Source of the DNA: Rubripirellula obstinata | GTDB taxonomy: Bacteria; Planctomycetota; Planctomycetia; Pirellulales; Pirellulaceae | Reading direction: 5' to 3' | Length of the DNA: 64,000 bases | NCBI RefSeq assembly: GCF_001642955.1 | Contig: NZ_LWSK01000011.1 | Coordinates: forward strand, 1-64,000 | Shown here: piece by piece, positions 1 to 64,000 of the stretch | Numbering within the stretch: position 1 is the stretch's first letter | Layout: every line of letters begins with the position of its first letter | Translations under genes and position numbers: made by a program | The notes under the pieces: generated by a model | Database searches by the model: none | The model's input: the letters and a program-made list of their open reading frames with translations, nothing else | Told to the model about the DNA's origin: nothing

Positions 1-11
1 CGGGTTAGTTC

Positions 12-85
12 GTTTAACCGCGTGGGCATCGCCCCGCGCGTTTCGCCCCGCATGGACGCGCGGGGCGATGCCCACGCGGTTAAAC
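12..85. repeat. Palindromic intergenic repeat, copy A
   Basis: Two 29-base arms (12-40 and 57-85) are exact inverted copies around a 16-base loop. A second copy with the same arms lies at 2300-2372. The flank next to each copy is also shared (86-112 matches the complement of about 2275-2299), so the two copies sit in inverted orientation around the mntR/DUF1559 block. It resembles a REP or MITE-like unit; no coding potential is assigned. Confidence 0.85.
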
Positions 86-222
86 GGTTTAGAAACCCTT
101 CACGGCGTTGGCTTCCGTCCCGCCGAGACTGCTCACCAACGTTCCGATCGTGGAGCGATCAACGAATCCTTGCACTCATCTGTTCGACGTCACTCGGCAA
201 GATTCAAGTCACCAAGCTTACG

Positions 223-630
223 CTACTTCGGCCAACCTTTTTCTAGGACTTGCTTCATCGCAGCGAGGGTTTCTTTGCTGACGTGATGCTCGATGCCCTC
301 GCTGTCGATCGCGGCAGCACGGTCGCTGACGCCCAGTTTTTTCAGAAACGCCTCGACGACTTCGTGTCGTTGACGAGCCTTGGTTGCCAGACGACGCCCG
401 GCGGGTGTCAATTCAATCGGTTGATACGGTTCGGTGTTGACGAACCCGTCACGCTGCAACCGCGACACCGTATTGCTGACCGTTGCGTGGGTCACACCAA
501 ATAGTGAGACCAAATCCGCCGCACGACAGGAACCACTGCGCTCAATCGCGTCCGCGATCGCCTCAACATAGTCCTCCGCCACCTCGCTAGCGTGATCGTG
601 ACGGATTCGACGGTGGCGAGTTGTCTTCAT
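223..630 (-). CDS. mntR: MntR/DtxR-family metal-dependent transcriptional regulator
   Basis: A 135-residue protein matching the manganese-responsive MntR branch of the DtxR family, a cytoplasmic repressor that binds DNA when loaded with metal. A winged helix-turn-helix lies at about residues 36-64, and residues in the positions of the family's metal ligands are visible: D20, E23, H89, E111, E114 and H115. I chose the ATG at 630, which gives the usual MntR length. An in-frame ATG at 750 would add 40 residues with no family resemblance. There is no clear Shine-Dalgarno sequence. Two DtxR-like palindromes lie upstream (762-822), between this gene and the divergent DUF1559 gene, which suggests autoregulation. 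No manganese transporter gene is in the window. Family membership is confident; the metal is inferred. Confidence 0.85.
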   Translation of the reverse strand: MKTTRHRRIRHDHASEVAEDYVEAIADAIERSGSCRAADLVSLFGVTHATVSNTVSRLQRDGFVNTEPYQPIELTPAGRRLATKARQRHEVVEAFLKKLGVSDRAAAIDSEGIEHHVSKETLAAMKQVLEKGWPK

Positions 631-761
631 GGGGTCAATTGCCAGCCGAAAAAGGGAATAAGGGGCACGAGAAAGCTGCAGATCGATCTTTAAAATAACA
701 ACCTGACGTGCCGGTGGAATCCCCTTGACGGCGATCCCTGAATCGAGCATAATTTCGATTG

Positions 762-822
762 TTAGCTGAGGCTAAGTTTTGAGCCTCAGTTTTGCTGCGA
801 CCAAACAGTTAGCCGAGACTAA
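762..822. promoter_or_regulatory. Two DtxR/MntR-like operator palindromes
   Basis: TTAGCTGAGGCTAA (762-775) and TTAGCCGAGACTAA (809-822) share the arrangement TTAGC-N4-CTAA and are spaced 47 bases start to start. The TTAG/CTAA half-sites recall DtxR-family boxes. They lie between the divergent regulator and the DUF1559 gene, so either or both could be controlled. Binding is inferred. Confidence 0.55.
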
Positions 823-855
823 CTTCAGGGCATTTCCTTCCAAAGGTTTAACCTA

Positions 856-1944
856 GTGATTTTGCGAAAACGTTTCCGTTCTAAACGAGCTTTCACCTTA
901 GTGGAATTGTTGGTGGTGATTGCGATCATCGGTGTTTTGGTGGGGCTTTTGCTGCCCGCGGTCCAGGCAGCTCGCGAAGCCGCCCGGCGAATGTCGTGCA
1001 GTAACAATTTGCGCCAAGTCGGTTTGGCGGCACAAAACTATCATTCTGCATTCAAGCAATTTCCGGCTGGCTACCAGTCGTTTGCGACTCGCGATGGTTC
1101 GGCACCGCCAACGGTTCGCATGGACCCAATCACCTGGGACGCCGGACCGGGTTGGGGTTGGGCGGCAGGGTTGTTGCCATTTGCCGAAGCGACGTCGGTC
1201 ACCGATGCGATCCGATTCGACCGGCCAATTTGGGATCCCATCAATCAAGCAGCGATCGAGTCGGCGGTGCCGATGTTTCTGTGCCCCAGCACGACCGGCG
1301 GCGACGACGCGTTCACTGTCCAAGACGCGGCGGGACAGCCGCTGGTGATTGACGGCCAAACGATCAGGCTCGGACGCACCCACTACGTTGCCAGCCACGG
1401 CCAGGAAAGTTGTTGGGGTGAATGTGGAGCGGCAGCCACCGGAGAAGTCTTCACCAACATTTACACTTCGGCAACACAAATCATCCCTATTAATGGTGAT
1501 GCGGGACAGGTTGCCGATGGACCGTTTTTTCGCAATTCACGAACTCGAATGCGAGACATTCTTGACGGCACAACAAATACGATTTTCTTTGGCGAACACA
1601 GCTCGGCGCTAAGCGACAAGACTTGGGTCGGCGTCGTTCCCAGCGCTTCGACTCATCCTCGATTCGAGTCTCCCGAAAATGGATCGGACGCCGCGGCAAC
1701 GCTGACGTTGGTTCATGCTGGACCATCGGGCGGTGAACTCGATATCACAGGCAACCCAATCATTCACCCGATCAACTTTCCGACCTATCACGTTGGTCAA
1801 ATGTTTTCGGAGCACCCAGGTGGTGGCATGGTCGCGATGGGCGATGGATCAGTTCGCTTTGTCACCAACTTTGTTGACCTGATATTGTGGGCCGAAATGT
1901 CCAGCATGAATGAGGGCGAAGTGATTGATTGGGAGCGTCTGTGA
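856..1944 (+). CDS. DUF1559 domain protein with type II pseudopilin N-terminus
   Basis: A 362-residue protein. The N-terminus carries a prepilin-type methylation motif (FTLVELLVVIAIIGVLVG, residues 12-29) followed by a hydrophobic helix. Next comes the planctomycete DUF1559 signature: the LLPAVQAAREAARR stretch, then a long extracytoplasmic domain. The end carries the H-x-G-G-x-x-x-A-M-G-D-G-S motif (about residues 321-334) typical of the family. Planctomycete genomes hold dozens of paralogues whose function is unknown; they are probably exported and membrane-tethered. The start is a GTG at 856. The next gene overlaps its stop as ATGA (1942-1946), so the two are probably translationally coupled. 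The two DtxR-like boxes just upstream are an unusual control signal for this family. Confidence 0.9.
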   Translation: MILRKRFRSKRAFTLVELLVVIAIIGVLVGLLLPAVQAAREAARRMSCSNNLRQVGLAAQNYHSAFKQFPAGYQSFATRDGSAPPTVRMDPITWDAGPGWGWAAGLLPFAEATSVTDAIRFDRPIWDPINQAAIESAVPMFLCPSTTGGDDAFTVQDAAGQPLVIDGQTIRLGRTHYVASHGQESCWGECGAAATGEVFTNIYTSATQIIPINGDAGQVADGPFFRNSRTRMRDILDGTTNTIFFGEHSSALSDKTWVGVVPSASTHPRFESPENGSDAAATLTLVHAGPSGGELDITGNPIIHPINFPTYHVGQMFSEHPGGGMVAMGDGSVRFVTNFVDLILWAEMSSMNEGEVIDWERL

Positions 1945-2264
1945 TGAAGCCACTGATCGGAATCGGCGTCGTCTTGGGATTGATTTTGCTTTGGTGGTTT
2001 TGGCCTCAGAAAGACAAGATCAGTGACTCTGAGTACGAGGTCGCGATCGCGCTTTACCGCGTTTGCAATCAGGCCAACGACGAGGGACTCGCACGCATCG
2101 AGACGTTGATCGCCGATGCTGAGGGAGCTGAACCCGACAAAGAAGTTTCGCCGCTACGGTCGATTGTTGAAATGGCAAAACTGGGGCAGTGGAAAGACGC
2201 GGCAAGAGCTTGCCGAGAAATAATGGACAACCAAGTATCGATGCTGATAACGCCAATGACGTAG
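1944..2264 (+). CDS. Small membrane-anchored hypothetical protein
   Basis: A protein of about 106 residues that starts at the ATG overlapping the DUF1559 stop codon (TGATG). An alternative upstream start at 1929 would add five residues. It has one N-terminal transmembrane helix (about residues 4-19, ending in WWFWP), then a charged, alpha-helical soluble tail. The tail looks like a single helical repeat: SEYEVAIALYRVCNQ, a counting or turnover-like pattern, and two cysteines. I do not recognise a family. The tight overlap says it is expressed with the DUF1559 protein and may work with it at the membrane. Confidence 0.7.
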   Translation: MKPLIGIGVVLGLILLWWFWPQKDKISDSEYEVAIALYRVCNQANDEGLARIETLIADAEGAEPDKEVSPLRSIVEMAKLGQWKDAARACREIMDNQVSMLITPMT

Positions 2265-2299
2265 GGGTAGGCCGCAACGCCGTGAAGGGTTTCTGAACT

Positions 2300-2372
2300 G
2301 TTTAACCGCGTGGGCATCGCCCCGCGCGTAGTGCTGGCCCGAACGCGCGGGGCGATGCCCACGCGGCTAAAC
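2300..2372. repeat. Palindromic intergenic repeat, copy B
   Basis: Arms 2300-2328 and 2344-2372 match those of the repeat at 12-85, with one mismatch in the right arm and a different loop. It follows the 1944-2264 gene and could serve as a transcription-stopping hairpin. Confidence 0.85.
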
Positions 2373-2477
2373 GAACTAACACGTTTTTTCCGGGACCAAA
2401 TCTCTTCACGGCGTTGGGCAAAGCCCGCGCCGTTTAGGAACTGTCACGAAACAATTTTCGTATTTGGCGAAATCTTT

Positions 2478-2836
2478 CGTAGCTGATCCCGCCAGGGTTC
2501 AGTCGAATGGCGTCGACGCAAGCAAAATTGAGTGAGTTTCACAGAGCCTGCATTCCTGCTTCCGTCCCGGCTTGTCCGGGCGGGGCGTGCAAGTGGCAGC
2601 TACCTCTCGCGACCACGCGCTCGTTCACCCCACTCCCACGAATCGCCAGAGGCGATTCGTGGGAGTGGGGTGAAATTTGTTTTGGAATTCCGTTGTAGCT
2701 TCCAATTGTTATCCCCGCCGAGACAAGCTCGACGGAAGAAGGTTTCACGAATTGAATTCCTTAAGTCCACGCCATTCAGGGTTCAGTCGGGTGCAGCGAA
2801 TGATGGACGGAACCCTGGCGGGTCCAGCCATGGGAA
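2478..2836. repeat. Degenerate copy of the GTAGCTGATCCCGCC inverted-terminal repeat
   Basis: The 27 bases at 2478-2504 are identical to the left terminus of the inverted-repeat element at 61078-61257. A weaker inverted partner (GGAACCCTGGCGGG, about 2809-2823) lies 300 bases on. The interval is non-coding and contains the separate hairpin at 2624-2674. It is probably an old non-autonomous insertion or repeat; the outer limits are uncertain. Confidence 0.5.
2624..2674. repeat. Perfect 24-bp hairpin with 3-nt loop
   Basis: Arms 2624-2647 and 2651-2674 are exact inverted copies around the loop AGA. No T-run follows on either strand that would make it a textbook terminator. The rest of the 2265-3019 gap holds no supported gene. 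Confidence 0.85.
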
Positions 2837-3019
2837 AACGGGGGACTTATCTCCGGACAGTTTGTTAACTGCGCCGGTGGGGTAAAACGGCCGACATTGG
2901 CTCGCACAAAATTCATCGGGCGACGACTCGCGGGGATCTCGGTAGACTAATCGCAAACGAAGCGGTAATGGTTCGCTTCGGATCAGTCACAAACTCTCCA
3001 CGAACGAATCTTGTCACCG

Positions 3020-6000
3020 ATGACACGACTTCTTGATTCCCGAATCGTTCCGATACTCTTGCCTGCGTTCATCGCTATCGGGTTTTCGCTGCTCGCTTTC
3101 ACCGCGGCGGCTCAACAGTTGACGTTGACTCCGCCGCTTAGCGATTTGGGCGACGTGACCTTGGAAGACGTCGAAGCACAGCTCGCTGCGGTCGATGGTA
3201 ATTCTGAGTTGGACGAGACTCAGAAAGCGTCTGCGAAGGAAATTTTGCTGAAGGCAAAAAAATCTTTGGAGGGCGCGAAGGCTGAAAGTGAAAAAGCAAA
3301 GCAATACAAATCTGACATCGCGTCGGTTCCTGAACAAACCAAACAGATTAACAACAAGATCGAAACGCTCGATCAGGTCGAAGTCCAAATTGACGAATCC
3401 GCATCCACTGATGCTTTGTCGCAACGCTTAACATCGGTGAAGGCGGAGCTACAGGATGCAACGGAGTATGCGGCGAAACTGGCAGGTGAGCCAACGTCGC
3501 GGCGGCCCCGGTTGGCCGAAATCCCTGGTTTGATCGCAGAGGTAAATCGAAATATCTCGAATGTCCAAGAGCAATTAAGTCAGCCGCCGCCCGCGAACGA
3601 ATCGCCCGTCGAATCGACCACACGTAAGTTGTATTTGCAGGCACAAGCAAAAGAGCTCCGAGCGGCCGCAAATCGACTCGTTCAGGAACAGGCGTTCTAT
3701 GTTGCCACGACTGAACTCGTTCCGTTGGAGCAAAAGCTGACCGAGGCAAAGGTTCAACGACTAAACCAAGAACTCAAACTGCTGCAGGAAGCGATCGTCG
3801 AGCGACAATCAAAGGAGGCTCGAGAAACGACAGAAGCACTCAAGAAGACGACCAGCGATGTTCCCGAGTCTTTGCGGGGACTCGCGAAAAGCAATCTTGA
3901 ACTTGCTCAAAAACAAGCCGAGTTGATTTCGCAATCGACCCAGTCCAAGCAGTCGCTGGCCAACGTTCAAGCAGCGGTCGCCGAAGTGACAACGGAGCTG
4001 AAAACATCAAAAGCAAGAATGGATGCCGTCGGACTGACCGATGCTCTGGGGTTAATGTTTCGCAAGCGACGTCAAGACTTTGAAGAGCTTCGGTTTGAAT
4101 TTCGGCCCAGCGATAGCCTCAAACAACAAATTCAAAAGTATCAAATCGACACGTTTCGGCTGGAAGACGAACTCAACACCATCAAACGAAACCTCGCCGA
4201 TTCTCAATCTCCTTCGATTGACTGGGAATCGACCGAGATTCAATGGGACAAGTTGCCGGAAGCCGATGCGGAGTGGGTGCTTTTGAAGAAACGTCAAAAG
4301 CTGATCGAGGATACGACAAAGAAGCAAAACGAAGAACTGCAAACGTTGTTGAATAAAGAGGTTCAGCAATCCGAGTTGATGCGAGAAATTGATCAATACG
4401 ATAACTTCGTTGACCGGCACCTGTTTTGGACGCGAAATGCTCCGGCGATTTCGTTTTCTGAGCTAAAAGTTGCCCCGCAAACGCTGGGATGGATCACCAA
4501 TCCAGAAAACTGGCAAGCGGTTGGTCAGCAACTGCAACGAACCGCGATGCGAGGTCCGTTGGGCTGCCTGGCACTTGCGGTGGTATTGCTTGGGATCTGG
4601 TATGCACGTCCAAGTTTCCGGCGGACGATCATCAGCGAGGGCAAAGAGGCAAATCGATTTAGCGCTACTTTTGTTTCAACGATTCAAACACTTTCGGCAT
4701 CCGTGGGCGCGTCGGCTGCTTGGCCGGCAACGTTTGGTTTCGTTGCCTTTCTTTGTCTTGCCAGTTCGTCCGGCAATCCATTCGTCAAAGGCATTGGACA
4801 AGGTCTGGCTGTCACCGCATTGTTTGTTGCGTCACGCACTTTCCTGAAAGAGATTTGCAGAGCCGATGGTTTGGCGGACGCACACTTTGGATGGAGCGAG
4901 CAGATCCGCGTACATCTTCGGCGTCACCTGCGTTGGTACACACTTTTGGGTGGCATCTCGCTGTTCTTTTTGGTGCTTTACAATCAACATCCTGACACGT
5001 TGATCCGTACCTTCACGACTCGCATCAGTTCCACGGCATTGTTCGTGATCACCGCAACGTTTCATCATTGCATTTTGGGGAACCGTAGTCCGCTGTTTCC
5101 AGAGGTCGTTAGAGTCAATCCCGATTCGTTCATCTATCGTTGGCGAAAACTGATTTGGGTCATCGCTGTCGGTGCGCCGTTGCTGTTCGGCTTGATGTCG
5201 CTTGCGGGTTACCTGGAAACGACCGTTCGCTTGGGACGCTCGCTGCAATCTAGCTTCTTTCTGCTCGTGTTCGTGGTCGTCGTGCTTGGGTTGCTTTCGC
5301 GTTGGCTAACACTTCACCGCCGTAACGTCGCACGTCAAAACGCAGCGGAACTTCGACAGCGTCGTTTGGCTTCTGTCACGGATTCGGACAACACCAGCGT
5401 TGCCAACGAGGCTGGCATTGTGTTGGAAGATGAAACGCAGATGGATTTGCCGACGCTTGACCATCAAACTCGACTAACCGCATTTGCGCTGGCGGCGATT
5501 ATCGGTTTCTTTGGATTGGCTTTTATCTGGAGCGACCTGGTACCTGCGCTGGATTACTTAGATGAAATCACGGTGAAGACGATAGGGACCGGTGAGGATG
5601 TGGAGATCATCACGTTGAAAGACTTGGTCTATGTTTTCCTAACCGTGGCAGCCGTCTTTTTTGCCGTTCGCAATCTGCCCAGCATGTTGGAACTGCTCGT
5701 GCTAAGCCGCACCAAGATTGACGGCGGTGCTCGCTACGCGATTTCAACGTTGTTGCGATACGTTCTGATCATCGTCGGTGCGTTGGTGGTCTTGGACTTG
5801 CTGAGCCTTCCCTATAATCAACTCGGCTGGTTGGTCGCAGCGGCATCGGTGGGCCTGGGTTTCGGGCTGCAAGAAATCGTCGCCAACTTTGTTTCAGGAA
5901 TCATTTTATTGCTGGAACGTCCGGTCCGCGTCGGTGATGTTGTCACGATCGATGGAACTACGGGGATCGTTTCGCGGATTCAGATGCGAGCGACAACGGT

Positions 6001-6391
6001 AACGAATTGGGATCGCAAGGAATTGGTAATTCCCAACAAAGATCTGATCACTCAAAAGCTGCTCAACTGGTCGCTATCCAACGTGGTCAATCGATTGACC
6101 ATTGAAGTCGGCGTCGCCTACGGCACCGACCCAAATCAAGTGCGGCAGATACTCAGCGACGTCGTGACGAGTCATCCGGATGTCTTACAGGACCCACCGC
6201 CGCTGATCAATTTCGAGACTTTCGGCGATAGCTCATTAAACTTTGTCGTTCGATTCTTTTTGCCAAAATTGGATAACCGAATCGAGGTGACGCATCAGGT
6301 GAATACCGCGATCGCAGAGGCGTTTGCCAAGGCAGATATCTCGATCCCATTCCCGCAGCGCGACGTTCATTTCGTCAAGCCACCGGCCTGA
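3020..6391 (+). CDS. Large MscS-family mechanosensitive channel (MscK/KefA-like)
   Basis: About 1123 residues, inner membrane. The layout is a cleavable signal sequence (about 1-32), a long periplasmic coiled-coil region (about 50-470), eight or more transmembrane helices (about 510-930), and the C-terminal MscS module. That module contains the pore-lining helix (AAASVGLGFGLQEIVANFV, about residues 950-968), the beta domain (VRVGDVVTIDGTTGIV) and the cytoplasmic vestibule ending near residue 1120. The length and order match MscK/KefA rather than small MscS. The family releases solutes on hypo-osmotic shock; MscK also responds to external potassium. I chose the ATG at 3020 over an in-frame TTG at 3011. 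It stands alone with long intergenic regions on both sides. Confidence 0.9.
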   Translation: MTRLLDSRIVPILLPAFIAIGFSLLAFTAAAQQLTLTPPLSDLGDVTLEDVEAQLAAVDGNSELDETQKASAKEILLKAKKSLEGAKAESEKAKQYKSDIASVPEQTKQINNKIETLDQVEVQIDESASTDALSQRLTSVKAELQDATEYAAKLAGEPTSRRPRLAEIPGLIAEVNRNISNVQEQLSQPPPANESPVESTTRKLYLQAQAKELRAAANRLVQEQAFYVATTELVPLEQKLTEAKVQRLNQELKLLQEAIVERQSKEARETTEALKKTTSDVPESLRGLAKSNLELAQKQAELISQSTQSKQSLANVQAAVAEVTTELKTSKARMDAVGLTDALGLMFRKRRQDFEELRFEFRPSDSLKQQIQKYQIDTFRLEDELNTIKRNLADSQSPSIDWESTEIQWDKLPEADAEWVLLKKRQKLIEDTTKKQNEELQTLLNKEVQQSELMREIDQYDNFVDRHLFWTRNAPAISFSELKVAPQTLGWITNPENWQAVGQQLQRTAMRGPLGCLALAVVLLGIWYARPSFRRTIISEGKEANRFSATFVSTIQTLSASVGASAAWPATFGFVAFLCLASSSGNPFVKGIGQGLAVTALFVASRTFLKEICRADGLADAHFGWSEQIRVHLRRHLRWYTLLGGISLFFLVLYNQHPDTLIRTFTTRISSTALFVITATFHHCILGNRSPLFPEVVRVNPDSFIYRWRKLIWVIAVGAPLLFGLMSLAGYLETTVRLGRSLQSSFFLLVFVVVVLGLLSRWLTLHRRNVARQNAAELRQRRLASVTDSDNTSVANEAGIVLEDETQMDLPTLDHQTRLTAFALAAIIGFFGLAFIWSDLVPALDYLDEITVKTIGTGEDVEIITLKDLVYVFLTVAAVFFAVRNLPSMLELLVLSRTKIDGGARYAISTLLRYVLIIVGALVVLDLLSLPYNQLGWLVAAASVGLGFGLQEIVANFVSGIILLLERPVRVGDVVTIDGTTGIVSRIQMRATTVTNWDRKELVIPNKDLITQKLLNWSLSNVVNRLTIEVGVAYGTDPNQVRQILSDVVTSHPDVLQDPPPLINFETFGDSSLNFVVRFFLPKLDNRIEVTHQVNTAIAEAFAKADISIPFPQRDVHFVKPPA

Positions 6392-6463
6392 TCTCGGCCT
6401 GTCAATTGAATCGAAATCTCAGCGGTAATGGTGAGCCGCTGGCCGTAAGGCACTCTTTGAGTT

Positions 6464-6540
6464 CACTCTTTTTTTGAGCTCCCCCTTTTTGAGTTCCCCC
6501 TTTTTGAGTTCCCCCTTTTGAGTTCCCCCTCTTTGAGTTC
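6464..6540. repeat. Tandem repeat, unit about 15 bp
   Basis: Four to five slightly varying copies of GAGTTCCCCCTTTTT follow each other. The T- and C-tract lengths differ between copies, as expected from slippage. Confidence 0.8.
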
Positions 6541-6849
6541 ACAGCGCAGTGCGGTAAGCCCGGCCGCTCACGAGAACGTCCAGCTTAGAACCTTAGCACG
6601 CCGACCGGGCCAGGCTCATCCAGTCCCGGAGAGGCTGTGATTTTTTGTAAACGACGGAAAACATGGTGTCTGAGATTTCTGTTTTGTTGCCAAAGATCAC
6701 GATCGAAAGCAATCTCAAGAGCGAGAGCCGTAGTTTTGAATCGAATATTTTTCGTTCGCTTGCACATCATTTTAAAAAATCACATCCTCGGAGGGACGAA
6801 AGCTCGGTGCCGGGTGCGAAGCACCCGGAAACAATGCAACAAACAACCC

Positions 6850-6900
6850 TCTGAGCCTCGATCGATCGGCGGCAAAGCCGCCGATCGATCGAGGCTCAGA
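6850..6900. repeat. Perfect 24-bp hairpin with 3-nt loop
   Basis: Arms 6850-6873 and 6877-6900 are exact inverted copies around the loop AAA. The size and geometry equal those of the hairpin at 2624-2674, but the sequence is unrelated. Confidence 0.85.
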
Positions 6901-7161
6901 CAAACATGGGGCGGCATGATCCGGGTGCTACGCACCCGGCAAAGGGCTGTCACCGCTCCGCGGCTAAGTTGGCTGGTTTTGCGAAGCATTCATGGGCCCA
7001 GCTACGAGAGAGCTTGCCAAATTCGGAACTTGATTCAGGACAGTTCCTAAGCGGAATCACGCGTTTGAGAGTTTGGTTTTCCGTCTTATCAGCAGTGGAG
7101 TTAGCTCATTTGCTGAGTATTCTAGAGGCTTCGATCGCCAATCCCATTCGGACTTAGTTGA

Positions 7162-8127
7162 ATGTTGTTACGAAGCTTTCTAGCCCTGTTTATTTTCTGC
7201 CTCTGCGTTGATCTAGGTTCCTGTCCTGCACAAGAACGGATCGTGGGTGACGTTCCATTACCAGAGAACTTGGCACCCGAGACTTCGGTCGAAAAAAGGC
7301 AGGTCACGACGGCCGATTTTTCGCGTGTTCAACAACAAGTCAATCGGTTTGTGAAGAAGCACGGAGCTGAAAAAGTCCTGCTGGTGGTCGACATCGATAA
7401 CACTTTGTTGGCGATGAACCAGGACCTGGGAAGTGATCAATGGTTTAGCTGGCAAGAGAGTTTGCTGGAAAACGATCCGGCAAACAAAGACCTCGTTGCC
7501 GACACGTTCGAGGAACTATTGCGTGCCCAGGGAATGCTTTTTGCGCTCAGCGAGATGCACCCGCCCGAGCCCGATCTTCCCGCAATGCTAAAGCAGATCC
7601 AGGCGTCCGACGTCACCACCATTGTCTTAACGTCGCGCGGACCTGAGTTTCGCGATGCTGCCCAGCGAGAACTAGGCCGAAACGGTTACGACTTTTCACT
7701 GAACAATTTGTCGATTCGCGAACAACGCGGCAACTTCAAACCTTACGACTTTCAGCGACCTGACAAACATGGTCTGTCGATCGAAATCATCGCGGCGCTT
7801 GGAATCAAACCTCGCGATGTCACCTATGCCAACGGTATCTACATGACGTCCGGGCAACACAAAGGTTACATGCTGAAGACGCTGCTAGCGCGGACGACCA
7901 ACAAAGTAGATACCGATGATTTCAAGGCGATCGTGTTTGCCGACGATCACCCCAAGCATGTTGTCGGCATGCAAGAGGCGTTTGAGGACGATGAAATCGA
8001 CGTCGCAACGTTTCGATATTCGCGAGAAGATGGAAACGTTGCGAATTTCAATCAGTCGTCAAAGCAGCACGCCGCCTACGACTGGAAACGCCTGCACGAA
8101 TTCATCGGACGCGTCCTGGTCCGATAA
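7162..8127 (+). CDS. DUF2608 / HAD-like secreted phosphatase-type protein
   Basis: A 321-residue protein with an N-terminal signal peptide (hydrophobic residues 3-17, Cys at 21, possible cleavage after PAQ). The HAD nucleophile motif DIDNTLL starts at D77, followed by D79. Later come a threonine/serine motif (VLTSRG, about residue 155), a lysine-bearing segment (HKGYML) and an acidic VFADDHPKH motif (about 273), giving the complete set of HAD motifs. These match DUF2608, a family of exported HAD-like proteins of unknown substrate. Phosphatase activity is inferred from the motifs. The gene is followed 48 bases on by the convergent fae. Confidence 0.8.
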   Translation: MLLRSFLALFIFCLCVDLGSCPAQERIVGDVPLPENLAPETSVEKRQVTTADFSRVQQQVNRFVKKHGAEKVLLVVDIDNTLLAMNQDLGSDQWFSWQESLLENDPANKDLVADTFEELLRAQGMLFALSEMHPPEPDLPAMLKQIQASDVTTIVLTSRGPEFRDAAQRELGRNGYDFSLNNLSIREQRGNFKPYDFQRPDKHGLSIEIIAALGIKPRDVTYANGIYMTSGQHKGYMLKTLLARTTNKVDTDDFKAIVFADDHPKHVVGMQEAFEDDEIDVATFRYSREDGNVANFNQSSKQHAAYDWKRLHEFIGRVLVR

Positions 8128-8175
8128 AAGAATTGAGCCAACTCGCCGCTGGCTCGCTGGTTCTGAAAACCGGTT

Positions 8176-8673
8176 CTAAAAACCCTTGTACGGGTGCGCC
8201 GCGGAGTCTTTCTTCTCCAGCATTTCATCGACGGTCGGGCTATTGCCAACCGCTGACTTCAAGGCTTCCAAGGTGGCTTCGTAGTTGTATTTGTAGATCT
8301 TTTCATCGTCTTCGGCTTCGGGGTGAATGAAGACGCCACAAACGCAAACCAGTTCTTCGCACTGATCTTTTGGAATGATCCCGGTGCTGACCGCGTCGGC
8401 AACCGCTTTGGCAACGGCGGCTTGGGCGGGCCCAAACATCTGGACGGCTTGCCGCATTCCCTTAATCGTGACCTTGGTGATCATCACCGTCGATGGTTTC
8501 ACGGCCAAGTTGGGCTCAAGGACCGCCAGCAAATTGGTGTGTCCTTCGCTTTGATTTGCCAAAGCGTTGGCGAATGCGGTTCCAACGGGACCGTTCTTGC
8601 TGCCCAACATCAAATCGATGTGAGCGATTTCGTTTCCGTCGCCAACCAGTGCTTCGCCGATATGGAAGTGCAT
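8176..8673 (-). CDS. fae: Formaldehyde-activating enzyme (Fae)
   Basis: A 165-residue protein with the full Fae pattern: GEALVGDGNEIAHIDL near the N-terminus, including the conserved histidine, then NLAVKPSTVM-TKVTIKG, MFGPAQAAVAKAVADAV, GIIP, a VFIHPEA-DD-KI segment and NYEATLEAL. Fae condenses formaldehyde with tetrahydromethanopterin to methylene-H4MPT, in the C1 oxidation or detoxification pathway shared by methylotrophs, methanogens and planctomycetes. The family forms pentamers in the cytoplasm. The ATG at 8673 gives the normal length; upstream in-frame sequence is unrelated. The divergent ATP-grasp gene 75 bases away supports a C1 context. Planctomycetes use this pathway without being methylotrophs, so the physiological role (detoxification of formaldehyde) is inferred. 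Confidence 0.95.
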   Translation of the reverse strand: MHFHIGEALVGDGNEIAHIDLMLGSKNGPVGTAFANALANQSEGHTNLLAVLEPNLAVKPSTVMITKVTIKGMRQAVQMFGPAQAAVAKAVADAVSTGIIPKDQCEELVCVCGVFIHPEAEDDEKIYKYNYEATLEALKSAVGNSPTVDEMLEKKDSAAHPYKGF

Positions 8674-8747
8674 TTGTGATTCCTCGTTAATTTCAAAAAT
8701 CAGTTGTTTGCGAAAATCAGATAGAGTTTTGGGGTGTCTGCGAGAAA

Positions 8748-9959
8748 GTGAACCTAACAAACGCACCACCCGACACAAGCACCCAAATCCATCGCCGCCC
8801 AGTCCAAAATCCCAAAACTGAAACCGTGAATCGATCTCTTCCCGTTGTCGTGGTCGGCGTCTCAGCACGTTCAGCCGCCCAATCGCTTGCTCGCAGTCAA
8901 ATTCGCTGCGTTACGATCGATCAGTTTGGTGACCAAGACACATTGCGATCCGCACAAATCAGCCACGTGGTGCAAGCCGATCAGCAATTGGCCGAGACAC
9001 TAAAACAGTATCCAACCCACCCTGTCGTGTGCGTTGGCCAATGGCCAGGAATGATCGAAACAATTCAGCAAAGCGATACCCAACCGCTGATCGATGCAAA
9101 AACTTGGCGGACGGCCAGCAGTTTTAACCACTTGGAAATCGCGGCGATGAAAGCTGGATTAGCCGTTCCGTTCACCAGTACGACACGACCCAGTGGAAAA
9201 ACCTCATCCACGATTCTTCAAAAGCAAACCATTCATTCGGGCGGACTGGGCATCCGCTGGAATCGTCTAGCGAGTCTCAGCGCAACCGACAATGTCGTCT
9301 ACCAACAATGGATTCCCGGAAGATCCTACGGCGCAACTTTTCTGGGCAGTGATCGCGGCGTGCAATTGCTGGGAATTTGCCGAAATTTGTTTCGACGGAT
9401 TGCCGACTTTCCGTTTGTTTACAAAGGCTCTGTTGGCCCGACCGACAACATTGAACTAAAATCCCAGGCAAAGCTCTTGGTTGCAGCGGAGACGATCGTG
9501 CTGGAATCAGGGCTGCGTGGCGTCTTCAGTCTAGACTTCATTCAATCGGCCGGCGGCAAAATTTCATTGCTAGAAATCAATCCGCGATGGAGTGCATCGT
9601 CGGAGATCATCGAACGCTCGCTGACGCAGACCGGTGCAATCCATTCGTCACAAAGCCTGATGCAAATTTCGATCGATGCCATGCAGGGCAAGCGTGTGGC
9701 AACGCTGAAGCAAAAATCCGTAATCTCCAGCCCGTGGATCAAACGAATCATCTACGCGAAGCACCCGATGTATTTCAACGACAAGAAAGCAATCGATGTC
9801 GCGAAAGAAGTCGGATCGCTTCACGACATTCCAGCCGATGATTGCCTGACGGATTCACAGCACCCAGTTTGCACATTGATCGCCAAGACGGATCCAGCGA
9901 AGACAAGCTGGTGGTCGATCTACCGCAACGCTATCCACGATTTGCGAACCCAGCCGTGA
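8748..9959 (+). CDS. ATP-grasp domain protein, probably H4MPT-linked C1 cofactor function
   Basis: A 403-residue protein. The N-terminus has a Rossmann-like preATP-grasp segment (VVVVGVSARSAAQSLARS, about residues 33-50), followed by an ATP-grasp fold. The metal-binding end motif LLEINPRWSASSE (about residues 274-286) is clear. ATP-grasp ligases join a carboxyl to an amine or thiol using ATP. ATP-grasp genes recur among the archaeal-like C1 gene sets of methylotrophs and planctomycetes, and the divergent neighbour is fae, so a step in tetrahydromethanopterin synthesis is plausible but not shown. The start is a GTG at 8748; a second in-frame GTG at 8826 lies just before the conserved fold and is possible. 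Confidence 0.75.
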   Translation: MNLTNAPPDTSTQIHRRPVQNPKTETVNRSLPVVVVGVSARSAAQSLARSQIRCVTIDQFGDQDTLRSAQISHVVQADQQLAETLKQYPTHPVVCVGQWPGMIETIQQSDTQPLIDAKTWRTASSFNHLEIAAMKAGLAVPFTSTTRPSGKTSSTILQKQTIHSGGLGIRWNRLASLSATDNVVYQQWIPGRSYGATFLGSDRGVQLLGICRNLFRRIADFPFVYKGSVGPTDNIELKSQAKLLVAAETIVLESGLRGVFSLDFIQSAGGKISLLEINPRWSASSEIIERSLTQTGAIHSSQSLMQISIDAMQGKRVATLKQKSVISSPWIKRIIYAKHPMYFNDKKAIDVAKEVGSLHDIPADDCLTDSQHPVCTLIAKTDPAKTSWWSIYRNAIHDLRTQP

Positions 9960-9981
9960 AAGCACGTCGAACGCTGGACCG

Positions 9982-10599
9982 TTAAGCTCCGGCGACTTCG
10001 GCTGCTTTGTAAACCACGCTTGCTCGTCGGAATCCGATTCGTTCGTAAAACCGTATCGCGGCGGTGTTGTCCGTCGTGACTTCCAGGTGCATGCCCTTCA
10101 AGCCGGCTTCGTAGAACCCTTTCGCTGCGCGCGTGAGCAACAAAGCACCTAGGCCTCGGTTTCGGTGGTTAGGATCGATGCCGATATTTTGGATCGCTCC
10201 CCAACCTTCGCATTCAATTCCTTGAATGGTTCCCACCGGCGTGACCGTTCCCGCTTCCAAATCTTTGAAACGGCACAACCATGTTGCTTCCGGTACAAAA
10301 GAATGTCGCCCGGCGATCTCTTTCATCAATCGCAAACAACCATCGCGATCTCCCAAGCACGGGAAAACGTTGGAGTCCAATTCGTAGCGAAAACTCTGGT
10401 ACTTCGCAGCCGCGTGTTCGCGTATCAGGCCTTCGTGGAATGGGACAAATTCGTACCCCAAAGGCACCGTCTTGGCAATCGATTCGATCCTGCTAACCGC
10501 TGAATCAACGTCCGCGGCACCGTGATCGTCCCCATCAGAATCCGACCATTCGTCCAGTCGGTATTCCATGCGAAATCGTTTGAAGTAGGTCATTCCCAT
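9982..10599 (-). CDS. GNAT-family N-acetyltransferase
   Basis: A 205-residue protein. The C-terminal half shows the GNAT core: beta-4 (AIQNIGIDPNHR), the acetyl-CoA pyrophosphate loop (RNRGLGALLL, about residues 146-155), and the last motif (TDNTAAIRFYERIGFRR, about 177-193). The N-terminal 60 residues are acidic and unrelated to the core. The substrate cannot be told from sequence; RimI-like protein acetylation or small-molecule acetylation are both possible. Starts at 10599 or 10593 (both ATG) differ by two residues. Convergent with the upstream ATP-grasp gene, 22 bases apart. Confidence 0.85.
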   Translation of the reverse strand: MGMTYFKRFRMEYRLDEWSDSDGDDHGAADVDSAVSRIESIAKTVPLGYEFVPFHEGLIREHAAAKYQSFRYELDSNVFPCLGDRDGCLRLMKEIAGRHSFVPEATWLCRFKDLEAGTVTPVGTIQGIECEGWGAIQNIGIDPNHRNRGLGALLLTRAAKGFYEAGLKGMHLEVTTDNTAAIRFYERIGFRRASVVYKAAEVAGA

Positions 10600-10700
10600 G
10601 ACTCAATAATAACACACGAATCGCAGGAAAGTCGTATTGCGGCAGTAAAACAGGGTGATGGTGATGCCGATCAATGCGGTTTAACCTGGGGAGGTAACCC

Positions 10701-11741
10701 ATGACGCCCAACACAACCACAAATTTGACGATGTCCGCGCACCACCGAGTATCGCTAGCGACCGGCAAGCTGGACCAGGATCTCGCGGGCCCAACGGCAG
10801 ACGTCTCCGATGGTGTTTTTCCGCCAATTTGTGTCAGCGCGTACGTATTGACCGGTCCCACTGCTTCTGGGAAGAGCCGCCTCGCGATCGACTGGGCACG
10901 TCAGATCGGTGGCGAAATTTTGTCGCTCGATTCGATCGCGGTTTACCGGCACATGGACATCGGGTCGGCAAAGCCAAGCTCGGATGAACAGGCGTCGGTG
11001 CCACACCACCTAATCGATCTGGTCAATCCCAACGAAGAATTCAGTGTGGCCTGCTACTTGCAAGCAGCACATCGATTGGTCGCGGAGATCCGAGGCCGTG
11101 GAAAAACGCCGATCTTTGTCGGCGGAACGCCCATGTACTTGAAGGCGATCCTGCGAGGTTTTGACCCTGGCCCGCCTGCCGATCCGGTTTTCCGAAACGC
11201 GGCCGAGGAAGACTTGGATCGCTACGGCATCGAAGCGTTGTACGCACGTCTTCAGCAAGTCGATCCACTGGCTGCTCATCGAATTCAGCCCACCGATTCC
11301 CGGCGGATGATTCGCGCGTTGGAAGTCGCTCACTTGACCGGTATTCCGATCAGTCATCGCCAAGTGCAGTTCGAGAAAGCGGCAACCACCGATCATCGCA
11401 ACGTCTTTGCGTTGGCTTGGGAACGAAGCGAGTTGCACCAAAGAATAGAAACTCGCGTGAATCAGATGTTCGAATCAGGCTTGGTCGATGAAGTGCAATC
11501 GATCCTCGACCAATTCGGTTCAATCTCCAAAACCGCGGCCCAGGGCGTTGGGTACCGAGAAGTCCTGGAACACCTCGACGGAAAATGGACGCTCGACCAA
11601 TGCATCGAACAGGTCGTCTTCCACACGCGCCGACTAGCCCGTCGCCAAGAAACCTGGTTCCGTTCGCTCGACGAAATCAAACGAATCGAAATGAATCAGA
11701 CAGTGTCTGCCCAAGCCGCACTCAGCCAGATGGAGCACTGA
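10701..11741 (+). CDS. miaA: tRNA dimethylallyltransferase (MiaA)
   Basis: A 346-residue enzyme that adds a dimethylallyl group from DMAPP to the exocyclic amine of A37 in tRNAs reading U-starting codons. The P-loop TGPTASGKS starts near residue 51, then SLDSIAVYRHMDIGSAKP, PHHLID, FVGGTPMYLKA and a C-terminal QGVGYREV motif, all in the family order. The N-terminal extension of about 45 residues is longer than in E. coli MiaA. The ATG at 10701 is nevertheless supported by a strong Shine-Dalgarno sequence (GGGGAGG at 10688-10694, six bases upstream). It is followed by a 36-bp hairpin. Confidence 0.95.
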   Translation: MTPNTTTNLTMSAHHRVSLATGKLDQDLAGPTADVSDGVFPPICVSAYVLTGPTASGKSRLAIDWARQIGGEILSLDSIAVYRHMDIGSAKPSSDEQASVPHHLIDLVNPNEEFSVACYLQAAHRLVAEIRGRGKTPIFVGGTPMYLKAILRGFDPGPPADPVFRNAAEEDLDRYGIEALYARLQQVDPLAAHRIQPTDSRRMIRALEVAHLTGIPISHRQVQFEKAATTDHRNVFALAWERSELHQRIETRVNQMFESGLVDEVQSILDQFGSISKTAAQGVGYREVLEHLDGKWTLDQCIEQVVFHTRRLARRQETWFRSLDEIKRIEMNQTVSAQAALSQMEH

Positions 11742-11742
11742 T

Positions 11743-11826
11743 GTAGGCCGGAACAAACGCAGTGCAGTTCCGGCAGTTCAACATCAATGCAACTGCCGGA
11801 ACTGCACTGCGATTGTTCCGGCCTAC
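11743..11826. terminator. Long hairpin between convergent genes, likely bidirectional terminator
   Basis: Arms 11743-11778 and 11791-11826 are 36 bases each with one mismatch, around a 12-base loop. It fills the gap between the convergent miaA and ABC ATPase genes, and a short T-run follows on the plus strand (TTTTT at 11827). The exceptional arm length suggests a repeat element used as a terminator. Confidence 0.7.
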
Positions 11827-11829
11827 TTT

Positions 11830-12756
11830 TTACGTCACCAAGCCCTTTGTCACCGTCATAAAGACGTCTTCAAGCGTGGGGTCGCGATCGTTGAACGACT
11901 TCATGCGCACACCCGCCTTGATCATTTCTTCCATCAATTCGGCCAGCCCTTCGTCATCGGTTTCCAATTCAGCGACGACAGCGGTTGGCGTATTTTCGAC
12001 GCTTCGCAAATGTGGGCTGCTTCTCAAAATTGACATGCCGGCTTCTTCGCCAGAGAAAAACTGAATCTCAACGATGCGATTTTGACGGATCTGGTTGTAG
12101 ACGCTCTCGATCGGACCGTGCATCAACAATTGGCCTCGTTCAATGATGCCGATCGAAGTGCAGCAATCGGCAAGCTCAGTCAAAATGTGGCTACTGATCA
12201 AAATGGTCTTTCCCATTTTGCGAAGCTCTTTCAGCAACGCCTTCACCTCGACCCGAGCCCGCGGATCCAGACCGCTGGCGGGTTCATCCAGGATCAGTAC
12301 CGGCGGATCGTGAACCAGCGTTTTGGCCAAGCACAATCGTTGTTTCATGCCGCGCGACAGACCGTTGACGAAGTCGTTGCGTTTGTGAGTGAGGTCAAGC
12401 AACTCCAGCACGTTGTCGATAATCTGCTTTCGCTGAGTCCGACCGATTCGGTAGGCCACCGCAAAGAAATCCAGAAATTCCCAGACCCGCATTCCGTCAT
12501 ACACGCCGAAGTTGTCCGGCATATAACCGATCGCTTGGCGTACTCCGACCGGGTCACCCATCACATCACAATTTGCCACCACGCCGCTGCCACGCGACGC
12601 CCGCAACAAAGTCGCCAGGAACCGAATCGTTGTGCTTTTACCGGCTCCGTTGGGTCCGATAAAGCCAAACGTTTCGCCCGCATCGATCTGCAAATCGATG
12701 CTATCGACTGCGGTAAAATCGCCGTAGTCTTTTCCGAATCCAGTCAGCGTGATCAT
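11830..12756 (-). CDS. ABC transporter ATP-binding protein
   Basis: A 308-residue ATPase of the ABC-2/drug-export type. Walker A is GPNGAGKST (about residues 34-42), the Q-loop region follows, the signature is LSRGMKQR (about 133-140), Walker B and the D-loop are LILDEPASGLD, and the switch histidine is in ISSHIL. A C-terminal extension of about 85 residues is usual for exporters of this group. The ATG overlaps the stop of the upstream 796-residue lipoprotein gene (12753-12756), so the two form an operon. An ABC-2 permease is not encoded next to it in this window. Confidence 0.9.
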   Translation of the reverse strand: MITLTGFGKDYGDFTAVDSIDLQIDAGETFGFIGPNGAGKSTTIRFLATLLRASRGSGVVANCDVMGDPVGVRQAIGYMPDNFGVYDGMRVWEFLDFFAVAYRIGRTQRKQIIDNVLELLDLTHKRNDFVNGLSRGMKQRLCLAKTLVHDPPVLILDEPASGLDPRARVEVKALLKELRKMGKTILISSHILTELADCCTSIGIIERGQLLMHGPIESVYNQIRQNRIVEIQFFSGEEAGMSILRSSPHLRSVENTPTAVVAELETDDEGLAELMEEMIKAGVRMKSFNDRDPTLEDVFMTVTKGLVT

Positions 12757-15143
12757 GGGCTTTCATCTTTCAGCGTGGTGACTTTTCGGAATTCAGACAA
12801 CAGATTCTCATCGACTTCACTTTTCGGTAACGTCGCATGCTTTAAGTTTACCAAGACGATCGTCTGAGCAAGCTGCTGGTTCGTCGTCGGCTCAATGCTG
12901 AAGCCGCCGATCGGACCATCGACTCGCCCCACCAAACGAGTCGTCCCGTTGGCGATGATTCCAGGCGAAGCAAGCTGCTGAATCAGCGACGCGGTTTGCA
13001 TCGGCAAATCAGACGAGACCGACACCGAATCGGCCGGTCGAAATCGCGGCTTGGTTGTCGAACCGCCCACGCACCCGCCCAGGTTCGCAATCTGTGTCCG
13101 GCCGTCATCGTCTTTGCGGACCAAGTAAGCGTCCAGTAAGTCGATGGATGAATCGTTGACCAGCAGCTCGCTATCGGTTTCACCTTGGGTTTGGCGAAGA
13201 CTGATTCCGCCACCGATATCGATCATTTGCTCGGCGTGGATCAAGCGAATTTGATTACTGTCGATCGCGACGCCAGCAAGCGTGGGGCCCTCGTCGTAGG
13301 AAGACCTGAACGTGGTTCCATCCGGTGCATCCATTTGTTTTCGGTTGCCGCTGGAAACCACATCGATTGGAACTCCGCAACCGTCAATCGTTTTGAAGTT
13401 TGCGTCATAGGTGCTGGAGAGCGAATTGTAAATCGCGATGACGCGCGTCAGGTGGCCACGTTGGTAACCGGGTTGTAGTTCCAACATCGCGATCTCGGTT
13501 TGGCTGCGGGCAAAGCCAATGTCCAAACGTGCCGCGCGAGCCACCCAGATCGCACCGGCAATTGCAATCACGGGCACGGCCAGCCAAGCGTATTCCAATC
13601 GCCCCAGCAAACGGAAAACCAAGTAGTTCACTGGCACCAATAGAAACAGATAAATCCCCAGCGATCGAACCACCAAACTGGACTTGGGAATTTCGATCCC
13701 CGATTCGCTGCGCAAGACGTCGCGAAACGACTTCACCAGATCACTGTTGTCGGTCCAACCCGACAATCCCGTGATGGGGCTGATGGCAAACGGTTCGCGA
13801 AGCTGCTGCTCATTTTTTGGCGTTTTCTTAAGCGATGCATCGCGGCTGAAAATGCGAAGCCCAGAATTGGTCGCTGCGGTTGCGCTGCCGCGTGCGTTCT
13901 CTTGAACTGAGTTTGAATAGAGTTGTCGAATCGGTTCTGAATCGCTTTCCCGAACGTAGGTTCGTTTAGGGCGACCCAAAATCCCCGCGTTGATAAAGCT
14001 GTCGTACGAATTCCAATCAGCGATCCAATCACTGGTGATGTCGAAACGTGGCTGAGTAATCTGTCCACGACCGATGCGTCGTGTCAGCACTAGTTTGCCC
14101 GATTCTGGCAAAGGTTCCGCGTCGGACGCCAACGTGCCATCGACCGCCACGCGACCGCTTTGACTGCGAACCAGCGCGGTTTGTTTTTCAGTCGAGCGGT
14201 CTGACTTGACCTGCCATCCGCTTAACAATTCCACCGCGGCTTCCGAATCCAATTCGATGTTACTGGTCGGTTTTAGCGGCAACCAGGAACCAAGCACCGT
14301 ATTGGCAACTTGATCCGAACCGGCTGCTCCGTTGACGACCAGTCGCCCGCCAAACTGAATCCAATCGCTCATCGCGGTCATTTGATCCGGCGTCAACGCG
14401 TCGGCGGACAAGTCATCCCACAACACGACCGCGGTGCTGGTCCAATCCAACATCGTTTCAGGAATCGGCAGCACATCGTCGGTGGGCGGAATCACGATCC
14501 GATAGTTGATCAAATCGGTGCTGAGCGGATCGAGTTCAAATGCGTCTTGGTCGTAGTAGTGTCGCACCCAATCGCCCTGTTTCAACTTCGCGAATCGCTC
14601 GGGGCGTTCAGTCAGGATGACAAAGAAGTATTCCTGCGATCGCATCATGCGAAACGGTTGCGATCCAGCATCAAAGAACACCGATTGACCGGCCGACGAG
14701 AACTGGCTGGTTAGAAAGCAAGTTTTCTGTTCGGCCCCGGTTGGGATCGGCGGCAACAGTCGATAATCAAACCGCCGACGCTGTCCCTTGGGCATCACAA
14801 TCGGACGGATGCTTGGCACGCTGCCGACCGATCGGGTTTCCAGACCGCTGCGAAGCGAGATGCCGCGCGAACCACAAACGCTGGTTAGTTCGCCGCGTGC
14901 ATCAACCTTGTTACTCTGCAAAGTTTGCGAAGCACTGGTCCAATGCCCAGGCTTGATCGCGTTGCCTGATTGGTTACCGTCCGCCGGGAAAGGTTGAGGT
15001 GGTCGAGCGGTGAAGTCCTGTTTGGGAGCTTCATCTTTTTCGAGTTGCTTTTTTCTTTCCTCGGCATCATCACGCCGACATCCCTCGCACCCAACAATCA
15101 TGGGTACGCAGAGTATCGCGAACAGAAAAAGGGCTCGAGGCAT
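12753..15143 (-). CDS. Lipoprotein/membrane protein, partner of the ABC ATPase
   Basis: A 796-residue protein. The N-terminal signal ends in a lipobox-like MIVGC (Cys19), with a CxxC pair right after it. A long extracytoplasmic region follows, including a GATase1/von Willebrand-like stretch (TAVVLWDDLSADALTPDQ, then WIQFGGRLVVNGAAG), which resembles domains in gliding-type ABC auxiliary proteins. One or two transmembrane helices (YLFLLVPVNYLVFRLL and AWLAVPVIAIAGAIWV) lie at about residues 515-560, followed by a second beta-rich domain. Planctomycetes often pair such proteins with ABC-2 ATPases. Function unknown; I infer an accessory or substrate-handling part of the exporter from the four-base overlap with the ATPase gene. 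Confidence 0.7.
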   Translation of the reverse strand: MPRALFLFAILCVPMIVGCEGCRRDDAEERKKQLEKDEAPKQDFTARPPQPFPADGNQSGNAIKPGHWTSASQTLQSNKVDARGELTSVCGSRGISLRSGLETRSVGSVPSIRPIVMPKGQRRRFDYRLLPPIPTGAEQKTCFLTSQFSSAGQSVFFDAGSQPFRMMRSQEYFFVILTERPERFAKLKQGDWVRHYYDQDAFELDPLSTDLINYRIVIPPTDDVLPIPETMLDWTSTAVVLWDDLSADALTPDQMTAMSDWIQFGGRLVVNGAAGSDQVANTVLGSWLPLKPTSNIELDSEAAVELLSGWQVKSDRSTEKQTALVRSQSGRVAVDGTLASDAEPLPESGKLVLTRRIGRGQITQPRFDITSDWIADWNSYDSFINAGILGRPKRTYVRESDSEPIRQLYSNSVQENARGSATAATNSGLRIFSRDASLKKTPKNEQQLREPFAISPITGLSGWTDNSDLVKSFRDVLRSESGIEIPKSSLVVRSLGIYLFLLVPVNYLVFRLLGRLEYAWLAVPVIAIAGAIWVARAARLDIGFARSQTEIAMLELQPGYQRGHLTRVIAIYNSLSSTYDANFKTIDGCGVPIDVVSSGNRKQMDAPDGTTFRSSYDEGPTLAGVAIDSNQIRLIHAEQMIDIGGGISLRQTQGETDSELLVNDSSIDLLDAYLVRKDDDGRTQIANLGGCVGGSTTKPRFRPADSVSVSSDLPMQTASLIQQLASPGIIANGTTRLVGRVDGPIGGFSIEPTTNQQLAQTIVLVNLKHATLPKSEVDENLLSEFRKVTTLKDESP

Positions 15144-15194
15144 TTGGCTTTGGGCATTTGAAAAAAGCGAACCGCTAAAAGCTAGTCGCTTCTC

Positions 15195-15521
15195 TCACCA
15201 TCCCATCACCATGTTGGACTCGATCGCGCGGCGGGCATTTTCCAGATCGCTGCCGGTTTCCATTCGATACAAACGGATGGCGTTGACCTTGTCGCCAGCA
15301 CTGCGGCTCAAGCAATCGCGAGCCGTCATGCAGGGATCAAGGTTTTTGGTGGTCAGCCCGAGTACGCCTTTGCTGATCACCCAAGTGTCACGAGGTCGGC
15401 GGGTCAGACGCACGACTTCGTCTTGCGGATAGGCGTCCGCCACCACTTCGAGGGCGGCGTCGTCATCATCGGCCCAGGTGATGATGATATGAGATTCGGT
15501 TTCAACTTCGAACAGTGGCAT
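15195..15521 (-). CDS. Conserved-looking hypothetical protein
   Basis: A 108-residue protein beginning MPLFEVETESHIIITWADDDDAA. The ATG at 15521 has a GGGAG ribosome site upstream; an in-frame ATG at 15545 would add eight residues. It is predicted alpha/beta, acidic, soluble and without signal or membrane segment. The middle reads VRLTRRPRDTWVISKGVLGL and the C-terminus DLENARRAIESNMVMGW. I do not recognise the family. It lies 52 bases beyond the start of the lipoprotein gene on the same strand and could lead that operon. Confidence 0.7.
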   Translation of the reverse strand: MPLFEVETESHIIITWADDDDAALEVVADAYPQDEVVRLTRRPRDTWVISKGVLGLTTKNLDPCMTARDCLSRSAGDKVNAIRLYRMETGSDLENARRAIESNMVMGW

Positions 15522-15691
15522 CAGAGCGGCTCCCCTTTTAATCAAACGACCAGATCAATCAAACAGCCAGATCGATCAAACGATCGGGCAACCCGATGAT
15601 CGCGAGACCGTTATGATAACGCCCGGATGACCGAAAGGAAACGGAAAGGAAACCAGTTACCTCGCAAACCGCGATTCAAATTCTCGAAACC

Positions 15692-15859
15692 CTAAACCTT
15701 CAAACCGGTTCCGCGTAAACACAGAAATCCGAAGAAGACCGAGCAAGCCGAAACGATGCCCCACTGGGTGACGTTCATGGTCGAGAAATAGCGGGTCAAT
15801 TCGCCCAGGGCGTCTTGAAACCAACCGGTCAACGAGAAAGCAAGGATGTCAAGAATCAT
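15692..15859 (-). CDS. Small (55-residue) membrane protein
   Basis: A 55-codon open frame, ATG at 15859 to TAG at 15692. It encodes an amphipathic N-terminus (MILDILAFSLTGWFQDALGE) and one clear transmembrane helix (WGIVSACSVFFGFLCL, about residues 33-48), closing with GTGLKV. Composition and codon use look coding, and it lies in the same direction as its neighbours. Small hydrophobic proteins of this sort are often missed. No family is recognised and no strong ribosome site is visible. Confidence 0.55.
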   Translation of the reverse strand: MILDILAFSLTGWFQDALGELTRYFSTMNVTQWGIVSACSVFFGFLCLRGTGLKV

Positions 15860-16203
15860 GATCGGGCCTGAGCCGGTGTGGCGGGTAAAGGGTGAATGAA
15901 AAACTTATTCAAAACGTTGCTGTTGAAACCGTTCAAAAATCGAACGAAATCGGAACACACGTGGTTTTCCACCCAAAAGCTAGGTCGCCACCGAGCCCCG
16001 CGAGGCGTCCAACACGCCGGAAATCAGGACTGGAACCAGTCAATCGTCAGCAAAACCATCACGAGCGGTACAACCAGACTGTAAGAATACAATTCCCGCC
16101 TACCAAAGCCCCAAAGCCTGCTTGCGAAGGTCGGTCATGGCGATATAATCCGCACTCGCACAGCGGAAAGCACCGTCTGTTTCCCAGGCAATGCTTCCCG
16201 AAA

Positions 16204-16277
16204 GGCGCGGTAGCTCAATTGGTTAGAGCCCCGGACTGTCGATCCGGAGGTTGCGGGTTCGAGTCCCGTCCGCGTCG
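16204..16277 (+). tRNA. tRNA-Asp (anticodon GTC)
   Basis: A complete 74-base cloverleaf: acceptor stem GGCGCGG/CCGCGTC with one G-T pair, D stem GCTC/GAGC, anticodon stem CCGGA/TCCGG with loop CTGTCGA, T stem GCGGG/CCCGT (one G-T) with loop TTCGAGT, discriminator G. The anticodon GTC reads Asp codons. CCA is not encoded. Its 3' part from 16234 is the attachment core of the two integrated elements. Only this copy is a whole tRNA. Confidence 0.97.
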
Positions 16278-16280
16278 CTT
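16234..16280 (+). repeat. Attachment core, left copy (inside tRNA-Asp)
   Basis: A 47-base sequence running from the anticodon stem through the tRNA 3' end plus three bases. It is identical to 28766-28812 and 34728-34774. It marks the left junction of element 1. Confidence 0.92.
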
Positions 16281-16287
16281 CACTTTC

Positions 16288-16315
16288 AAGCCCGGTTTTG
16301 CCGGGCTTTTCTTTT
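16288..16315 (+). terminator. Intrinsic terminator after tRNA-Asp, supplied by element 1
   Basis: Stem AAGCCCGG/CCGGGCTT (16288-16295, 16301-16308), loop TTTTG, then a T-rich tract. It would end tRNA-Asp transcription in the present arrangement. Confidence 0.8.
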
Positions 16316-16352
16316 GCGCTGGCGTCAGCGCGGAACGCTCTTTCCAAGCGGT

Positions 16353-16377
16353 CAAAACCGGTGCAGCACCGGTTTTG
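16353..16377. promoter_or_regulatory. Perfect palindrome, candidate arm-type integrase site (element 1, left)
   Basis: CAAAACCGGTGC and its exact inverse around one central base. The half-site motif recurs at the right end of the element (28615-28634 and 28695-28702). The shared position near both cores suggests an integrase or excisionase arm site; it could instead control the integrase gene. Confidence 0.45.
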
Positions 16378-16495
16378 GTGACGCCGTAGCCAAACGTGGG
16401 GTTTTGCCGACGGCTTCCCGTTTCGTGGTGTCCAGGTGCATCGGTTGCCGATGCTTCCTATCTCTGGTGAGAGGGACACTACGCAGGAGCGCATT

Positions 16496-17740
16496 GTGTC
16501 CGTGAAGAATCCGAAGTATCGAAAGAAGAAACGAAAGTCCGGTCCCTACGCCGTCGTCGAGATTGCTGGGAAGGAATACTACCTGGGAAAATACAACAGC
16601 AAAGCAAGCCGCGAAAAGTACGGTCGGCTTGTTGGTGAATGGATGATGACGGGCCGCGTTGCGTTGCCGTTCAGCACCCCCGAAACGCCGCTGGTGATGA
16701 ATCAAGTTTTCCTAGCTTTCATCCGTCACGCAAAAACGCACTACCGGAAGGAAGGGGAACAGACCAGCGAATATGAATCCATGCGGCGAATCATCAAAGA
16801 TGCCCGGACGCGATACGGCAGCGCGACGGTTAGCGACTTTGGGCCGCTCGCGTTTCGATCCGTGCGTCAAATTTGGATCGACCGGGGTTTGACTCGGCAA
16901 GGAATCAACAAAAACGCGGGCCGATTGAAACACATACTCAACTGGGCAGTTTCGATGGAATTGTTCCCAGTTGATCGAGCCGAAGCTATCGCTAGAGTTT
17001 CGCAGCTTCAAGAATACCGCGTCGACGGGGTCGAAGAGTCCGACGAAGTGACGTTAGTTTCACTGGAAGTCGTTCACGCCACGATTCCGAATATGACGCG
17101 GACGCTAGCCGACATGGTACGGGTTCAGTTGCTGAGTAGTTGCCGCCCCGGTGAAGTTTGCAAATTGACGCCGGGCGCGATTGATCGAAGCGGTGACGTT
17201 TGGGAATACGAAGTTGAGCATCACAAAATGAGAGGCAAGAAGGGTCGCGAACGGTCCAAGAAAATCGTTTACTTCGGCCCCGAAGCCCAAACAATTTTGC
17301 TGCCCTATCTCGACCGTCCCGATAGCGAACCGCTGTTTTCCCCAGCGGAACATACCGCTCAGCTTCGCGAAGCGAGAACGAAGAACCGAGCGACGCCCGC
17401 TAGTTGTGGCAACCGTGTGGGGACGAACCGACAACGCAAACCGAAGAAACGACCGGGCAAGCGTTGGGGCAGCAAAGCCTATGGTAAAGCGGTTAAAAAC
17501 GTCGCTTGTCGGACGTTCGAAATGCCGGAGGGTCTATCGGACGATGAACGCAAGAAGTTTGCCTACGATCATCACTGGACGCCGAACCGACTACGGCACA
17601 CTCAGGCAACGGTGATCCGTCAGAAGTTTGGCCCCGAAGCCGCGCAAGTCATCTTGGGGCACAAGTCGATAAAGACGACGGAAACCTACGCCGAACGTGA
17701 CGCCGAAAAAGCCCGCGAAGTCGCCCGCCGCGTCGGCTAG
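16496..17740 (+). CDS. int: Tyrosine recombinase/integrase of element 1
   Basis: A 414-residue integrase for tRNA-Asp. I chose the GTG at 16496 because AGGAG lies six bases upstream; an ATG at 16436 would add 20 residues unlike the family. There is a lysine-rich arm-binding N-terminus, a SAM-like core-binding domain (about 60-160) and a catalytic domain. Visible catalytic residues are R217 (SSCRPGEV), R367 (in PNRLRHT), H389 (GHKS) and nucleophile Y398 (TETYAE). The usual histidine of the H-x-L-R box is Asn (N364), an accepted variant in some integrases. It reads away from the tRNA, and its stop overlaps the convergent DUF1580 gene by four bases. Confidence 0.92.
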   Translation: MSVKNPKYRKKKRKSGPYAVVEIAGKEYYLGKYNSKASREKYGRLVGEWMMTGRVALPFSTPETPLVMNQVFLAFIRHAKTHYRKEGEQTSEYESMRRIIKDARTRYGSATVSDFGPLAFRSVRQIWIDRGLTRQGINKNAGRLKHILNWAVSMELFPVDRAEAIARVSQLQEYRVDGVEESDEVTLVSLEVVHATIPNMTRTLADMVRVQLLSSCRPGEVCKLTPGAIDRSGDVWEYEVEHHKMRGKKGRERSKKIVYFGPEAQTILLPYLDRPDSEPLFSPAEHTAQLREARTKNRATPASCGNRVGTNRQRKPKKRPGKRWGSKAYGKAVKNVACRTFEMPEGLSDDERKKFAYDHHWTPNRLRHTQATVIRQKFGPEAAQVILGHKSIKTTETYAERDAEKAREVARRVG

Positions 17741-18048
17741 CAACCAAGCGAAAATAGTTCATCCTCGACGCGCGATAGTTCCCTATCGCGGTCGAGCCGT
17801 GCAAGTGTGACCGGTCCCGCTTTGGTGTCGGGATCGCCGCCCGCTTTCGCTACCGCGATACGATCGAAAAACGCAACCAATGCGGCGCGACTTGTTCGGT
17901 AGCAACCCATCGCGAAACTACAATCGAGTCGGACGCCAGCAATCCCGCGTTTTCGCCACTTGTGAACGGTCCCAAGGTGGGGACGTTCACCGGTTAGCTC
18001 TTCGACCACGTCGGGAACATCCGACATTCTCAACAATGCTGGTTCCAT
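17737..18048 (-). CDS. DUF1580 domain protein, HTH-type
   Basis: A 103-residue protein matching DUF1580, a family seen almost only in planctomycetes and often beside integrases. The pattern resembles an excisionase/MerR-type winged helix: GERPHLGTVHKWRKRGIAGVRL (DNA-contact region, about residues 21-42), then SRAALVAFFDR. It ends with a short acidic tail. Position next to the integrase suggests a recombination directionality factor or element regulator; this is inference. It is the last gene of the leftward set that begins at 22437. Confidence 0.8.
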   Translation of the reverse strand: MEPALLRMSDVPDVVEELTGERPHLGTVHKWRKRGIAGVRLDCSFAMGCYRTSRAALVAFFDRIAVAKAGGDPDTKAGPVTLARLDRDRELSRVEDELFSLGC

Positions 18049-18215
18049 CGTTTGCAGTTCCGTTTGATCGCTTGCAAGATCGGCAAGCGGTGTAGGTTAA
18101 AATAGCGCCGCCGCCCGTAGACGACGACGCTTTCGGCAAAATGCCGAATCCGATTTGTTAGAAGACCGGGACGGGATACCCGTCGGCATGAATCGGGCAC
18201 CCGGTCCCGCCCCGG

Positions 18216-18635
18216 TCACAATGTCTTCGCCGCGTTTTTGCGTTGGCGGTCGCCGCGAACGGTTTTGACGGCTTCGGTGATTCCCGCGCCGATCTCTAGC
18301 AGTATGTCGGGATCGGTTACGCCGTGATGCTCAAGCGTCGTCGCGACGACAACGCCGATTCGTTCGGCAATCGCTACTAGGTCGTCTAGGTTCAGATAGT
18401 GCGCCGACCGCAACCGCCTTTGCTCTTCGGCTTTTGTTAGGCTTGCGATTGTGCGCATTAACTGGGCAGCTAGCCCGGGGGAATTTTGGTCGATCGCTTG
18501 GTTTGTCATCAATCGACAAAGCGCTATCTCGTGTTCCAAGTTGGTCGGTTCGGTTGTCGACCGTAGCTCTTCGACCCTCTGATTGCTTTCGGCGTTTGCA
18601 AGTTTCCAGGCGTCGCCGCTGTTGATTAGTTGCAT
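18216..18635 (-). CDS. Hypothetical protein, helical
   Basis: A 139-residue, predicted all-alpha, soluble protein. The central LMRTIASLTKAEEQRRLRSA and HYLNLDDLVAIAERIGVVV segments recall the pattern of some phage terminase small-subunit-like proteins, but the resemblance is weak and I make no functional call. It sits in the leftward gene set behind the helicase, 32 bases after the preceding gene. A GC-rich inverted repeat (GACCGGG/CCCGGTC, about 18163-18207) follows its stop and may be a terminator. Confidence 0.65.
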   Translation of the reverse strand: MQLINSGDAWKLANAESNQRVEELRSTTEPTNLEHEIALCRLMTNQAIDQNSPGLAAQLMRTIASLTKAEEQRRLRSAHYLNLDDLVAIAERIGVVVATTLEHHGVTDPDILLEIGAGITEAVKTVRGDRQRKNAAKTL

Positions 18636-18667
18636 CCGATAGCCCTTCGATTAGTCGGTTTGTAAAA

Positions 18668-19321
18668 TCAAGAATCAAGTTGTGATTGCAAACCACGGAT
18701 TTGCTCCTCAATCTGTAGACGTTTAATCTGGTCGCGTTCGGCTACCGCGTATTCGTGATCCTCGATCATGCCGCGCGTTAGTTCAAGGTCGCCGACCTTC
18801 GCGGTTTCGTGGATGAAGTTGACCGCCTGCCATTCTGTTTCATCGGCTTCGGGGTTCCATCGCGCCGCCTCGACAAGTCCCGCCGACTTTTCGACTAGCT
18901 CTACCCGTTCGGGGTCCGCGTGGAACGCTTCAACCCGCTTTTGTAGTTCGGTCGTCGTCGCGGTTTCGTCGGCTTTGCGTTGCAACATCTGTTCGTAGCT
19001 TTCCGGTTTGTTCGCCCGACGGTACGCGAGCAACTTTTCGTAGATGTTGGTCGGTTCGTCGCTTGACCCCGGAACCAGGGAAACGACTTTTCGCGTTTCG
19101 TCGCGAATCCGTTCCCGACCCGACCGGGTATCGACCCGGTCAGCTAGAGACCCTTTGCGAAAGTCGTTTTCAGTGAGCGGACGCCCCGCCATCGCTTCGG
19201 CTTCGGCCATCGCTTTAGCTTCCGATGCCTCGGCATGGTGGCGGTTGTCGTAACGACGCCGCGTGAACGTCGAGTAGAAATTGTCGTCTTGATTGTTTTG
19301 GATTAGCAAAGTTGTCTCCAT
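18668..19321 (-). CDS. Hypothetical protein, charged helical
   Basis: A protein of about 217 residues with ATG at 19321 (an upstream in-frame start at 19345 is possible). It is rich in Glu, Arg and Ala with coiled-coil-like stretches (ASEAKAMAEAEAMAGR near the N-terminus; an Asp/Glu/Lys-rich middle; the C-terminal IKRLQIEEQIRGLQSQL). Its start overlaps the end of the helicase gene by 19 bases, so it is probably translated with it. No family recognised. The pattern would suit a structural or accessory replication protein, but nothing shows this. Confidence 0.65.
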   Translation of the reverse strand: METTLLIQNNQDDNFYSTFTRRRYDNRHHAEASEAKAMAEAEAMAGRPLTENDFRKGSLADRVDTRSGRERIRDETRKVVSLVPGSSDEPTNIYEKLLAYRRANKPESYEQMLQRKADETATTTELQKRVEAFHADPERVELVEKSAGLVEAARWNPEADETEWQAVNFIHETAKVGDLELTRGMIEDHEYAVAERDQIKRLQIEEQIRGLQSQLDS

Positions 19322-21108
19322 TTGGTTTTGTCGGTTTGTTCGCACCCATAGCCGCGTAATTTCTTGCCGAGCGCCGCAGGTGTCGCGACGGCGTCGCGGT
19401 CGATTAGCTGGACCGCGTCGAATAGTTCTTTCGCCGTAAACTCGGTCCCCATCGTCGCCGCGATAGCGTCGCCGATGGGGTCATAAATGGCGTCGTCAAA
19501 AACGTCGGTTCGCAACGCGGGAAGGGTCAGCCGATGGGATGATTCGATAGCCGGGGTGTCGAGCAAGAATCCCAAGTATTGGGGCAGCTCTTCGGTTAGT
19601 CGGGCCGTGATGGTTTCGCGATCGATTTGGTTCTCTTTTGCAATCGCGGGAACCCGCCAAGCCGTCACGCGAGTATCGCCGCGAAAGATCGGCAGAGCGT
19701 CGACGTTATTTGTCGTTTGTATCCAATGGGAATAGTTCGGGACCGCGTAGCCGTCCGAATACAAACGGCGGATAACGATCTCTTTCCCCGTGATGAATTT
19801 TTTTAGTCGATCGTAGGCGGTCCCACTCGCCCCGATGTTGGTTTCTTCAATCACGCAAAGTATCGCGCCTTCCATCGAAGCGTTAAAGCCCGACGATGAC
19901 CGTAGGGCTTCGTCGATCTCCGCATATCCGCCCCGCATACATAGGGCGGTCGATTCGTGAAAAGCCGACTTGCCGCCCTCTTGAGGCCCAACGATGCCAA
20001 GATAGGGCAGCGGTTTATCGGGCCGTTGAAACAAGCAACGCACCCAGGCTATCAAGTAGTCTGGACCGGTTTGGATTCCTAAGGCTTTGCAATCGGTCGA
20101 CGCCGCTACCGCTTCGTCCAGTGGCGCGCCGCAATGATCTAGGATCATTGCGAACGTCGGGCAATCGTCCAGGGTTCCCGCTTGGGGTTCGGTGGCAAAC
20201 TGCGCCGCGTGCATCGCGTGGACCCGGTGCCCGCCAGGGTATTCGCCTTTGAACGGGACATGCGAATATGACCACGGGCGGTTAGTCGCCCGACGGACGT
20301 GATATTCCGCGTCTAAGCCGTAGTCGGTCAGCGAATCTATTAGCTCTTGGCGTGTCCCGTGACGTAGGACGCCGTCGCGGTCAAAGTAGACGTGATCGGT
20401 GTTTTTGATTCCGTCGCGTTTGTAAATACGCGCGGTGAAGTCGGTGTTTTCCGGTGCGGTCGGGTCGTCGATGAAGCGCACCCACTTTCGACCGTCGACG
20501 CCCCATAGCCGGGGCGGTTCGCCGTCGCCCGCTTTGGTCGATAGCCGTAGTTTGCGTTTGCGTTTCTTGCGCTCGATTGTGACGCCGGACGCTATCGGCG
20601 ACGGTTCGGCGTTCAACGCTTCCAAGAACGCGGGTAGGGTTCCGCTTGGCGCGAAGTAGCCGTTTTCGGTTTGGACGCACCCGGCATAGTGCGCCGCTTT
20701 GTCGATGTCGGCGGCGACACCGAAGCGGCATCGGGTCCAACCGTTCGCCGATGTCGTCCAATACCCGACCGCTTCGGTGCATCCCTTGCCGAACCGGACC
20801 ACGGACCAGCCGCCCCCGCGAATCGGCCATATCATCACGTTCGGTTGATCGGGCCGCGTTCCCGGCGATATCGTCTTGAAAATGCCGGGCTTGTTTCGTT
20901 CCCGGTGGAGCGCGGCTAGCTTTACGGTGTGGGTTTTCGCGCAACCGTCGGAGTCGATCGACGCACCCAAGAACGCTAGGTCGTCGCGTTGCTCTTCGGT
21001 CAATTCGACCGACCCGAAGATTGCCGATAGTTCGGCGTTTGATTCGGTCGGGGGCCAGTCGCCTACGTCGACGGTTTCGGTTGCTGGGCTTAGCAGTGCC
21101 ATAGCCAT
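19303..21108 (-). CDS. SF3-type (D5-like) helicase
   Basis: A 601-residue protein. The C-terminal half is a superfamily 3 helicase: Walker A GPQEGGKSAFHE (about residues 376-387), Walker B region AILCVIEETN (about 416-425) and a motif C-like HWIQTTNN, followed by an arginine-bearing VTAWRVP. The first 150 residues form the linker that in homologues joins a primase to the helicase. Proteins of this class unwind DNA at the origin of phages, plasmids and satellites. The AEP primase domain lies in the preceding gene, overlapping by 19 bases in the -1 frame, so the usual single polypeptide is split here. A purine-rich GGGGGGAAA lies seven bases before the ATG and could act as a ribosome site. Confidence 0.85.
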   Translation of the reverse strand: MAMALLSPATETVDVGDWPPTESNAELSAIFGSVELTEEQRDDLAFLGASIDSDGCAKTHTVKLAALHRERNKPGIFKTISPGTRPDQPNVMIWPIRGGGWSVVRFGKGCTEAVGYWTTSANGWTRCRFGVAADIDKAAHYAGCVQTENGYFAPSGTLPAFLEALNAEPSPIASGVTIERKKRKRKLRLSTKAGDGEPPRLWGVDGRKWVRFIDDPTAPENTDFTARIYKRDGIKNTDHVYFDRDGVLRHGTRQELIDSLTDYGLDAEYHVRRATNRPWSYSHVPFKGEYPGGHRVHAMHAAQFATEPQAGTLDDCPTFAMILDHCGAPLDEAVAASTDCKALGIQTGPDYLIAWVRCLFQRPDKPLPYLGIVGPQEGGKSAFHESTALCMRGGYAEIDEALRSSSGFNASMEGAILCVIEETNIGASGTAYDRLKKFITGKEIVIRRLYSDGYAVPNYSHWIQTTNNVDALPIFRGDTRVTAWRVPAIAKENQIDRETITARLTEELPQYLGFLLDTPAIESSHRLTLPALRTDVFDDAIYDPIGDAIAATMGTEFTAKELFDAVQLIDRDAVATPAALGKKLRGYGCEQTDKTKWRQLC

Positions 21109-21584
21109 AGATTTCCCCCCGCTACGTCGATGAATTTGGTAAGCCCCGCGTCGACCGATTCGACGACGTGGGCGGCTAGTTGGGTTAGTTGTGGTTTGGG
21201 AACGTCAACGAAGGGATTAAGCCGGATGATTCCGTGTAGGCCATCACCGCTAGTTGATTCGTATAGGTCGATAGCGGGATTCTTTGCCATGCGGTCGCGT
21301 AGCGCCGCTATGGTTGCGGCATCGAAGCCGCCGCCGTGGCTATCGCCGTCGATGTCGATCCCGATCCACTCCGCGCGGCCGGTCACGAAGTTGTAGCCCG
21401 TGCATCCGATGCGCTGGATGTCGTCGCCGTCGTACCACATCTCAGGGCGGGGCGTCTTCGCGTTTGCCCACTGGCATTTGCCGTCGTTGGTACGGATGCA
21501 CGTTTCTAGGTTTTTGTGCCAGTACCGCGTTTTCGGTTCTTGGTCGGCTTCGCAAATTTCGCCGACCCACTCAGTTAGGATCAT
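21090..21584 (-). CDS. AEP-type primase/polymerase domain protein
   Basis: A 164-residue protein; the ATG at 21584 follows a strong ribosome site (GAGGGG). Motifs of the archaeo-eukaryotic primase superfamily are present: DIDGD (acidic metal pair, about residue 77), the STSGDGLHG box (about 110-118), and a third acidic motif in FIDVAGG. The text then reads GGNLWLWH, a string usual just past the catalytic domain of planctomycete and phage primase-helicases, and stops. The helicase begins in the overlapping frame. A G-GGG-GGA heptamer at 21114-21120 is in the correct phase for a -1 shift into the helicase frame. Confidence 0.8.
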   Translation of the reverse strand: MILTEWVGEICEADQEPKTRYWHKNLETCIRTNDGKCQWANAKTPRPEMWYDGDDIQRIGCTGYNFVTGRAEWIGIDIDGDSHGGGFDAATIAALRDRMAKNPAIDLYESTSGDGLHGIIRLNPFVDVPKPQLTQLAAHVVESVDAGLTKFIDVAGGNLWLWHC

Positions 21585-21624
21585 GTTTTTCCCCTCTACA
21601 TATAGAGGTGATCGAGAGGGCGAC

Positions 21625-22437
21625 TTAGGAAACGTAATCCAGGATTTTCCTGAGATTTGTTTCAGCGCGGTTGATCCGGTTTCGGGCTTGGCGTTCCGTG
21701 ACGCCGAGCGTTTGGGCAACCGATCGACCGTACCGCAACGCTTCGACGACGACGCGGTCAGCGTCGTCCAGTTCTTCCAAAGCATCCCAAGGGGTGGCGC
21801 GTTCATTGCCGTCCGGGATGTTTGCGAACGTGTCGCGTTTCTCTTCGTCGGTCGCGTCTAGCGATTCGCACCGAACCGCCGCTAGTTTTTGGTAGTTCCG
21901 GGCAATACCCCGGACGCGGCGAAAGATCCCGTCGGAGTACGCGCCGTGTCCTAGCTCCCACTTCGGAATCGTCCGGAACGATGGTTCGTCGTCCAGGTGT
22001 CCGGGGGCTTCGATAACTAGATCGGGGAAACGGTCGGCAGGGTGAATCCGCTTATCGTCGCGTTTCTTGTTTAGTCGTTCGGCGACATACCCGATGGCAT
22101 CGCCGCTGATGGTGTGAGCCGTCGCCGCTAGTAGATATGGGATGGCTTCGGAATCTCCGGCCCGACGGGCTTCGTCTATCGCTTCGACGAAGTGGGGCAC
22201 CGCTAGTAGACCGGTCGGCTTACGTTCAAAGGTGGTCAGGTTCGGCCAACGGAGCGGGCCGTATAGGCCAGCGCTTACCGCCTCTTTCAAGGCTTCCACG
22301 GGCCGCATGGCGGGCCGCAGGGCTTCGGCGACTATGTCACCCGCGATTATCTCGCGAAGTTGATAGGCGACGGTCAGATATTCGTAGGCATCGTTGACGC
22401 CTTCGTTTTCGGCTAGGTCTAGTTCGTAGTGACGCAC
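21625..22437 (-). CDS. Sigma-70 region 4-like DNA-binding protein
   Basis: A 270-residue protein. The C-terminal 55 residues (ALEELDDADRVVVEALRYGR, then SVAQTLGVTERQARNRINRA) form a sigma region 4-type helix-turn-helix. The rest is helical and does not show a recognisable region 2, so it is more likely a phage-type late regulator or accessory than a full sigma factor. It is the first gene of the leftward set that includes the primase and helicase, and the repeat cluster lies directly upstream. A role in controlling that set is inferred. Confidence 0.65.
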   Translation of the reverse strand: MRHYELDLAENEGVNDAYEYLTVAYQLREIIAGDIVAEALRPAMRPVEALKEAVSAGLYGPLRWPNLTTFERKPTGLLAVPHFVEAIDEARRAGDSEAIPYLLAATAHTISGDAIGYVAERLNKKRDDKRIHPADRFPDLVIEAPGHLDDEPSFRTIPKWELGHGAYSDGIFRRVRGIARNYQKLAAVRCESLDATDEEKRDTFANIPDGNERATPWDALEELDDADRVVVEALRYGRSVAQTLGVTERQARNRINRAETNLRKILDYVS

Positions 22438-22559
22438 GGGCGCGGTTCTCCATTCGCGGAATAGCTTGGTAACTTTCCCGATGGATCGGCGCGCAGCGTT
22501 CCTAGTCTTTTGTCGCTTGATTGTTCATCGGCACAATCGGAGCGATGGGGCAAGCAAAA

Positions 22560-22890
22560 TTTCAAGAAAAACGGGTTAGGCGGGCAGCTTGGCGGGCAGA
22601 GGGGAGCAGAATCGGGCAGCTTTTGACCTGCCCGCCGTCAAAAATACCGTAAAAACCGGGGTCAAACGCCCTTCGGGCGGGCAGGGTGAGCAGTTTTCTA
22701 TAACTTGTGTGGAAAATGAAAAATGAAAAATGAAGAGAGGGGAGAGAAGTAGAGAACCCTAGAAGAGTTGTCGAAACCTGCCCGCCCTGCCCGCCAAAAC
22801 ACGGTTTCACCCCGTAAAACACGGGAAAAACGACGGCGGGCAGCCTTTTTCCTGCCCGATTCTGCCCGCATCCCGCCCGCCGTTGCCATG
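22560..22890. other. CTGCCCGCC repeat cluster, candidate replication origin of element 1
   Basis: A non-coding stretch with about ten copies of CTGCCCGCC or its inverse GGCGGGCAG and close variants, in both orientations, around a purine/AT-rich stretch (GAAAAATGAAAAATGAAGAG, 22714-22733). It sits between the replication gene set and the divergent genes. Iteron-like arrays by a replication module commonly mark origins or control sites. Open frames across it are low-complexity translations of the repeats. Confidence 0.5.
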
Positions 22891-22925
22891 CCCGGCACCA
22901 CGTCGGAACAGCGAAAAACGCCTTG

Positions 22926-23372
22926 TTAGCGCGCGAAGATTTGGTCACACGGCGCGTCAAAATAAGACCAACCGTTAAGATCGAAAAAACCGTCAATAGC
23001 GTCATAAATGGTCGTCCGATCGACGCCGACCGCCGACGCTGCAGCGCGTACCGACGGGAAGCTAACGCGGTCGTCGCCACGAACGGCAATCACGGGCCGC
23101 GTTGCGGGTATCTCGATCATCGACGAAACGCCCGCCAACGCTTTCAATCGCATACGGCGAACCGATCGGCAAGCCGACCGCGCCATTGAAGAGAACGGAA
23201 CGTAGCGCCACGATAGCGGGGGCGGTTCGTCCAGCGAACGTAGCCAAAGGAAAAGCGGGTTGCCGACCATGAACCGCCGATCCCAAGCGCGTATCCACGG
23301 CTTACCGTCGCCGTAGCCGACGAAACGGGGTTCACAAGTTACGGAGTCGATGAATTCAAATACCTGGGACAT
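22926..23372 (-). CDS. GIY-YIG-like / NUMOD1-like small protein
   Basis: A 148-residue protein in two parts. Residues 1-50 (VFEFIDSVTCEPRFVGYG, then PWIRAWDRR) follow the spacing of a degenerate GIY-YIG nuclease core, with VGYG in place of YIG and a following Arg. Residues 105-140 (SFPSVRAAASAVGVDRTTIY, then DGFFDLNGWSY) match NUMOD1, a DNA-binding helix used by homing endonucleases. The catalytic Tyr/Glu positions are not convincing, so it may be a DNA-binding regulator derived from a homing nuclease. It is divergent from the serine recombinase gene. Confidence 0.6.
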   Translation of the reverse strand: MSQVFEFIDSVTCEPRFVGYGDGKPWIRAWDRRFMVGNPLFLWLRSLDEPPPLSWRYVPFSSMARSACRSVRRMRLKALAGVSSMIEIPATRPVIAVRGDDRVSFPSVRAAASAVGVDRTTIYDAIDGFFDLNGWSYFDAPCDQIFAR

Positions 23373-23474
23373 AGCTTGTTAAATTTAGGGTAACGCCCGG
23401 CGCAACCGGACGCGAAGTGAAAAACGCCGTGAAAATCAGCGTCTAAAAAATTGATAGTTGGCGTTTTGAAAGTA

Positions 23475-23489
23475 GGTTTAGAGTAAACC
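23475..23489. promoter_or_regulatory. Inverted repeat upstream of serine recombinase
   Basis: GGTTTA-GAG-TAAACC, a six-base perfect inverted repeat ending 23 bases before the ATG at 23513, in the divergent intergenic region 23373-23512. Position and symmetry suit an operator or a resolvase subsite; not proven. Confidence 0.4.
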
Positions 23490-23512
23490 CTATTCCTAAC
23501 AAGAAACGCACC

Positions 23513-24112
23513 ATGAAAAACAGAAACATCATTGCCGCCTATCTTCGATGCTCTTCCGACGACCAATCGACCGAAGCGCAGCGGGCAGACCTAGAACGCT
23601 ACCTAGAACGCGAAGGATTCGACCTATCCCGCGTTCAATGGTTCATCGACGAAGGGACAACGGGCGACAATCTGGATCGGCCCGCGTTTGAAGAGCTAGA
23701 CCGTCTAATAGCTAACGGCGCGGTCGCTACCGTCGTCGTTTGGAAACTCGATCGTCTAAGCCGTTCGATGATCGACGGGCTTACGACCGTCTCCAGGTGG
23801 CTTGAATCGGGGGTACGGTTCGTTTCGACGACTCAGGCTTTCGACTTTCGCGGGACGATCGGCAAAATGGTTGCCGCGCTATGCTTCGGCTTCGCGGAGA
23901 TTGAACAACAAAGCCGACGTGAACGCCAAGCCGTCGGGATTCAACACGCGAAAGCAAACGGAACCTACAAAGGTCGGGCGAAGGGAGCAACGAAAGCGGG
24001 CGTCGATCCGTCGCGGGCGAAAGAGCTACGGTCAAAGGGTTTGACGTTTAGGGAAATAGCCGCCGCGCTTGGCGTGTCGGCACCCACGGCGCGTTCCTAC
24101 TGTATGGCCTAA
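23513..24112 (+). CDS. Serine recombinase (resolvase/invertase family)
   Basis: A 199-residue protein with the small serine recombinase layout. The nucleophile S14 lies in AYLRCSSDDQSTEAQ, then comes VVVWKLDRLSRSM (conserved arginines, about residues 80-92). The E-helix follows, and a C-terminal helix-turn-helix (TFREIAAALGVSAPTARSY, about 178-196). Such proteins resolve multimers or invert segments. Within an element that may replicate, multimer resolution is the simplest reading. The element also has its tyrosine integrase, so this is a second, separate recombination function. Confidence 0.9.
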   Translation: MKNRNIIAAYLRCSSDDQSTEAQRADLERYLEREGFDLSRVQWFIDEGTTGDNLDRPAFEELDRLIANGAVATVVVWKLDRLSRSMIDGLTTVSRWLESGVRFVSTTQAFDFRGTIGKMVAALCFGFAEIEQQSRRERQAVGIQHAKANGTYKGRAKGATKAGVDPSRAKELRSKGLTFREIAAALGVSAPTARSYCMA

Positions 24113-24488
24113 CGCTTCGCGGGGCTTCATTCCCGCAACACGAACGGCCCGTAGCGTCGAAGCTACGGCCCGCCGTCGCGTATCTCTTTCGCGGTCGCTG
24201 TTCTTTTCGACCGCCGACCGGCCCCCGGCCCGCCGATCATCGGCCCGCTTCCCCTTCGATGCTGGTTCATCGGGCGTCGAATTGACGCCGAAACGACGTT
24301 TTCGGGACCACCGCAAACCCGCCTAGCTTCGTCGGTATCGACCGATCGGCGTTGCCCGATTCATTCCCCGCGTTTCCTCAAACGAAGCGACGCGGGGCCG
24401 GGGGTGGGTCAAAATCGGGCCGCGCAACCGGCATAGTATAGCGCGCGCCTCTATAGCTCTTTTGTCGGTGGTTGCGCCGACGAAAAAC
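24113..24488. other. Non-coding GC-rich stretch
   Basis: No supported gene. Several short inverted repeats are present (for example CGCCGATCATCGGC near 24231). It lies between the ends of two convergent genes and may hold their terminators. Confidence 0.4.
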
Positions 24489-24881
24489 CTACTGCCGCGT
24501 CAGTATCGGTTCGCGTAGATCGAAAAGCGTATTGCACGCTTGGACGATCAGCGCCGCCGCGTACCCTTTGCTGGTTACCGTTTCGGCAAGCGGCCGACCG
24601 AAAGCGCCGTTCGTAAGTGTTCCTTCGTCGTTCCAAAACACTTGGCGTAGAAGCCGATTCGATTCAATCACTTGCAGTTCACCGCAAAGCGAACCAGCCG
24701 AACCGCGTAACCGATAGACGCAGCGGAGCAACCGACCGCCGATCGAGATAACCAGGGTGTCGGCGTGTCGCTTGACACGGAACGCGCGTAACCCATGAAC
24801 CGCGTTGATGACGTTTTTGAAAAGTTGGTCGGCTATGTTTTGATGCTTTGCGGCTACCGCCGCTACTTTGGTTTCCTTCAT
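24489..24881 (-). CDS. Hypothetical protein
   Basis: A 130-residue alpha/beta protein starting MKETKVAAVAAKHQNIADQL. Alternating beta-like segments (TLVISIGGRLLRCVYRL, about residues 42-58, and GSLCGELQVIES) suggest a small compact domain; there is no membrane segment. It is divergent from the restriction nuclease gene with 182 bases between, which hold an inverted repeat. A regulatory or accessory role for the R-M locus is possible but unsupported by motif. Confidence 0.6.
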   Translation of the reverse strand: MKETKVAAVAAKHQNIADQLFKNVINAVHGLRAFRVKRHADTLVISIGGRLLRCVYRLRGSAGSLCGELQVIESNRLLRQVFWNDEGTLTNGAFGRPLAETVTSKGYAAALIVQACNTLFDLREPILTRQ

Positions 24882-24972
24882 GGATTCCCTTTGGGTTGTG
24901 GGTCAAGCGTTGACCCGTATCGAGAAACCGACGGACGTTTTACGCACCCCGCCGATCATGGCTATTGATTGA

Positions 24973-24992
24973 GCGTTTTACGATTAAAACGC
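24973..24992. promoter_or_regulatory. Inverted repeat in R-M upstream region
   Basis: GCGTTTTA-N4-TAAAACGC, an eight-base perfect inverted repeat 71 bases before the nuclease ATG at 25064. A candidate operator for the divergent genes. Confidence 0.4.
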
Positions 24993-25063
24993 CGTTTTGA
25001 TCTATCGCCGTCGTCCCGTTCCCGTGTAACGGAAGTTTTTGTTTCTAGCACGACGGAACGACA

Positions 25064-26218
25064 ATGAAATATATTGACAGCGGAAGTCAGCAACCCGGTA
25101 GTTACCTCGTCGATTTCCTAGACGAAAATTTGCTTGCCGATTCGCGGGGCGTCTGGTTTCAATTCGGATTCTTTTCAACGGGTGCCCTTTCGCCGTATGA
25201 AAGCGAACTAGCAAAACTTCGATCGTCCGACGCCAAGATATGTGCAGTGGTTGGATCAAACGGACGGTCGCTAGGCGAGCAAGATCTTGCCTACCTACTC
25301 GGCCAGGTCGAGCCGTGCGGTACTCGGCAGCTTCGGGTTGTGGCGTTCAACAACGCTCAGTTTCACGCCAAGACGATCGTAATTCAACGCGAGGACGATT
25401 CGTTCGCTGCCTATGTCGGATCGTCAAATTTCACCCAAGGCGGAGTCGGTCGAAATTCGGAAGCGGGCATAATTCTTGACACGGTGGAAAATGACCCTAA
25501 AGCCGTCATCGATGACATAGTTAGCTCGACCCAATACTGGGTGGAGGAGGATACGAAGTACAGTGTCGCCATCGAATCTAGCGACGACATAGCCGCTCTA
25601 ATTGAACGAAAGGTGATTGCAAGAAATAGCGAGCGAAGCAAAGAGCAAGAGCGAAGCGAAGAGCGAAGCGAAAACGCAGAAGGGCTCTCGGGGCGTCGAC
25701 AAAAGCGCTCAAAAAACGCCGCGTCGCAAAAGGGCAATCGAAGTACACGACGCCCAGTTGAGTCACCTCCAGTAATTAGCGGGAAAGTCGTTCATACTTG
25801 GTATAAGCAGATGCGATCATCGGACGCCCAGCGTGTCGGCGCAAACACGAACCCAACGGGAAAGCTTCGGCTAGCCCAGGCTGGACATGCTATCAATGCT
25901 TCGACTTACTTTCGCCAAACACTCTTTGGCGACGCAGAATGGAGCAAGCTAACCAGAAGAGGCAAGACCTACGAAATTGCTAGAATTCCGTTTCAAGTAA
26001 GCTTTCGCGGAGAAGAATTGGGACGCCTTGAGTTGATGGTGGATCACGCCCCGCACCGGATCGCATCACAAGCGAACATCCCAACGGTTCTGGCTTGGGG
26101 GCCGGTGTTAGGTAATCGACTTAGAAATAACGACTGCGTCGGGGACTGGGTGGTCATTCAGCAAACGGATAGCGGCGAACACCTTCTAGAGATTACTCAA
26201 AGCGAACCGATGCTATGA
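25064..26218 (+). CDS. PLD-superfamily restriction endonuclease (NgoFVII/BfiI-like)
   Basis: A 384-residue protein. The N-terminal domain (about 1-165) has the single PLD active site used by BfiI-type nucleases: H101-x-K103, then GSSN (G119-N122) and E133. The dimer of such a domain cuts DNA without metal. A low-complexity, charged linker (about residues 187-225, built from repeated GAGCGAAGC DNA) joins it to a C-terminal domain (about 240-380). That domain reads VHTWYKQMRSSDAQ and STYFRQTLFGDAEW, resembling the B3-like recognition domain of this family. The convergent methylase gene overlaps by six bases. The recognition sequence cannot be predicted. BfiI/NgoFVII relatives with metal-independent cleavage are the reference. 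Confidence 0.82.
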   Translation: MKYIDSGSQQPGSYLVDFLDENLLADSRGVWFQFGFFSTGALSPYESELAKLRSSDAKICAVVGSNGRSLGEQDLAYLLGQVEPCGTRQLRVVAFNNAQFHAKTIVIQREDDSFAAYVGSSNFTQGGVGRNSEAGIILDTVENDPKAVIDDIVSSTQYWVEEDTKYSVAIESSDDIAALIERKVIARNSERSKEQERSEERSENAEGLSGRRQKRSKNAASQKGNRSTRRPVESPPVISGKVVHTWYKQMRSSDAQRVGANTNPTGKLRLAQAGHAINASTYFRQTLFGDAEWSKLTRRGKTYEIARIPFQVSFRGEELGRLELMVDHAPHRIASQANIPTVLAWGPVLGNRLRNNDCVGDWVVIQQTDSGEHLLEITQSEPML

Positions 26219-27844
26219 ACTAGCGTTCCACCGTCGATCCCGCAGCAGCCTACGCGCAGACTCCATATCAGGCATTAGCTCTTTTAGTTCCGAATAATTT
26301 GAAGCTAGCAGTTTGTCAGTAGCGCTAATTAGCAGGTCTTCTGTATCCCGCTGGCCGCCAGCGGAACGACACACTTTGTCAAGTGCGGAAAACTCATGTT
26401 TCAGTTGAACAACCGGAATGAGAATCCGCTTTATTTCAGACGGAATCAGTTCCAGCACGCCGCCTCCATAGCTTCGGCCCTCTAGCTCTGTTGAAAGTAT
26501 TGTCAGAGAGTTATGGAACCCTGCAATCAAGTCTTTTTCGCTGCGAGCGAAAATTGGTTTGATACTGCCTCGGTACACCGTATCGGTCGTCATCGCTTTT
26601 GTGGAATTCAGCAGCAAACGATGGAACTGATGCGCTCGCTTCGTTAGCATTAACTTGCCAGCGCGAACATCATGCAGACGATACCAAGGGTTTCTAATTC
26701 GACACTTGTATCGTTCGTGAATTTTCTCGGATTCCGCAGCCTCAATATATTCGCGGCTTTTCGCAAAACTCATGGGGTCCGGTTTGTTCGCTGCGAAGTT
26801 CAGTAAGTACGCTCGCTGCCCAGCGTCTACCGCACGACGATGATCCTTTGCTAGAAACGCCAGTCCTTCACAGTCGGCGGTTCTTGCAAGTAGCGGAATG
26901 GCCCACGCTTCTAACTCAAAATTTTCTACAGTGTCGCCAGTCACCGTGAAAAACTTGTTCGCTCCAGTCACGTTTGAAACGCTAATGTCAGCGACTGTTC
27001 CAAGTGTCGCTATACCCGGCAACTCGCTTGCAGCGTTGTAACTTGTCAACAGCGCTGGCGACAAAAGGTACTTCGTCCAGTTGTTTTTCGAGTCGCTAAC
27101 AAAATGATTCCAGCTCCCTGAATCTCGCGTCCCACGATCGGAAAACTCGACTTCGCAACCTGATTTAATTCTGCGTGTTTTCTTTCCTGCAAGAACAATA
27201 ATCCCTTGAAGGATGTTTTCAAACGTCCCCGGTGGATAAAAATCGACACTGAGAGAATCGCAATGACGAATTAGCTCAGACCGCACCAAGCCCGCTGATT
27301 TGATCGTCAACAGTTCACTTGGAAGGACGAAGCAAAAGCTTCCATCCGGTTTGAGAAGATTAAGACTGCCAACAACGAAAGGAATCCAAAGATTTGAAAC
27401 CCCATCGAATGAAAGGCCAGCGCTCGCCAATAATTCGTCGGCGGCAACCCGGTCAGACGGTTTTACGAACTGATAGCGAACGAAAGGTGGGTTGCCAACG
27501 ATACAGTCGAACAGACATTCGGATGAATTCGCCCAGTCAAAAAAACTGCAATTATGAATACTCCCCGAAGCGTTGATGTCGCTAAGTGCGGTTTTCGCTT
27601 TCGCCGCTTCCCCTTCATTCAATTCGATGCCGGTTACTCGGACGTTCTCAAAATCGCTTCGATCAATCGCCCTTCCGACTGCCCGAACAAACGCACCATC
27701 GCCAGCGGAGGGTTCGAGCAAGTCTATTTTCGATCGGTCACCGAGAAGCCGTCGCACTCGCTTCAAACAATCGTCGGCCAAATTGTCCGGCGTATAGAAA
27801 CCGCCTCTAAGCTTGTCGGCTGATAGCTCGTGCGCAAATTTCAT
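26213..27844 (-). CDS. N6-adenine DNA methyltransferase (Eco57I-like class)
   Basis: About 543 residues with ATG at 27844, where the family opening KLRGGFYTPDNLAD follows; an in-frame ATG at 27898 would add 18 residues. Motif I is LEPSAGDGAFV (SAM binding), motif IV is GNPPFVRY (catalytic NPPF), followed by a long target-recognition half. The NPPF form marks adenine-N6 or cytosine-N4 amino methylases; Eco57I-like adenine methylases fit best. It would protect host DNA from the convergent PLD nuclease. The pairing of a BfiI-like nuclease with one large amino methylase inside an element is the notable point. Confidence 0.87.
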   Translation of the reverse strand: MKFAHELSADKLRGGFYTPDNLADDCLKRVRRLLGDRSKIDLLEPSAGDGAFVRAVGRAIDRSDFENVRVTGIELNEGEAAKAKTALSDINASGSIHNCSFFDWANSSECLFDCIVGNPPFVRYQFVKPSDRVAADELLASAGLSFDGVSNLWIPFVVGSLNLLKPDGSFCFVLPSELLTIKSAGLVRSELIRHCDSLSVDFYPPGTFENILQGIIVLAGKKTRRIKSGCEVEFSDRGTRDSGSWNHFVSDSKNNWTKYLLSPALLTSYNAASELPGIATLGTVADISVSNVTGANKFFTVTGDTVENFELEAWAIPLLARTADCEGLAFLAKDHRRAVDAGQRAYLLNFAANKPDPMSFAKSREYIEAAESEKIHERYKCRIRNPWYRLHDVRAGKLMLTKRAHQFHRLLLNSTKAMTTDTVYRGSIKPIFARSEKDLIAGFHNSLTILSTELEGRSYGGGVLELIPSEIKRILIPVVQLKHEFSALDKVCRSAGGQRDTEDLLISATDKLLASNYSELKELMPDMESARRLLRDRRWNASS

Positions 27845-27898
27845 TTGGCGTTTCTCATCGCAATTCAGGGGCGGTCGACCGTAACCTAAGGCACCCAT

Positions 27899-28092
27899 TT
27901 GAGTTGGCCGTTGAAGCGGCTAATTGGCTCCATCCGCGATTGACGCAGTCATCATCAAAAGCTTTCGGGTAGCCGCTCCCAGCTTCTCTCAGCTTAGGCA
28001 AAGAACGCTGAAATGGGTAGCCGCCAAAAGCTTTGGGGTTCGTGGTGTTACCGACGACCTAACAGGCTTGGCGTTACCGGTCACTTTCGCAA
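27899..28092. other. Short non-coding interval
   Basis: Contains direct repeats around AAAGCTTT(C/G)GG and GGTAGCCGC (27957-27975 and 28016-28034). No gene is supported. Confidence 0.35.
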
Positions 28093-28296
28093 CTAGAACC
28101 AGCCGCTAGCCGCCGCTTCGATGATTGCCGCGTCGGTGAAAGCTACGTCCAGGGCGGGGAAGTCGTCGGCCCGTTTCCAGTTCACGCCGTCGATGCTTAC
28201 CGGGGTCGACGGTTCGATAAAACCCGACCGGGCCGCGTCAATTAGCTCATCGGCGGTCGCGGTCAAAATTCTGTCTTTCAATCGGACGTAGTGCAT
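28093..28296 (-). CDS. Small GYF_2-like domain protein
   Basis: A 67-residue protein with ATG at 28296. The sequence MHYVRLKDRILTATADELID, then GFIEPSTPVSIDGVNWKRADDF, follows the pattern of the bacterial GYF_2 domain, a short adaptor fold binding peptides. The reading frame extends further upstream without family resemblance, so I prefer the inner ATG. Role in the element unknown. Confidence 0.5.
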   Translation of the reverse strand: MHYVRLKDRILTATADELIDAARSGFIEPSTPVSIDGVNWKRADDFPALDVAFTDAAIIEAAASGWF

Positions 28297-28372
28297 ACCG
28301 CTAGCATAGCTCAGAAAAGCCGGGGAGCGACCGAAGCCGTGCAACGCGGCCCGACACCGGGGGCAATGATTT

Positions 28373-28582
28373 CTAGCGAGCCTTGCGGGGACAAAGAAAG
28401 GACAACGCCCGCTTAATTCCGTGAACCGTAACATCGTCGCGGTAACGGTAAGTGAGCGTGAAGTAAGCACCGCCACGGCGGGCAATCGGGATTCCGTTTT
28501 GGGTGTCGACGTTGACACCGGGGCAGCACTCTAGGCCGTAGCGGTCGAGTAGTCCGTAGAATCGTTTAGCTAGTTGTTTCAT
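28373..28582 (-). CDS. Small hypothetical protein
   Basis: A 69-residue basic protein (ATG 28582; an in-frame start at 28618 is possible). It has a helical N-terminus (KQLAKRFYGLLDRYGLE) and a beta-like core with repeated tyrosines (AYFTLTYRYRDD). No family recognised. It is the gene closest to the right end of element 1. Confidence 0.45.
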   Translation of the reverse strand: MKQLAKRFYGLLDRYGLECCPGVNVDTQNGIPIARRGGAYFTLTYRYRDDVTVHGIKRALSFLCPRKAR

Positions 28583-28607
28583 TGTTGGTCGGTCTGTTTT
28601 CGGGTCG

Positions 28608-28707
28608 AAAATTTGCACCGGTTTTGCACCGGTTCCCGCAAAGGGGCTAAAGCGTAAAGCACCGGAAAACCGCGTTCAAACGGCGCGAAGGTTGCCGGTG
28701 CAAATTT
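28608..28707. promoter_or_regulatory. Candidate arm-type integrase sites (element 1, right)
   Basis: GCACCGGTTTT-GCACCGGTT is a direct repeat at 28615-28634. TTTGCACCGG (28612-28621) and its inverse CCGGTGCAAA (28695-28704) face each other. The same half-site forms the palindrome at 16353-16377 near the left core. Confidence 0.45.
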
Positions 28708-28745
28708 GAGTGATTAGGATGGTTTGAGCTTGGAAAAAGCGGAGA

Positions 28746-30476
28746 TTAAGCGTTCCCCACGGGTCGACTGTCGATCCGGAGGTTGCGGGTTCGAGTCCCG
28801 TCCGCGTCGCTTCTCCAAACCTCCGAAAACATTGTGTTTTCTGGGGTTTTTTCGTGTTTTGATCGAATCTCTGGCACTCGTCGCAAAGCTCCCAAATTGC
28901 CAGCTTGTGACACGTTTTGACATGCTTTGTCAAATTCTGGTGCAACAGTTGGTGCAACAGTTCGCGGTGATGGTTGCACCGAACCAGTCCGGTGGTCGTG
29001 GGTTCCCGTCGCCCTCAGCGTTGCGGTTGTCGCCTCGGTCGGGATCAGCGTTGGCAACGCGTCGACTGCGCCCGATACGTCCAGCAAGCGTGGGTCCGTG
29101 TAGACGTTCATCGTCAAGTCGATGCGACTGTGACGCATCGCTGCTTGGGCCGTCCGTGGCGTAACACCGGCGCACGACATCAATGTTCCGAATGTGGTCC
29201 GCAGCGCGTGGACATCGAGACTACGGCCTCGGTTGTCGATTTTCGGGATTCCTGCCGTCTCCAAGTCCAAGTCGAGAATCTTCACGAGTCCGTCAGCGAC
29301 GTAGAACACCGATCGATTCGCATCGGTTCCCTTGGTCGCTGGCAACTTCAACACGTCACCGCTTTGGTCTCGACATTCTTCATCGGCAATCCATGAACGC
29401 AGGTCGTCAGCCAAGTCGGCCCGCAGCGGGATCATACTGCCGTCGCGGTTCTTTTCATCCTTGGCGGCCAAGTCGATCGCAGGCGGGCCGTCGTCAAGTA
29501 TCAATTGTGCTTGAGTGATCGACCGTAACTCGTTGCAACGAAGTCCCGTCAGCACCATCGTTTTGTACACGAGCATCCGTTCGCGTCCGCGACGCTCCAG
29601 GGTGGCGATGAAGGTCGGGTTCTTCTGCAATCGCTCTCGAGCACGATCGCAACACTCTTCGAGTGTCTCCAACGTCAGCGGCGCGTAGGTCCAGTGCGCT
29701 CGTTTGCCTTCCGTCTTCTCGGTGGCAACGGTTTGGCGTCCGTAGTCCGCCAAAGGTCGGTCACGCGCGACACGTAGCAGCCGCCCAAGCTCGGCTTCCG
29801 TCATCGCGCGACGTGTCTTTCGTCGATCAGACTTTTCGTCCGCTTTGGCAACACGAGCCAAAGGATTCGACGCCAACCGCTCGACTTCGATGCACCAATT
29901 GAGCAAACCCCGAATCGCTTGCAGATAACTATTCCGCGTCCGCGCAGCCATGTTCTCCTTCTGCCGATCCACGAGCCATCGTTCCAGCGGTTCGCGGCGA
30001 ACATCTTGCAGCAACACAAAACCGCACTCGTCCACTAGCCGGTTGATTTTGTTTTTGGTGCCAGTGGTGTAGTCCGCGGTCCGTCCTGCCGATTGCAACG
30101 ACATCACGTAGTCCGCCAAGTGATCCGTCAGCAGCGTGGAGCGGTGATCGGCAATCGCCGCCTCTTCCCGCGTGATGACGTTGCCCCGAATCAGCTCTTC
30201 GCGTCGAACCAGGTCCGCCAGCACCGACCGCGCCGCCTGTTCATCACGGCACCCCGTCGGGACTTCGCACACGAGACCACGAGCGTCTCGATACTTCGCT
30301 AGAAAGGTTCCCGTTTTGACTTCGATTCGTTCGGAACCATCCTTGCCGATCGTCACCTTTGCTGTGCGTGACTTCCCCTTCACGCGATAGCGAACAAACG
30401 CAACGCCTTTTTTGGTGAAGCGTTCCGCATCGGCAGGCATCGCCCGAGTGACTTTCTTTTGAAAGACCGTCGCCAT
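28746..30476 (-). CDS. int: Tyrosine recombinase/integrase of element 2, reading through the attachment core
   Basis: A 576-residue integrase (ATG 30476; an in-frame start at 30503 is possible). It has an arm-binding N-terminal domain, a core-binding domain (about 115-225) and a catalytic domain. LTGLRCNELRSI carries the first Arg, HALRTTFGTL the H-x-x-R-like box, MRHSRIDLTMNVYTD the last His and the nucleophile Tyr. After the catalytic Tyr comes a tail of about 110 residues that includes TVAPTVAP, then TRTRNLRIDSR, encoded by the complementary strand of the 47-base core (28766-28812). The last five residues and stop lie in element 1 DNA. In a circular element the same frame would continue into 34450-34728, giving about 662 residues. 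The integrase family is certain; the switching tail is inference. Confidence 0.93.
   Translation of the reverse strand: MATVFQKKVTRAMPADAERFTKKGVAFVRYRVKGKSRTAKVTIGKDGSERIEVKTGTFLAKYRDARGLVCEVPTGCRDEQAARSVLADLVRREELIRGNVITREEAAIADHRSTLLTDHLADYVMSLQSAGRTADYTTGTKNKINRLVDECGFVLLQDVRREPLERWLVDRQKENMAARTRNSYLQAIRGLLNWCIEVERLASNPLARVAKADEKSDRRKTRRAMTEAELGRLLRVARDRPLADYGRQTVATEKTEGKRAHWTYAPLTLETLEECCDRARERLQKNPTFIATLERRGRERMLVYKTMVLTGLRCNELRSITQAQLILDDGPPAIDLAAKDEKNRDGSMIPLRADLADDLRSWIADEECRDQSGDVLKLPATKGTDANRSVFYVADGLVKILDLDLETAGIPKIDNRGRSLDVHALRTTFGTLMSCAGVTPRTAQAAMRHSRIDLTMNVYTDPRLLDVSGAVDALPTLIPTEATTATLRATGTHDHRTGSVQPSPRTVAPTVAPEFDKACQNVSQAGNLGALRRVPEIRSKHEKTPENTMFSEVWRSDADGTRTRNLRIDSRPVGNA
28766..28812 (+). 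repeat. Attachment core, middle copy
   Basis: Identical over 47 bases to the cores in tRNA-Asp and at 34728. It is the boundary between elements 1 and 2. It is a tRNA 3' fragment only, and on the complementary strand it codes the integrase tail. Confidence 0.92.
28825..28850 (+). terminator. Terminator-like hairpin after middle core
   Basis: GAAAACA-TTG-TGTTTTC followed within a few bases by TTTTTT. It would terminate tRNA-Asp if element 2 lay directly behind the tRNA. On the other strand it lies inside the integrase tail coding sequence. Confidence 0.55.
28938..28962. repeat. Paired 12-bp direct repeat, left end of element 2
   Basis: TGGTGCAACAGT twice in tandem plus T. The identical 25 bases recur at 34624-34648 near the other end. 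It is a candidate arm-type integrase binding site. On the minus strand both copies encode TVAPTVAP. Confidence 0.6.
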
Positions 30477-30640
30477 TATTCCAACTCCCAACAGTTGACC
30501 CATGCGAAAGAAACGTCACGGCAGGCTGGCATGGGAACCAGCTCTTCGGGCTGCAGACCCTAGCCGTGGCGATTGTCAAGTTACCGCATGACGTGAATGC
30601 ACGCCAAGCGGATTGTGGTTTTCTCGTTCACGCACTGCGA

Positions 30641-31222
30641 CTATGAAATTCTCTTGATGACCGCTCTGGGGATCGCTGGTCGCGACGATGATGACCTGTC
30701 ACGAATGGCACCGGGCGGATTGCGGCGGTCCTCTGAGCACCTAATCAGCCTTGGTCGAGCGTTGTTTTGACCGAATCCGGCTAACGGTCGGCAGATTTCG
30801 CCATCAACTCCGGACTTCGCGAATTTGCAGTAGTCACGGACAAACTCTTGCTTGATCCACTTTTCATCGTCCGTGTTGCAACGATGACAGAATCGCTCCC
30901 AACTGCCGGACATGCAGCGAAGAACGGCGTTGATTAACGGGTCTTCAAAGTCGATGTGTTTGACGTACCCCATGGGGATCGTCTTCTGCACGTCGCTCCA
31001 CGCATCGAGCGCCCGCGCGTCAGCGGCGGGGAAACCAGCCAGCTCCCGCAGCTCCACCACGAGCGGCAAGTGGTCTAGCTCCGTCACAGCTCGACCGACT
31101 GCCACGCCCAATTGCTCGGGAGTGAACCCGGAAAGGCCAAGCCGATAACAGCGGACCATGATCGGCGTTGCTTCACGCGAGAAGTAGTCGAACAACATCT
31201 CAATTGCTTGCTCAATCTTCAC
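30641..31222 (-). CDS. Phage-type replication accessory (helicase-loader-like) protein
   Basis: A 193-residue protein. I chose the GTG at 31222, which overlaps the upstream gene by 11 bases (that gene ends at 31212) and follows GAGG. The N-terminal helical part (KIEQAIEMLFDYFSREATPI, then LGVAVGRAVTELDHLPLVVE) resembles phage replication P / helicase-loader-like proteins that follow an initiator gene. The C-terminal third is basic. The resemblance is weak; position behind the initiator is the main support. Confidence 0.55.
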   Translation of the reverse strand: MKIEQAIEMLFDYFSREATPIMVRCYRLGLSGFTPEQLGVAVGRAVTELDHLPLVVELRELAGFPAADARALDAWSDVQKTIPMGYVKHIDFEDPLINAVLRCMSGSWERFCHRCNTDDEKWIKQEFVRDYCKFAKSGVDGEICRPLAGFGQNNARPRLIRCSEDRRNPPGAIRDRSSSSRPAIPRAVIKRIS

Positions 31223-32015
31223 TGAACACCTCCGCGATGGCACGTCGAGTGTTATCGGTGCGAATTTCAGCAAACGTGCTCGGTCGTGATCCTCTCGACT
31301 TCGGCTCTTTCTCATTGCGTTTCTCCCAAGTGACGACGGCGGCTTTCCAATCGACGATCGGATTGCCTCCCGATTTCCAACCGCGTGATTCATACCATGC
31401 GTGGAACGTCTCTGGGTCAACGCTACTGCCGCGCACGCGACAATGCTCCTGAACTTCGATCAGTGTCGGACGTGACGCTGCGCGAGATTTCCGTGGCTTG
31501 GGCGGCGGCTTCGATGGCACACAAACAGATTCCGCGCACGCGGTCCCTGTTCCTTTCCCTGTTCCGCTTCCCTTCCCTGTTCCTTTCCTTTCCAGTGGTG
31601 AGTCCTCAGTGAGTCCTCCATGAGTGCTCACTGATTCCTCAGTGAGTCCTCCATGAGTGTTCACGGAACACTCATCAACTGCGTCAAACGCATCGCGGAG
31701 TTTTGAATCGCACGGGCGGTTGATTCGCTGATGGTCGCTGAACTTGCAAACCTTGCCGATTCGCTTCCCATTCAGATCTTCGCGAACTTCGATGTAGCCG
31801 ATCGCTGCCAGCGCGGCGAGTGAGTCCGTCACTTTGCTGGTCTCGTGATCGAACGGGAAACATGCGGCGCGAACCAACGCGACGTTGGCTTGAAAGTAGC
31901 CTTCGTCATCGCAATGGTTCAGCAGTGCGATTGCTAACAGTCGGGAGTGTTCAGCGAGCGCCGCGAGTTCTTGGTTTTGCCAAAACTCGGGCTTGATGGT
32001 TCGGATACGCGCCAT
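31212..32015 (-). CDS. Phage-type replication initiator-like winged-helix protein
   Basis: A 267-residue protein; the ATG at 32015 has AGGAGG upstream. The N-terminus MARIRTIKPEFW, then SRLLAIALLNHCDDEGYF, is the hallmark of phage replication organiser proteins with a winged-helix domain (about 1-90). A linker of repeats follows: STHGGLTEESVSTHGGLTED and a Gly/Thr/Lys-rich stretch. The C-terminal domain (THAWYE-type segment around 185-230) resembles DnaT/primosome-like ends. It probably binds the element's origin. It overlaps the next gene in the set. Confidence 0.7.
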   Translation of the reverse strand: MARIRTIKPEFWQNQELAALAEHSRLLAIALLNHCDDEGYFQANVALVRAACFPFDHETSKVTDSLAALAAIGYIEVREDLNGKRIGKVCKFSDHQRINRPCDSKLRDAFDAVDECSVNTHGGLTEESVSTHGGLTEDSPLERKGTGKGSGTGKGTGTACAESVCVPSKPPPKPRKSRAASRPTLIEVQEHCRVRGSSVDPETFHAWYESRGWKSGGNPIVDWKAAVVTWEKRNEKEPKSRGSRPSTFAEIRTDNTRRAIAEVFSED

Positions 32016-32017
32016 GG

Positions 32018-32419
32018 TCACGCCTCCTCGTCGTCGGAGTCAGCCAACAGCACCGACACGATGACGGCAGCGGGCTTGCCATACGCAGTCAAGCGGGTCC
32101 GCTTGGTTTCCCGTACCCGCCCCATCGTCAACAGAGCCAGCACGGGACCGCAGACCGACGTGTAAGGCACTCCGCAAAGCTGATGCAGTTCAAACCGCGT
32201 CGCCCCCGCAGCTCCCTGTCCGGCCACTTCAAGCTCGATACGGTCGCGAAGTGACGGTCCCTTGGCGTTCGACGCTGCGCAAGCGATCGCTCGTGTGGCG
32301 TGGGAGTGCTTGCCGTGGTCGAGCAAATCCAGTTGCTTTGGTCGCGATTGCTCGCGACTCTCGTTTGACCTATCCTGACGAATGCAACTTACGTCGTGGG
32401 TCGTGTGGTGATTCGTCAT
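32018..32419 (-). CDS. Winged-helix-like hypothetical protein
   Basis: A 133-residue protein; its ATG overlaps the stop of the AlpA-like gene (ATGA at 32416-32419). The C-terminal half (LRDRIELEVAGQGAAGATRF, then CGVPYTSVCGPVLALLTMGR) follows a winged-helix pattern: the family of domains that switch nutrition or mobile-element genes. The N-terminal 55 residues are polar and disordered. A regulator or replication accessory is plausible; not proven. Confidence 0.55.
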   Translation of the reverse strand: MTNHHTTHDVSCIRQDRSNESREQSRPKQLDLLDHGKHSHATRAIACAASNAKGPSLRDRIELEVAGQGAAGATRFELHQLCGVPYTSVCGPVLALLTMGRVRETKRTRLTAYGKPAAVIVSVLLADSDDEEA

Positions 32420-32649
32420 CGCACGGCCCCCGTTCGTTTTGGCGTCGGCCGGAAGCGTGGATTGCCTGCCGCGTCCCATTCGTCGAGAGTCTCGATCGAC
32501 CAGCGGACCATTCCGCCAATCCGAATCGGCGGCGGCATCAACCCCGAGTCGGCAAGCCGGTATACCGATCGTGACGAACACGAGTACCGCAAACCAACTT
32601 GCGGCGCGGTCAGATACCGCGTCAATGATTGTGTGAGTGGCTCACTCAT
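32416..32649 (-). CDS. AlpA/excisionase-like helix-turn-helix protein
   Basis: A 77-residue protein starting at ATG 32649 (an in-frame ATG at 32682 is possible). It shows the MerR/AlpA-type single-domain pattern: YLTAPQVGLRYSCSSRSVYR, then GLMPPPIRIGGMVRWSIETL. AlpA-like proteins control excision or integrase expression of elements. It overlaps both neighbours (stop of the upstream gene at 32642; start of the next gene at 32419), so they share a transcript. Confidence 0.75.
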   Translation of the reverse strand: MSEPLTQSLTRYLTAPQVGLRYSCSSRSVYRLADSGLMPPPIRIGGMVRWSIETLDEWDAAGNPRFRPTPKRTGAVR

Positions 32650-32830
32650 CGTTGCTGGCCTCCCCATCTTTGTGGATGGCATTGGGCTGGCAACGCGATC
32701 GTTCCAACTTCAACAGCAAACGGTGCAACGAGCGGAGAACCCGGTTCTCTTCAGCGTTGCGGTAGATTCGGTGGGATACGTCGGCAGACGATGGCAGTGG
32801 AAGGTCACCGACCTGAGGCGACTGTTTCAT
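32642..32830 (-). CDS. Small hypothetical protein
   Basis: A 62-residue, basic, helical protein (ATG 32830). The middle NAEENRVLRSLHRLLLKLER is amphipathic. Its stop overlaps the start of the AlpA-like gene. No family recognised; the overlap arrangement is the main evidence that it is real. Confidence 0.45.
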   Translation of the reverse strand: MKQSPQVGDLPLPSSADVSHRIYRNAEENRVLRSLHRLLLKLERSRCQPNAIHKDGEASNDE

Positions 32831-32898
32831 AACTCGGCTCCTATGCGAGAGGATGCACAACCATCCCGCGTTGGTCCTGAGCCGTAAACGCAAAGCCG

Positions 32899-33894
32899 TC
32901 AGACTTTGGGTTTGGGTTTACGCTTTGGGTTTACCACTTTCTTCGCTTCCGACTTCCTTCGATTGTTCGGATTACCTTTCTTGCTCTCTGGGTACGTTTT
33001 TCCGGGCAAGTTGCTGTAGCGAACCAATCGCTCTCGCAACCGCACTTCCGTCGTGATCGCCGGCCAACCTTTCGCGGGTCCGATCAATGCGAGTTCGGCG
33101 ATTAACTCGGGCCATGTTTTTCTTGGCTTCGTGTTGTAAATCCACTCGTCCAAATCCAAGTCTTGCCAACTGTCGTACTGTGGCGGCAAGTCACCAACTC
33201 GCCCGCTTCGCGCCTCGTCGTGTTCCGTCTCCGGCGAATCGCCCAGCAGTTGCTTCAAACAGTTCGCTTCCCTCACAAACGAATCGAACGGAAAGTCCTG
33301 TCTAGCTTGTGCCCTGTTGAACAGTCCGTAACCGTGCGTCAACGCCGTCCAGAGTTCGGGCGGAGTTTGGTCCGCAGCTTGTTTTAGTTGTGACCATGGA
33401 TAGCAGAGCGAACAAGGCGAGTCGTCGGAGTAATCGACATGATGAAAGTCCTCTCTCGGGTCACGTTCTCGGATGTACGGAAAGAGTCCCTTTAAGCAAG
33501 TGCTCCATGATTGCCGCCACGTTTCGATGTAGTCGTTTAGCCAAGCCAACGCGAAGTGGTGATAGTTTGCGTGGTGCGTCGGAGAAGCGATGCCGAATTG
33601 CGTCGATAACCTTGTGATCGACGGATGGAACTGAACGACGTTGCGGCTGATTTCTTCAACGACGCTTTCGATCCGCGACAGACCATCAGCATGATGGATG
33701 CAAAGCCATCGTAGAACGTCTGATTTCGTGGCGTCCTTTGGCACTCCATCGCTACCGGCCGCACGAAAACCAGCATCCCAGTAAATGTGGGAAGGGCTTA
33801 GCACCGACTCCTCCCAATACTGCGCTGATCGAATCGCGAACAGCAACGACTGAACGCTTTCGCTCAGTTCGAGACATGACACACTTTCAGCCAT
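32899..33894 (-). CDS. Protein of unknown function, candidate cargo of element 2
   Basis: A 331-residue soluble protein (ATG 33894; another ATG directly before it). It is rich in Trp, His and Tyr, with an acidic middle and a basic C-terminal tail of about 25 Lys/Arg/Pro residues (VNPKRKPKPKV). A CxxC-like SPCSLCYPW lies near residue 170. Predicted mostly alpha-helical; no signal or membrane segment. I recognise no family. It is first in the leftward set and too large to be a typical regulator, so it could be a cargo or defence gene. Confidence 0.7.
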   Translation of the reverse strand: MAESVSCLELSESVQSLLFAIRSAQYWEESVLSPSHIYWDAGFRAAGSDGVPKDATKSDVLRWLCIHHADGLSRIESVVEEISRNVVQFHPSITRLSTQFGIASPTHHANYHHFALAWLNDYIETWRQSWSTCLKGLFPYIRERDPREDFHHVDYSDDSPCSLCYPWSQLKQAADQTPPELWTALTHGYGLFNRAQARQDFPFDSFVREANCLKQLLGDSPETEHDEARSGRVGDLPPQYDSWQDLDLDEWIYNTKPRKTWPELIAELALIGPAKGWPAITTEVRLRERLVRYSNLPGKTYPESKKGNPNNRRKSEAKKVVNPKRKPKPKV

Positions 33895-33897
33895 CAA

Positions 33898-34255
33898 CGA
33901 CGTTCCTTTGAGTCGAATAGGGCCGGATCATCCGGCGCGATGCAAGGAACAGCACCGCAGGCCGGGTGAACCGACGGCGGTAATGAACCGCCTGCCCGTC
34001 GAAAGTCGCGGATACCAGCCGCAACTGTTGAATGCCGGGTGGTAACTCCGACGCAGGTAGTTTGCCGAATCACAACCGCGACGCCAACCCGAACTTGGTA
34101 AGGTTTTGGGCGAGCGATTCGACGAGCGTTTCCGTGGAAACGCTCGGGTTAGAATGTGGTCGCAGTGCGAAAGAAAGTCTGTCTTTTACGGGGTTAGTTC
34201 CCGTAGGGGCCGAGAATCGAAACGCTCCAGGAAGGACCCGGAAAACCAATTGGCG
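33898..34255. other. Non-coding region with stacked short hairpins
   Basis: Divergent region upstream of the 331-residue gene and of the zinc-ribbon gene. Several stems follow each other: GCCGG-ATCAT-CCGGC (about 33930-33940), GCGGT-AATGA-ACCGC within CGAC/GTCG, and GCGG-ATACCA-GCCGC. It could be a structured leader or origin. No known riboswitch motif is recognised. Confidence 0.35.
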
Positions 34256-34453
34256 ATGAAATTCAAGCGATTGACCCCCGATCGTCGCCCAACGTGTCAT
34301 GCCTGTGGCGTCGCGATGGTCGCGCGGTCGACGCAAGGGGCGGTCACGTACTGCTACTGCCCGCAGTGCGGTCGAGGTCGCAAGGTCGCCCGCGAACCCA
34401 TAGGTGTTCCCCCAGCACGGCCGCCGTCACCCAGCGATCAGCCATCAATCTAA
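34256..34453 (+). CDS. Small zinc-ribbon protein
   Basis: A 65-residue protein from ATG 34256 (the frame is open further upstream from 34106). Two CxxC knuckles, CHACG and CYCPQCG, 17 residues apart, form a zinc ribbon; the ends are basic and Pro-rich. Such small ribbons occur in phages and elements as DNA- or protein-binding adaptors. It converges on the displaced integrase tail with four bases of overlap. Confidence 0.6.
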   Translation: MKFKRLTPDRRPTCHACGVAMVARSTQGAVTYCYCPQCGRGRKVAREPIGVPPARPPSPSDQPSI

Positions 34454-34728
34454 CGGGCCTCGTCCGGCATCGCGTCAATCTTCGCCTGTGCCTGCAACCC
34501 ACGGGCGACGTTAAGCAGGGTTTCGAGCACTTCGGGCGCGAGTGTTTCGGCAATCTCATTCAGCTTCGCCAGAGGACCGAGCGTTGCCAATCGCGTCGTT
34601 TCGCGACACTGATTGTCAAAAGTTGGTGCAACAGTTGGTGCAACAGTTGTTTTGGCGTCATCGCTCAAAGTCGTTTCGCTCGGCAATTCATGGGGTAAAA
34701 CGTCATCGGCTCGGGTGGGTGCCGAGCG
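34450..34728 (-). CDS. Displaced in-frame C-terminal segment of the element 2 integrase
   Basis: A 92-codon open segment ending at 34450 and entering from the core at 34728. Its phase relative to the core is the same as that of the integrase gene at 28746-30476, so joining the element ends makes one continuous frame without a stop. It carries a second TVAPTVAP-FD sequence, as in the integrase tail itself (TVAPTVAPEFD), then a helical end (NEIAETLAPEVLETLLNVAR). In the integrated state it has no proper start (only a TTG at 34686). It may be the functional tail of the circular form, or a relic from duplication of an integrase 3' end. Confidence 0.55.
   Translation of the reverse strand, partial: RSAPTRADDVLPHELPSETTLSDDAKTTVAPTVAPTFDNQCRETTRLATLGPLAKLNEIAETLAPEVLETLLNVARGLQAQAKIDAMPDEAR
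34624..34648. repeat. Paired 12-bp direct repeat, right end of element 2
   Basis: Identical to 28938-28962 in the same orientation (TGGTGCAACAGT twice plus T), 79 bases before the third core. Candidate arm-type integrase site. Confidence 0.6.
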
Positions 34729-34774
34729 ACTGTCGATCCGGAGGTTGCGGGTTCGAGTCCCGTCCGCGTCGCTT
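34728..34774 (+). repeat. Attachment core, right copy
   Basis: The third identical 47-base core. It ends element 2; chromosomal DNA resumes at 34775. Confidence 0.92.
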
Positions 34775-34777
34775 TGA

Positions 34778-34808
34778 AAGCTCGTACAGAAATGTGCGAG
34801 CTTTTTTT
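34778..34808 (+). terminator. Probable original tRNA-Asp terminator, now orphaned
   Basis: AAGCTCGTACA-GAAA-TGTGCGAGCTT followed by TTTTTT. Before the insertions it would have followed tRNA-Asp directly; it is now about 18.5 kb away. Confidence 0.75.
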
Positions 34809-34900
34809 GTGCATTGATTCTCCCACTGATGAAAGGGTGAACATGTTGGAGCTGGGGGCAGCCGCGGTGAGCGTTTGGTAGTTGGAACGATCCGAAGTGG

Positions 34901-35021
34901 CCGTAGCATGGGCCGTAGCATGGGCCGTAGCATGGGCCGTAGCATGGGCCGTAGCATGGGCCCCTGGCCCGTGGTCATATTTTTCCGAAAATCCCAACCA
35001 CGGGCCGGGGGCCCATGCTAC
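34901..35021. repeat. REP array (tandem 12-bp units and inverted REP) left of RAYT
   Basis: Five exact tandem copies of CCGTAGCATGGG (34901-34960) lead into CCCTGGCCCGTGG. A full inverted REP (CCACGGGCC-GGGGGCCCATG-CTAC) follows at 34998-35021. The pair makes a BIME-like unit. Confidence 0.85.
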
Positions 35022-35129
35022 GCTTATCCACTTATGAACAGGCTCTACATTTTTGCGATGGCTTGGACCAACCGGGGTGACGAAGGGGTTGGAGGTCTTT
35101 CTCGCGTGATAAAACACAGCGACCTTTCA

Positions 35130-35153
35130 CCACGGGCCGGGGGCCCATGCTAC
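35130..35153. repeat. REP unit immediately upstream of RAYT
   Basis: A 24-base REP identical to 34998-35021, four bases before the transposase ATG at 35158. Confidence 0.88.
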
Positions 35154-35157
35154 TAGC

Positions 35158-35832
35158 ATGACGCTTAATCTGGATGCTCCTCCTGGCTTTCGCGGGCTTG
35201 ATCCAGACAAGCCGTTAAAAATGTACACACGCAACCTTCCTCATTGGCGTCAGGATGGTGCGACTTACTTTGTTACGTTTAACTTGGCCGACGCACTCCC
35301 CGGGCCGAAGAAGGAGGAATTGAAATCGATGCGTCGAGAATGGGAGCATCGAAATCCTCCGCCTCGGGACGAGGCCACTTGGACCCAGTATGCAAAGTCA
35401 GTTTTTGTGAAGGTAGAGAAATGGATGGATGCGGGTTACGGGCAATGCTGGTTTCGCCGCGCGTGTTATGCCAAAGAATTGTGGCGATCGATCCTGCACT
35501 ACCACACGCAACGGTATCAAGTTGGTTGCTTTACAATCATGGGCAACCATTGTCATTTGGTCATGCGTCCGTTCGCTCAGATCGAGCTTGAACAAGAGGT
35601 TGGATCCATCAAAAGTGTTACCGCTCGATTCATTGGCAAGCGTGAACAACGCAAAGGTCCGTTATGGCAACAGGAAGCGTACGACCGCATCATTAGAGAC
35701 GACGAGCATTTGTACCGAGTCGTGCAGTACATCGGCGCAAACCCAGGTCGCGCCGGCATTCCACCAAACGAATGGCACCGTTGGATCAACCCAGAATGGA
35801 AAGCAGCAGGCTGGGATTTTAACGATCAATAG
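35158..35832 (+). CDS. REP-associated tyrosine transposase (RAYT, Y1_Tnp)
   Basis: A 224-residue IS200-like single-strand transposase. The HUH motif is in FTIMGNHCHLVMRP (about residues 122-135) and the catalytic tyrosine region is QEAYDRIIRDDEHLYRVVQY (about 176-195), followed by NPGRAGI. RAYTs bind and cut REP hairpins and are thought to have spread them. Here the gene sits inside a REP cluster: one REP touches its start and two or more lie just beyond its stop, so this RAYT and the TAGCATGGGCC REP family belong together. It is intact. Confidence 0.93.
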   Translation: MTLNLDAPPGFRGLDPDKPLKMYTRNLPHWRQDGATYFVTFNLADALPGPKKEELKSMRREWEHRNPPPRDEATWTQYAKSVFVKVEKWMDAGYGQCWFRRACYAKELWRSILHYHTQRYQVGCFTIMGNHCHLVMRPFAQIELEQEVGSIKSVTARFIGKREQRKGPLWQQEAYDRIIRDDEHLYRVVQYIGANPGRAGIPPNEWHRWINPEWKAAGWDFNDQ

Positions 35833-35837
35833 CTGTC

Positions 35838-36000
35838 GTAGCATGGCCCGTAGCATGGCCCCCCGGGCCGTGGGAAAAGCGGGCCGTGGGGAAAAAGAAG
35901 TGCTGGCCATGGGCCGTGGGGGAAGCAAGCGAAGTGCTGGCCACGGGCCGGGGGCCCATGCTACGTCAAGTGCTGGCCACGGGCCGGGGGCCCATGCTAC
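35838..36000. repeat. REP array right of RAYT
   Basis: Two short tandem GTAGCATGGCC units (35838-35873), degenerate GGGCCGTGGG pieces, then two full REPs (35941-35964 and 35977-36000) as part of an exact 33-base direct repeat that includes AAGTGCTGG. Confidence 0.85.
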
Positions 36001-36128
36001 TTCGTTGTTGTGTGAGTTGGAAATGGGGTGCCACTGGCCAACCGAGCCAACAGATCGTTAAGTTCTGCCCCAAGCGATAAACTGCCGCAAAGCACTTGGT
36101 CCAAGCATCCGCGAAAAATACTGAAGCC

Positions 36129-36956
36129 ATGATTCAAATCGGCAGAACCTATGATCTGCAAGTTGTTAAACAAACTGAGTTCGGTGTCTTTCTGGATGCC
36201 GAAGATTTGGGTGAGATCCTGCTTCCATCAAAGCATGCGCCGGATGACTTAGCGATTGATGACGTCGTCGAGGTCTTTCTGTATTTGGACTCGGAAGACC
36301 GCCTGATTGCGACGACGCAAACACCGAAGGCTCAGGTGGGCGAGTTTGCGTATTTGGAAGTGAAAGACAACACGCCAGTCGGTTCGTTTTTGGATTGGGG
36401 ATTGGACAAAGACGTATTGGTCCCGTTCGCAGAACAACATCGCCCCATGAACGTCGGTGATTCCTACATCGTGTTTCTGTATGTCGATAACCAAGGCCGG
36501 ATCGCAGCGACGTCAAAGATCGACAAGATGATGATGGAAGACGACGAACACGATTTCCGGCCTCAGCAGCCCGTCGATTTGATCATTGGAAACACGACGG
36601 AGCTGGGTTTCAAGGCAATCGTTAATCACACTCATTGGGGTTTGTTGTACAAAGACGAAGTCGATCAGCGGCTCAGTTTTGGACAAAGCATTGGCGGCTA
36701 CATCAAACATGTTCGCGCCGACGGAAAGATTGATCTTAGCCTGAAGAGCAGTTCAGAAATCCGCGACAGCTACAGCCAAGTGATTCAAGAGTATTTGCAG
36801 AACCATGATGGGTTCGCGCCCGTTCACGACAAGTCCGCACCGGCTGAAATTTCCGATCTACTTGGGATGAGCAAAGGACAATTCAAGAAAGCAATCGGTG
36901 CGCTCTACAAGCAGCGAGTCATCACGATCGAAAAAGATGGAATTCGTTTGACGTGA
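36129..36956 (+). CDS. S1 RNA-binding domain protein (CvfB-like)
   Basis: A 275-residue protein from ATG 36129. Three S1-like domains follow each other (about 1-65, 70-140 and 145-215), each with the G-x-F/A-x-x-x-V/L pattern such as EFGVFLDAEDLGEILLP. A C-terminal winged helix follows (ISDLLGMSKGQFKKAIGALY, about residues 237-256). This is the layout of CvfB, an RNA-binding regulator known from virulence control in Staphylococcus. The role in planctomycetes is unknown. It starts 129 bases beyond the REP array and is alone. Confidence 0.88.
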   Translation: MIQIGRTYDLQVVKQTEFGVFLDAEDLGEILLPSKHAPDDLAIDDVVEVFLYLDSEDRLIATTQTPKAQVGEFAYLEVKDNTPVGSFLDWGLDKDVLVPFAEQHRPMNVGDSYIVFLYVDNQGRIAATSKIDKMMMEDDEHDFRPQQPVDLIIGNTTELGFKAIVNHTHWGLLYKDEVDQRLSFGQSIGGYIKHVRADGKIDLSLKSSSEIRDSYSQVIQEYLQNHDGFAPVHDKSAPAEISDLLGMSKGQFKKAIGALYKQRVITIEKDGIRLT

Positions 36957-36977
36957 TAAGCCACTCGCTATCGAGGC

Positions 36978-37072
36978 CTACTGAACCTCGACGCCCTTCC
37001 AGAATGCAACGTGATCTTTGATCTGCATCACGGGTTCCTTGGGTGCGGGATAGCACCAATCCGCACTTTTGC
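36978..37072 (-). pseudogene. C-terminal relic of a DUF427 (NTP_transf_9) gene
   Basis: About 31 codons ending at TAG 36978: the frame reads SADWCYPAPKEPV, then QIKDHVAFWKGVEVQ. This matches the conserved end of DUF427 proteins (WYYP...IKDHVAFWKGV). An in-frame TAA lies right before the relic at 37073-37075, and no upstream part is found. It is a decayed remnant between a CvfB-like gene and a methyltransferase. Confidence 0.6.
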
Positions 37073-37125
37073 TTTATTCCTCATCGGTAGCTCCACAACG
37101 GAACAGCTTCAATGCTTCGCTACAT

Positions 37126-38025
37126 TTACTTCGGATAACGAGGCGTCGTTGGGGTGTCAGTTCGTTTCGCGATCAGCATCATTTCGCCGATGGGAAGCGG
37201 AATCACCTTGGACCGCAACTGGCTTGGCAACGCTTTGCCCAGAGCGTTTAGTGTGCGGTAAATCATTGGGTTGTACTCTGCAAATTGGACCAACGAATAG
37301 TCGAAATTCAGCGGCTTGTAGGTTCGGGATGCCGCGGTGACTTCAAATCCTTCCTTCCGCAGCAAACGACCAAGGTTCTTTCGGTTGAAGAAGTGCAAGT
37401 GCTCTTCCGGGACGTAAAAATACCATCGACTTCCCATCAAACGACGAGCGATCGAATCTAAATCGGGTAACGTCAATACGACGTGTCCTCCATCACGAAT
37501 TCGACTTCGTAAGCCACGAATGAACTCGACCGGTTCTAGAACATGTTCCAGAACGTCAAACGCGGTTAGGGTATCGAACGACGTCTGGTCCGAGAGCGAT
37601 TCAAGTGTCCCGCACTGGACATTTAGTCCACGTTGGACAGCCAGATCGACGGCAACTTGTGACAATTCCACTCCCGAACCATTCACACCATTCTCGTTAG
37701 CGATCTTTACGAACGTTCCGTCCGCACAGCCAACGTCAAGCCAGTCACCACGGATTGGAATGTGACGACGTATTTCAAACAAGCGGCGCTGAGCCGTCAT
37801 CTGCTTCATCGTTTGAGCGGCGGCAAATTCAGTGTACATTCCCTCGGTATAGCTTGCGTCGTAGTATTCTTTCAACTCGCCGGGCGTCGGAAGCGGGTGC
37901 TGTAACTCCATCGCACAGGACTTACATTGCCAAAACTCTCGTCCCTTTTTGTTGAACCGATGTTTGAACTCGGTTAAACCACAAACGGGACAGGCTAAGT
38001 CGGTGTTTTCAATTAACTGCATCAT
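37126..38025 (-). CDS. Class I SAM-dependent methyltransferase with zinc ribbon
   Basis: A 299-residue protein. An N-terminal zinc ribbon (CPVCG...CKSCA, about residues 12-38) precedes the methyltransferase fold: SAM motif LDVGCADGTFVKIA (about 95-108), acidic ELSQ, FDTLTAFDVLEHV (about 150-162), and a post-fold VVLTLPDLDS. The arrangement matches methylases of surface polysaccharides or small molecules (the UbiE/Methyltransf_23 group), for example C-methylation of sugars. The substrate is unknown. It converges on the S1 gene and diverges from the RND pair. Confidence 0.85.
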   Translation of the reverse strand: MMQLIENTDLACPVCGLTEFKHRFNKKGREFWQCKSCAMELQHPLPTPGELKEYYDASYTEGMYTEFAAAQTMKQMTAQRRLFEIRRHIPIRGDWLDVGCADGTFVKIANENGVNGSGVELSQVAVDLAVQRGLNVQCGTLESLSDQTSFDTLTAFDVLEHVLEPVEFIRGLRSRIRDGGHVVLTLPDLDSIARRLMGSRWYFYVPEEHLHFFNRKNLGRLLRKEGFEVTAASRTYKPLNFDYSLVQFAEYNPMIYRTLNALGKALPSQLRSKVIPLPIGEMMLIAKRTDTPTTPRYPK

Positions 38026-38134
38026 GTTTAGCCTTTGAATGAAATGACCGACGTAGGCGTAAAGATATCAGATCTGAACAACCAAGCAACGAGCCTAAGT
38101 AACGCGCAGGACAGACAAGCCAAAGCTAGCTAAC

Positions 38135-39853
38135 ATGAAAATTCATTGCCTTAGATCCGTCTTCAGTGTCAACCCAGTACTTGTTTTTACGATTTGCTTA
38201 ATGTTCACAGGCTGCGGATCACGCGAGAGAGTGATTTTTGAAAAACGTCCGCGGCCAGTCGTTACGATCTTGCTTCAGAAGCAACCGCCACCAACGGCTT
38301 CCTTGCTTTCCGCATCCGCAGGTGCTTGGAAGACTGAACAGATTGGTTTTGAGGTCGGCGGCAGGGTCGAGTTTGTTGTCGAGCAGAATACCAAAATCGA
38401 AGGACGAATCTACGACGTTGATGACAATCTGCTGTTCCCCGGCGATCCGATTGCTCGATTGGAAAGTGAACGGTTTCGGTTGGCGGTTGCCAAAGCCAAA
38501 GCGGACGTCGAAACAGCGGAGCAAAATGTGCTGTCCGCTCAAACCGAACTCGAAGGTAGCATTCCCGCGCAGATCGCCGCGGCGGTTGCCAAGCGGAAGG
38601 CTGCCGAGGCAGATTACTCACGCAGCAAAAAACTGGTCGCTCGCAATGCTGGTTCTCGCAGCGAACTGGATCAGAACAAAGCGAACTACGACAGCGCCGT
38701 TGCGGAAGTCCAGCGGCTGCAAGCAATGTACAAGGCGCAGGAATCGCAAATCTCCTCGCTTAAAAGTGTTTTGGAACAAGCCAAGCAAGGATTGCGTGAT
38801 GCCCAGCGAAACCTAGAAGACTGCACGCTGTATTCTTCGTTCACCGGTCAAGTTGCCGAAACATCTGTGGTCCCCGGCAGCATCGTCCAAGCCGGTGCGC
38901 CCGTGGTCACGTTGCAAATGATGGACCCGATCAAGGTAGAACTAGAAGTGTCAGCGGAGGTTTCGCGGCGATTGAGCCCAACGGATCTTTACCCGGTCTA
39001 CGTGACGATGCCGACGGGGGAAGTCGAAATGCATCAAGGCTACCTTGACCAAATTGATTCGATCGCAGACCCGCTGACCCGGACCTACACAGTGACGCTG
39101 TTGGTCATCAATCGGACGTTTTCTACCATTGAAGACGTCGACGTCGCGACCACGCCTAACATCTGGCGACTAGATTTACCGTTCCTGCCCGGGGCGAGTG
39201 AAGGAAAGTTGTTTGTCGAAGAGAAGGCGATTTTGCGAGACGATCAGGGAGCCTACCTTTGGCAAATCACTAACGCGACGACCAATGGCCGATCCCCCAA
39301 TGATCACGCACTCGAGGTTCGCAAGATTCGCATCACCACAAAAGATTTTAAGGCTCCCTATTTCGGAAGCTTTGTCTTTCAGGAAGTCGTCGTCGAGGAC
39401 GAGGCGTTCGATCCGCGTTTGAACTTGGTGATCGGTGAACTGTCGGTCAGCGAAGGAGTCGCACAAGATTGGAACGGAACCACGGTGTTCTTGGATGCGG
39501 GCAACCGCTGGATGCTTCGACCTGGTGACCTGGTCAAAGTGGATCTTTCCAGCGGCAATAAGGATAGCGGCTACTACGTTCCGTTGAACGCGATCGCTCG
39601 CACCAGCGGTCAAACCGCAATTTTTGTGCTGCAGGAATCGGGTGATGGTGCCATCGCGCGTCGCATTCCCGTTGAACTGTTTCAGCAAGACCAAGAAAAC
39701 GTTACGTCGAGCGTTTGTCGAATCGAGGCGATCGGTGAAGTATCGCTGGAAGGGAAACGCTTGATCGTCGAAGGCACTCATTACTTGGTTGATGGAGAAC
39801 CGGTCAACGCGGTTTCGTCATCGCAAGAACCAAACAGCGAGGATCGATCATGA
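38135..39853 (+). CDS. RND efflux periplasmic adaptor (HlyD/MFP family) lipoprotein
   Basis: A 572-residue protein. The signal ends in a lipobox, FTGC (Cys27). A lipoyl-like beta hairpin domain flanks an alpha-helical hairpin (about 115-230, with AKADVETAEQNVLSAQTELE and long QA-rich helices). A beta-barrel and membrane-proximal domain follow. The protein is longer than AcrA (about 400) by a C-terminal extension. It would link the inner membrane pump to an outer membrane exit. The stop overlaps the permease ATG (ATGA at 39850-39853). No outer membrane channel gene is next to it. Confidence 0.92.
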   Translation: MKIHCLRSVFSVNPVLVFTICLMFTGCGSRERVIFEKRPRPVVTILLQKQPPPTASLLSASAGAWKTEQIGFEVGGRVEFVVEQNTKIEGRIYDVDDNLLFPGDPIARLESERFRLAVAKAKADVETAEQNVLSAQTELEGSIPAQIAAAVAKRKAAEADYSRSKKLVARNAGSRSELDQNKANYDSAVAEVQRLQAMYKAQESQISSLKSVLEQAKQGLRDAQRNLEDCTLYSSFTGQVAETSVVPGSIVQAGAPVVTLQMMDPIKVELEVSAEVSRRLSPTDLYPVYVTMPTGEVEMHQGYLDQIDSIADPLTRTYTVTLLVINRTFSTIEDVDVATTPNIWRLDLPFLPGASEGKLFVEEKAILRDDQGAYLWQITNATTNGRSPNDHALEVRKIRITTKDFKAPYFGSFVFQEVVVEDEAFDPRLNLVIGELSVSEGVAQDWNGTTVFLDAGNRWMLRPGDLVKVDLSSGNKDSGYYVPLNAIARTSGQTAIFVLQESGDGAIARRIPVELFQQDQENVTSSVCRIEAIGEVSLEGKRLIVEGTHYLVDGEPVNAVSSSQEPNSEDRS

Positions 39854-42800
39854 ACCTTGCCGAAATCGCGATGAAGTATCGCACGGTTGTGTTTACGTTC
39901 GTGGTCATGCTGACCCTGTGGGGCGTTTATACGTTCTCAACGATGCCGCGCCGCGAAGATCCCGCGTTTACGATCCGCACCTGCGTTGTTTCGACGCGGT
40001 GGCCGGGAACTCCGGCGGTCAAGGTCGAAGAATTGGTCACCGACAAGATCGAAGAAGAGTTGGATTCGATCGAGGAAGTTGACTATCTGAAATCAGAAAC
40101 GACGACGGGTCAGTCCGTCATCTATGTCAACCTGGAAGACAACGTTCGCCCCGATCATGTCCAGCAGGTTTGGGACAAGGTTCGCGCCCGAATCGACAAG
40201 ACTCCGATGCCGGCCGAAAATGTGCGGCCAATCGTCAATGACGAATTTGGTGACACGTCGATCATGCTGCTTGGCGTTTACCAAGTTCCGCTCGGCGGCG
40301 ACGATTCAGTCCGAGACGAGAACCGGTACAGTGCCCGAGAACTGGAAGTCTTTGCCGACCAGGTTCGCGATGCCATCCGTGTGCTACCCGGTGTTGCGAA
40401 GGTTGATAAGTACGGCGTTCAAGACGAAGCGATCTATATCGAAACCGACCTTGGAACTTGGTCGCAGCTTGAATTAACGACCAGCCAATTAAAGCAACTG
40501 GTCGCTGACCGAAACATCGTCTCGCCCGGCGGAAGTTTCGATACGCCTGATGGAAAGTTCAACGTCAAACCGGGCGGTGAATTTGATGCGATGAGCGAAA
40601 TTGAATCGGTCAGCGTGGCGGGAGTGAAAAGCGGCGATTCGTACAACCAAGTCAGCTTGACCGATATCGGTTTGACGGTCCGGCGAGATGCCGTCGAGCC
40701 GCCAGAAGTGATCAGCCGCTTCACCGAACCTCGCGGGACTTTCCCCGCAGTGATGGTTGGCATGACGATGAAGTCGGGCGAAAACATTGTCGAAATTTGC
40801 GAAGCAGCGACTCGGCGAATTCAACGAATGATCGATGTCGAGCAAGCGCTTCCCCGTGACATCGCCGTTCGCCCCGTTTCAAAACTGTCTGACAATGTGA
40901 CCAAGAAAATCAGCGACGTGATCGTCAATGTGATCGAAGCGATCATCATTGTTGTGATCGTTGTATTCCTGTTTGTGGGACTGCGCACGTCGCTAGTGAT
41001 GGCCGCAAACATTCCATTCGTCGTGCTCGGTTCGATTGCCATCATTCGCATGTTTGGTGTCGAACTCGAACAGATCTCGCTGGCTTCCATCATCATCGCA
41101 CTCGGGTTGCTGGTCGATAATGCCGTTCAAGTCTGCGATCAGACTCGCGTCAACATTCTTGCCGGCATGACGCCGCAGAAAGCGGCCGTCGAAGGGGCAA
41201 AGTCGTTGGCGATGCCAATGTTGGTGGGAACCTTGACCACGGTGGCCGCGTTCTTGCCGATGTTGATTGCGCTGGAAGGCGGTGGTGCGGAATATGTTTA
41301 CAGTCTACCGGTCACGCTTTCCACAACGCTGTTGCTCAGTTGGCTGTACGCGATGACGATCTGCGTCTTGCTGTCCGCGATGATCATCCGAGCACCGAAG
41401 GATCCTGAGCGTCCTTCGGCACCGCTGCCCTGGTTGAATTTTCGATTGAATCAACTTGCGTCCAGCGTCAAACAGAAATGGCTCAAGGCTAGTAGTGACC
41501 GTGGACCGACAGCTCCGCAAAAAAACGACGGCAACCTTTTTCTTTCCGTTTACAGCTACACCGCCAAGATCGCTCTCCGATTCAAATGGATCACCGTGGC
41601 TGCATCGGTCCTGATGTTGGTTGGGGCAATGCAGTTGCCTGTCAGTACCGAGTTTTTCCCGCAGGACCGGCGTGATCAGTTTTATGTCGAAGTCACTCTT
41701 CCTGAAACAGCAACCATCGAACAGACCAATCAAGTTGTCTCGCAGGTAGAAGACACGCTCAAAAAGTTGAGTCCATCGACTGATGGTGAAGGCAATCCGA
41801 TCGAGCGACTGCGAACGATGCGCAGCATGATCGCACAAGGTGGCGCTCGATGGGCGTTGGGTGTTAGCCCGCCTTCGCCGCAATCCAACACAGCCGAAGT
41901 TTTGATTCGCACCACTGCGGGCGAGTTGACTGAAGGCATGATCGCCGATTTCCGGCAGGCCGTTGAAGCGGGCAATCCTGAACTGGGCATCGAAGCGATC
42001 GCGGGTGCCCGGATTACGACAAAACGAATCCAGATGGGACCGCCAGCGAACCCGGTCGAAATTCGCGTTTCGGGCGAAGGCTTTGCCGACATCGGCGAAC
42101 TGCGTCGAGTGGCCGAGGAGGTCAAACAAATGCTGCGTGATGATCCAGACACCTGGGACGTGGCCGATTCGTGGGGCGTCGATGGTTTTCAGCTAAACAT
42201 CGAAGTGGATGAAGAGAAGGCAAGCCTTTCAGGCGTCACCAGTGCCAATATCGCCAACACCCTGAACGCCTACTTCACGGGATTGCAGTTGACGACGTTT
42301 CGCGAAGGCGACCATTTGGTGCCGGTCTACTTTCGGTTGCGCAGCGAGGATCGCAATGATCTTTCAGAAATTGACAATGCGTTCGTGGAAGGGAAAAACG
42401 GCAAGGTTCCACTCAGTTCGATTGCCAAAGTGGTTCAGACTTGGCAACCTGGAAAGATCGAGCGACGCGATCAAAATCGAACCATCGAAGTTTCATCGCA
42501 AGTCGACGACGGTGCATCGGGAAACGATGTGGTGCAGCGAATCTTCAATTCCGATCGCATGCAGAAGCTGAAAGAAACGATGCCGGTTGGGTTTAAGGTC
42601 GAAATCGGCGGTGCTTTGGAAGAGAGCCAGGATTCGGCAGCTCAAATGATGACGTCGTTTGGCATTTCATTCTTGTCGATCGTATTGATCCTGGTGGTCC
42701 AGTACAACGGCTGGTCAAAGACGCTGGTGATTTTGACGACGCTTCCGTTGGCGATGATTGGCGCGTGGTTTGGCCTTTGGCTGACCAGCAATCCGCTCGG

Positions 42801-43215
42801 CTTTATGCCGCAGCTTGGCCTGCTATCGCTGTTCGGCATTGTGCTAAACACGGGCATTATCTTCATGGAATTTGCGGACATCTTGATCGCTGAAAAACGG
42901 GATCAGCTCGATCGCGACGGCAGCCTGACTGGCCCGGTCGTTGGTTTATCAAGAGCAGAATTCCGAGAGTGCTTAGTGACGGCGGGCAAACAACGAATGC
43001 TGCCAATTTTCCTAACCACGGCAACAACGATCGGTGGCTTGTTACCGTTGGCACTGACCGGCGGCCCGTTATGGGTCGGCATGGCATGGCTAATGATTTT
43101 CGGCCTGATCGTAGCAACCCTATTAACGCTCTACATCGTCCCCGCACTCTACGCCATCATCGTCGAAACCTTCGGCATCCACCCAATCCCAGCGATCGTA
43201 AAGCCAGACCAATGA
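39850..43215 (+). CDS. RND efflux permease (AcrB/MdtB-like)
   Basis: A 1121-residue inner membrane pump with the RND duplication: transmembrane helix 1 (VVFTFVVMLTLWGVY), a large periplasmic loop, helices 2-6 (IVVIVVFLFVGLRTSLVMA and VVLGSIAIIRMFG), and the proton-relay segment ASIIIALGLLVDNAVQVCDQ with its Asp residue. The second half then repeats this plan, with GFMPQLGLLSLFGIVLNTGI and a final ALTGGPLWVGMAWLMIFGLI. The sequence KVEELVTDKIEEELDSIEEV is typical of the multidrug (HAE1) branch rather than the metal branch. It works with the adaptor encoded just upstream. Confidence 0.95.
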   Translation: MNLAEIAMKYRTVVFTFVVMLTLWGVYTFSTMPRREDPAFTIRTCVVSTRWPGTPAVKVEELVTDKIEEELDSIEEVDYLKSETTTGQSVIYVNLEDNVRPDHVQQVWDKVRARIDKTPMPAENVRPIVNDEFGDTSIMLLGVYQVPLGGDDSVRDENRYSARELEVFADQVRDAIRVLPGVAKVDKYGVQDEAIYIETDLGTWSQLELTTSQLKQLVADRNIVSPGGSFDTPDGKFNVKPGGEFDAMSEIESVSVAGVKSGDSYNQVSLTDIGLTVRRDAVEPPEVISRFTEPRGTFPAVMVGMTMKSGENIVEICEAATRRIQRMIDVEQALPRDIAVRPVSKLSDNVTKKISDVIVNVIEAIIIVVIVVFLFVGLRTSLVMAANIPFVVLGSIAIIRMFGVELEQISLASIIIALGLLVDNAVQVCDQTRVNILAGMTPQKAAVEGAKSLAMPMLVGTLTTVAAFLPMLIALEGGGAEYVYSLPVTLSTTLLLSWLYAMTICVLLSAMIIRAPKDPERPSAPLPWLNFRLNQLASSVKQKWLKASSDRGPTAPQKNDGNLFLSVYSYTAKIALRFKWITVAASVLMLVGAMQLPVSTEFFPQDRRDQFYVEVTLPETATIEQTNQVVSQVEDTLKKLSPSTDGEGNPIERLRTMRSMIAQGGARWALGVSPPSPQSNTAEVLIRTTAGELTEGMIADFRQAVEAGNPELGIEAIAGARITTKRIQMGPPANPVEIRVSGEGFADIGELRRVAEEVKQMLRDDPDTWDVADSWGVDGFQLNIEVDEEKASLSGVTSANIANTLNAYFTGLQLTTFREGDHLVPVYFRLRSEDRNDLSEIDNAFVEGKNGKVPLSSIAKVVQTWQPGKIERRDQNRTIEVSSQVDDGASGNDVVQRIFNSDRMQKLKETMPVGFKVEIGGALEESQDSAAQMMTSFGISFLSIVLILVVQYNGWSKTLVILTTLPLAMIGAWFGLWLTSNPLGFMPQLGLLSLFGIVLNTGIIFMEFADILIAEKRDQLDRDGSLTGPVVGLSRAEFRECLVTAGKQRMLPIFLTTATTIGGLLPLALTGGPLWVGMAWLMIFGLIVATLLTLYIVPALYAIIVETFGIHPIPAIVKPDQ

Positions 43216-43599
43216 ACGTTGTTCTGTTAAGGAAGCTTCATGGCGGAGAGTACTCGGAGAGTGGTTTGTCTTTCATTACGCTGCTGAATCGAGGCTTAGC
43301 GATTTCAAACGTCAAGAACGTCAATGGTTTCTGGTGACAAAGAGTCGGGTAAGTTTCATCGACGTAAGCGGTCTTGCTAAAATGTTACGATCGATGAGTT
43401 TACTTCCTTTATCTGCGCAGGAAGAGTTCTCAGCGGTGTACTTGATTTAGACAAAAAAATTAAAGACAAAAGATTACTGCGACTGATTTTTTCATCTGTT
43501 ATTTTTCTGTTTAGCACTCCGGTGCAGATCGGCGGTTTATCGGTTTTAAATCACCAGAATTCCATGGTGCTGGGCACTCAAGGTGGGCCCGTTGTTTGG
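43216..43599. other. Intergenic region, AT-richer than the neighbours
   Basis: Between the RND operon and the convergent glutaminase. AT-rich around 43441-43510. I see no supported gene or strong structured element. Confidence 0.4.
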
Positions 43600-44523
43600 T
43601 CAAACGAACACGGTCCAGCCGGTTTGGCGGACGAAGCTTTCTAGGGCTAGGCTTCCGACGGTGGAGGTGCCTGCTTCGTTTAGGCCGGGTGACCAGACGG
43701 CGATCGCGCCGTGGCCTGGGGCGACTACTAAGATGCCGCCGCCCACGCCGCTCTTGCCGGGCAAGCCGATGCGATAGGTGAAGTCGCCGCTGTTGTCGTA
43801 GTGGCCGCAGGACATCATGACCGCGTTGATGCGGCGGCATGCTTCGCTGCTGACCATTTGCGTTCCGCTGACTGGGTCGGTGCCGTCGAATGCTAGGAAC
43901 AATGCCGCGCGGCTGAGTTGTCGGCAGTTCATCGAGATCGCGCAATGTGAAAAGTATGCTCGCAAGGTGTCTTCGACAGGATTTTGAAGGTTGTCGAACG
44001 ACTTCATAAAGTACGCCAACGCGCGGTTTCGGGAGCCCGCTTCCGATTCCGACTCGGTGACAATTTGGTCAACCAGGATCGCATCATCATCGGCAAGCAT
44101 TCGCAGTCGAGTCAGCAGTTTGTCGATCATAATTTCCGGGCCGACTTGGGTAACCAGGTGATCGGTGACGACGATGGCCCCGGCGTTGATCAGAGGATTT
44201 CGCGGGATGCCGCATTCCTTTTCCAACTGAACGATGGAGTTGAACGGGGATCCCGATGGTTCGCGACCAACGCTTTGCCAAAGAACGTCGCCGACTTTGC
44301 GAAGAGCCATCGACAGCGTGAACACTTTGGAAATACTCTGGATGGAAAAGGGTTCATCGGCGTCACCGATGCAATGCGTGCTGCCGTCCGCCATCGCGAC
44401 CGCCATGCCAAATTTGTTTGGGTCGATCGCGGCAAGTGCGGGGATGTAATCGGCAACGCGTCCTTGGCCGCGAGACGGTTCCACGACCGATTCAACTTCT
44501 GCGAGTATTTTTGTCCAATCCAT
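43600..44523 (-). CDS. glsA: Glutaminase A
   Basis: A 307-residue cytoplasmic serine-dependent glutaminase that hydrolyses glutamine to glutamate and ammonia. The beta-lactamase-like fold shows the S-x-x-K motif in FSIQSISKVFTLSMAL (about residues 59-74). Also visible are EPSGSPFNSIVQLE, GIPRNPLINAGAI (about 105-117), ESE and SGDFTYRIGLPGKSGVGGGI near the end, in the usual order and length (about 300). Start ATG at 44523. Confidence 0.96.
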   Translation of the reverse strand: MDWTKILAEVESVVEPSRGQGRVADYIPALAAIDPNKFGMAVAMADGSTHCIGDADEPFSIQSISKVFTLSMALRKVGDVLWQSVGREPSGSPFNSIVQLEKECGIPRNPLINAGAIVVTDHLVTQVGPEIMIDKLLTRLRMLADDDAILVDQIVTESESEAGSRNRALAYFMKSFDNLQNPVEDTLRAYFSHCAISMNCRQLSRAALFLAFDGTDPVSGTQMVSSEACRRINAVMMSCGHYDNSGDFTYRIGLPGKSGVGGGILVVAPGHGAIAVWSPGLNEAGTSTVGSLALESFVRQTGWTVFV

Positions 44524-44713
44524 GATGCGATTTCTAGCTTTGTGGGGCGTGACTTGCGTTTTTTGCTTTGAAGGTTGCTGGTTCTAACCGAGGCCAAGAT
44601 GCTGGCACAGCCCAAGGCTGGCCACGGCCTACATGCTGGCGATCCTACAACGTACACTCGGGTTTTGAGTTTTCGCAATCGTGCCGCTCGCAGACACAAA
44701 CCAGGGATCGACG

Positions 44714-46042
44714 ATGGATCAAAGTGCTTCGCTGTTTGAAGACGCCGAACAGCAGAACCTCCTGCAAGTCGAACCGCTGGCGGCTCGAATGCGGCCGCGA
44801 ACGCTGTCTGAATATGTCGGGCAACAGCACCTGTTGAGTGAAGGCAAGTTGCTGCGGCGGATGATTGATGCGGGGCGGTTGGGAAGCATTTTGTTGTCGG
44901 GACCGCCAGGGACAGGCAAAACAACGCTGGCACATTTGATCGCATCTGAAACGGGCAGCCAGTTGAAAATGCTGAGCGCGGTGTCGTCGGGCGTCAAGGA
45001 TGTGCGAGAAGTCTTGGCCTGGGCGGATGACACGATCCGTAGCGGAGGGAAGCGGCCGCTTTTGTTTATCGACGAAATTCACCGTTTCAGCAAAAGCCAA
45101 CAAGACGCGTTGTTGCCCGATGTGGAAGCCGGTGTCGTGTCGCTGATCGGTGCGACGACAAGCAATCCGTTCTTTGCGATCAATGCGGCGCTGTTGAGTC
45201 GCAGTCAGTTGTTCCAACTGGAATCGTTGTCGGAAACGGAGATCGCGGGTTTGCTTGAACGTGCGATCGCTGATTCGGACCGTGGGTTGGGTGGTCAGTT
45301 GTCCAAGCAATCGGTGTCGGTGGCCGAAGACGCGATCACGTTTTTGGCTCAGGCCTGCGAGGGCGATGCGCGGCGGGCATTGTCGGCGCTGGAAATTGCG
45401 GTGTTGAGTGCGAAGCCGAATTCGGTGGTCAGTCGAGAGGTCGTGCAAGAATCACTTGGCAGTCGAATCGGTGGATACGACGGCACCGGTGACGATCATT
45501 ACGATCTGATCAGCGCGATGATCAAAAGTATCCGCGGCAGTGACACCGATGCGGCGATCTATTGGTTGGCCAGGATGTTGGAAGGCGGCGAGGACATTCG
45601 TTTTTTGTGTCGCCGTTTGGTGATTCTGGCCAGCGAAGATATTGGCAACGCTGACCCACAGGCGTTGTCGCTGGCGGTTGCGGCGATGCAGGCGTGTGAG
45701 TTTGTCGGATTGCCCGAGGCTCAGTTGACGCTTTCGCAAGCGGTGGCCTATTTGTCGCTGGCCCCAAAGAGTAACGCCGCGACGGTCGCGATTGGTGCAG
45801 CGAAGAAAGATGTTCGCGAGCAAAAGTTGGTCGCGGTGCCGAAGCATTTGCGGGAAGCTCATTACAAGGGGGCGGCGGAATTGGGCCACGGTGTGGAATA
45901 CCAGTCTTCGCATCATGCCGACGACGGGATTGGGAATCAGCATTACGGGGTTGACCGAACTTATTACCAGCCCGTCGATCGCGGTTTCGAGCAAGAGCTG
46001 CGAAAGCGGATCGATGATATTCGCTCGCGACGCGCGGATTAG
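44714..46042 (+). CDS. rarA: Replication-associated recombination protein RarA (MgsA/WRNIP1 family)
   Basis: A 442-residue AAA+ ATPase acting at stalled replication forks. Walker A is SGPPGTGKTTLAHL (about residues 61-74), Walker B is LLFIDEIHRFSK (about 117-128), and sensor 1 is GATTSNP; a RarA-specific C-terminal helical domain follows, with YLARMLEGGEDIRFLCRRL-like residues and the DDGIGNQHY end. The clamp-loader relationship explains the layout. I use the ATG at 44714, since the GTG at 44681 adds 11 residues not seen in the family. The N-terminal SLFEDAEQ fits. Confidence 0.94.
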   Translation: MDQSASLFEDAEQQNLLQVEPLAARMRPRTLSEYVGQQHLLSEGKLLRRMIDAGRLGSILLSGPPGTGKTTLAHLIASETGSQLKMLSAVSSGVKDVREVLAWADDTIRSGGKRPLLFIDEIHRFSKSQQDALLPDVEAGVVSLIGATTSNPFFAINAALLSRSQLFQLESLSETEIAGLLERAIADSDRGLGGQLSKQSVSVAEDAITFLAQACEGDARRALSALEIAVLSAKPNSVVSREVVQESLGSRIGGYDGTGDDHYDLISAMIKSIRGSDTDAAIYWLARMLEGGEDIRFLCRRLVILASEDIGNADPQALSLAVAAMQACEFVGLPEAQLTLSQAVAYLSLAPKSNAATVAIGAAKKDVREQKLVAVPKHLREAHYKGAAELGHGVEYQSSHHADDGIGNQHYGVDRTYYQPVDRGFEQELRKRIDDIRSRRAD

Positions 46043-48074
<2,032 letters not shown>

Positions 48075-48076
48075 GG

Positions 48077-48212
48077 AAGAAGCGATTAGCTTTTAGCGGT
48101 TAGCTATTGGCTTTTTGTTCTTTCGTCACGTTCATTCAATCGTTTTTTAAACAACAAACTTCAAACACTTTCAGCTAACGGCTCATCGCTAACAGCTAAT
48201 AGCTTTTACAGG
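48077..48212. repeat. Intergenic AGCTATTAGC-type repeats, gap 1
   Basis: Multiple copies of AGCGATTAGC, AGCTATTGGC, AGCTAACGG and AGCTAATAGC, forward and inverted, fill the gap between groEL1 and groES. Similar strings fill the next two gaps of the locus. Confidence 0.7.
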
Positions 48213-48220
48213 AATCAATC

Positions 48221-48517
48221 ATGGCAAAACTTAACTTGCGTCCTCTGGACGATCGCGTCGTTGTTCAACCCGAAGACGCCGAATCCACCACTGCCGGCGG
48301 CATCGTGCTTCCCGATTCGGCTCAAGAGAAACCACAGCGCGGCAAGGTTGTTGCCGTTGGTCCAGGCAAAATGCTGGACAGTGGCAATCGTGGCGAGTTG
48401 TCCGTCGGTGTCGGTGACACGGTGATCTACGGCAAGTACGGCGGCAGCAACGTCGAAGTCGATGGCAACGAAGTCAAGATTCTGCGCGAATCAGACATCT
48501 TGGCCAAAGTGCTTTAA
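48221..48517 (+). CDS. groES: Co-chaperonin GroES
   Basis: A 98-residue co-chaperonin. [20 protein letters not shown], then [20 protein letters not shown], shows the mobile loop (about residues 18-32) and the beta-barrel core. Normal length. It lies between the two groEL genes in the same direction, an unusual split order; most bacteria have groES first. Confidence 0.98.
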
Positions 48518-48605
48518 GAGAGCTAGGGAGCTATTAGCGATTAGCTATTAGCTTTTACTGATCCAATCTTAGCTAATAGCTAACTGCTAATAGCTAATCG
48601 CTCTA
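48518..48605. repeat. Intergenic AGCTATTAGC-type repeats, gap 2
   Basis: AGCTATTAGCGATTAGCTAT and its inverse (TAGCTAATAGCTAACTGC, about 48571-48590) form an imperfect hairpin between groES and groEL2. The same repeat family fills gaps 1 and 3. Confidence 0.7.
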
Positions 48606-48684
48606 ATGAAACGAAGCGTTGGACGTTTGGTCAACCAAGCGTTCTTCCAACAACAACAACAATTCAAACTAAGGAAACATCCCG

Positions 48685-50295
48685 ATGGCTAAGAAGCTGC
48701 TATTTGAGGATCACGCACGAGCCCGCATGTTGGCGGGTGTTGACAAATTAGCTGACGCGGTCGCTGTGACGATGGGGCCAACCGGCCGCAACGTGATCAT
48801 CGATAAATCGTTTGGCGGTCCAACTGTGACCAAAGACGGCGTGACCGTTGCCAAAGAAATTGAACTCGAAGATCGTTTCGAGAACATGGGCGCGAAGTTG
48901 GTCATCGAAGTCGCTCAAAAGACCAGCGACTTGGCTGGTGACGGAACGACGACCGCAACCGTGTTGGCACGAGCGATCTTCAAGGAAGGTTTGCGTAACA
49001 TTGTCGCCGGCAGCAACCCCGCCGCGATTCGTCGCGGCATCGACAAGGCGGTCGCAGCAGCGTCGGTCAAGTTGATGGAAATGGGACGCCCTGTCAAAAA
49101 CAAAGAAGAAGTCGCCAACGTTGGTGCGATTTCAGCGAACAATGACCACGTGATTGGCAACCTGCTTGCCGATGCGTTGGAAAAAGTTGGCAAGGACGGC
49201 GTCATCACGGTCGAAGAAGGCAAGAGCCGCGACACCGAGGTGACCTACGTCGATGGAATGCAGTTCGACAAGGGCTACGTTTCGCCCTACTTCATCACCG
49301 ATCCCGGCACGATGGAAGCGAACCTGGAAAACGCTTTGGTGTTGCTGTACGAAAAGAAGATCAGCAACATTCGCGACTTGGTTCCGTTGCTTGAAAAATC
49401 AGCGTCAACCAGTCAGCCTCTGTTGATCATCGCCGAAGACGTGGACGCCGAGGCGCTGACGTTGCTGGTCGTCAACAAGCTGCGTGGAACGCTGAATGTT
49501 TGTGCTGTGAAGGCACCTGGTTTTGGTGATCGTCGCAAGGCCATGCTCGGCGACATCGCAACCCTGACCGGCGGAACGCTGATCAGCGACGATCTTGGCA
49601 TTCAGCTTGAAAACGTGACCCTGGAACAACTCGGTCGCGCCAAGAAGGTGACTGTCGATAAGGGCAATACCACGATCGTCGAAGGTGGTGGCAAGCGAGC
49701 CGATGTTGATAAACGAGTCGGACAGATTCGTTCGCAAATCGAGCAAAGCGACAGCGACTACGACAAGGAAAAGTTCCAAGAACGTCTGGCCAAGCTTTCT
49801 GGTGGCGTTGCTGTGATCGCCGTCGGTGCTGAAACCGAAGCCGAGATGAAGCAAACCAAGGCACGTTTGGAAGACGCGTTGCATGCGACTCGTGCAGCCG
49901 TCGAAGAAGGCATCTTGCCCGGCGGCGGCGTCGCGTTGGTGCGTTGCCGCGAAGCTTTGGAAGAAGCGAAGAAGAAGGCTAAGGGCGACGAAAAGATTGG
50001 CGTCGATATCGTGCTCGGTTCTCTGGATGCTCCCATGCGTCAGATCGCCGACAACGGCGGCATCGATGGCAGCGTCGTTGTCGACGAAGTCTCGCAGAAG
50101 GCTGACAACATCGGCTACAACGCCCACACCGGCGAGTACACCGACATGTTGAAGGCTGGCGTTGTTGACCCGGTGAAGGTGGTTCGCACAGCACTTGCCA
50201 ACGCTGGCTCGATCGCCGGCTTGCTGCTGACGACCGAAGCCTTGGTCACGAACTTCGACAAGGAAGACAAGAAGATCGAAGGCGTTGTTCAATAG
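48685..50295 (+). CDS. groEL: Chaperonin GroEL, copy 2, without Gly/Met tail
   Basis: A 536-residue GroEL (ATG 48685) with complete domains ([49 protein letters not shown]). The C-terminus ends [11 protein letters not shown] without the GGM tail, which in E. coli lines the cavity and tunes folding. The pair with copy 1 shares the layout but differs at many positions, for example GWGSPKVT versus SFGGPTVT, so they are old paralogues rather than a recent duplication. A specialised client set is possible. Confidence 0.96.
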
Positions 50296-50380
50296 CGTTT
50301 AGCTGTTAGCGATTAGCGATTAGCTTTTCTAACCAGCCCGCTCCCAAGCTAATGGCTAAACGCTGATAGCTAACGGCTAA
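50296..50380. repeat. Intergenic AGCTATTAGC-type repeats, gap 3
   Basis: AGCTGTTAGCGATTAGCGAT-type strings and their inverse (GCTAATGGCTAAACGCTGAT) between groEL2 and dnaJ, matching the repeats in the two earlier gaps. Confidence 0.7.
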
Positions 50381-50386
50381 GGATCC

Positions 50387-51523
50387 ATGGAAAAAACTTG
50401 TTACTACGAATTGCTAAAGGTCGAACGGTCGGCGGGCAAGTCCGAGATCGATCGTGCGTACCGGAAGCTTGCGATCAAGTATCATCCCGATAGCAATCGG
50501 AACGATGAATCGGCTGTTGAAAAGTTCAAGCAAGCCACTGAGGCGTACGAGGTTCTCAGTGACGCTGAAAAACGCGGCCGCTACGACCAGTACGGCCATG
50601 CGGGGGTCGAAGGCGTTCATCAATATGGTGATGTCGAAGATATCTTCGAGGCCTTTGGCGACATGTTTGGCGGTGGCGGCAGCATGTTCGGCGACCTGTT
50701 TGGTCGCGGTGGACGAGGTGGCGGTGGACGTCGTCGAGTCCGTCGCGGTGCCGACATTCGCTGCAACGTGACGTTGACGCTGGAAGAAGCGGCCAGAGGT
50801 GTTGATAAAGACATCGCGTTTCGTCGTCGGACCAAGTGCGAAACTTGCGAAGGCAGCGGAGCGGCACCCGGCAGCAAGCCTGTCACGTGCAACACTTGCG
50901 GCGGTCACGGCCAGGTGATTCAATCGGCCGGCATTTTGCGAGTGCAAACGGCTTGCCCGGATTGTGAAGGTGCGGGCACGACGATCGGAAATCCCTGTGG
51001 CGATTGCCGCGGCAGTGGACTGGAAAACAAAAAGGCGGAGCTGACCGTTACGATTCCCGCCGGAGTCGATGATGGGATGCGGGTGCGAGTTCAGGGCGAA
51101 GGCGAAGCCAGTCCCGACGGTGGCCCCGTGGGCGATTGTTACGTCTTCATCACCGTTCGCGAACATGAATTGTTCAAACGCGATGGTAGCCACCTGATTT
51201 TGCAGCTACCGATTTCGTACACGCAAGCGGCATTGGGTGCGGAAATCGAAGTGCCAACGCTGGACGGACCTGAATTATTGACGGTCAGCGCGGGAACTCA
51301 AAACAACGAAGTCTTTACGCTGAAGGGAAAAGGCATCGTGGATCCGCGCGGTGGGCGAGCCGGCGATTTGCTGGTGCAGGTGTTCATCGAAGTGCCAAAG
51401 AAATTGACGTCTGAACAGGAACGCTTGTTGCGAGAACTCGCCGAGAATGACCATCAATCGGTGCTGCCTCACCGAAGTTCGTTCCTGGGTAAGTTGAAAA
51501 CATTCTTTGAAACAGAAGCTTAA
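50387..51523 (+). CDS. dnaJ: Chaperone DnaJ
   Basis: A 378-residue type I J-protein. J domain residues 1-70 with HPD ([11 protein letters not shown], about residues 32-34), then a Gly-rich linker ([20 protein letters not shown]), four CxxCxGxG zinc repeats ([24 protein letters not shown] and CGDCRGSG), and the C-terminal peptide-binding barrels. It stimulates DnaK ATPase; dnaK itself is not in this window, while grpE follows five bases on. Confidence 0.97.
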
Positions 51524-51528
51524 TCATT

Positions 51529-52107
51529 ATGTCTGAAAATAGAGAACACGAAGATTTCGATAACGACGGTGACGTCGATGGCGATGTCCATCCGTTTGAC
51601 GCTGCGATGGAAGACGCCATGGATGTGGAAACGTCCGTCGGTGAGACTCGTGACGAAGAGATGGATCGTCTTCGCGAAACAGCCGAGTCGGCTGACAAGC
51701 GAGTGTTGATGGCGCAGGCCGAAGCCGAGAACTTTCGCAAGCGAATGCGTCGTGACTTCGAAGACCAGCTTAAGTACGCGGCGGTCCCGATCATCACCGA
51801 CATTTTGCTGGTGCGAGACAACTTGCTTCGTGCCATCGAAGCGGCTGGTGATTCACCCGAGGTCGCTGGGTTGCGTGATGGTGTCGCAATGGTGACCAAG
51901 CAGTTCGACGACGCGATGGCCAAGCACGGCATTCGCGAAATCCCAGCCGAAGGCGAGTTGTTCGACCCGAACTTCCACGAAGCGATCTCACAAATGCCCG
52001 GCGACGCCCCCGAAGGCACCGTCGCTCACGTTGCCGTCACCGGTTTCCAAATGCACGACCGCGTCATTCGCCCATCCCAAGTGGTGGTCAGCACGGGCCC
52101 CGCTTGA
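51529..52107 (+). CDS. grpE: Nucleotide exchange factor GrpE
   Basis: A 192-residue protein with an acidic N-terminus, the long dimer helix (RETAESADKRVLMAQAEAEN and FRKRMRRDFEDQLKYA, about residues 46-83) and the C-terminal beta domain (VTGFQMHDRVIRPSQVVVST). It exchanges nucleotide on DnaK. It starts five bases after dnaJ and completes the chaperone set. Confidence 0.96.
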   Translation: MSENREHEDFDNDGDVDGDVHPFDAAMEDAMDVETSVGETRDEEMDRLRETAESADKRVLMAQAEAENFRKRMRRDFEDQLKYAAVPIITDILLVRDNLLRAIEAAGDSPEVAGLRDGVAMVTKQFDDAMAKHGIREIPAEGELFDPNFHEAISQMPGDAPEGTVAHVAVTGFQMHDRVIRPSQVVVSTGPA

Positions 52108-52423
52108 TTTGCGTCCCGCGTGATCTGGGCCCTGCATGATTTGTGACCAATTCTGTTGACGCCAGCAATTCGTCCGCTGAAGTGGTTTGGCGGAAAAAAG
52201 CGGCCAGCACCATCGCTTCGCCGCCTAGATCGCCAAGTCTCTATGGTGTGTGGGGAGCAAGCGGCACAACAGCAGCACGGGAAGTCGCGGCTTGGTAAAG
52301 GCTGCTCCGATAGGTCACCCCTTTCTGCATTCTGTTGCGACCTTTAGCGTGATGCTCCGCAGATAGCCGGTGCAATCGTTCGTAGCACACTGAAGTTCAG
52401 CTCATTAGGATTTGGCAAACGGA
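52108..52423. other. Intergenic region between grpE and uvrA
   Basis: No gene supported. A short string in frame from 52157 translates to AIRPLKWFGGKK, reminiscent of the opening of Dam-type adenine methylases, but nothing downstream continues the family. The uvrA leader at 52393-52423 contains AGGA. Confidence 0.35.
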
Positions 52424-55400
52424 ATGACGACGACGGAAATCAAGGTCAAGGGAGCCCGCGAACATAATCTGCGCGACGTCAGTTTAACGCTGCCACGAGG
52501 CCAGCTCATCTGTTTTTCGGGTGTCTCTGGATCGGGGAAATCTTCGCTCGCATTCGACACGCTCTATGCGGAAGGCCAACGTCGTTACGTCGAAAGCCTG
52601 TCGAATTACGCGCGGCAGTTCATGGGCCAGATGCCCAAGCCGGACGTTGATTTGGTTTCAGGGCTGTCGCCATCGATTTCAATCTCGCAAAAATCCAGCG
52701 GCAACAACCCGCGATCGACCGTCGGCACGATCACCGAGATCTATGACTTCCTGCGGGTGCTTTACGCGCGAGTTGGAACAGGCCACTGCCCAAAATGCGA
52801 ATGCGAAATTACGGCTCAGTCCTTTGACGCCATCGCGACACGCATCAATGATCTGCCAGCCGAAGCGACCGTGTGGGTTCTTGCGCCGCTGGTGCGTGGT
52901 CAAAAAGGTGAGTTCCGTGACCTGTTCGAGGATCTCCGCAAGCAAGGATTTTCGCGAGCCCGAGTCGATGGCGAAACCTACGTTTTATCTGACCCGCCAA
53001 CACTGGATCGTAGTCGCAGGCACGACGTCGAAGTCGTTGTTGATCGAATCGAACCTGACCAACGAGATCGCGGCCGCGTCACCGAAGCGGTTCAAACGGC
53101 GCTGAAGCTTGGCGACACAACGTTGATGGTTTCTTTGTCAGAGGCGAACGATCCCAAGGCTGGTCCGGTCAAGCAAGACATTCTGTTTTCGTCCAAGTAT
53201 TCCTGCGGATCATGCGGCCAGAGTTTTAAGCCACCAACGCCTCAACTGTTCAGCTTTAATTCGCCACAAGGAATGTGCGAAGCCTGCGACGGTCTTGGTC
53301 GGTTGTACACTTTCGTCCCTGAACTACTGATTCCCGATGAGAGTCTGTCGGTTCGCAAGGGCGCGATCAGCTTGCTGGGGTCATGGTCCGAAATGGGCCG
53401 TTATCGACGCCATATCTACCAAGGTGTGGCCGAGGCGATGGACGCCTACTTTGAATTCGACAAAGGCACGATGCTGGAAGGCAGTTGGAGTGACCTTTCG
53501 GACGAAGCCAAGCATGTTTGGTTGTGGGGCACCAACGAATCGATGCAGTTCACTTGGCGTAGCGGCGCAAAGACCAAAAAGTACTCCGGTGACTTCGATG
53601 GTTTTATTCCCGAGTTGCTGGAGAAGTACAAAACGACGAAGAACAAGATGCAGCTTCGTCAATTAGAAAAGAATATGTCAACGATCGGTTGCCCCGATTG
53701 TGATGGTGCTCGTTTGAATGCCCAGGCTAGTGCGGTGCGGATTAAGTCGGGCGGATTGGCCGCGTCCGACCCTTCCGCCGCTCCGCAGGGTGATCTTGTA
53801 GCACTCAGCCTGCCCGACCTCTGCGAATTGTCTGTCGATCAGCTTGCCGCATTCTTCACTGACGTTCGGCTCGGCAAAACAGAGCAACGGATCGCTGGTG
53901 AAGCGTTAAAGGAAATTCGTGCTCGGATCGGGTTTCTGTTGGGCGTTGGACTGGAATACCTGACACTTGGTCGGACCGCACCGACATTGTCGGGTGGTGA
54001 ATCCCAGCGGATTCGGTTGGCCGGTCAAATCGGCAGCGGCTTGGTTGGCGTTCTGTACATCCTGGACGAACCATCGATCGGATTGCACCCGCGTGATAAC
54101 GACCGGCTGATTGAAACGTTGCAACGGCTTCGCGATGCGGGCAACACGTTGATCGTGGTCGAACACGATGAAGACACGATGCGGGCCAGCGATTTGATCG
54201 TTGACTTTGGGCCTGGGCCGGGCGTGAAGGGTGGCAAGATCGTCGCGATGGGCGATGTTGAAAAGGTGATGAAGTCGGCCAAGAGCGTGACCGGCAATTT
54301 CCTGTCCGGCAAACGATCGATCGAAGCCGCCAAAGAACTACGTCCGATCAACGAAGAAACTCAAATCACGATCCGCGGGGCTCGGTTCCACAACCTAAAG
54401 AACGTGGACGTCTCGATCCCGCTGGGAACGGTGTGCTGCGTCACCGGCGTTTCAGGCAGTGGCAAGAGTTCGCTGATCGGCGGCATCTTGGAACCAGCAC
54501 TTCGCAATGCACTCAACGGTGCCGAGCAAGAAATCGGTGACCACGACGAAATTACCGGCTTGGAACATTTGGACAAAACCATCGCGATCGATCAATCGCC
54601 GATCGGACGCACGCCGCGAAGTAACCCGGCGACCTACGTCAAAGTCTTTGACGAAATTCGAAACCTTTTCGCCAAGCTGACCGAAGCCAAAACACGCGGC
54701 TACACGGCGTCACGGTTCAGCTTTAACGTGGACGGCGGTCGCTGCGCGGCGTGCGACGGAAACGGCGCGACGAAGTTGGAAATGGATTTCCTGGCCGACA
54801 TTTGGGTCAAGTGCCCGGTTTGCCAAGGCAAGCGATACAACTTGGAAACGCTGTCGGTCAAGTTCAAAGGCCAATCGATTGCCGACGTCTTGGAAATGGA
54901 TATCTCGGAAGCATTAAAGCTGTTCGAGAACATTCCAAAGGTCGCCGATAAGCTGCAAACCTTGGTCGATGTTGGGCTGGAATATCTGAAACTTGGTCAG
55001 CCATCGCCGACTTTGTCAGGCGGTGAGGCGCAGCGAATCAAGCTGTCGCGTGAACTGTCCAAACGGGAAACCGGCAAGACGCTTTACGTGCTGGACGAAC
55101 CCACCACGGGATTGCACTTTGCCGACATCGAATTGTTGTTGAACGTGATTCACCGGTTGGCCGATCATGGAAACACGATTGTGATTGTCGAGCACAATTC
55201 CGATGTGATCAAAACCGCCGACTGGATCATTGACCTTGGCCCCGAAGGCGGTGCAGGTGGCGGAACGGTGATCAAGGCTGGCCGCCCGACCCAAATTGCG
55301 AACGAACCGAATTCCTACACCGGCGCGGCGCTGGCGAAGGTGCTTGGGATCAAACGGAAGAGCGGCATTGGGACGGAATCGAAGGAAAAGCCCAAGCACG

Positions 55401-58400
55401 AAATGGCGGTTGCGTCGGAGCGTTCGCGAACTCACATCGTGGTTGAAGCAGCTTGTGAACACAACTTGAAGTCCGTCGATGTCGAAGTCCCACGCGATGC
55501 GATGACGGTATTTTGCGGTCCATCGGGCAGTGGTAAAAGCTCGCTGGCGATGGACACTATCTATGCCGAAGGCCAACGCCGTTACGTTGAATCGCTTTCG
55601 TCCTACGCTCGGCAATTTATCGGACAGGTTCAAAAGCCACACGTCGAACGGATCGAGGGGCTGTCACCAGCGGTTGCACTGGAGCAGAAGAATCTCGGTC
55701 ACAGCCCGCGCAGTACCGTCGGCACGGTGACGGAGGTTTATGACTACCTGCGGATCTTGATGGCTCGGCTGGGCACGATGCATTGTCCCGATTGTCAGAT
55801 TCCCGTGGGAACTCAGACGCCCGATCAAATTGTTGACAAGGTGATGCGGCACGATGCGGGAACCAAGGCGTTGTTGTTGGCACCGATCGACGTCCAAGCG
55901 GGTGAGGGTGCCAAGGATACCTGGGCATCGCTGCGTAGTTTGGGTTACCAACGTGTTCGCATCGATGGAAAAACGACGACGCTGGACACCGCACCGGCGC
56001 TGGATCCACGTCAAAAACAAACCGTTCAAGTGGTCGTTGACCGGATTTCCATCGCGGCCGAAGAACGATCTCGGATTAGCGATAGTGTCGAACAGGCCTT
56101 GTCGCTGGGGATCGGTGTACTGGAATTGGCGATCGCTGACGAGGACCGCGACGAAGAACGCTGGGGCAGCGAAACGCATTCGCAGCACTTGGTGTGCGGT
56201 GATTGCGGACGATCGTTCCCCGAATTGACGCCTCACCACTTTTCGTTCAACTCGGCGATCGGTTGGTGTTCGTCCTGCGAAGGTCTGGGGTCACAGACTG
56301 GCACCAATCCGGCGGCATTGGTTGGCCCGCAAACGCAATCGCTTGCCGAAGGTGTGGCGTTGTTGTGGCCAAGCGTTGATCAATCCGTATCGACGTGGAT
56401 GTTGGCGGCTCTGTCGCGTCACGCTGGTATTCGCACTGATGTGCCGTTCACGGATCTGACGGTTTCTGAAAAGCGTGTTTTGTACCGTGGTACGGGCAAT
56501 GCGTGGATTGAAGTTCAGGAACGTGACACGAAAGAAAAATCGGTCAGCAAGAAAACGGTCTTTCGTTATCAGTTCAAAGGTTTCTATCCGGCGTTGGAAG
56601 AAGCGTCGCGATTGACACCGGGGCTGCGAGGTAAGCTGGAACAATTCACCGACGAGATTGATTGCGCGGCCTGCGATGGATCACGGCTTCGTGAAGAATC
56701 TTCGGCGACCCGGTTTCGCGGACGCACGATCGCCGACTTGGTTCACATGCCGCTGGACCGATTGGCGGATGAAGTGAAGTCGTGGAAGATGGACACACGC
56801 GAAAAGAAGATCGCGGGCGAATTGATTCGTGAAGTTCAATCACGAGTCGGGTTTTTGCTGGATGTTGGCTTGGATTACTTGACGCTGCATCGCGGTGCGG
56901 CGACTTTGTCGGGCGGCGAGGCGCAGCGAATTCGATTGGCTGGCCAACTTGGCAGCGGTTTGTGTGGCGTGCTTTATGTGCTGGATGAGCCGACGATCGG
57001 ATTGCACCCGCGCGACAACTTGCGATTGCTGGGGGCGCTGCATCGGCTTCGCGATCAGGGCAACACGCTGCTGGTTGTGGAACACGATCACGATGTGATT
57101 CAGGGCAGCGATTATCTGTGTGATTTTGGCCCGCGTGCCGGTCGTCATGGCGGTCGTGTGGTGGCACGTGGTGCGCCGGACGATGTTCAGCCAGCCGAAA
57201 CGTCGGTGACTCGCGGTTACATCGATGGTACCAAGTCGATTCCGGTTCCGACGTCGCGGCGTCCGGTGATGTCGGACACTGGGCAACCGCTGGTGGAAAT
57301 GCTGAAGATCATTGGTGCTCGCGAGAACAATCTGCAGAACGTTGACCTGGATCTTCCGCTTGGCGTGATGACCGCGATCACTGGTCCCAGCGGTAGCGGC
57401 AAGAGTTCATTGATCGACGGTATCTTGTATCCCGTTTTGGCTAGGCGATTGCACCGTGCCAAGGGACGTCCCGGCAGGCACGACAAAATCGAAGGCGTTC
57501 GGCACATCGACAAAGTGATCCGTGTCGATCAATCGCCGCTTGGGAATTCGCCCAGCAGTAATCCAGCGACCTACACCGGCGCGTTCGATCACATTCGCAA
57601 CTTGTTTGCCGAACTACCCGAAGCAGCGGAGCGAAGGTTTTCGGCGCGGACGTTCAGCTTTAACGTGGCCGGTGGTCGTTGCGAAACCTGCGAGGGCAAC
57701 GGAACGCTGAAAATCGAAATGCACTTCCTGCCGGACGTGTACGTTCCTTGCGAGGAATGTAATTCACGCCGTTACAATGACGAAGTTTTGCAGGTGAAAC
57801 TGCATGGAAAGTCGATCGCGGATGTGTTGGACATGCCCTGCGGCGAAGCGGCTGAATTGTTTTCGTCTTACCCAAAGATTCATCGCATCGTGCAAACGTT
57901 GTGCGACGTTGGTTTGGATTACGTGACGCTTGGTCAATCCGCACCAACGCTGTCGGGCGGTGAAGCACAGCGGGTGAAGTTGGCCGCTGAACTTGCACGA
58001 CCGGTGACGGGCAGCACGTTGTACTTGCTGGACGAACCGACAACGGGACTGCACTTTGACGACATCGAAAAGCTGATGAATGTGACTCAGCGGTTGGTGG
58101 ACCTTGGCAACACAGTCGTGTTGATCGAGCACAATCTGGACGTGATTAAGTGTTGCGATTGGATTGTTGACATGGGCCCGGGGGCCGGTGTTCATGGTGG
58201 GCAAGTTGTCTTCACGGGCACGACCGAGCAGTTGGCGGCTACGGCCAAGGTGACCAAGTCGGCCAAAAAGCGTCATGCACCGGTGGACGGAATCAGCCTG
58301 ACGGCGTCGTACTTGAAAGAAGCGATCGATAACTCGGTGCTGGTTCCCGGTAGCGAAAGTCGCCAAGACTTTCGGCCTGAGCCTGAACCTGAACCGCCGA

Positions 58401-58867
58401 AAATCTTGGCGACTTCCGCTACGAAGCAGGAGGACGAAACGCCTGTTGTGACCGATCCTTGGCAGGTGCTGGGACGTCGGTGGCATTCGTTGGGCAAGGG
58501 GTTCCCCACCGGGCAGGAACCCGAGTGGCCGCTGGAGATCGCTGACCAGACCATGCAGCTAATCGAATCAGTGGCGGGCGACGATTCGTTAAGCTTCGAT
58601 TCGCCCGGAAAGGTAACCGTTAAACTCAATGGGTCACGCTACGCATGGGCGACGATTGAAACTAAAATGCCAGAGTCGCTGAAAGTAACCTTGGCTGGTC
58701 CTGCCGAAGCGATTGACGAGGATGGTTTGCCCAGCCTGCGAATCGATCGACCCGAGTCCAGGGGAAAGCAGACAAAGATCACGCTGAACCTAACCGAGGC
58801 CAAGCATGTCCGAAGTCGTAAACTAAAATCGTTCCTGCAAAACCACCTAGCCGCGTCGGTAGAATGA
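52424..58867 (+). CDS. uvrA: Double-length excinuclease ABC subunit UvrA (tandem fusion)
   Basis: A 2147-residue protein made of two UvrA units in tandem plus a tail. Four Walker A motifs are visible: GVSGSGKSS (about residue 33), GVSGSGKSS (about 675), GPSGSGKSS (about 1032) and GPSGSGKSS (about 1654). Four TLSGGE-QR signatures (nucleotides about 53990, 55014, 56906 and 57950) complete four ATPase sites. CxxC zinc modules occur in each half (for example CGSCGQ...CEACDG and CETCEGNG...CEECNS). UvrA locates bulky DNA lesions and loads UvrB; one chain here would equal the normal dimer. Double UvrAs are known in chlamydiae and some planctomycetes. The last 200 residues (from about 1965) form an unrelated extension. 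ATG 52424 chosen over TTG 52412. Confidence 0.96.
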   Translation: MTTTEIKVKGAREHNLRDVSLTLPRGQLICFSGVSGSGKSSLAFDTLYAEGQRRYVESLSNYARQFMGQMPKPDVDLVSGLSPSISISQKSSGNNPRSTVGTITEIYDFLRVLYARVGTGHCPKCECEITAQSFDAIATRINDLPAEATVWVLAPLVRGQKGEFRDLFEDLRKQGFSRARVDGETYVLSDPPTLDRSRRHDVEVVVDRIEPDQRDRGRVTEAVQTALKLGDTTLMVSLSEANDPKAGPVKQDILFSSKYSCGSCGQSFKPPTPQLFSFNSPQGMCEACDGLGRLYTFVPELLIPDESLSVRKGAISLLGSWSEMGRYRRHIYQGVAEAMDAYFEFDKGTMLEGSWSDLSDEAKHVWLWGTNESMQFTWRSGAKTKKYSGDFDGFIPELLEKYKTTKNKMQLRQLEKNMSTIGCPDCDGARLNAQASAVRIKSGGLAASDPSAAPQGDLVALSLPDLCELSVDQLAAFFTDVRLGKTEQRIAGEALKEIRARIGFLLGVGLEYLTLGRTAPTLSGGESQRIRLAGQIGSGLVGVLYILDEPSIGLHPRDNDRLIETLQRLRDAGNTLIVVEHDEDTMRASDLIVDFGPGPGVKGGKIVAMGDVEKVMKSAKSVTGNFLSGKRSIEAAKELRPINEETQITIRGARFHNLKNVDVSIPLGTVCCVTGVSGSGKSSLIGGILEPALRNALNGAEQEIGDHDEITGLEHLDKTIAIDQSPIGRTPRSNPATYVKVFDEIRNLFAKLTEAKTRGYTASRFSFNVDGGRCAACDGNGATKLEMDFLADIWVKCPVCQGKRYNLETLSVKFKGQSIADVLEMDISEALKLFENIPKVADKLQTLVDVGLEYLKLGQPSPTLSGGEAQRIKLSRELSKRETGKTLYVLDEPTTGLHFADIELLLNVIHRLADHGNTIVIVEHNSDVIKTADWIIDLGPEGGAGGGTVIKAGRPTQIANEPNSYTGAALAKVLGIKRKSGIGTESKEKPKHEMAVASERSRTHIVVEAACEHNLKSVDVEVPRDAMTVFCGPSGSGKSSLAMDTIYAEGQRRYVESLSSYARQFIGQVQKPHVERIEGLSPAVALEQKNLGHSPRSTVGTVTEVYDYLRILMARLGTMHCPDCQIPVGTQTPDQIVDKVMRHDAGTKALLLAPIDVQAGEGAKDTWASLRSLGYQRVRIDGKTTTLDTAPALDPRQKQTVQVVVDRISIAAEERSRISDSVEQALSLGIGVLELAIADEDRDEERWGSETHSQHLVCGDCGRSFPELTPHHFSFNSAIGWCSSCEGLGSQTGTNPAALVGPQTQSLAEGVALLWPSVDQSVSTWMLAALSRHAGIRTDVPFTDLTVSEKRVLYRGTGNAWIEVQERDTKEKSVSKKTVFRYQFKGFYPALEEASRLTPGLRGKLEQFTDEIDCAACDGSRLREESSATRFRGRTIADLVHMPLDRLADEVKSWKMDTREKKIAGELIREVQSRVGFLLDVGLDYLTLHRGAATLSGGEAQRIRLAGQLGSGLCGVLYVLDEPTIGLHPRDNLRLLGALHRLRDQGNTLLVVEHDHDVIQGSDYLCDFGPRAGRHGGRVVARGAPDDVQPAETSVTRGYIDGTKSIPVPTSRRPVMSDTGQPLVEMLKIIGARENNLQNVDLDLPLGVMTAITGPSGSGKSSLIDGILYPVLARRLHRAKGRPGRHDKIEGVRHIDKVIRVDQSPLGNSPSSNPATYTGAFDHIRNLFAELPEAAERRFSARTFSFNVAGGRCETCEGNGTLKIEMHFLPDVYVPCEECNSRRYNDEVLQVKLHGKSIADVLDMPCGEAAELFSSYPKIHRIVQTLCDVGLDYVTLGQSAPTLSGGEAQRVKLAAELARPVTGSTLYLLDEPTTGLHFDDIEKLMNVTQRLVDLGNTVVLIEHNLDVIKCCDWIVDMGPGAGVHGGQVVFTGTTEQLAATAKVTKSAKKRHAPVDGISLTASYLKEAIDNSVLVPGSESRQDFRPEPEPEPPKILATSATKQEDETPVVTDPWQVLGRRWHSLGKGFPTGQEPEWPLEIADQTMQLIESVAGDDSLSFDSPGKVTVKLNGSRYAWATIETKMPESLKVTLAGPAEAIDEDGLPSLRIDRPESRGKQTKITLNLTEAKHVRSRKLKSFLQNHLAASVE

Positions 58868-58892
58868 TCGTAAACGCTGGGTTTTATTGGTT

Positions 58893-58972
58893 TGGCAAAA
58901 CGATGTGGGGGCAGAAAACGATATCTGAAAATCGAACCTGTAATGGTTTTGCCCCTCCATCGTTTTTGCCCA
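58893..58972. repeat. Imperfect inverted repeat in the uvrA-kinase gap
   Basis: GGCAAAACGATG-T-GGGGGCA (left) is matched by the complement of TGCCCCTCCATCGTTTTTGCC (right). It may terminate uvrA. Confidence 0.55.
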
Positions 58973-58991
58973 ACTTACAAATCTAACTTCA

Positions 58992-61013
58992 ATGACCACC
59001 GAATCTCTGAACCTATTAGAAACGATCATGAACGACGGCGATTTAGCCCGTCGTTTGGAGGCCAATGGTTCTGAGAACACCAACACGGTTTCGATTGACA
59101 CTCCGACTGCGTCGATCTCCCAGGGTGAAGCACTCGGCAACAATATCGTTCCGCGTCGCAACGTGGCATCGATGTCTCTGTCGCGACGGGCATCCGATGA
59201 CCCTGATTATCGATTGGTCGGCGAATTGGGCAGCGGCGGGACGGCGGTGGTTTACCAGGCGCACCAGCGAGCCGTCGATCGCGAAGTCGCGGTCAAAATG
59301 CTTCGCAGCGAGTTAGCGGATAGCTATGTTTCGCGTGAGCGGTTTTTGACCGAAGCGCGGGTCATTGGCGGATTGGATCACCCCAACGTGATCGCGTTGC
59401 ATGAAGTCTATGTCGATGACGACGCCAATCTGTACTACTCGATGAAGCGGATCGACGGGACGAGTTGGGATAAGCAGATTGCCGACATGACGCCTCAGCA
59501 GAACGTCGAAACACTGCTGCGAGTCGCCGACGGAATTCGCTACGCGCATTCACGTGGATTGATTCACCGCGACATCAAACCCGAAAATGTGATGTTGGGA
59601 CGATTCGGGGAAGTGTTGCTGGCGGACTGGGGGCTGGCGATCAATCGGCAAGACGACAACGACGAAGCCGACCTGTATCAATCCATCGGCGGGACGCCCG
59701 CGTACATGCCGCCCGAATTGGCAACCGGATTCCACAGCGACATTGTTCTGCAAAGCGATGTCTACTTGTTGGGTGCGACGCTGTTCCAGATTTTGACTGG
59801 CTTTCCGCCGCACGATGGAAAGACGTTGATCGAGTGCATTTCCAACGCGTCGAAAAATGTGATCCGCGAAACTAACGTCGAAAGCGAGTTGATGGACGTT
59901 GCGATGAAGGCGATGGAAACCAATCCAGAGGACCGATACGCGACCGTCGATGAGTTTATTGCAGCGATCAAACGGCACCGCCAACACGAAGAAAGCGTTC
60001 GTTTGACCAAGCGAGCCATCAGGCGGATTGAAGAATCCGATGGTAGCGAGCCTTATCGCGATTACAGCACTGCCGAAACGCTATTGAGTGAAGCGATTGA
60101 GCTTTGGAGTGGCAATCGTCGTGCGATTGAAATCAAAAAGAAGTTTCAAATGCAGTTGGCAAAGCTTGCTTCGCAACGAGGCGATTTAGACTTGGCTGCA
60201 ACGATCTATGAGTCGATTGACGAATCTGAATCCGATGATGCGAAGCGACTGCGAAAGCAAATCAACCAGCGTGAAGTTGGCGAGCGAAAAGTGTCGCGGT
60301 ATTCGGCGCTGTTCATCAAGTCGCCCGATCCGGGATTGTTGCTACAGCGGGAATCCGGAAAAGTGGTCGAGCTGAACGAAGCTTTTTCGAGGCTGTTTGG
60401 TTTTCAGCGAAGCGAAGTTGTCGGGAAAGCGATCGATGAAATCAATTTGTGGGTCTGCCCGAATCGTCGCGAAGACTTGGTCAAGGCGATGGAGAACCAC
60501 GGCGAGGTCGATGAGTTTGAAGCCGTGCTTCAGCATCGTGATGGGCGTCGCGTGGATGTGTTAATCAACAGTCGCTCGGTCAAGGTCGAAGAAGAGGAGA
60601 TGGTGGTATCGACGATCCGCGATATCTCGCTTCGCAAAAAAGCCGAGCAGGAACTTAACGAGAGCCGTCAGCGTTTGCGTGACATGCAGCGATTAGCCGG
60701 GTTGGCAACCTGGTCGTATGACGTGGTAACGGATCGCGTGTCATGGAGCCGCGAAACGTTTGACCTGACCGGTCGAAACCACGAAGAAGGATCGCCGACC
60801 AGCAAAGAGTACTTCGAGATGGTTCATCCCGACGACCAAGAACGCCTACAACGCGCCGTTCGCAGCGCCATTGAATCGGGGATTGCTTACGAAATATCAA
60901 TCTTGCAAAAAGTTGCCGGCGGCGAATACCGCGACGTCATCGTCCGCGGCCAACCGATCTTTGATGATCAGGGTAGGACGGTCGAAGTCTACGGTGTCGT
61001 GTTGCCGAAGTAG
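58992..61013 (+). CDS. Ser/Thr protein kinase with C-terminal PAS domains
   Basis: A 673-residue protein. The kinase domain (about residues 73-340) has glycine loop GELGSGGTAVVYQ, catalytic Lys in VAVKML, HRDIKPEN (H192-R193-D194) and ADWG in place of DFG, a variant common in planctomycete PknB-like kinases. A helical repeat-like linker follows (about 340-430). Two PAS domains end the protein (LFIKSPDPGLLLQRESGKVV, about 440-550, and the PAC-like IRDISLRKKAEQELNESRQR; then about 570-670). No histidine kinase or GGDEF output follows. Sensing via PAS with phosphorylation output by the kinase is inferred. Confidence 0.92.
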   Translation: MTTESLNLLETIMNDGDLARRLEANGSENTNTVSIDTPTASISQGEALGNNIVPRRNVASMSLSRRASDDPDYRLVGELGSGGTAVVYQAHQRAVDREVAVKMLRSELADSYVSRERFLTEARVIGGLDHPNVIALHEVYVDDDANLYYSMKRIDGTSWDKQIADMTPQQNVETLLRVADGIRYAHSRGLIHRDIKPENVMLGRFGEVLLADWGLAINRQDDNDEADLYQSIGGTPAYMPPELATGFHSDIVLQSDVYLLGATLFQILTGFPPHDGKTLIECISNASKNVIRETNVESELMDVAMKAMETNPEDRYATVDEFIAAIKRHRQHEESVRLTKRAIRRIEESDGSEPYRDYSTAETLLSEAIELWSGNRRAIEIKKKFQMQLAKLASQRGDLDLAATIYESIDESESDDAKRLRKQINQREVGERKVSRYSALFIKSPDPGLLLQRESGKVVELNEAFSRLFGFQRSEVVGKAIDEINLWVCPNRREDLVKAMENHGEVDEFEAVLQHRDGRRVDVLINSRSVKVEEEEMVVSTIRDISLRKKAEQELNESRQRLRDMQRLAGLATWSYDVVTDRVSWSRETFDLTGRNHEEGSPTSKEYFEMVHPDDQERLQRAVRSAIESGIAYEISILQKVAGGEYRDVIVRGQPIFDDQGRTVEVYGVVLPK

Positions 61014-61077
61014 GCAAAGTAGGCCGTAGCGAGTGAAGCGAGTTACGGCAAAGATGAAGCGCAACGTGCGACCTGCT

Positions 61078-61257
61078 CGTAGCTGATCCCGCCAGGGTTC
61101 AGTCAAGCTTAGGACCGTCGGAATAATAAGTGGCGTAGCGAAACTCGCCAAGAGTTTCGGCAACTCGACAAACCGAAAGTCTTGGCGACTTTCGCTACCA
61201 ATTGTCTCGATGGTGCTTGAACGGATCTAGGACTGAACCCTGGCGGGATCAGCTACG
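61078..61257. repeat. Non-autonomous element with 27-bp perfect inverted termini
   Basis: 61078-61104 (CGTAGCTGATCCCGCCAGGG plus seven bases) and 61231-61257 are exact inverted copies. The 126 bases between contain another pair (GTAGCGAAACTCGCCAAGAG facing CTTGGCGACTTTCGCTAC). The left terminus also occurs at 2478-2504. This fits a MITE or a large REP-like unit; no target duplication is clear. Confidence 0.8.
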
Positions 61258-61269
61258 TTTTAAGACAGC

Positions 61270-64000
61270 CTACGGTACAACCGTGGTGGGAATCGACTCG
61301 ACGTATCCATCGGGATTATTCTCGCTTCGCACCATCACTTCAAACGGGAAGGTTTGCGGTTGGTTGCTGCTAAGCACGACGTTGTATTCGACCGCTTCGC
61401 CCGGTGCTAAGTTTGGCACGTAGGGCAGCAGGACTTTGCCGTTCTTGATTTCGTACAGTCCCAGTTCTGGGTTGGTCGTTGGCACTAGGTTTTCCAGCTT
61501 GACGCCATCGGCCAGCGGGAACTGAATGTCGATTTGGCTGTCGGGCGTGTTGGTGTCGTTGACCACGCGAATGGTGTATCGAATCGGATCGTTGACTCGT
61601 ACTGGATTCGACAAACCGATGATCGATGTCTGCATGCGACCGCTACGCTGCGGGCCTAGCGGTGCAGGCGGCGGCAATTCATCAGGAGCACCTTGCAGTG
61701 GCTGCGGCGCGGCACCGCCGGGGATGCGTGGTGCAGGTGATGCAGGTGGCAAATCGGGTTGACGCGGCGGTGCAGGTGGTGGTGTTCCGTCCAAGATGTT
61801 GATCGATAGATCCGCGTTGGCGGTGGAGCCTTCTTCGCTTTGGGCACGGACACGAACAGCCGCACGCGGGTTGATGTTGATCGCTCGGAACTTGCCGGCC
61901 AGCGGGACCGACGAACCGGCTTTGATTTCTGGCACGGTCCAACTGATGATGTTTTGTCCCAGACGCGTTTGATCGGCACCTTCGGTGGCAAAGATCGGTT
62001 GCAGTTGAGGATCGAAAACCATTTCAACTTTTACGTTCTTTGCATCGCCGCGGCCTTCGTTAAAGATCTGTGCCGTTGCGGTGACTTCCTGACCAGTCGC
62101 CATGCGATCGATCGCATCGATGCGGGCGGACAGGACGGGTGTTTCAGGAATTGGGTTGATCGCGGTGACGCAGGATTCGGCGACGGCACGCTGGCCGCCA
62201 TCGGTGGTCGTTTCGACGTTGATGCATCGGCGACCGCTGGACGTCGGTGTGTAGATGACTTTCTTTTCCCAAGTTTCGCCGGGTTGCAATGCACCACCCT
62301 TGATGTCTTCGACGCGTACGTCACCCGATTCGTGAATCATGGCACCATCGCCGTTGACGACCAGCTTGGCATTGGTCAGCGGACGGTCGGATGTGTTTTT
62401 AACATCGATGATGAACGTGACCGGTTGGCCGGCTTCGACGCGAGTTTCAAGCGGACGGACGGCCAGCGACAATGATGGGCGGAAGATATCGACGCGAACG
62501 GTGTCTTCGCTGATCAGGCCGTCACCACGTGCGACATAGTTCAGGTCCACGGGCGATTGGGCGACCACGTCCATGAACAGTTCAAGTTCGGTTTGCGGTG
62601 GGATCGTTCCGATTTCCCAAGAAACACTGTTGGGTAAAATCTGTGCAAAGCTATCGGCGCGAACGGCACTGGTGCCCGGTGGCAACGGAACGTCCACGCG
62701 AACATTGGTCGCTGGTTGGTTGCCTGGATTGGATACGACCGCAGCGACCGTGAAGGGAACGTTGAACGATGCGACTTCGGGAGCACCGGCGCGAATGGCC
62801 AACTTGGGTGATGACCAAGTGATGTACGTTTGGCCTTCGCCGAGTGTTAGCTTCGGCACGTTGTCCAGTTTTCCACCAGGGCGGATGACTTGCATGTTCA
62901 CCAGTGCGGTTCCGCTGGTGCCGGGCGTCGGAACAAGCTGAGCCGCCGCGTCGCCAGATGCGTTGACAGGAACTTCGACCAGCGATGAACCGTTGGTTCC
63001 CGCAAAGGTTGCCAATTCAGGGTTCATGATTTCGTATCGCACGATCCAGCCTTCGGCGGGCAATCCACCTTCGCTGCGAGTGACATGCGTGTTCAGGTCG
63101 GCAGGTTGTCCGGCTGGCAAAATCTGATTCGATGGAAAGACCCACTTGGCATCGACCCAGTAGATCGTTGTGGTCGCTTTGCGTTGGTCCCAGCACTCGC
63201 TTTCCGGTGCCAGAACGGTGACGTGACTGACGCCTTCGCTGGGGCTGCTAATCGTGAGCCAGGTTTGGCCTTTTTCTAATTTGACATCGTCGCGCGGGTC
63301 AGTGTTGCCGCGAGTGATCAGCGTTTGCTTGGTGCTGGTGATGCCAATCGCATAGGACGGATCACGTTTTTCAGGGCGGGTGCTGGATCCGACCAGGCGG
63401 CCGATCACGCCGGGATCGTCATCGCCGACTTGGATGAAGTTGCCGACGCTATCGGGCGCGAGCATCCATTCTAATTTTTCGTTCATCTGCAAATAGCCGT
63501 CGGTTCCGCAGACACCGGACAGCAGCACGACTTCGCCGCCAACGGGCGCGACAACTTTCTGAGGCGACAGCAGGATGCAACCGCGTTTGCCGCGATCGGG
63601 CAGATTGCCAAGGCAGTTTCCGACACAAGTGTTGCCGGGGCAACCGCAACCGGCGTCAATTTCGTCGCCAAGTAAAACGGCGCGAGGTCCGGTCAGGCAA
63701 CTGCCGTTGCAGGCGGCGCTGGGGACGCAGGGTTCGTTGGATGCACCCAGGGCAGTTGATGCCGATGGAACGGCGCAAGGTGGTGGATCGACTGGTTCGG
63801 GGAAGGCGGGCGTGGGCCACGCGAAATCTGGTTTGCGAAAGCAGTTGCCAAAATTGCTGAGGCACGATCCGTTGCCAAGACAGCCGAGGCAACCACAGCC
63901 TTCACCACCGGAACCGGGCAACGCCAGGCCGGTGGTGGTGGGCAATGGTGAAAACAGGCAAGATCCGGTTGGATCAATTGCCGGTAATCGTAATCTCGTA
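61270..64000 (-). CDS. DUF11-repeat surface protein, cysteine-rich N-terminus (5' end outside window)
   Basis: At least 910 residues. The frame is open to the right edge, so the start lies beyond 64000 (an in-window TTG at 63945 is not a convincing start). The N-terminal part (to about residue 160 of the visible segment) has many Cys pairs in Gly-rich runs (GCGCLGCLGNGSC; GCGCPGNTC; GNCLGNL). Next come immunoglobulin-like and DUF11/CARDB domains (VVSNPGNQPATNVRVDVPLP, VNNTSDRPLTNAKLVVNG-type, and a last repeat PVRVNDPIRYTIRVVNDTNT). The Pro-rich linker PPPAPPRQPDLPPASPAPR separates the last repeat. A large exported cell-surface protein typical of planctomycetes; function unknown. It ends 12 bases from the inverted-repeat element. 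Confidence 0.85.
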   Translation of the reverse strand, partial: TRLRLPAIDPTGSCLFSPLPTTTGLALPGSGGEGCGCLGCLGNGSCLSNFGNCFRKPDFAWPTPAFPEPVDPPPCAVPSASTALGASNEPCVPSAACNGSCLTGPRAVLLGDEIDAGCGCPGNTCVGNCLGNLPDRGKRGCILLSPQKVVAPVGGEVVLLSGVCGTDGYLQMNEKLEWMLAPDSVGNFIQVGDDDPGVIGRLVGSSTRPEKRDPSYAIGITSTKQTLITRGNTDPRDDVKLEKGQTWLTISSPSEGVSHVTVLAPESECWDQRKATTTIYWVDAKWVFPSNQILPAGQPADLNTHVTRSEGGLPAEGWIVRYEIMNPELATFAGTNGSSLVEVPVNASGDAAAQLVPTPGTSGTALVNMQVIRPGGKLDNVPKLTLGEGQTYITWSSPKLAIRAGAPEVASFNVPFTVAAVVSNPGNQPATNVRVDVPLPPGTSAVRADSFAQILPNSVSWEIGTIPPQTELELFMDVVAQSPVDLNYVARGDGLISEDTVRVDIFRPSLSLAVRPLETRVEAGQPVTFIIDVKNTSDRPLTNAKLVVNGDGAMIHESGDVRVEDIKGGALQPGETWEKKVIYTPTSSGRRCINVETTTDGGQRAVAESCVTAINPIPETPVLSARIDAIDRMATGQEVTATAQIFNEGRGDAKNVKVEMVFDPQLQPIFATEGADQTRLGQNIISWTVPEIKAGSSVPLAGKFRAININPRAAVRVRAQSEEGSTANADLSINILDGTPPPAPPRQPDLPPASPAPRIPGGAAPQPLQGAPDELPPPAPLGPQRSGRMQTSIIGLSNPVRVNDPIRYTIRVVNDTNTPDSQIDIQFPLADGVKLENLVPTTNPELGLYEIKNGKVLLPYVPNLAPGEAVEYNVVLSSNQPQTFPFEVMVRSENNPDGYVESIPTTVVP

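What the first reader, a model, noticed from the sequence alone, without database searches (positions are those of the whole stretch)
28746..34728. Integration appears to exchange the C-terminus of the element 2 integrase
Seen: the minus-strand integrase frame runs through the 47-base core (28766-28812) and stops at 28746. At the other end of the element, the open segment 34450-34728 has the same phase relative to its core (34726 minus 34450 is 276, a multiple of three), and I read no stop between the core and 34450. Joining the two element ends gives one frame with 92 residues after the core instead of about six, that is about 662 residues versus 576. In a single insertion into tRNA-Asp the frame would stop at a TAA in the D-arm (16223-16225), so the short form is expected there too. 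Known: SSV-type archaeal integrases are split by integration, and some mycobacteriophages switch their repressor by placing attP inside its gene. Inference: circular and integrated states make different integrase C-termini, perhaps favouring integration in one state and quiescence in the other.
Basis: partly seen in the sequence, partly recalled or inferred. Interest (0 to 1): 0.8.

Follow-up and report, generated by a model that had tools for sequence, protein, structure and literature searches.

The report
Integration removes the integrase's tail
A mobile DNA element in a planctomycete bacterium carries its attachment site inside its own integrase gene, so inserting into the chromosome cuts a conserved tail off the enzyme and excising restores it; relatives throughout the phylum are built the same way, which suggests an old, built-in switch between the free and inserted states.

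Summary
The element 2 integrase frame runs through the 48-bp tRNA-Asp core and stops at 28746. Joining the element ends gives one open frame with a 92-residue tail (672 aa instead of 585, or 662 instead of 576 from the inner ATG). This is a family trait. I reconstructed 27 distinct related elements, the window's included, from many tRNA targets. In 24, joining the ends in the integrase frame adds a tail ending in a short leucine-rich helical module. One has the module out of frame and two lack it. In alignable groups the displaced tail is under protein-level selection: pN/pS is 0.23 and 0.45 in the integrase frame and 1.05-2.75 in the other frames. The integrase frame is the longest open frame after the core in 23 of 27 (p = 4e-8). 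Two contigs carry integrase, core and tail uninterrupted. AlphaFold2 models the tail as three helices on a long disordered linker. Of 136 integrase ORFs, 94 overlap an antisense tRNA gene. The working principle is known from Myxococcus phage Mx8, a very distant integrase described as rare. A phylum-wide family with a conserved detachable module appears new. What the tail does, and whether it favours integration, is inferred.

The parts
28746..30503 (-). Element 2 tyrosine integrase gene, integrated form (585 aa; 576 from ATG 30476). Catalytic domain about residues 311-471. The 3' end runs through the att core and 6 residues into element 1, then TAA.
   Evidence: Pfam PF00589 1.7e-10; PHROG integrase 1e-29
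28765..28812 (.). att core at the integrase end (48 bp; antisense of the tRNA-Asp 3' part; encodes about SDADGTRTRNLRIDSR in the integrase frame)
34727..34774 (.). att core at the far end of element 2, identical over 48 bp
34450..34726 (-). Displaced integrase tail: the last 92 codons plus TAG, rejoined to the integrase only in the circle
   Evidence: leave-one-out profile rank 1 of 306
34453..34632 (-). Last 60 residues of the tail, holding the helical module; AlphaFold2 predicts helices at residues 6-17, 20-30 and 33-54 (pLDDT 84-92 at the core of the module)
28938..28961 (+). Tandem 12-bp repeat TGGTGCAACAGT x2, probable arm-type site on the integrase side of attP, read as VAPTVAP in the integrase
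34625..34642 (+). Matching pair of GGTGCA units 12 bp apart, probable arm-type site on the tail side of attP, read as VAPTVAP in the tail
16204..16278 (+). tRNA-Asp (GTC) target gene; its D-arm TTA (16223-16225) gives the antisense TAA that would end the integrase in a single insertion
32416..32682 (-). HTH_17 / AlpA-like protein, candidate excisionase of element 2
   Evidence: PF12728 4e-6; phrog_66 'excisionase and transcriptional regulator' 7.2e-7
31212..32021 (-). Replication-initiation-like protein of element 2
   Evidence: phrog_1408 5.3e-28

Best explanation
Element 2 is a small (about 6 kb) integrative element whose attP lies inside its tyrosine-integrase gene. In the circle the gene is whole. 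After the catalytic domain comes a long disordered linker, encoded by the attP DNA (arm sites and tRNA core), and then a three-helix C-terminal module. Integration at the tRNA-Asp 3' end cuts the gene at the core. The module stays at the far end of the element without the integrase's start, and the integrase now ends in or just past the tRNA. Excision restores the full protein. Shown from sequence: the joined frame, the conserved module, coding selection on the displaced part, and the same layout across related elements. Inferred: both proteins are made, the tail-bearing form is the one built for integration, and its loss reduces or redirects the integrated enzyme until an excisionase acts.
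For: Joined frame. In 24 of 27 distinct reconstructed elements the integrase-frame tail carries the module, one has it out of frame (L172) and two lack it (L183, L118). The integrase frame is longest after the core in 23 of 27, p = 4e-8, median 67 versus 16.5 codons. pN/pS on tails is 0.23 and 0.45 in frame versus 1.05-2.75 in the other frames, with third-position excess. Leave-one-out profiles place the true tail first among 295-816 fragments in 10 of 24 and in the top 9% in all 24. Arm-type pairs flank the core at similar distances but are read in different frames, while the module stays in the integrase frame, so DNA-site conservation alone does not explain the module. Uninterrupted integrase-core-tail occurs in L066/L123 and L158. 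AlphaFold2: linker 483-565 disordered, then helices 570-580, 583-593, 596-610. 94 of 136 integrase ORFs overlap an antisense tRNA gene. The Mx8 precedent has an integrated form reported as less active.
Against: No expression, activity or read-level evidence of the circle. Tail sequences are short and diverse across subfamilies (19% mean column identity), and the window's own leave-one-out score is weak (4.6 bits). The window tail has no close homologue with which to measure selection directly. Two of 27 pairs lack the module. The two uninterrupted examples may be tandem junctions or decayed islands, not circles: no terminal overlap in L123, and 84 kb of island-like genes follow the tail in G137:C516. 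The tail fold matches nothing in the PDB and no Pfam family significantly, so its function is open.
Confidence: 0.8

Rival explanations
1. Bystander overlap: attP happens to sit near the end of int. The tail is simply the normal 3' end of the gene, and losing it on integration has no regulatory meaning because both forms work alike.
For: Linker and tail lie after the whole catalytic domain, so the truncated enzyme could be active. attP overlapping an int 3' end is known elsewhere (general knowledge).
Against: The module is conserved and under purifying selection, so the full-length form does something. The layout persists over deep divergence and many tRNA targets. In Mx8 the shortened form is reported as less active.
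Confidence: 0.3
2. Trans-complementation: in the integrated state the displaced tail is translated on its own (for example from TTG 34686) and works in trans with the shortened integrase or as a small regulator.
For: A 78-codon ORF with a TTG start covers the tail. Selection on the tail could act in either state.
Against: No conserved start was sought or found. The module keeps the integrase frame across the core, which an independent gene would not need.
Confidence: 0.1
3. Conserved DNA, not protein: the segment after the core is conserved because it is the arm of attP, and the open frame is a by-product.
For: Arm-type repeats do lie in the tail-coding segment.
Against: The arms are read in different frames while the module stays in the integrase frame. 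The module lies beyond the arms and shows synonymous excess with the codon-position pattern of coding DNA.
Confidence: 0.03

Closest known systems
Myxococcus phage Mx8 Int (IntP; AF396866)
   Same: Tyrosine integrase with attP inside its coding sequence; integration replaces the C-terminus (112 residues by 13, PMC4701971), and the integrated enzyme is reported as less active or altered in specificity (PMC4701971, PMC6070905).
   Different: The integrase is only very distantly related (BLASTP E 0.059; hhalign probability 24%). A single phage case is described there; here it is a planctomycete family with a recurrent helical module and at least 15 tRNA types, on small elements with a replication gene.
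SSV-type (suicidal) archaeal integrases
   Same: att site inside the integrase gene, gene split by integration (PMC8371274).
   Different: There the split separates the N-terminal part from the catalytic C-terminal part and leaves two inactive fragments. Here the catalytic protein stays whole and loses only a terminal module.
Streptococcal ICEs in rumA (serine integrases)
   Same: Excised and integrated forms encode integrases with different C-termini (PMC4701971).
   Different: Serine recombinases, protein-gene target, no tRNA.
Integration-dependent immunity of mycobacteriophages
   Same: attP inside a coding gene, so integration changes a protein's C-terminus (general knowledge).
   Different: There the changed protein is the repressor; here it is the integrase.

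Membership tests
Tyrosine recombinase (phage integrase) | Phage_integrase catalytic domain with conserved catalytic residues | tested here: met
   PF00589 E 1.7e-10; invariant R, K, H, R, H, Y columns in 67 relatives
Mx8-type integrase (attP inside int, C-terminus exchanged) | attP core inside the int coding frame | tested here: met
Mx8-type integrase (attP inside int, C-terminus exchanged) | Long tail in the circular form, short one when integrated | tested here: met
   92 versus about 6 residues; sequence only, no circle observed
Mx8-type integrase (attP inside int, C-terminus exchanged) | Close sequence relationship to Mx8 Int | tested here: not met
   BLASTP E 0.059; hhalign probability 24%. 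It works like Mx8 but is not filed as its family
Mx8-type integrase (attP inside int, C-terminus exchanged) | Integrated form has altered activity | not testable with these tools
   needs recombination assays
SSV-type suicidal integrase | Integration separates N-terminal and catalytic parts | tested here: not met
   The whole catalytic domain remains on one side of the core
Integration-dependent immunity switch | attP inside a repressor gene | tested here: not met
   The core lies in the integrase gene

The most novel reading that the evidence does not exclude
A large, old family of bacterial tyrosine integrases keeps a dedicated three-helix module that is removed from the gene by every integration and restored by every excision, a self-resetting record of integration state used by many small planctomycete elements and by at least 15 tRNA-target specificities; tandem insertion of two members could also exchange modules between them.
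Probability: 0.6. Interest if true: 0.85.

Novelty: new variant of a known kind. Interest (0 to 1): 0.73.

Why it matters
attP inside its own integrase gene is described as rare in bacteria, and a recent review states that integrases disrupting their own gene occur only in archaea. Here the same principle covers much of a planctomycete integrase family, with a recurrent detachable module under protein-level selection. That turns an anecdote (Mx8) into a system on which the question of why an integrase should change its own C-terminus on integration can be tested comparatively and at the bench. It also means that annotated integrases from integrated elements lack their real C-terminus and end in antisense tRNA translation, which affects gene models and any attempt to use these enzymes.

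Tried and rejected
Searching the window tail for close homologues by tblastn in the loci and across 241 family genomes gave only its own repeats or tRNA-core matches, so selection was measured on other groups. Plasmid records held only distant integrases; three viral contigs gave no paired ends. Terminal-overlap tests for circular contigs were negative. Two ends without the module and one frameshifted end are kept as exceptions. The L182 pair was rejected because its repeat is not a tRNA core. DNA-only conservation was rejected. The SSV-type and repressor-switch memberships were rejected. Tail fold and Pfam searches found nothing. Monophyly of the tail trait could not be resolved.

Full report
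OBSERVATION. The window lies in a 6.58-Mb genome whose closest relatives are planctomycetes (Pirellula, 59% identity in the integrase). Two elements are stacked at tRNA-Asp (16204-16278). Element 2 lies between identical 48-bp cores at 28765-28812 and 34727-34774. Its integrase (Pfam PF00589) runs on the minus strand from 30503 (inner ATG 30476) through the near core and ends at TAA 28746. Joining the ends as in the excised circle gives 672 aa (662) with a single stop at 34450-34452. In a single insertion the frame would end in the tRNA D-arm...RNLRIDSPGL*.

THE SAME THING ELSEWHERE. Homologous integrases were fetched from public planctomycete genomes with upstream DNA. For each I looked for a repeat pairing the integrase 3' end with a place upstream, that is, the two att cores, and translated across the far core in the integrase frame. 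Twenty-seven distinct elements could be paired. In 24, the window included, the circle tail carries a short helical segment close to its end, for example SLPIKADSFSAALAMIASLPLSDAEKADAVRRLMAEQ (L053), LGQFATLEELAETLRGVLSAEDCRRLAVLLHQAEGDA (L082), LHQWLHQIAESDERTVAAVLVDAVAELFGRDGTERLLAELEHQAEA (L140) and, in a distant subfamily, LAKIVQAWPTLPDAIKRAMLAMVESLHSEHGN (L176). One is in the window's own genome (L164). L172 has the segment in another frame; L183 and L118 lack it. Of 136 integrase ORFs with a readable 3' end, 94 overlap an antisense tRNA gene of at least 15 types, so their integrated C-termini are antisense tRNA translation.

IS THE TAIL REALLY CODING? Three tests agree. After the core the integrase frame is open for a median of 67 codons against 16.5 in the other two, and is longest in 23 of 27 (p = 4e-8). 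In two alignable groups pN/pS in the integrase frame is 0.23 and 0.45, against 1.05 to 2.75 in the other frames, with differences at codon positions 1/2/3 of 61/22/100 and 79/52/135. Profiles built without the tested element and its close kin place the true tail first in 10 of 24, and in the top 9% in all, among hundreds of six-frame fragments of the element; the window's tail is first of 306 but with a weak score. The pairwise comparisons are not independent, and the motif was first seen by eye.

ATTP ANATOMY. In eight elements, including this one, paired TGCACC units 12 bp apart lie about 170-215 bp before the core end and usually 58-72 bp after it (84 and 96 in the window). They look like arm-type integrase sites, and they are read as VAPTVAP, LHQWLHQ or CTNGCT depending on the element's frame. 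The helical segment stays in the integrase frame, so DNA constraint on attP cannot explain it.

UNINTERRUPTED COPIES. L066/L123 and L158 carry integrase, tRNA core and tail in one frame. Each genome also has the tRNA gene on another contig. These are attP-like junctions, but I cannot tell circle, tandem array or decayed island apart: no terminal overlap in L123, and island-like genes follow in G137:C516.

STRUCTURE. AlphaFold2 on L066 with 66 relatives gives a confident three-domain tyrosine recombinase, a disordered stretch at 483-565 corresponding to the attP-coding region, and a helical module at 570-610. The window's last 60 tail residues give three helices. No PDB match, no significant Pfam family.

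MECHANISM. Shown: the circle encodes a longer integrase, the integrated element a shorter one, and the removed part has been kept by selection at the protein level. Inferred: the full-length protein is the form that integrates, and removing the module quiets or redirects the integrated enzyme until excision, helped by the HTH protein at 32416-32682. The Mx8 literature supports that direction (PMC4701971: the integrated form is less active; PMC6070905: altered specificity). I put about 0.95 on the architecture and about 0.55 on the switch.

COMPARISON AND NOVELTY. Mx8 works the same way but is only very distantly related. SSV-type integrases lose their catalytic half (PMC8371274). Islander's authors note that a few integrases, Mx8 and SSV, extend across attP (PMC4383910). 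I found no paper on planctomycete cases, but subscription journals are mostly not held. I therefore call it a new variant of a known kind: known principle, new family-wide form with a conserved detachable module.

Noticed in passing
16279-28764: Element 1, another tRNA-Asp element in tandem: a different integrase (16436-17740, pointing away from the tRNA), a DUF5906 protein (19303-21108), a serine resolvase (23513-24112) and a large ORF at 26213-27898 that reads like a DNA methyltransferase (by eye only).
   Followed up: partly
28712-28810: ARAGORN calls an odd tRNA here (4-base anticodon); it is the core copy at the element 1/element 2 junction, not a gene.
   Followed up: yes
34890-35160: Short direct repeats 'gtagcatgggcc' and copies of 'cacgggccgggggcccatgct' just outside element 2.
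   Followed up: no
L164 (G000:C246): A second, distantly related element in the same genome with the same split integrase tail (PPVSYLFPSG...SAELLALWADLEPEQRARVLEVATAEFLAD).
   Followed up: partly
L172: Element whose tail motif lies out of the integrase frame: natural frameshift or sequencing error.
   Followed up: no
L088, L089, L093, L147-L150: Related integrases, several from Phycisphaerae genomes, that stop soon after the catalytic domain and do not overlap a tRNA; a natural comparison group without the tail.
   Followed up: no
L158 / G137:C516: About 84 kb of island-like genes, including large helicase-like ORFs, beside an uninterrupted integrase-core-tail; its state is unclear.
   Followed up: partly
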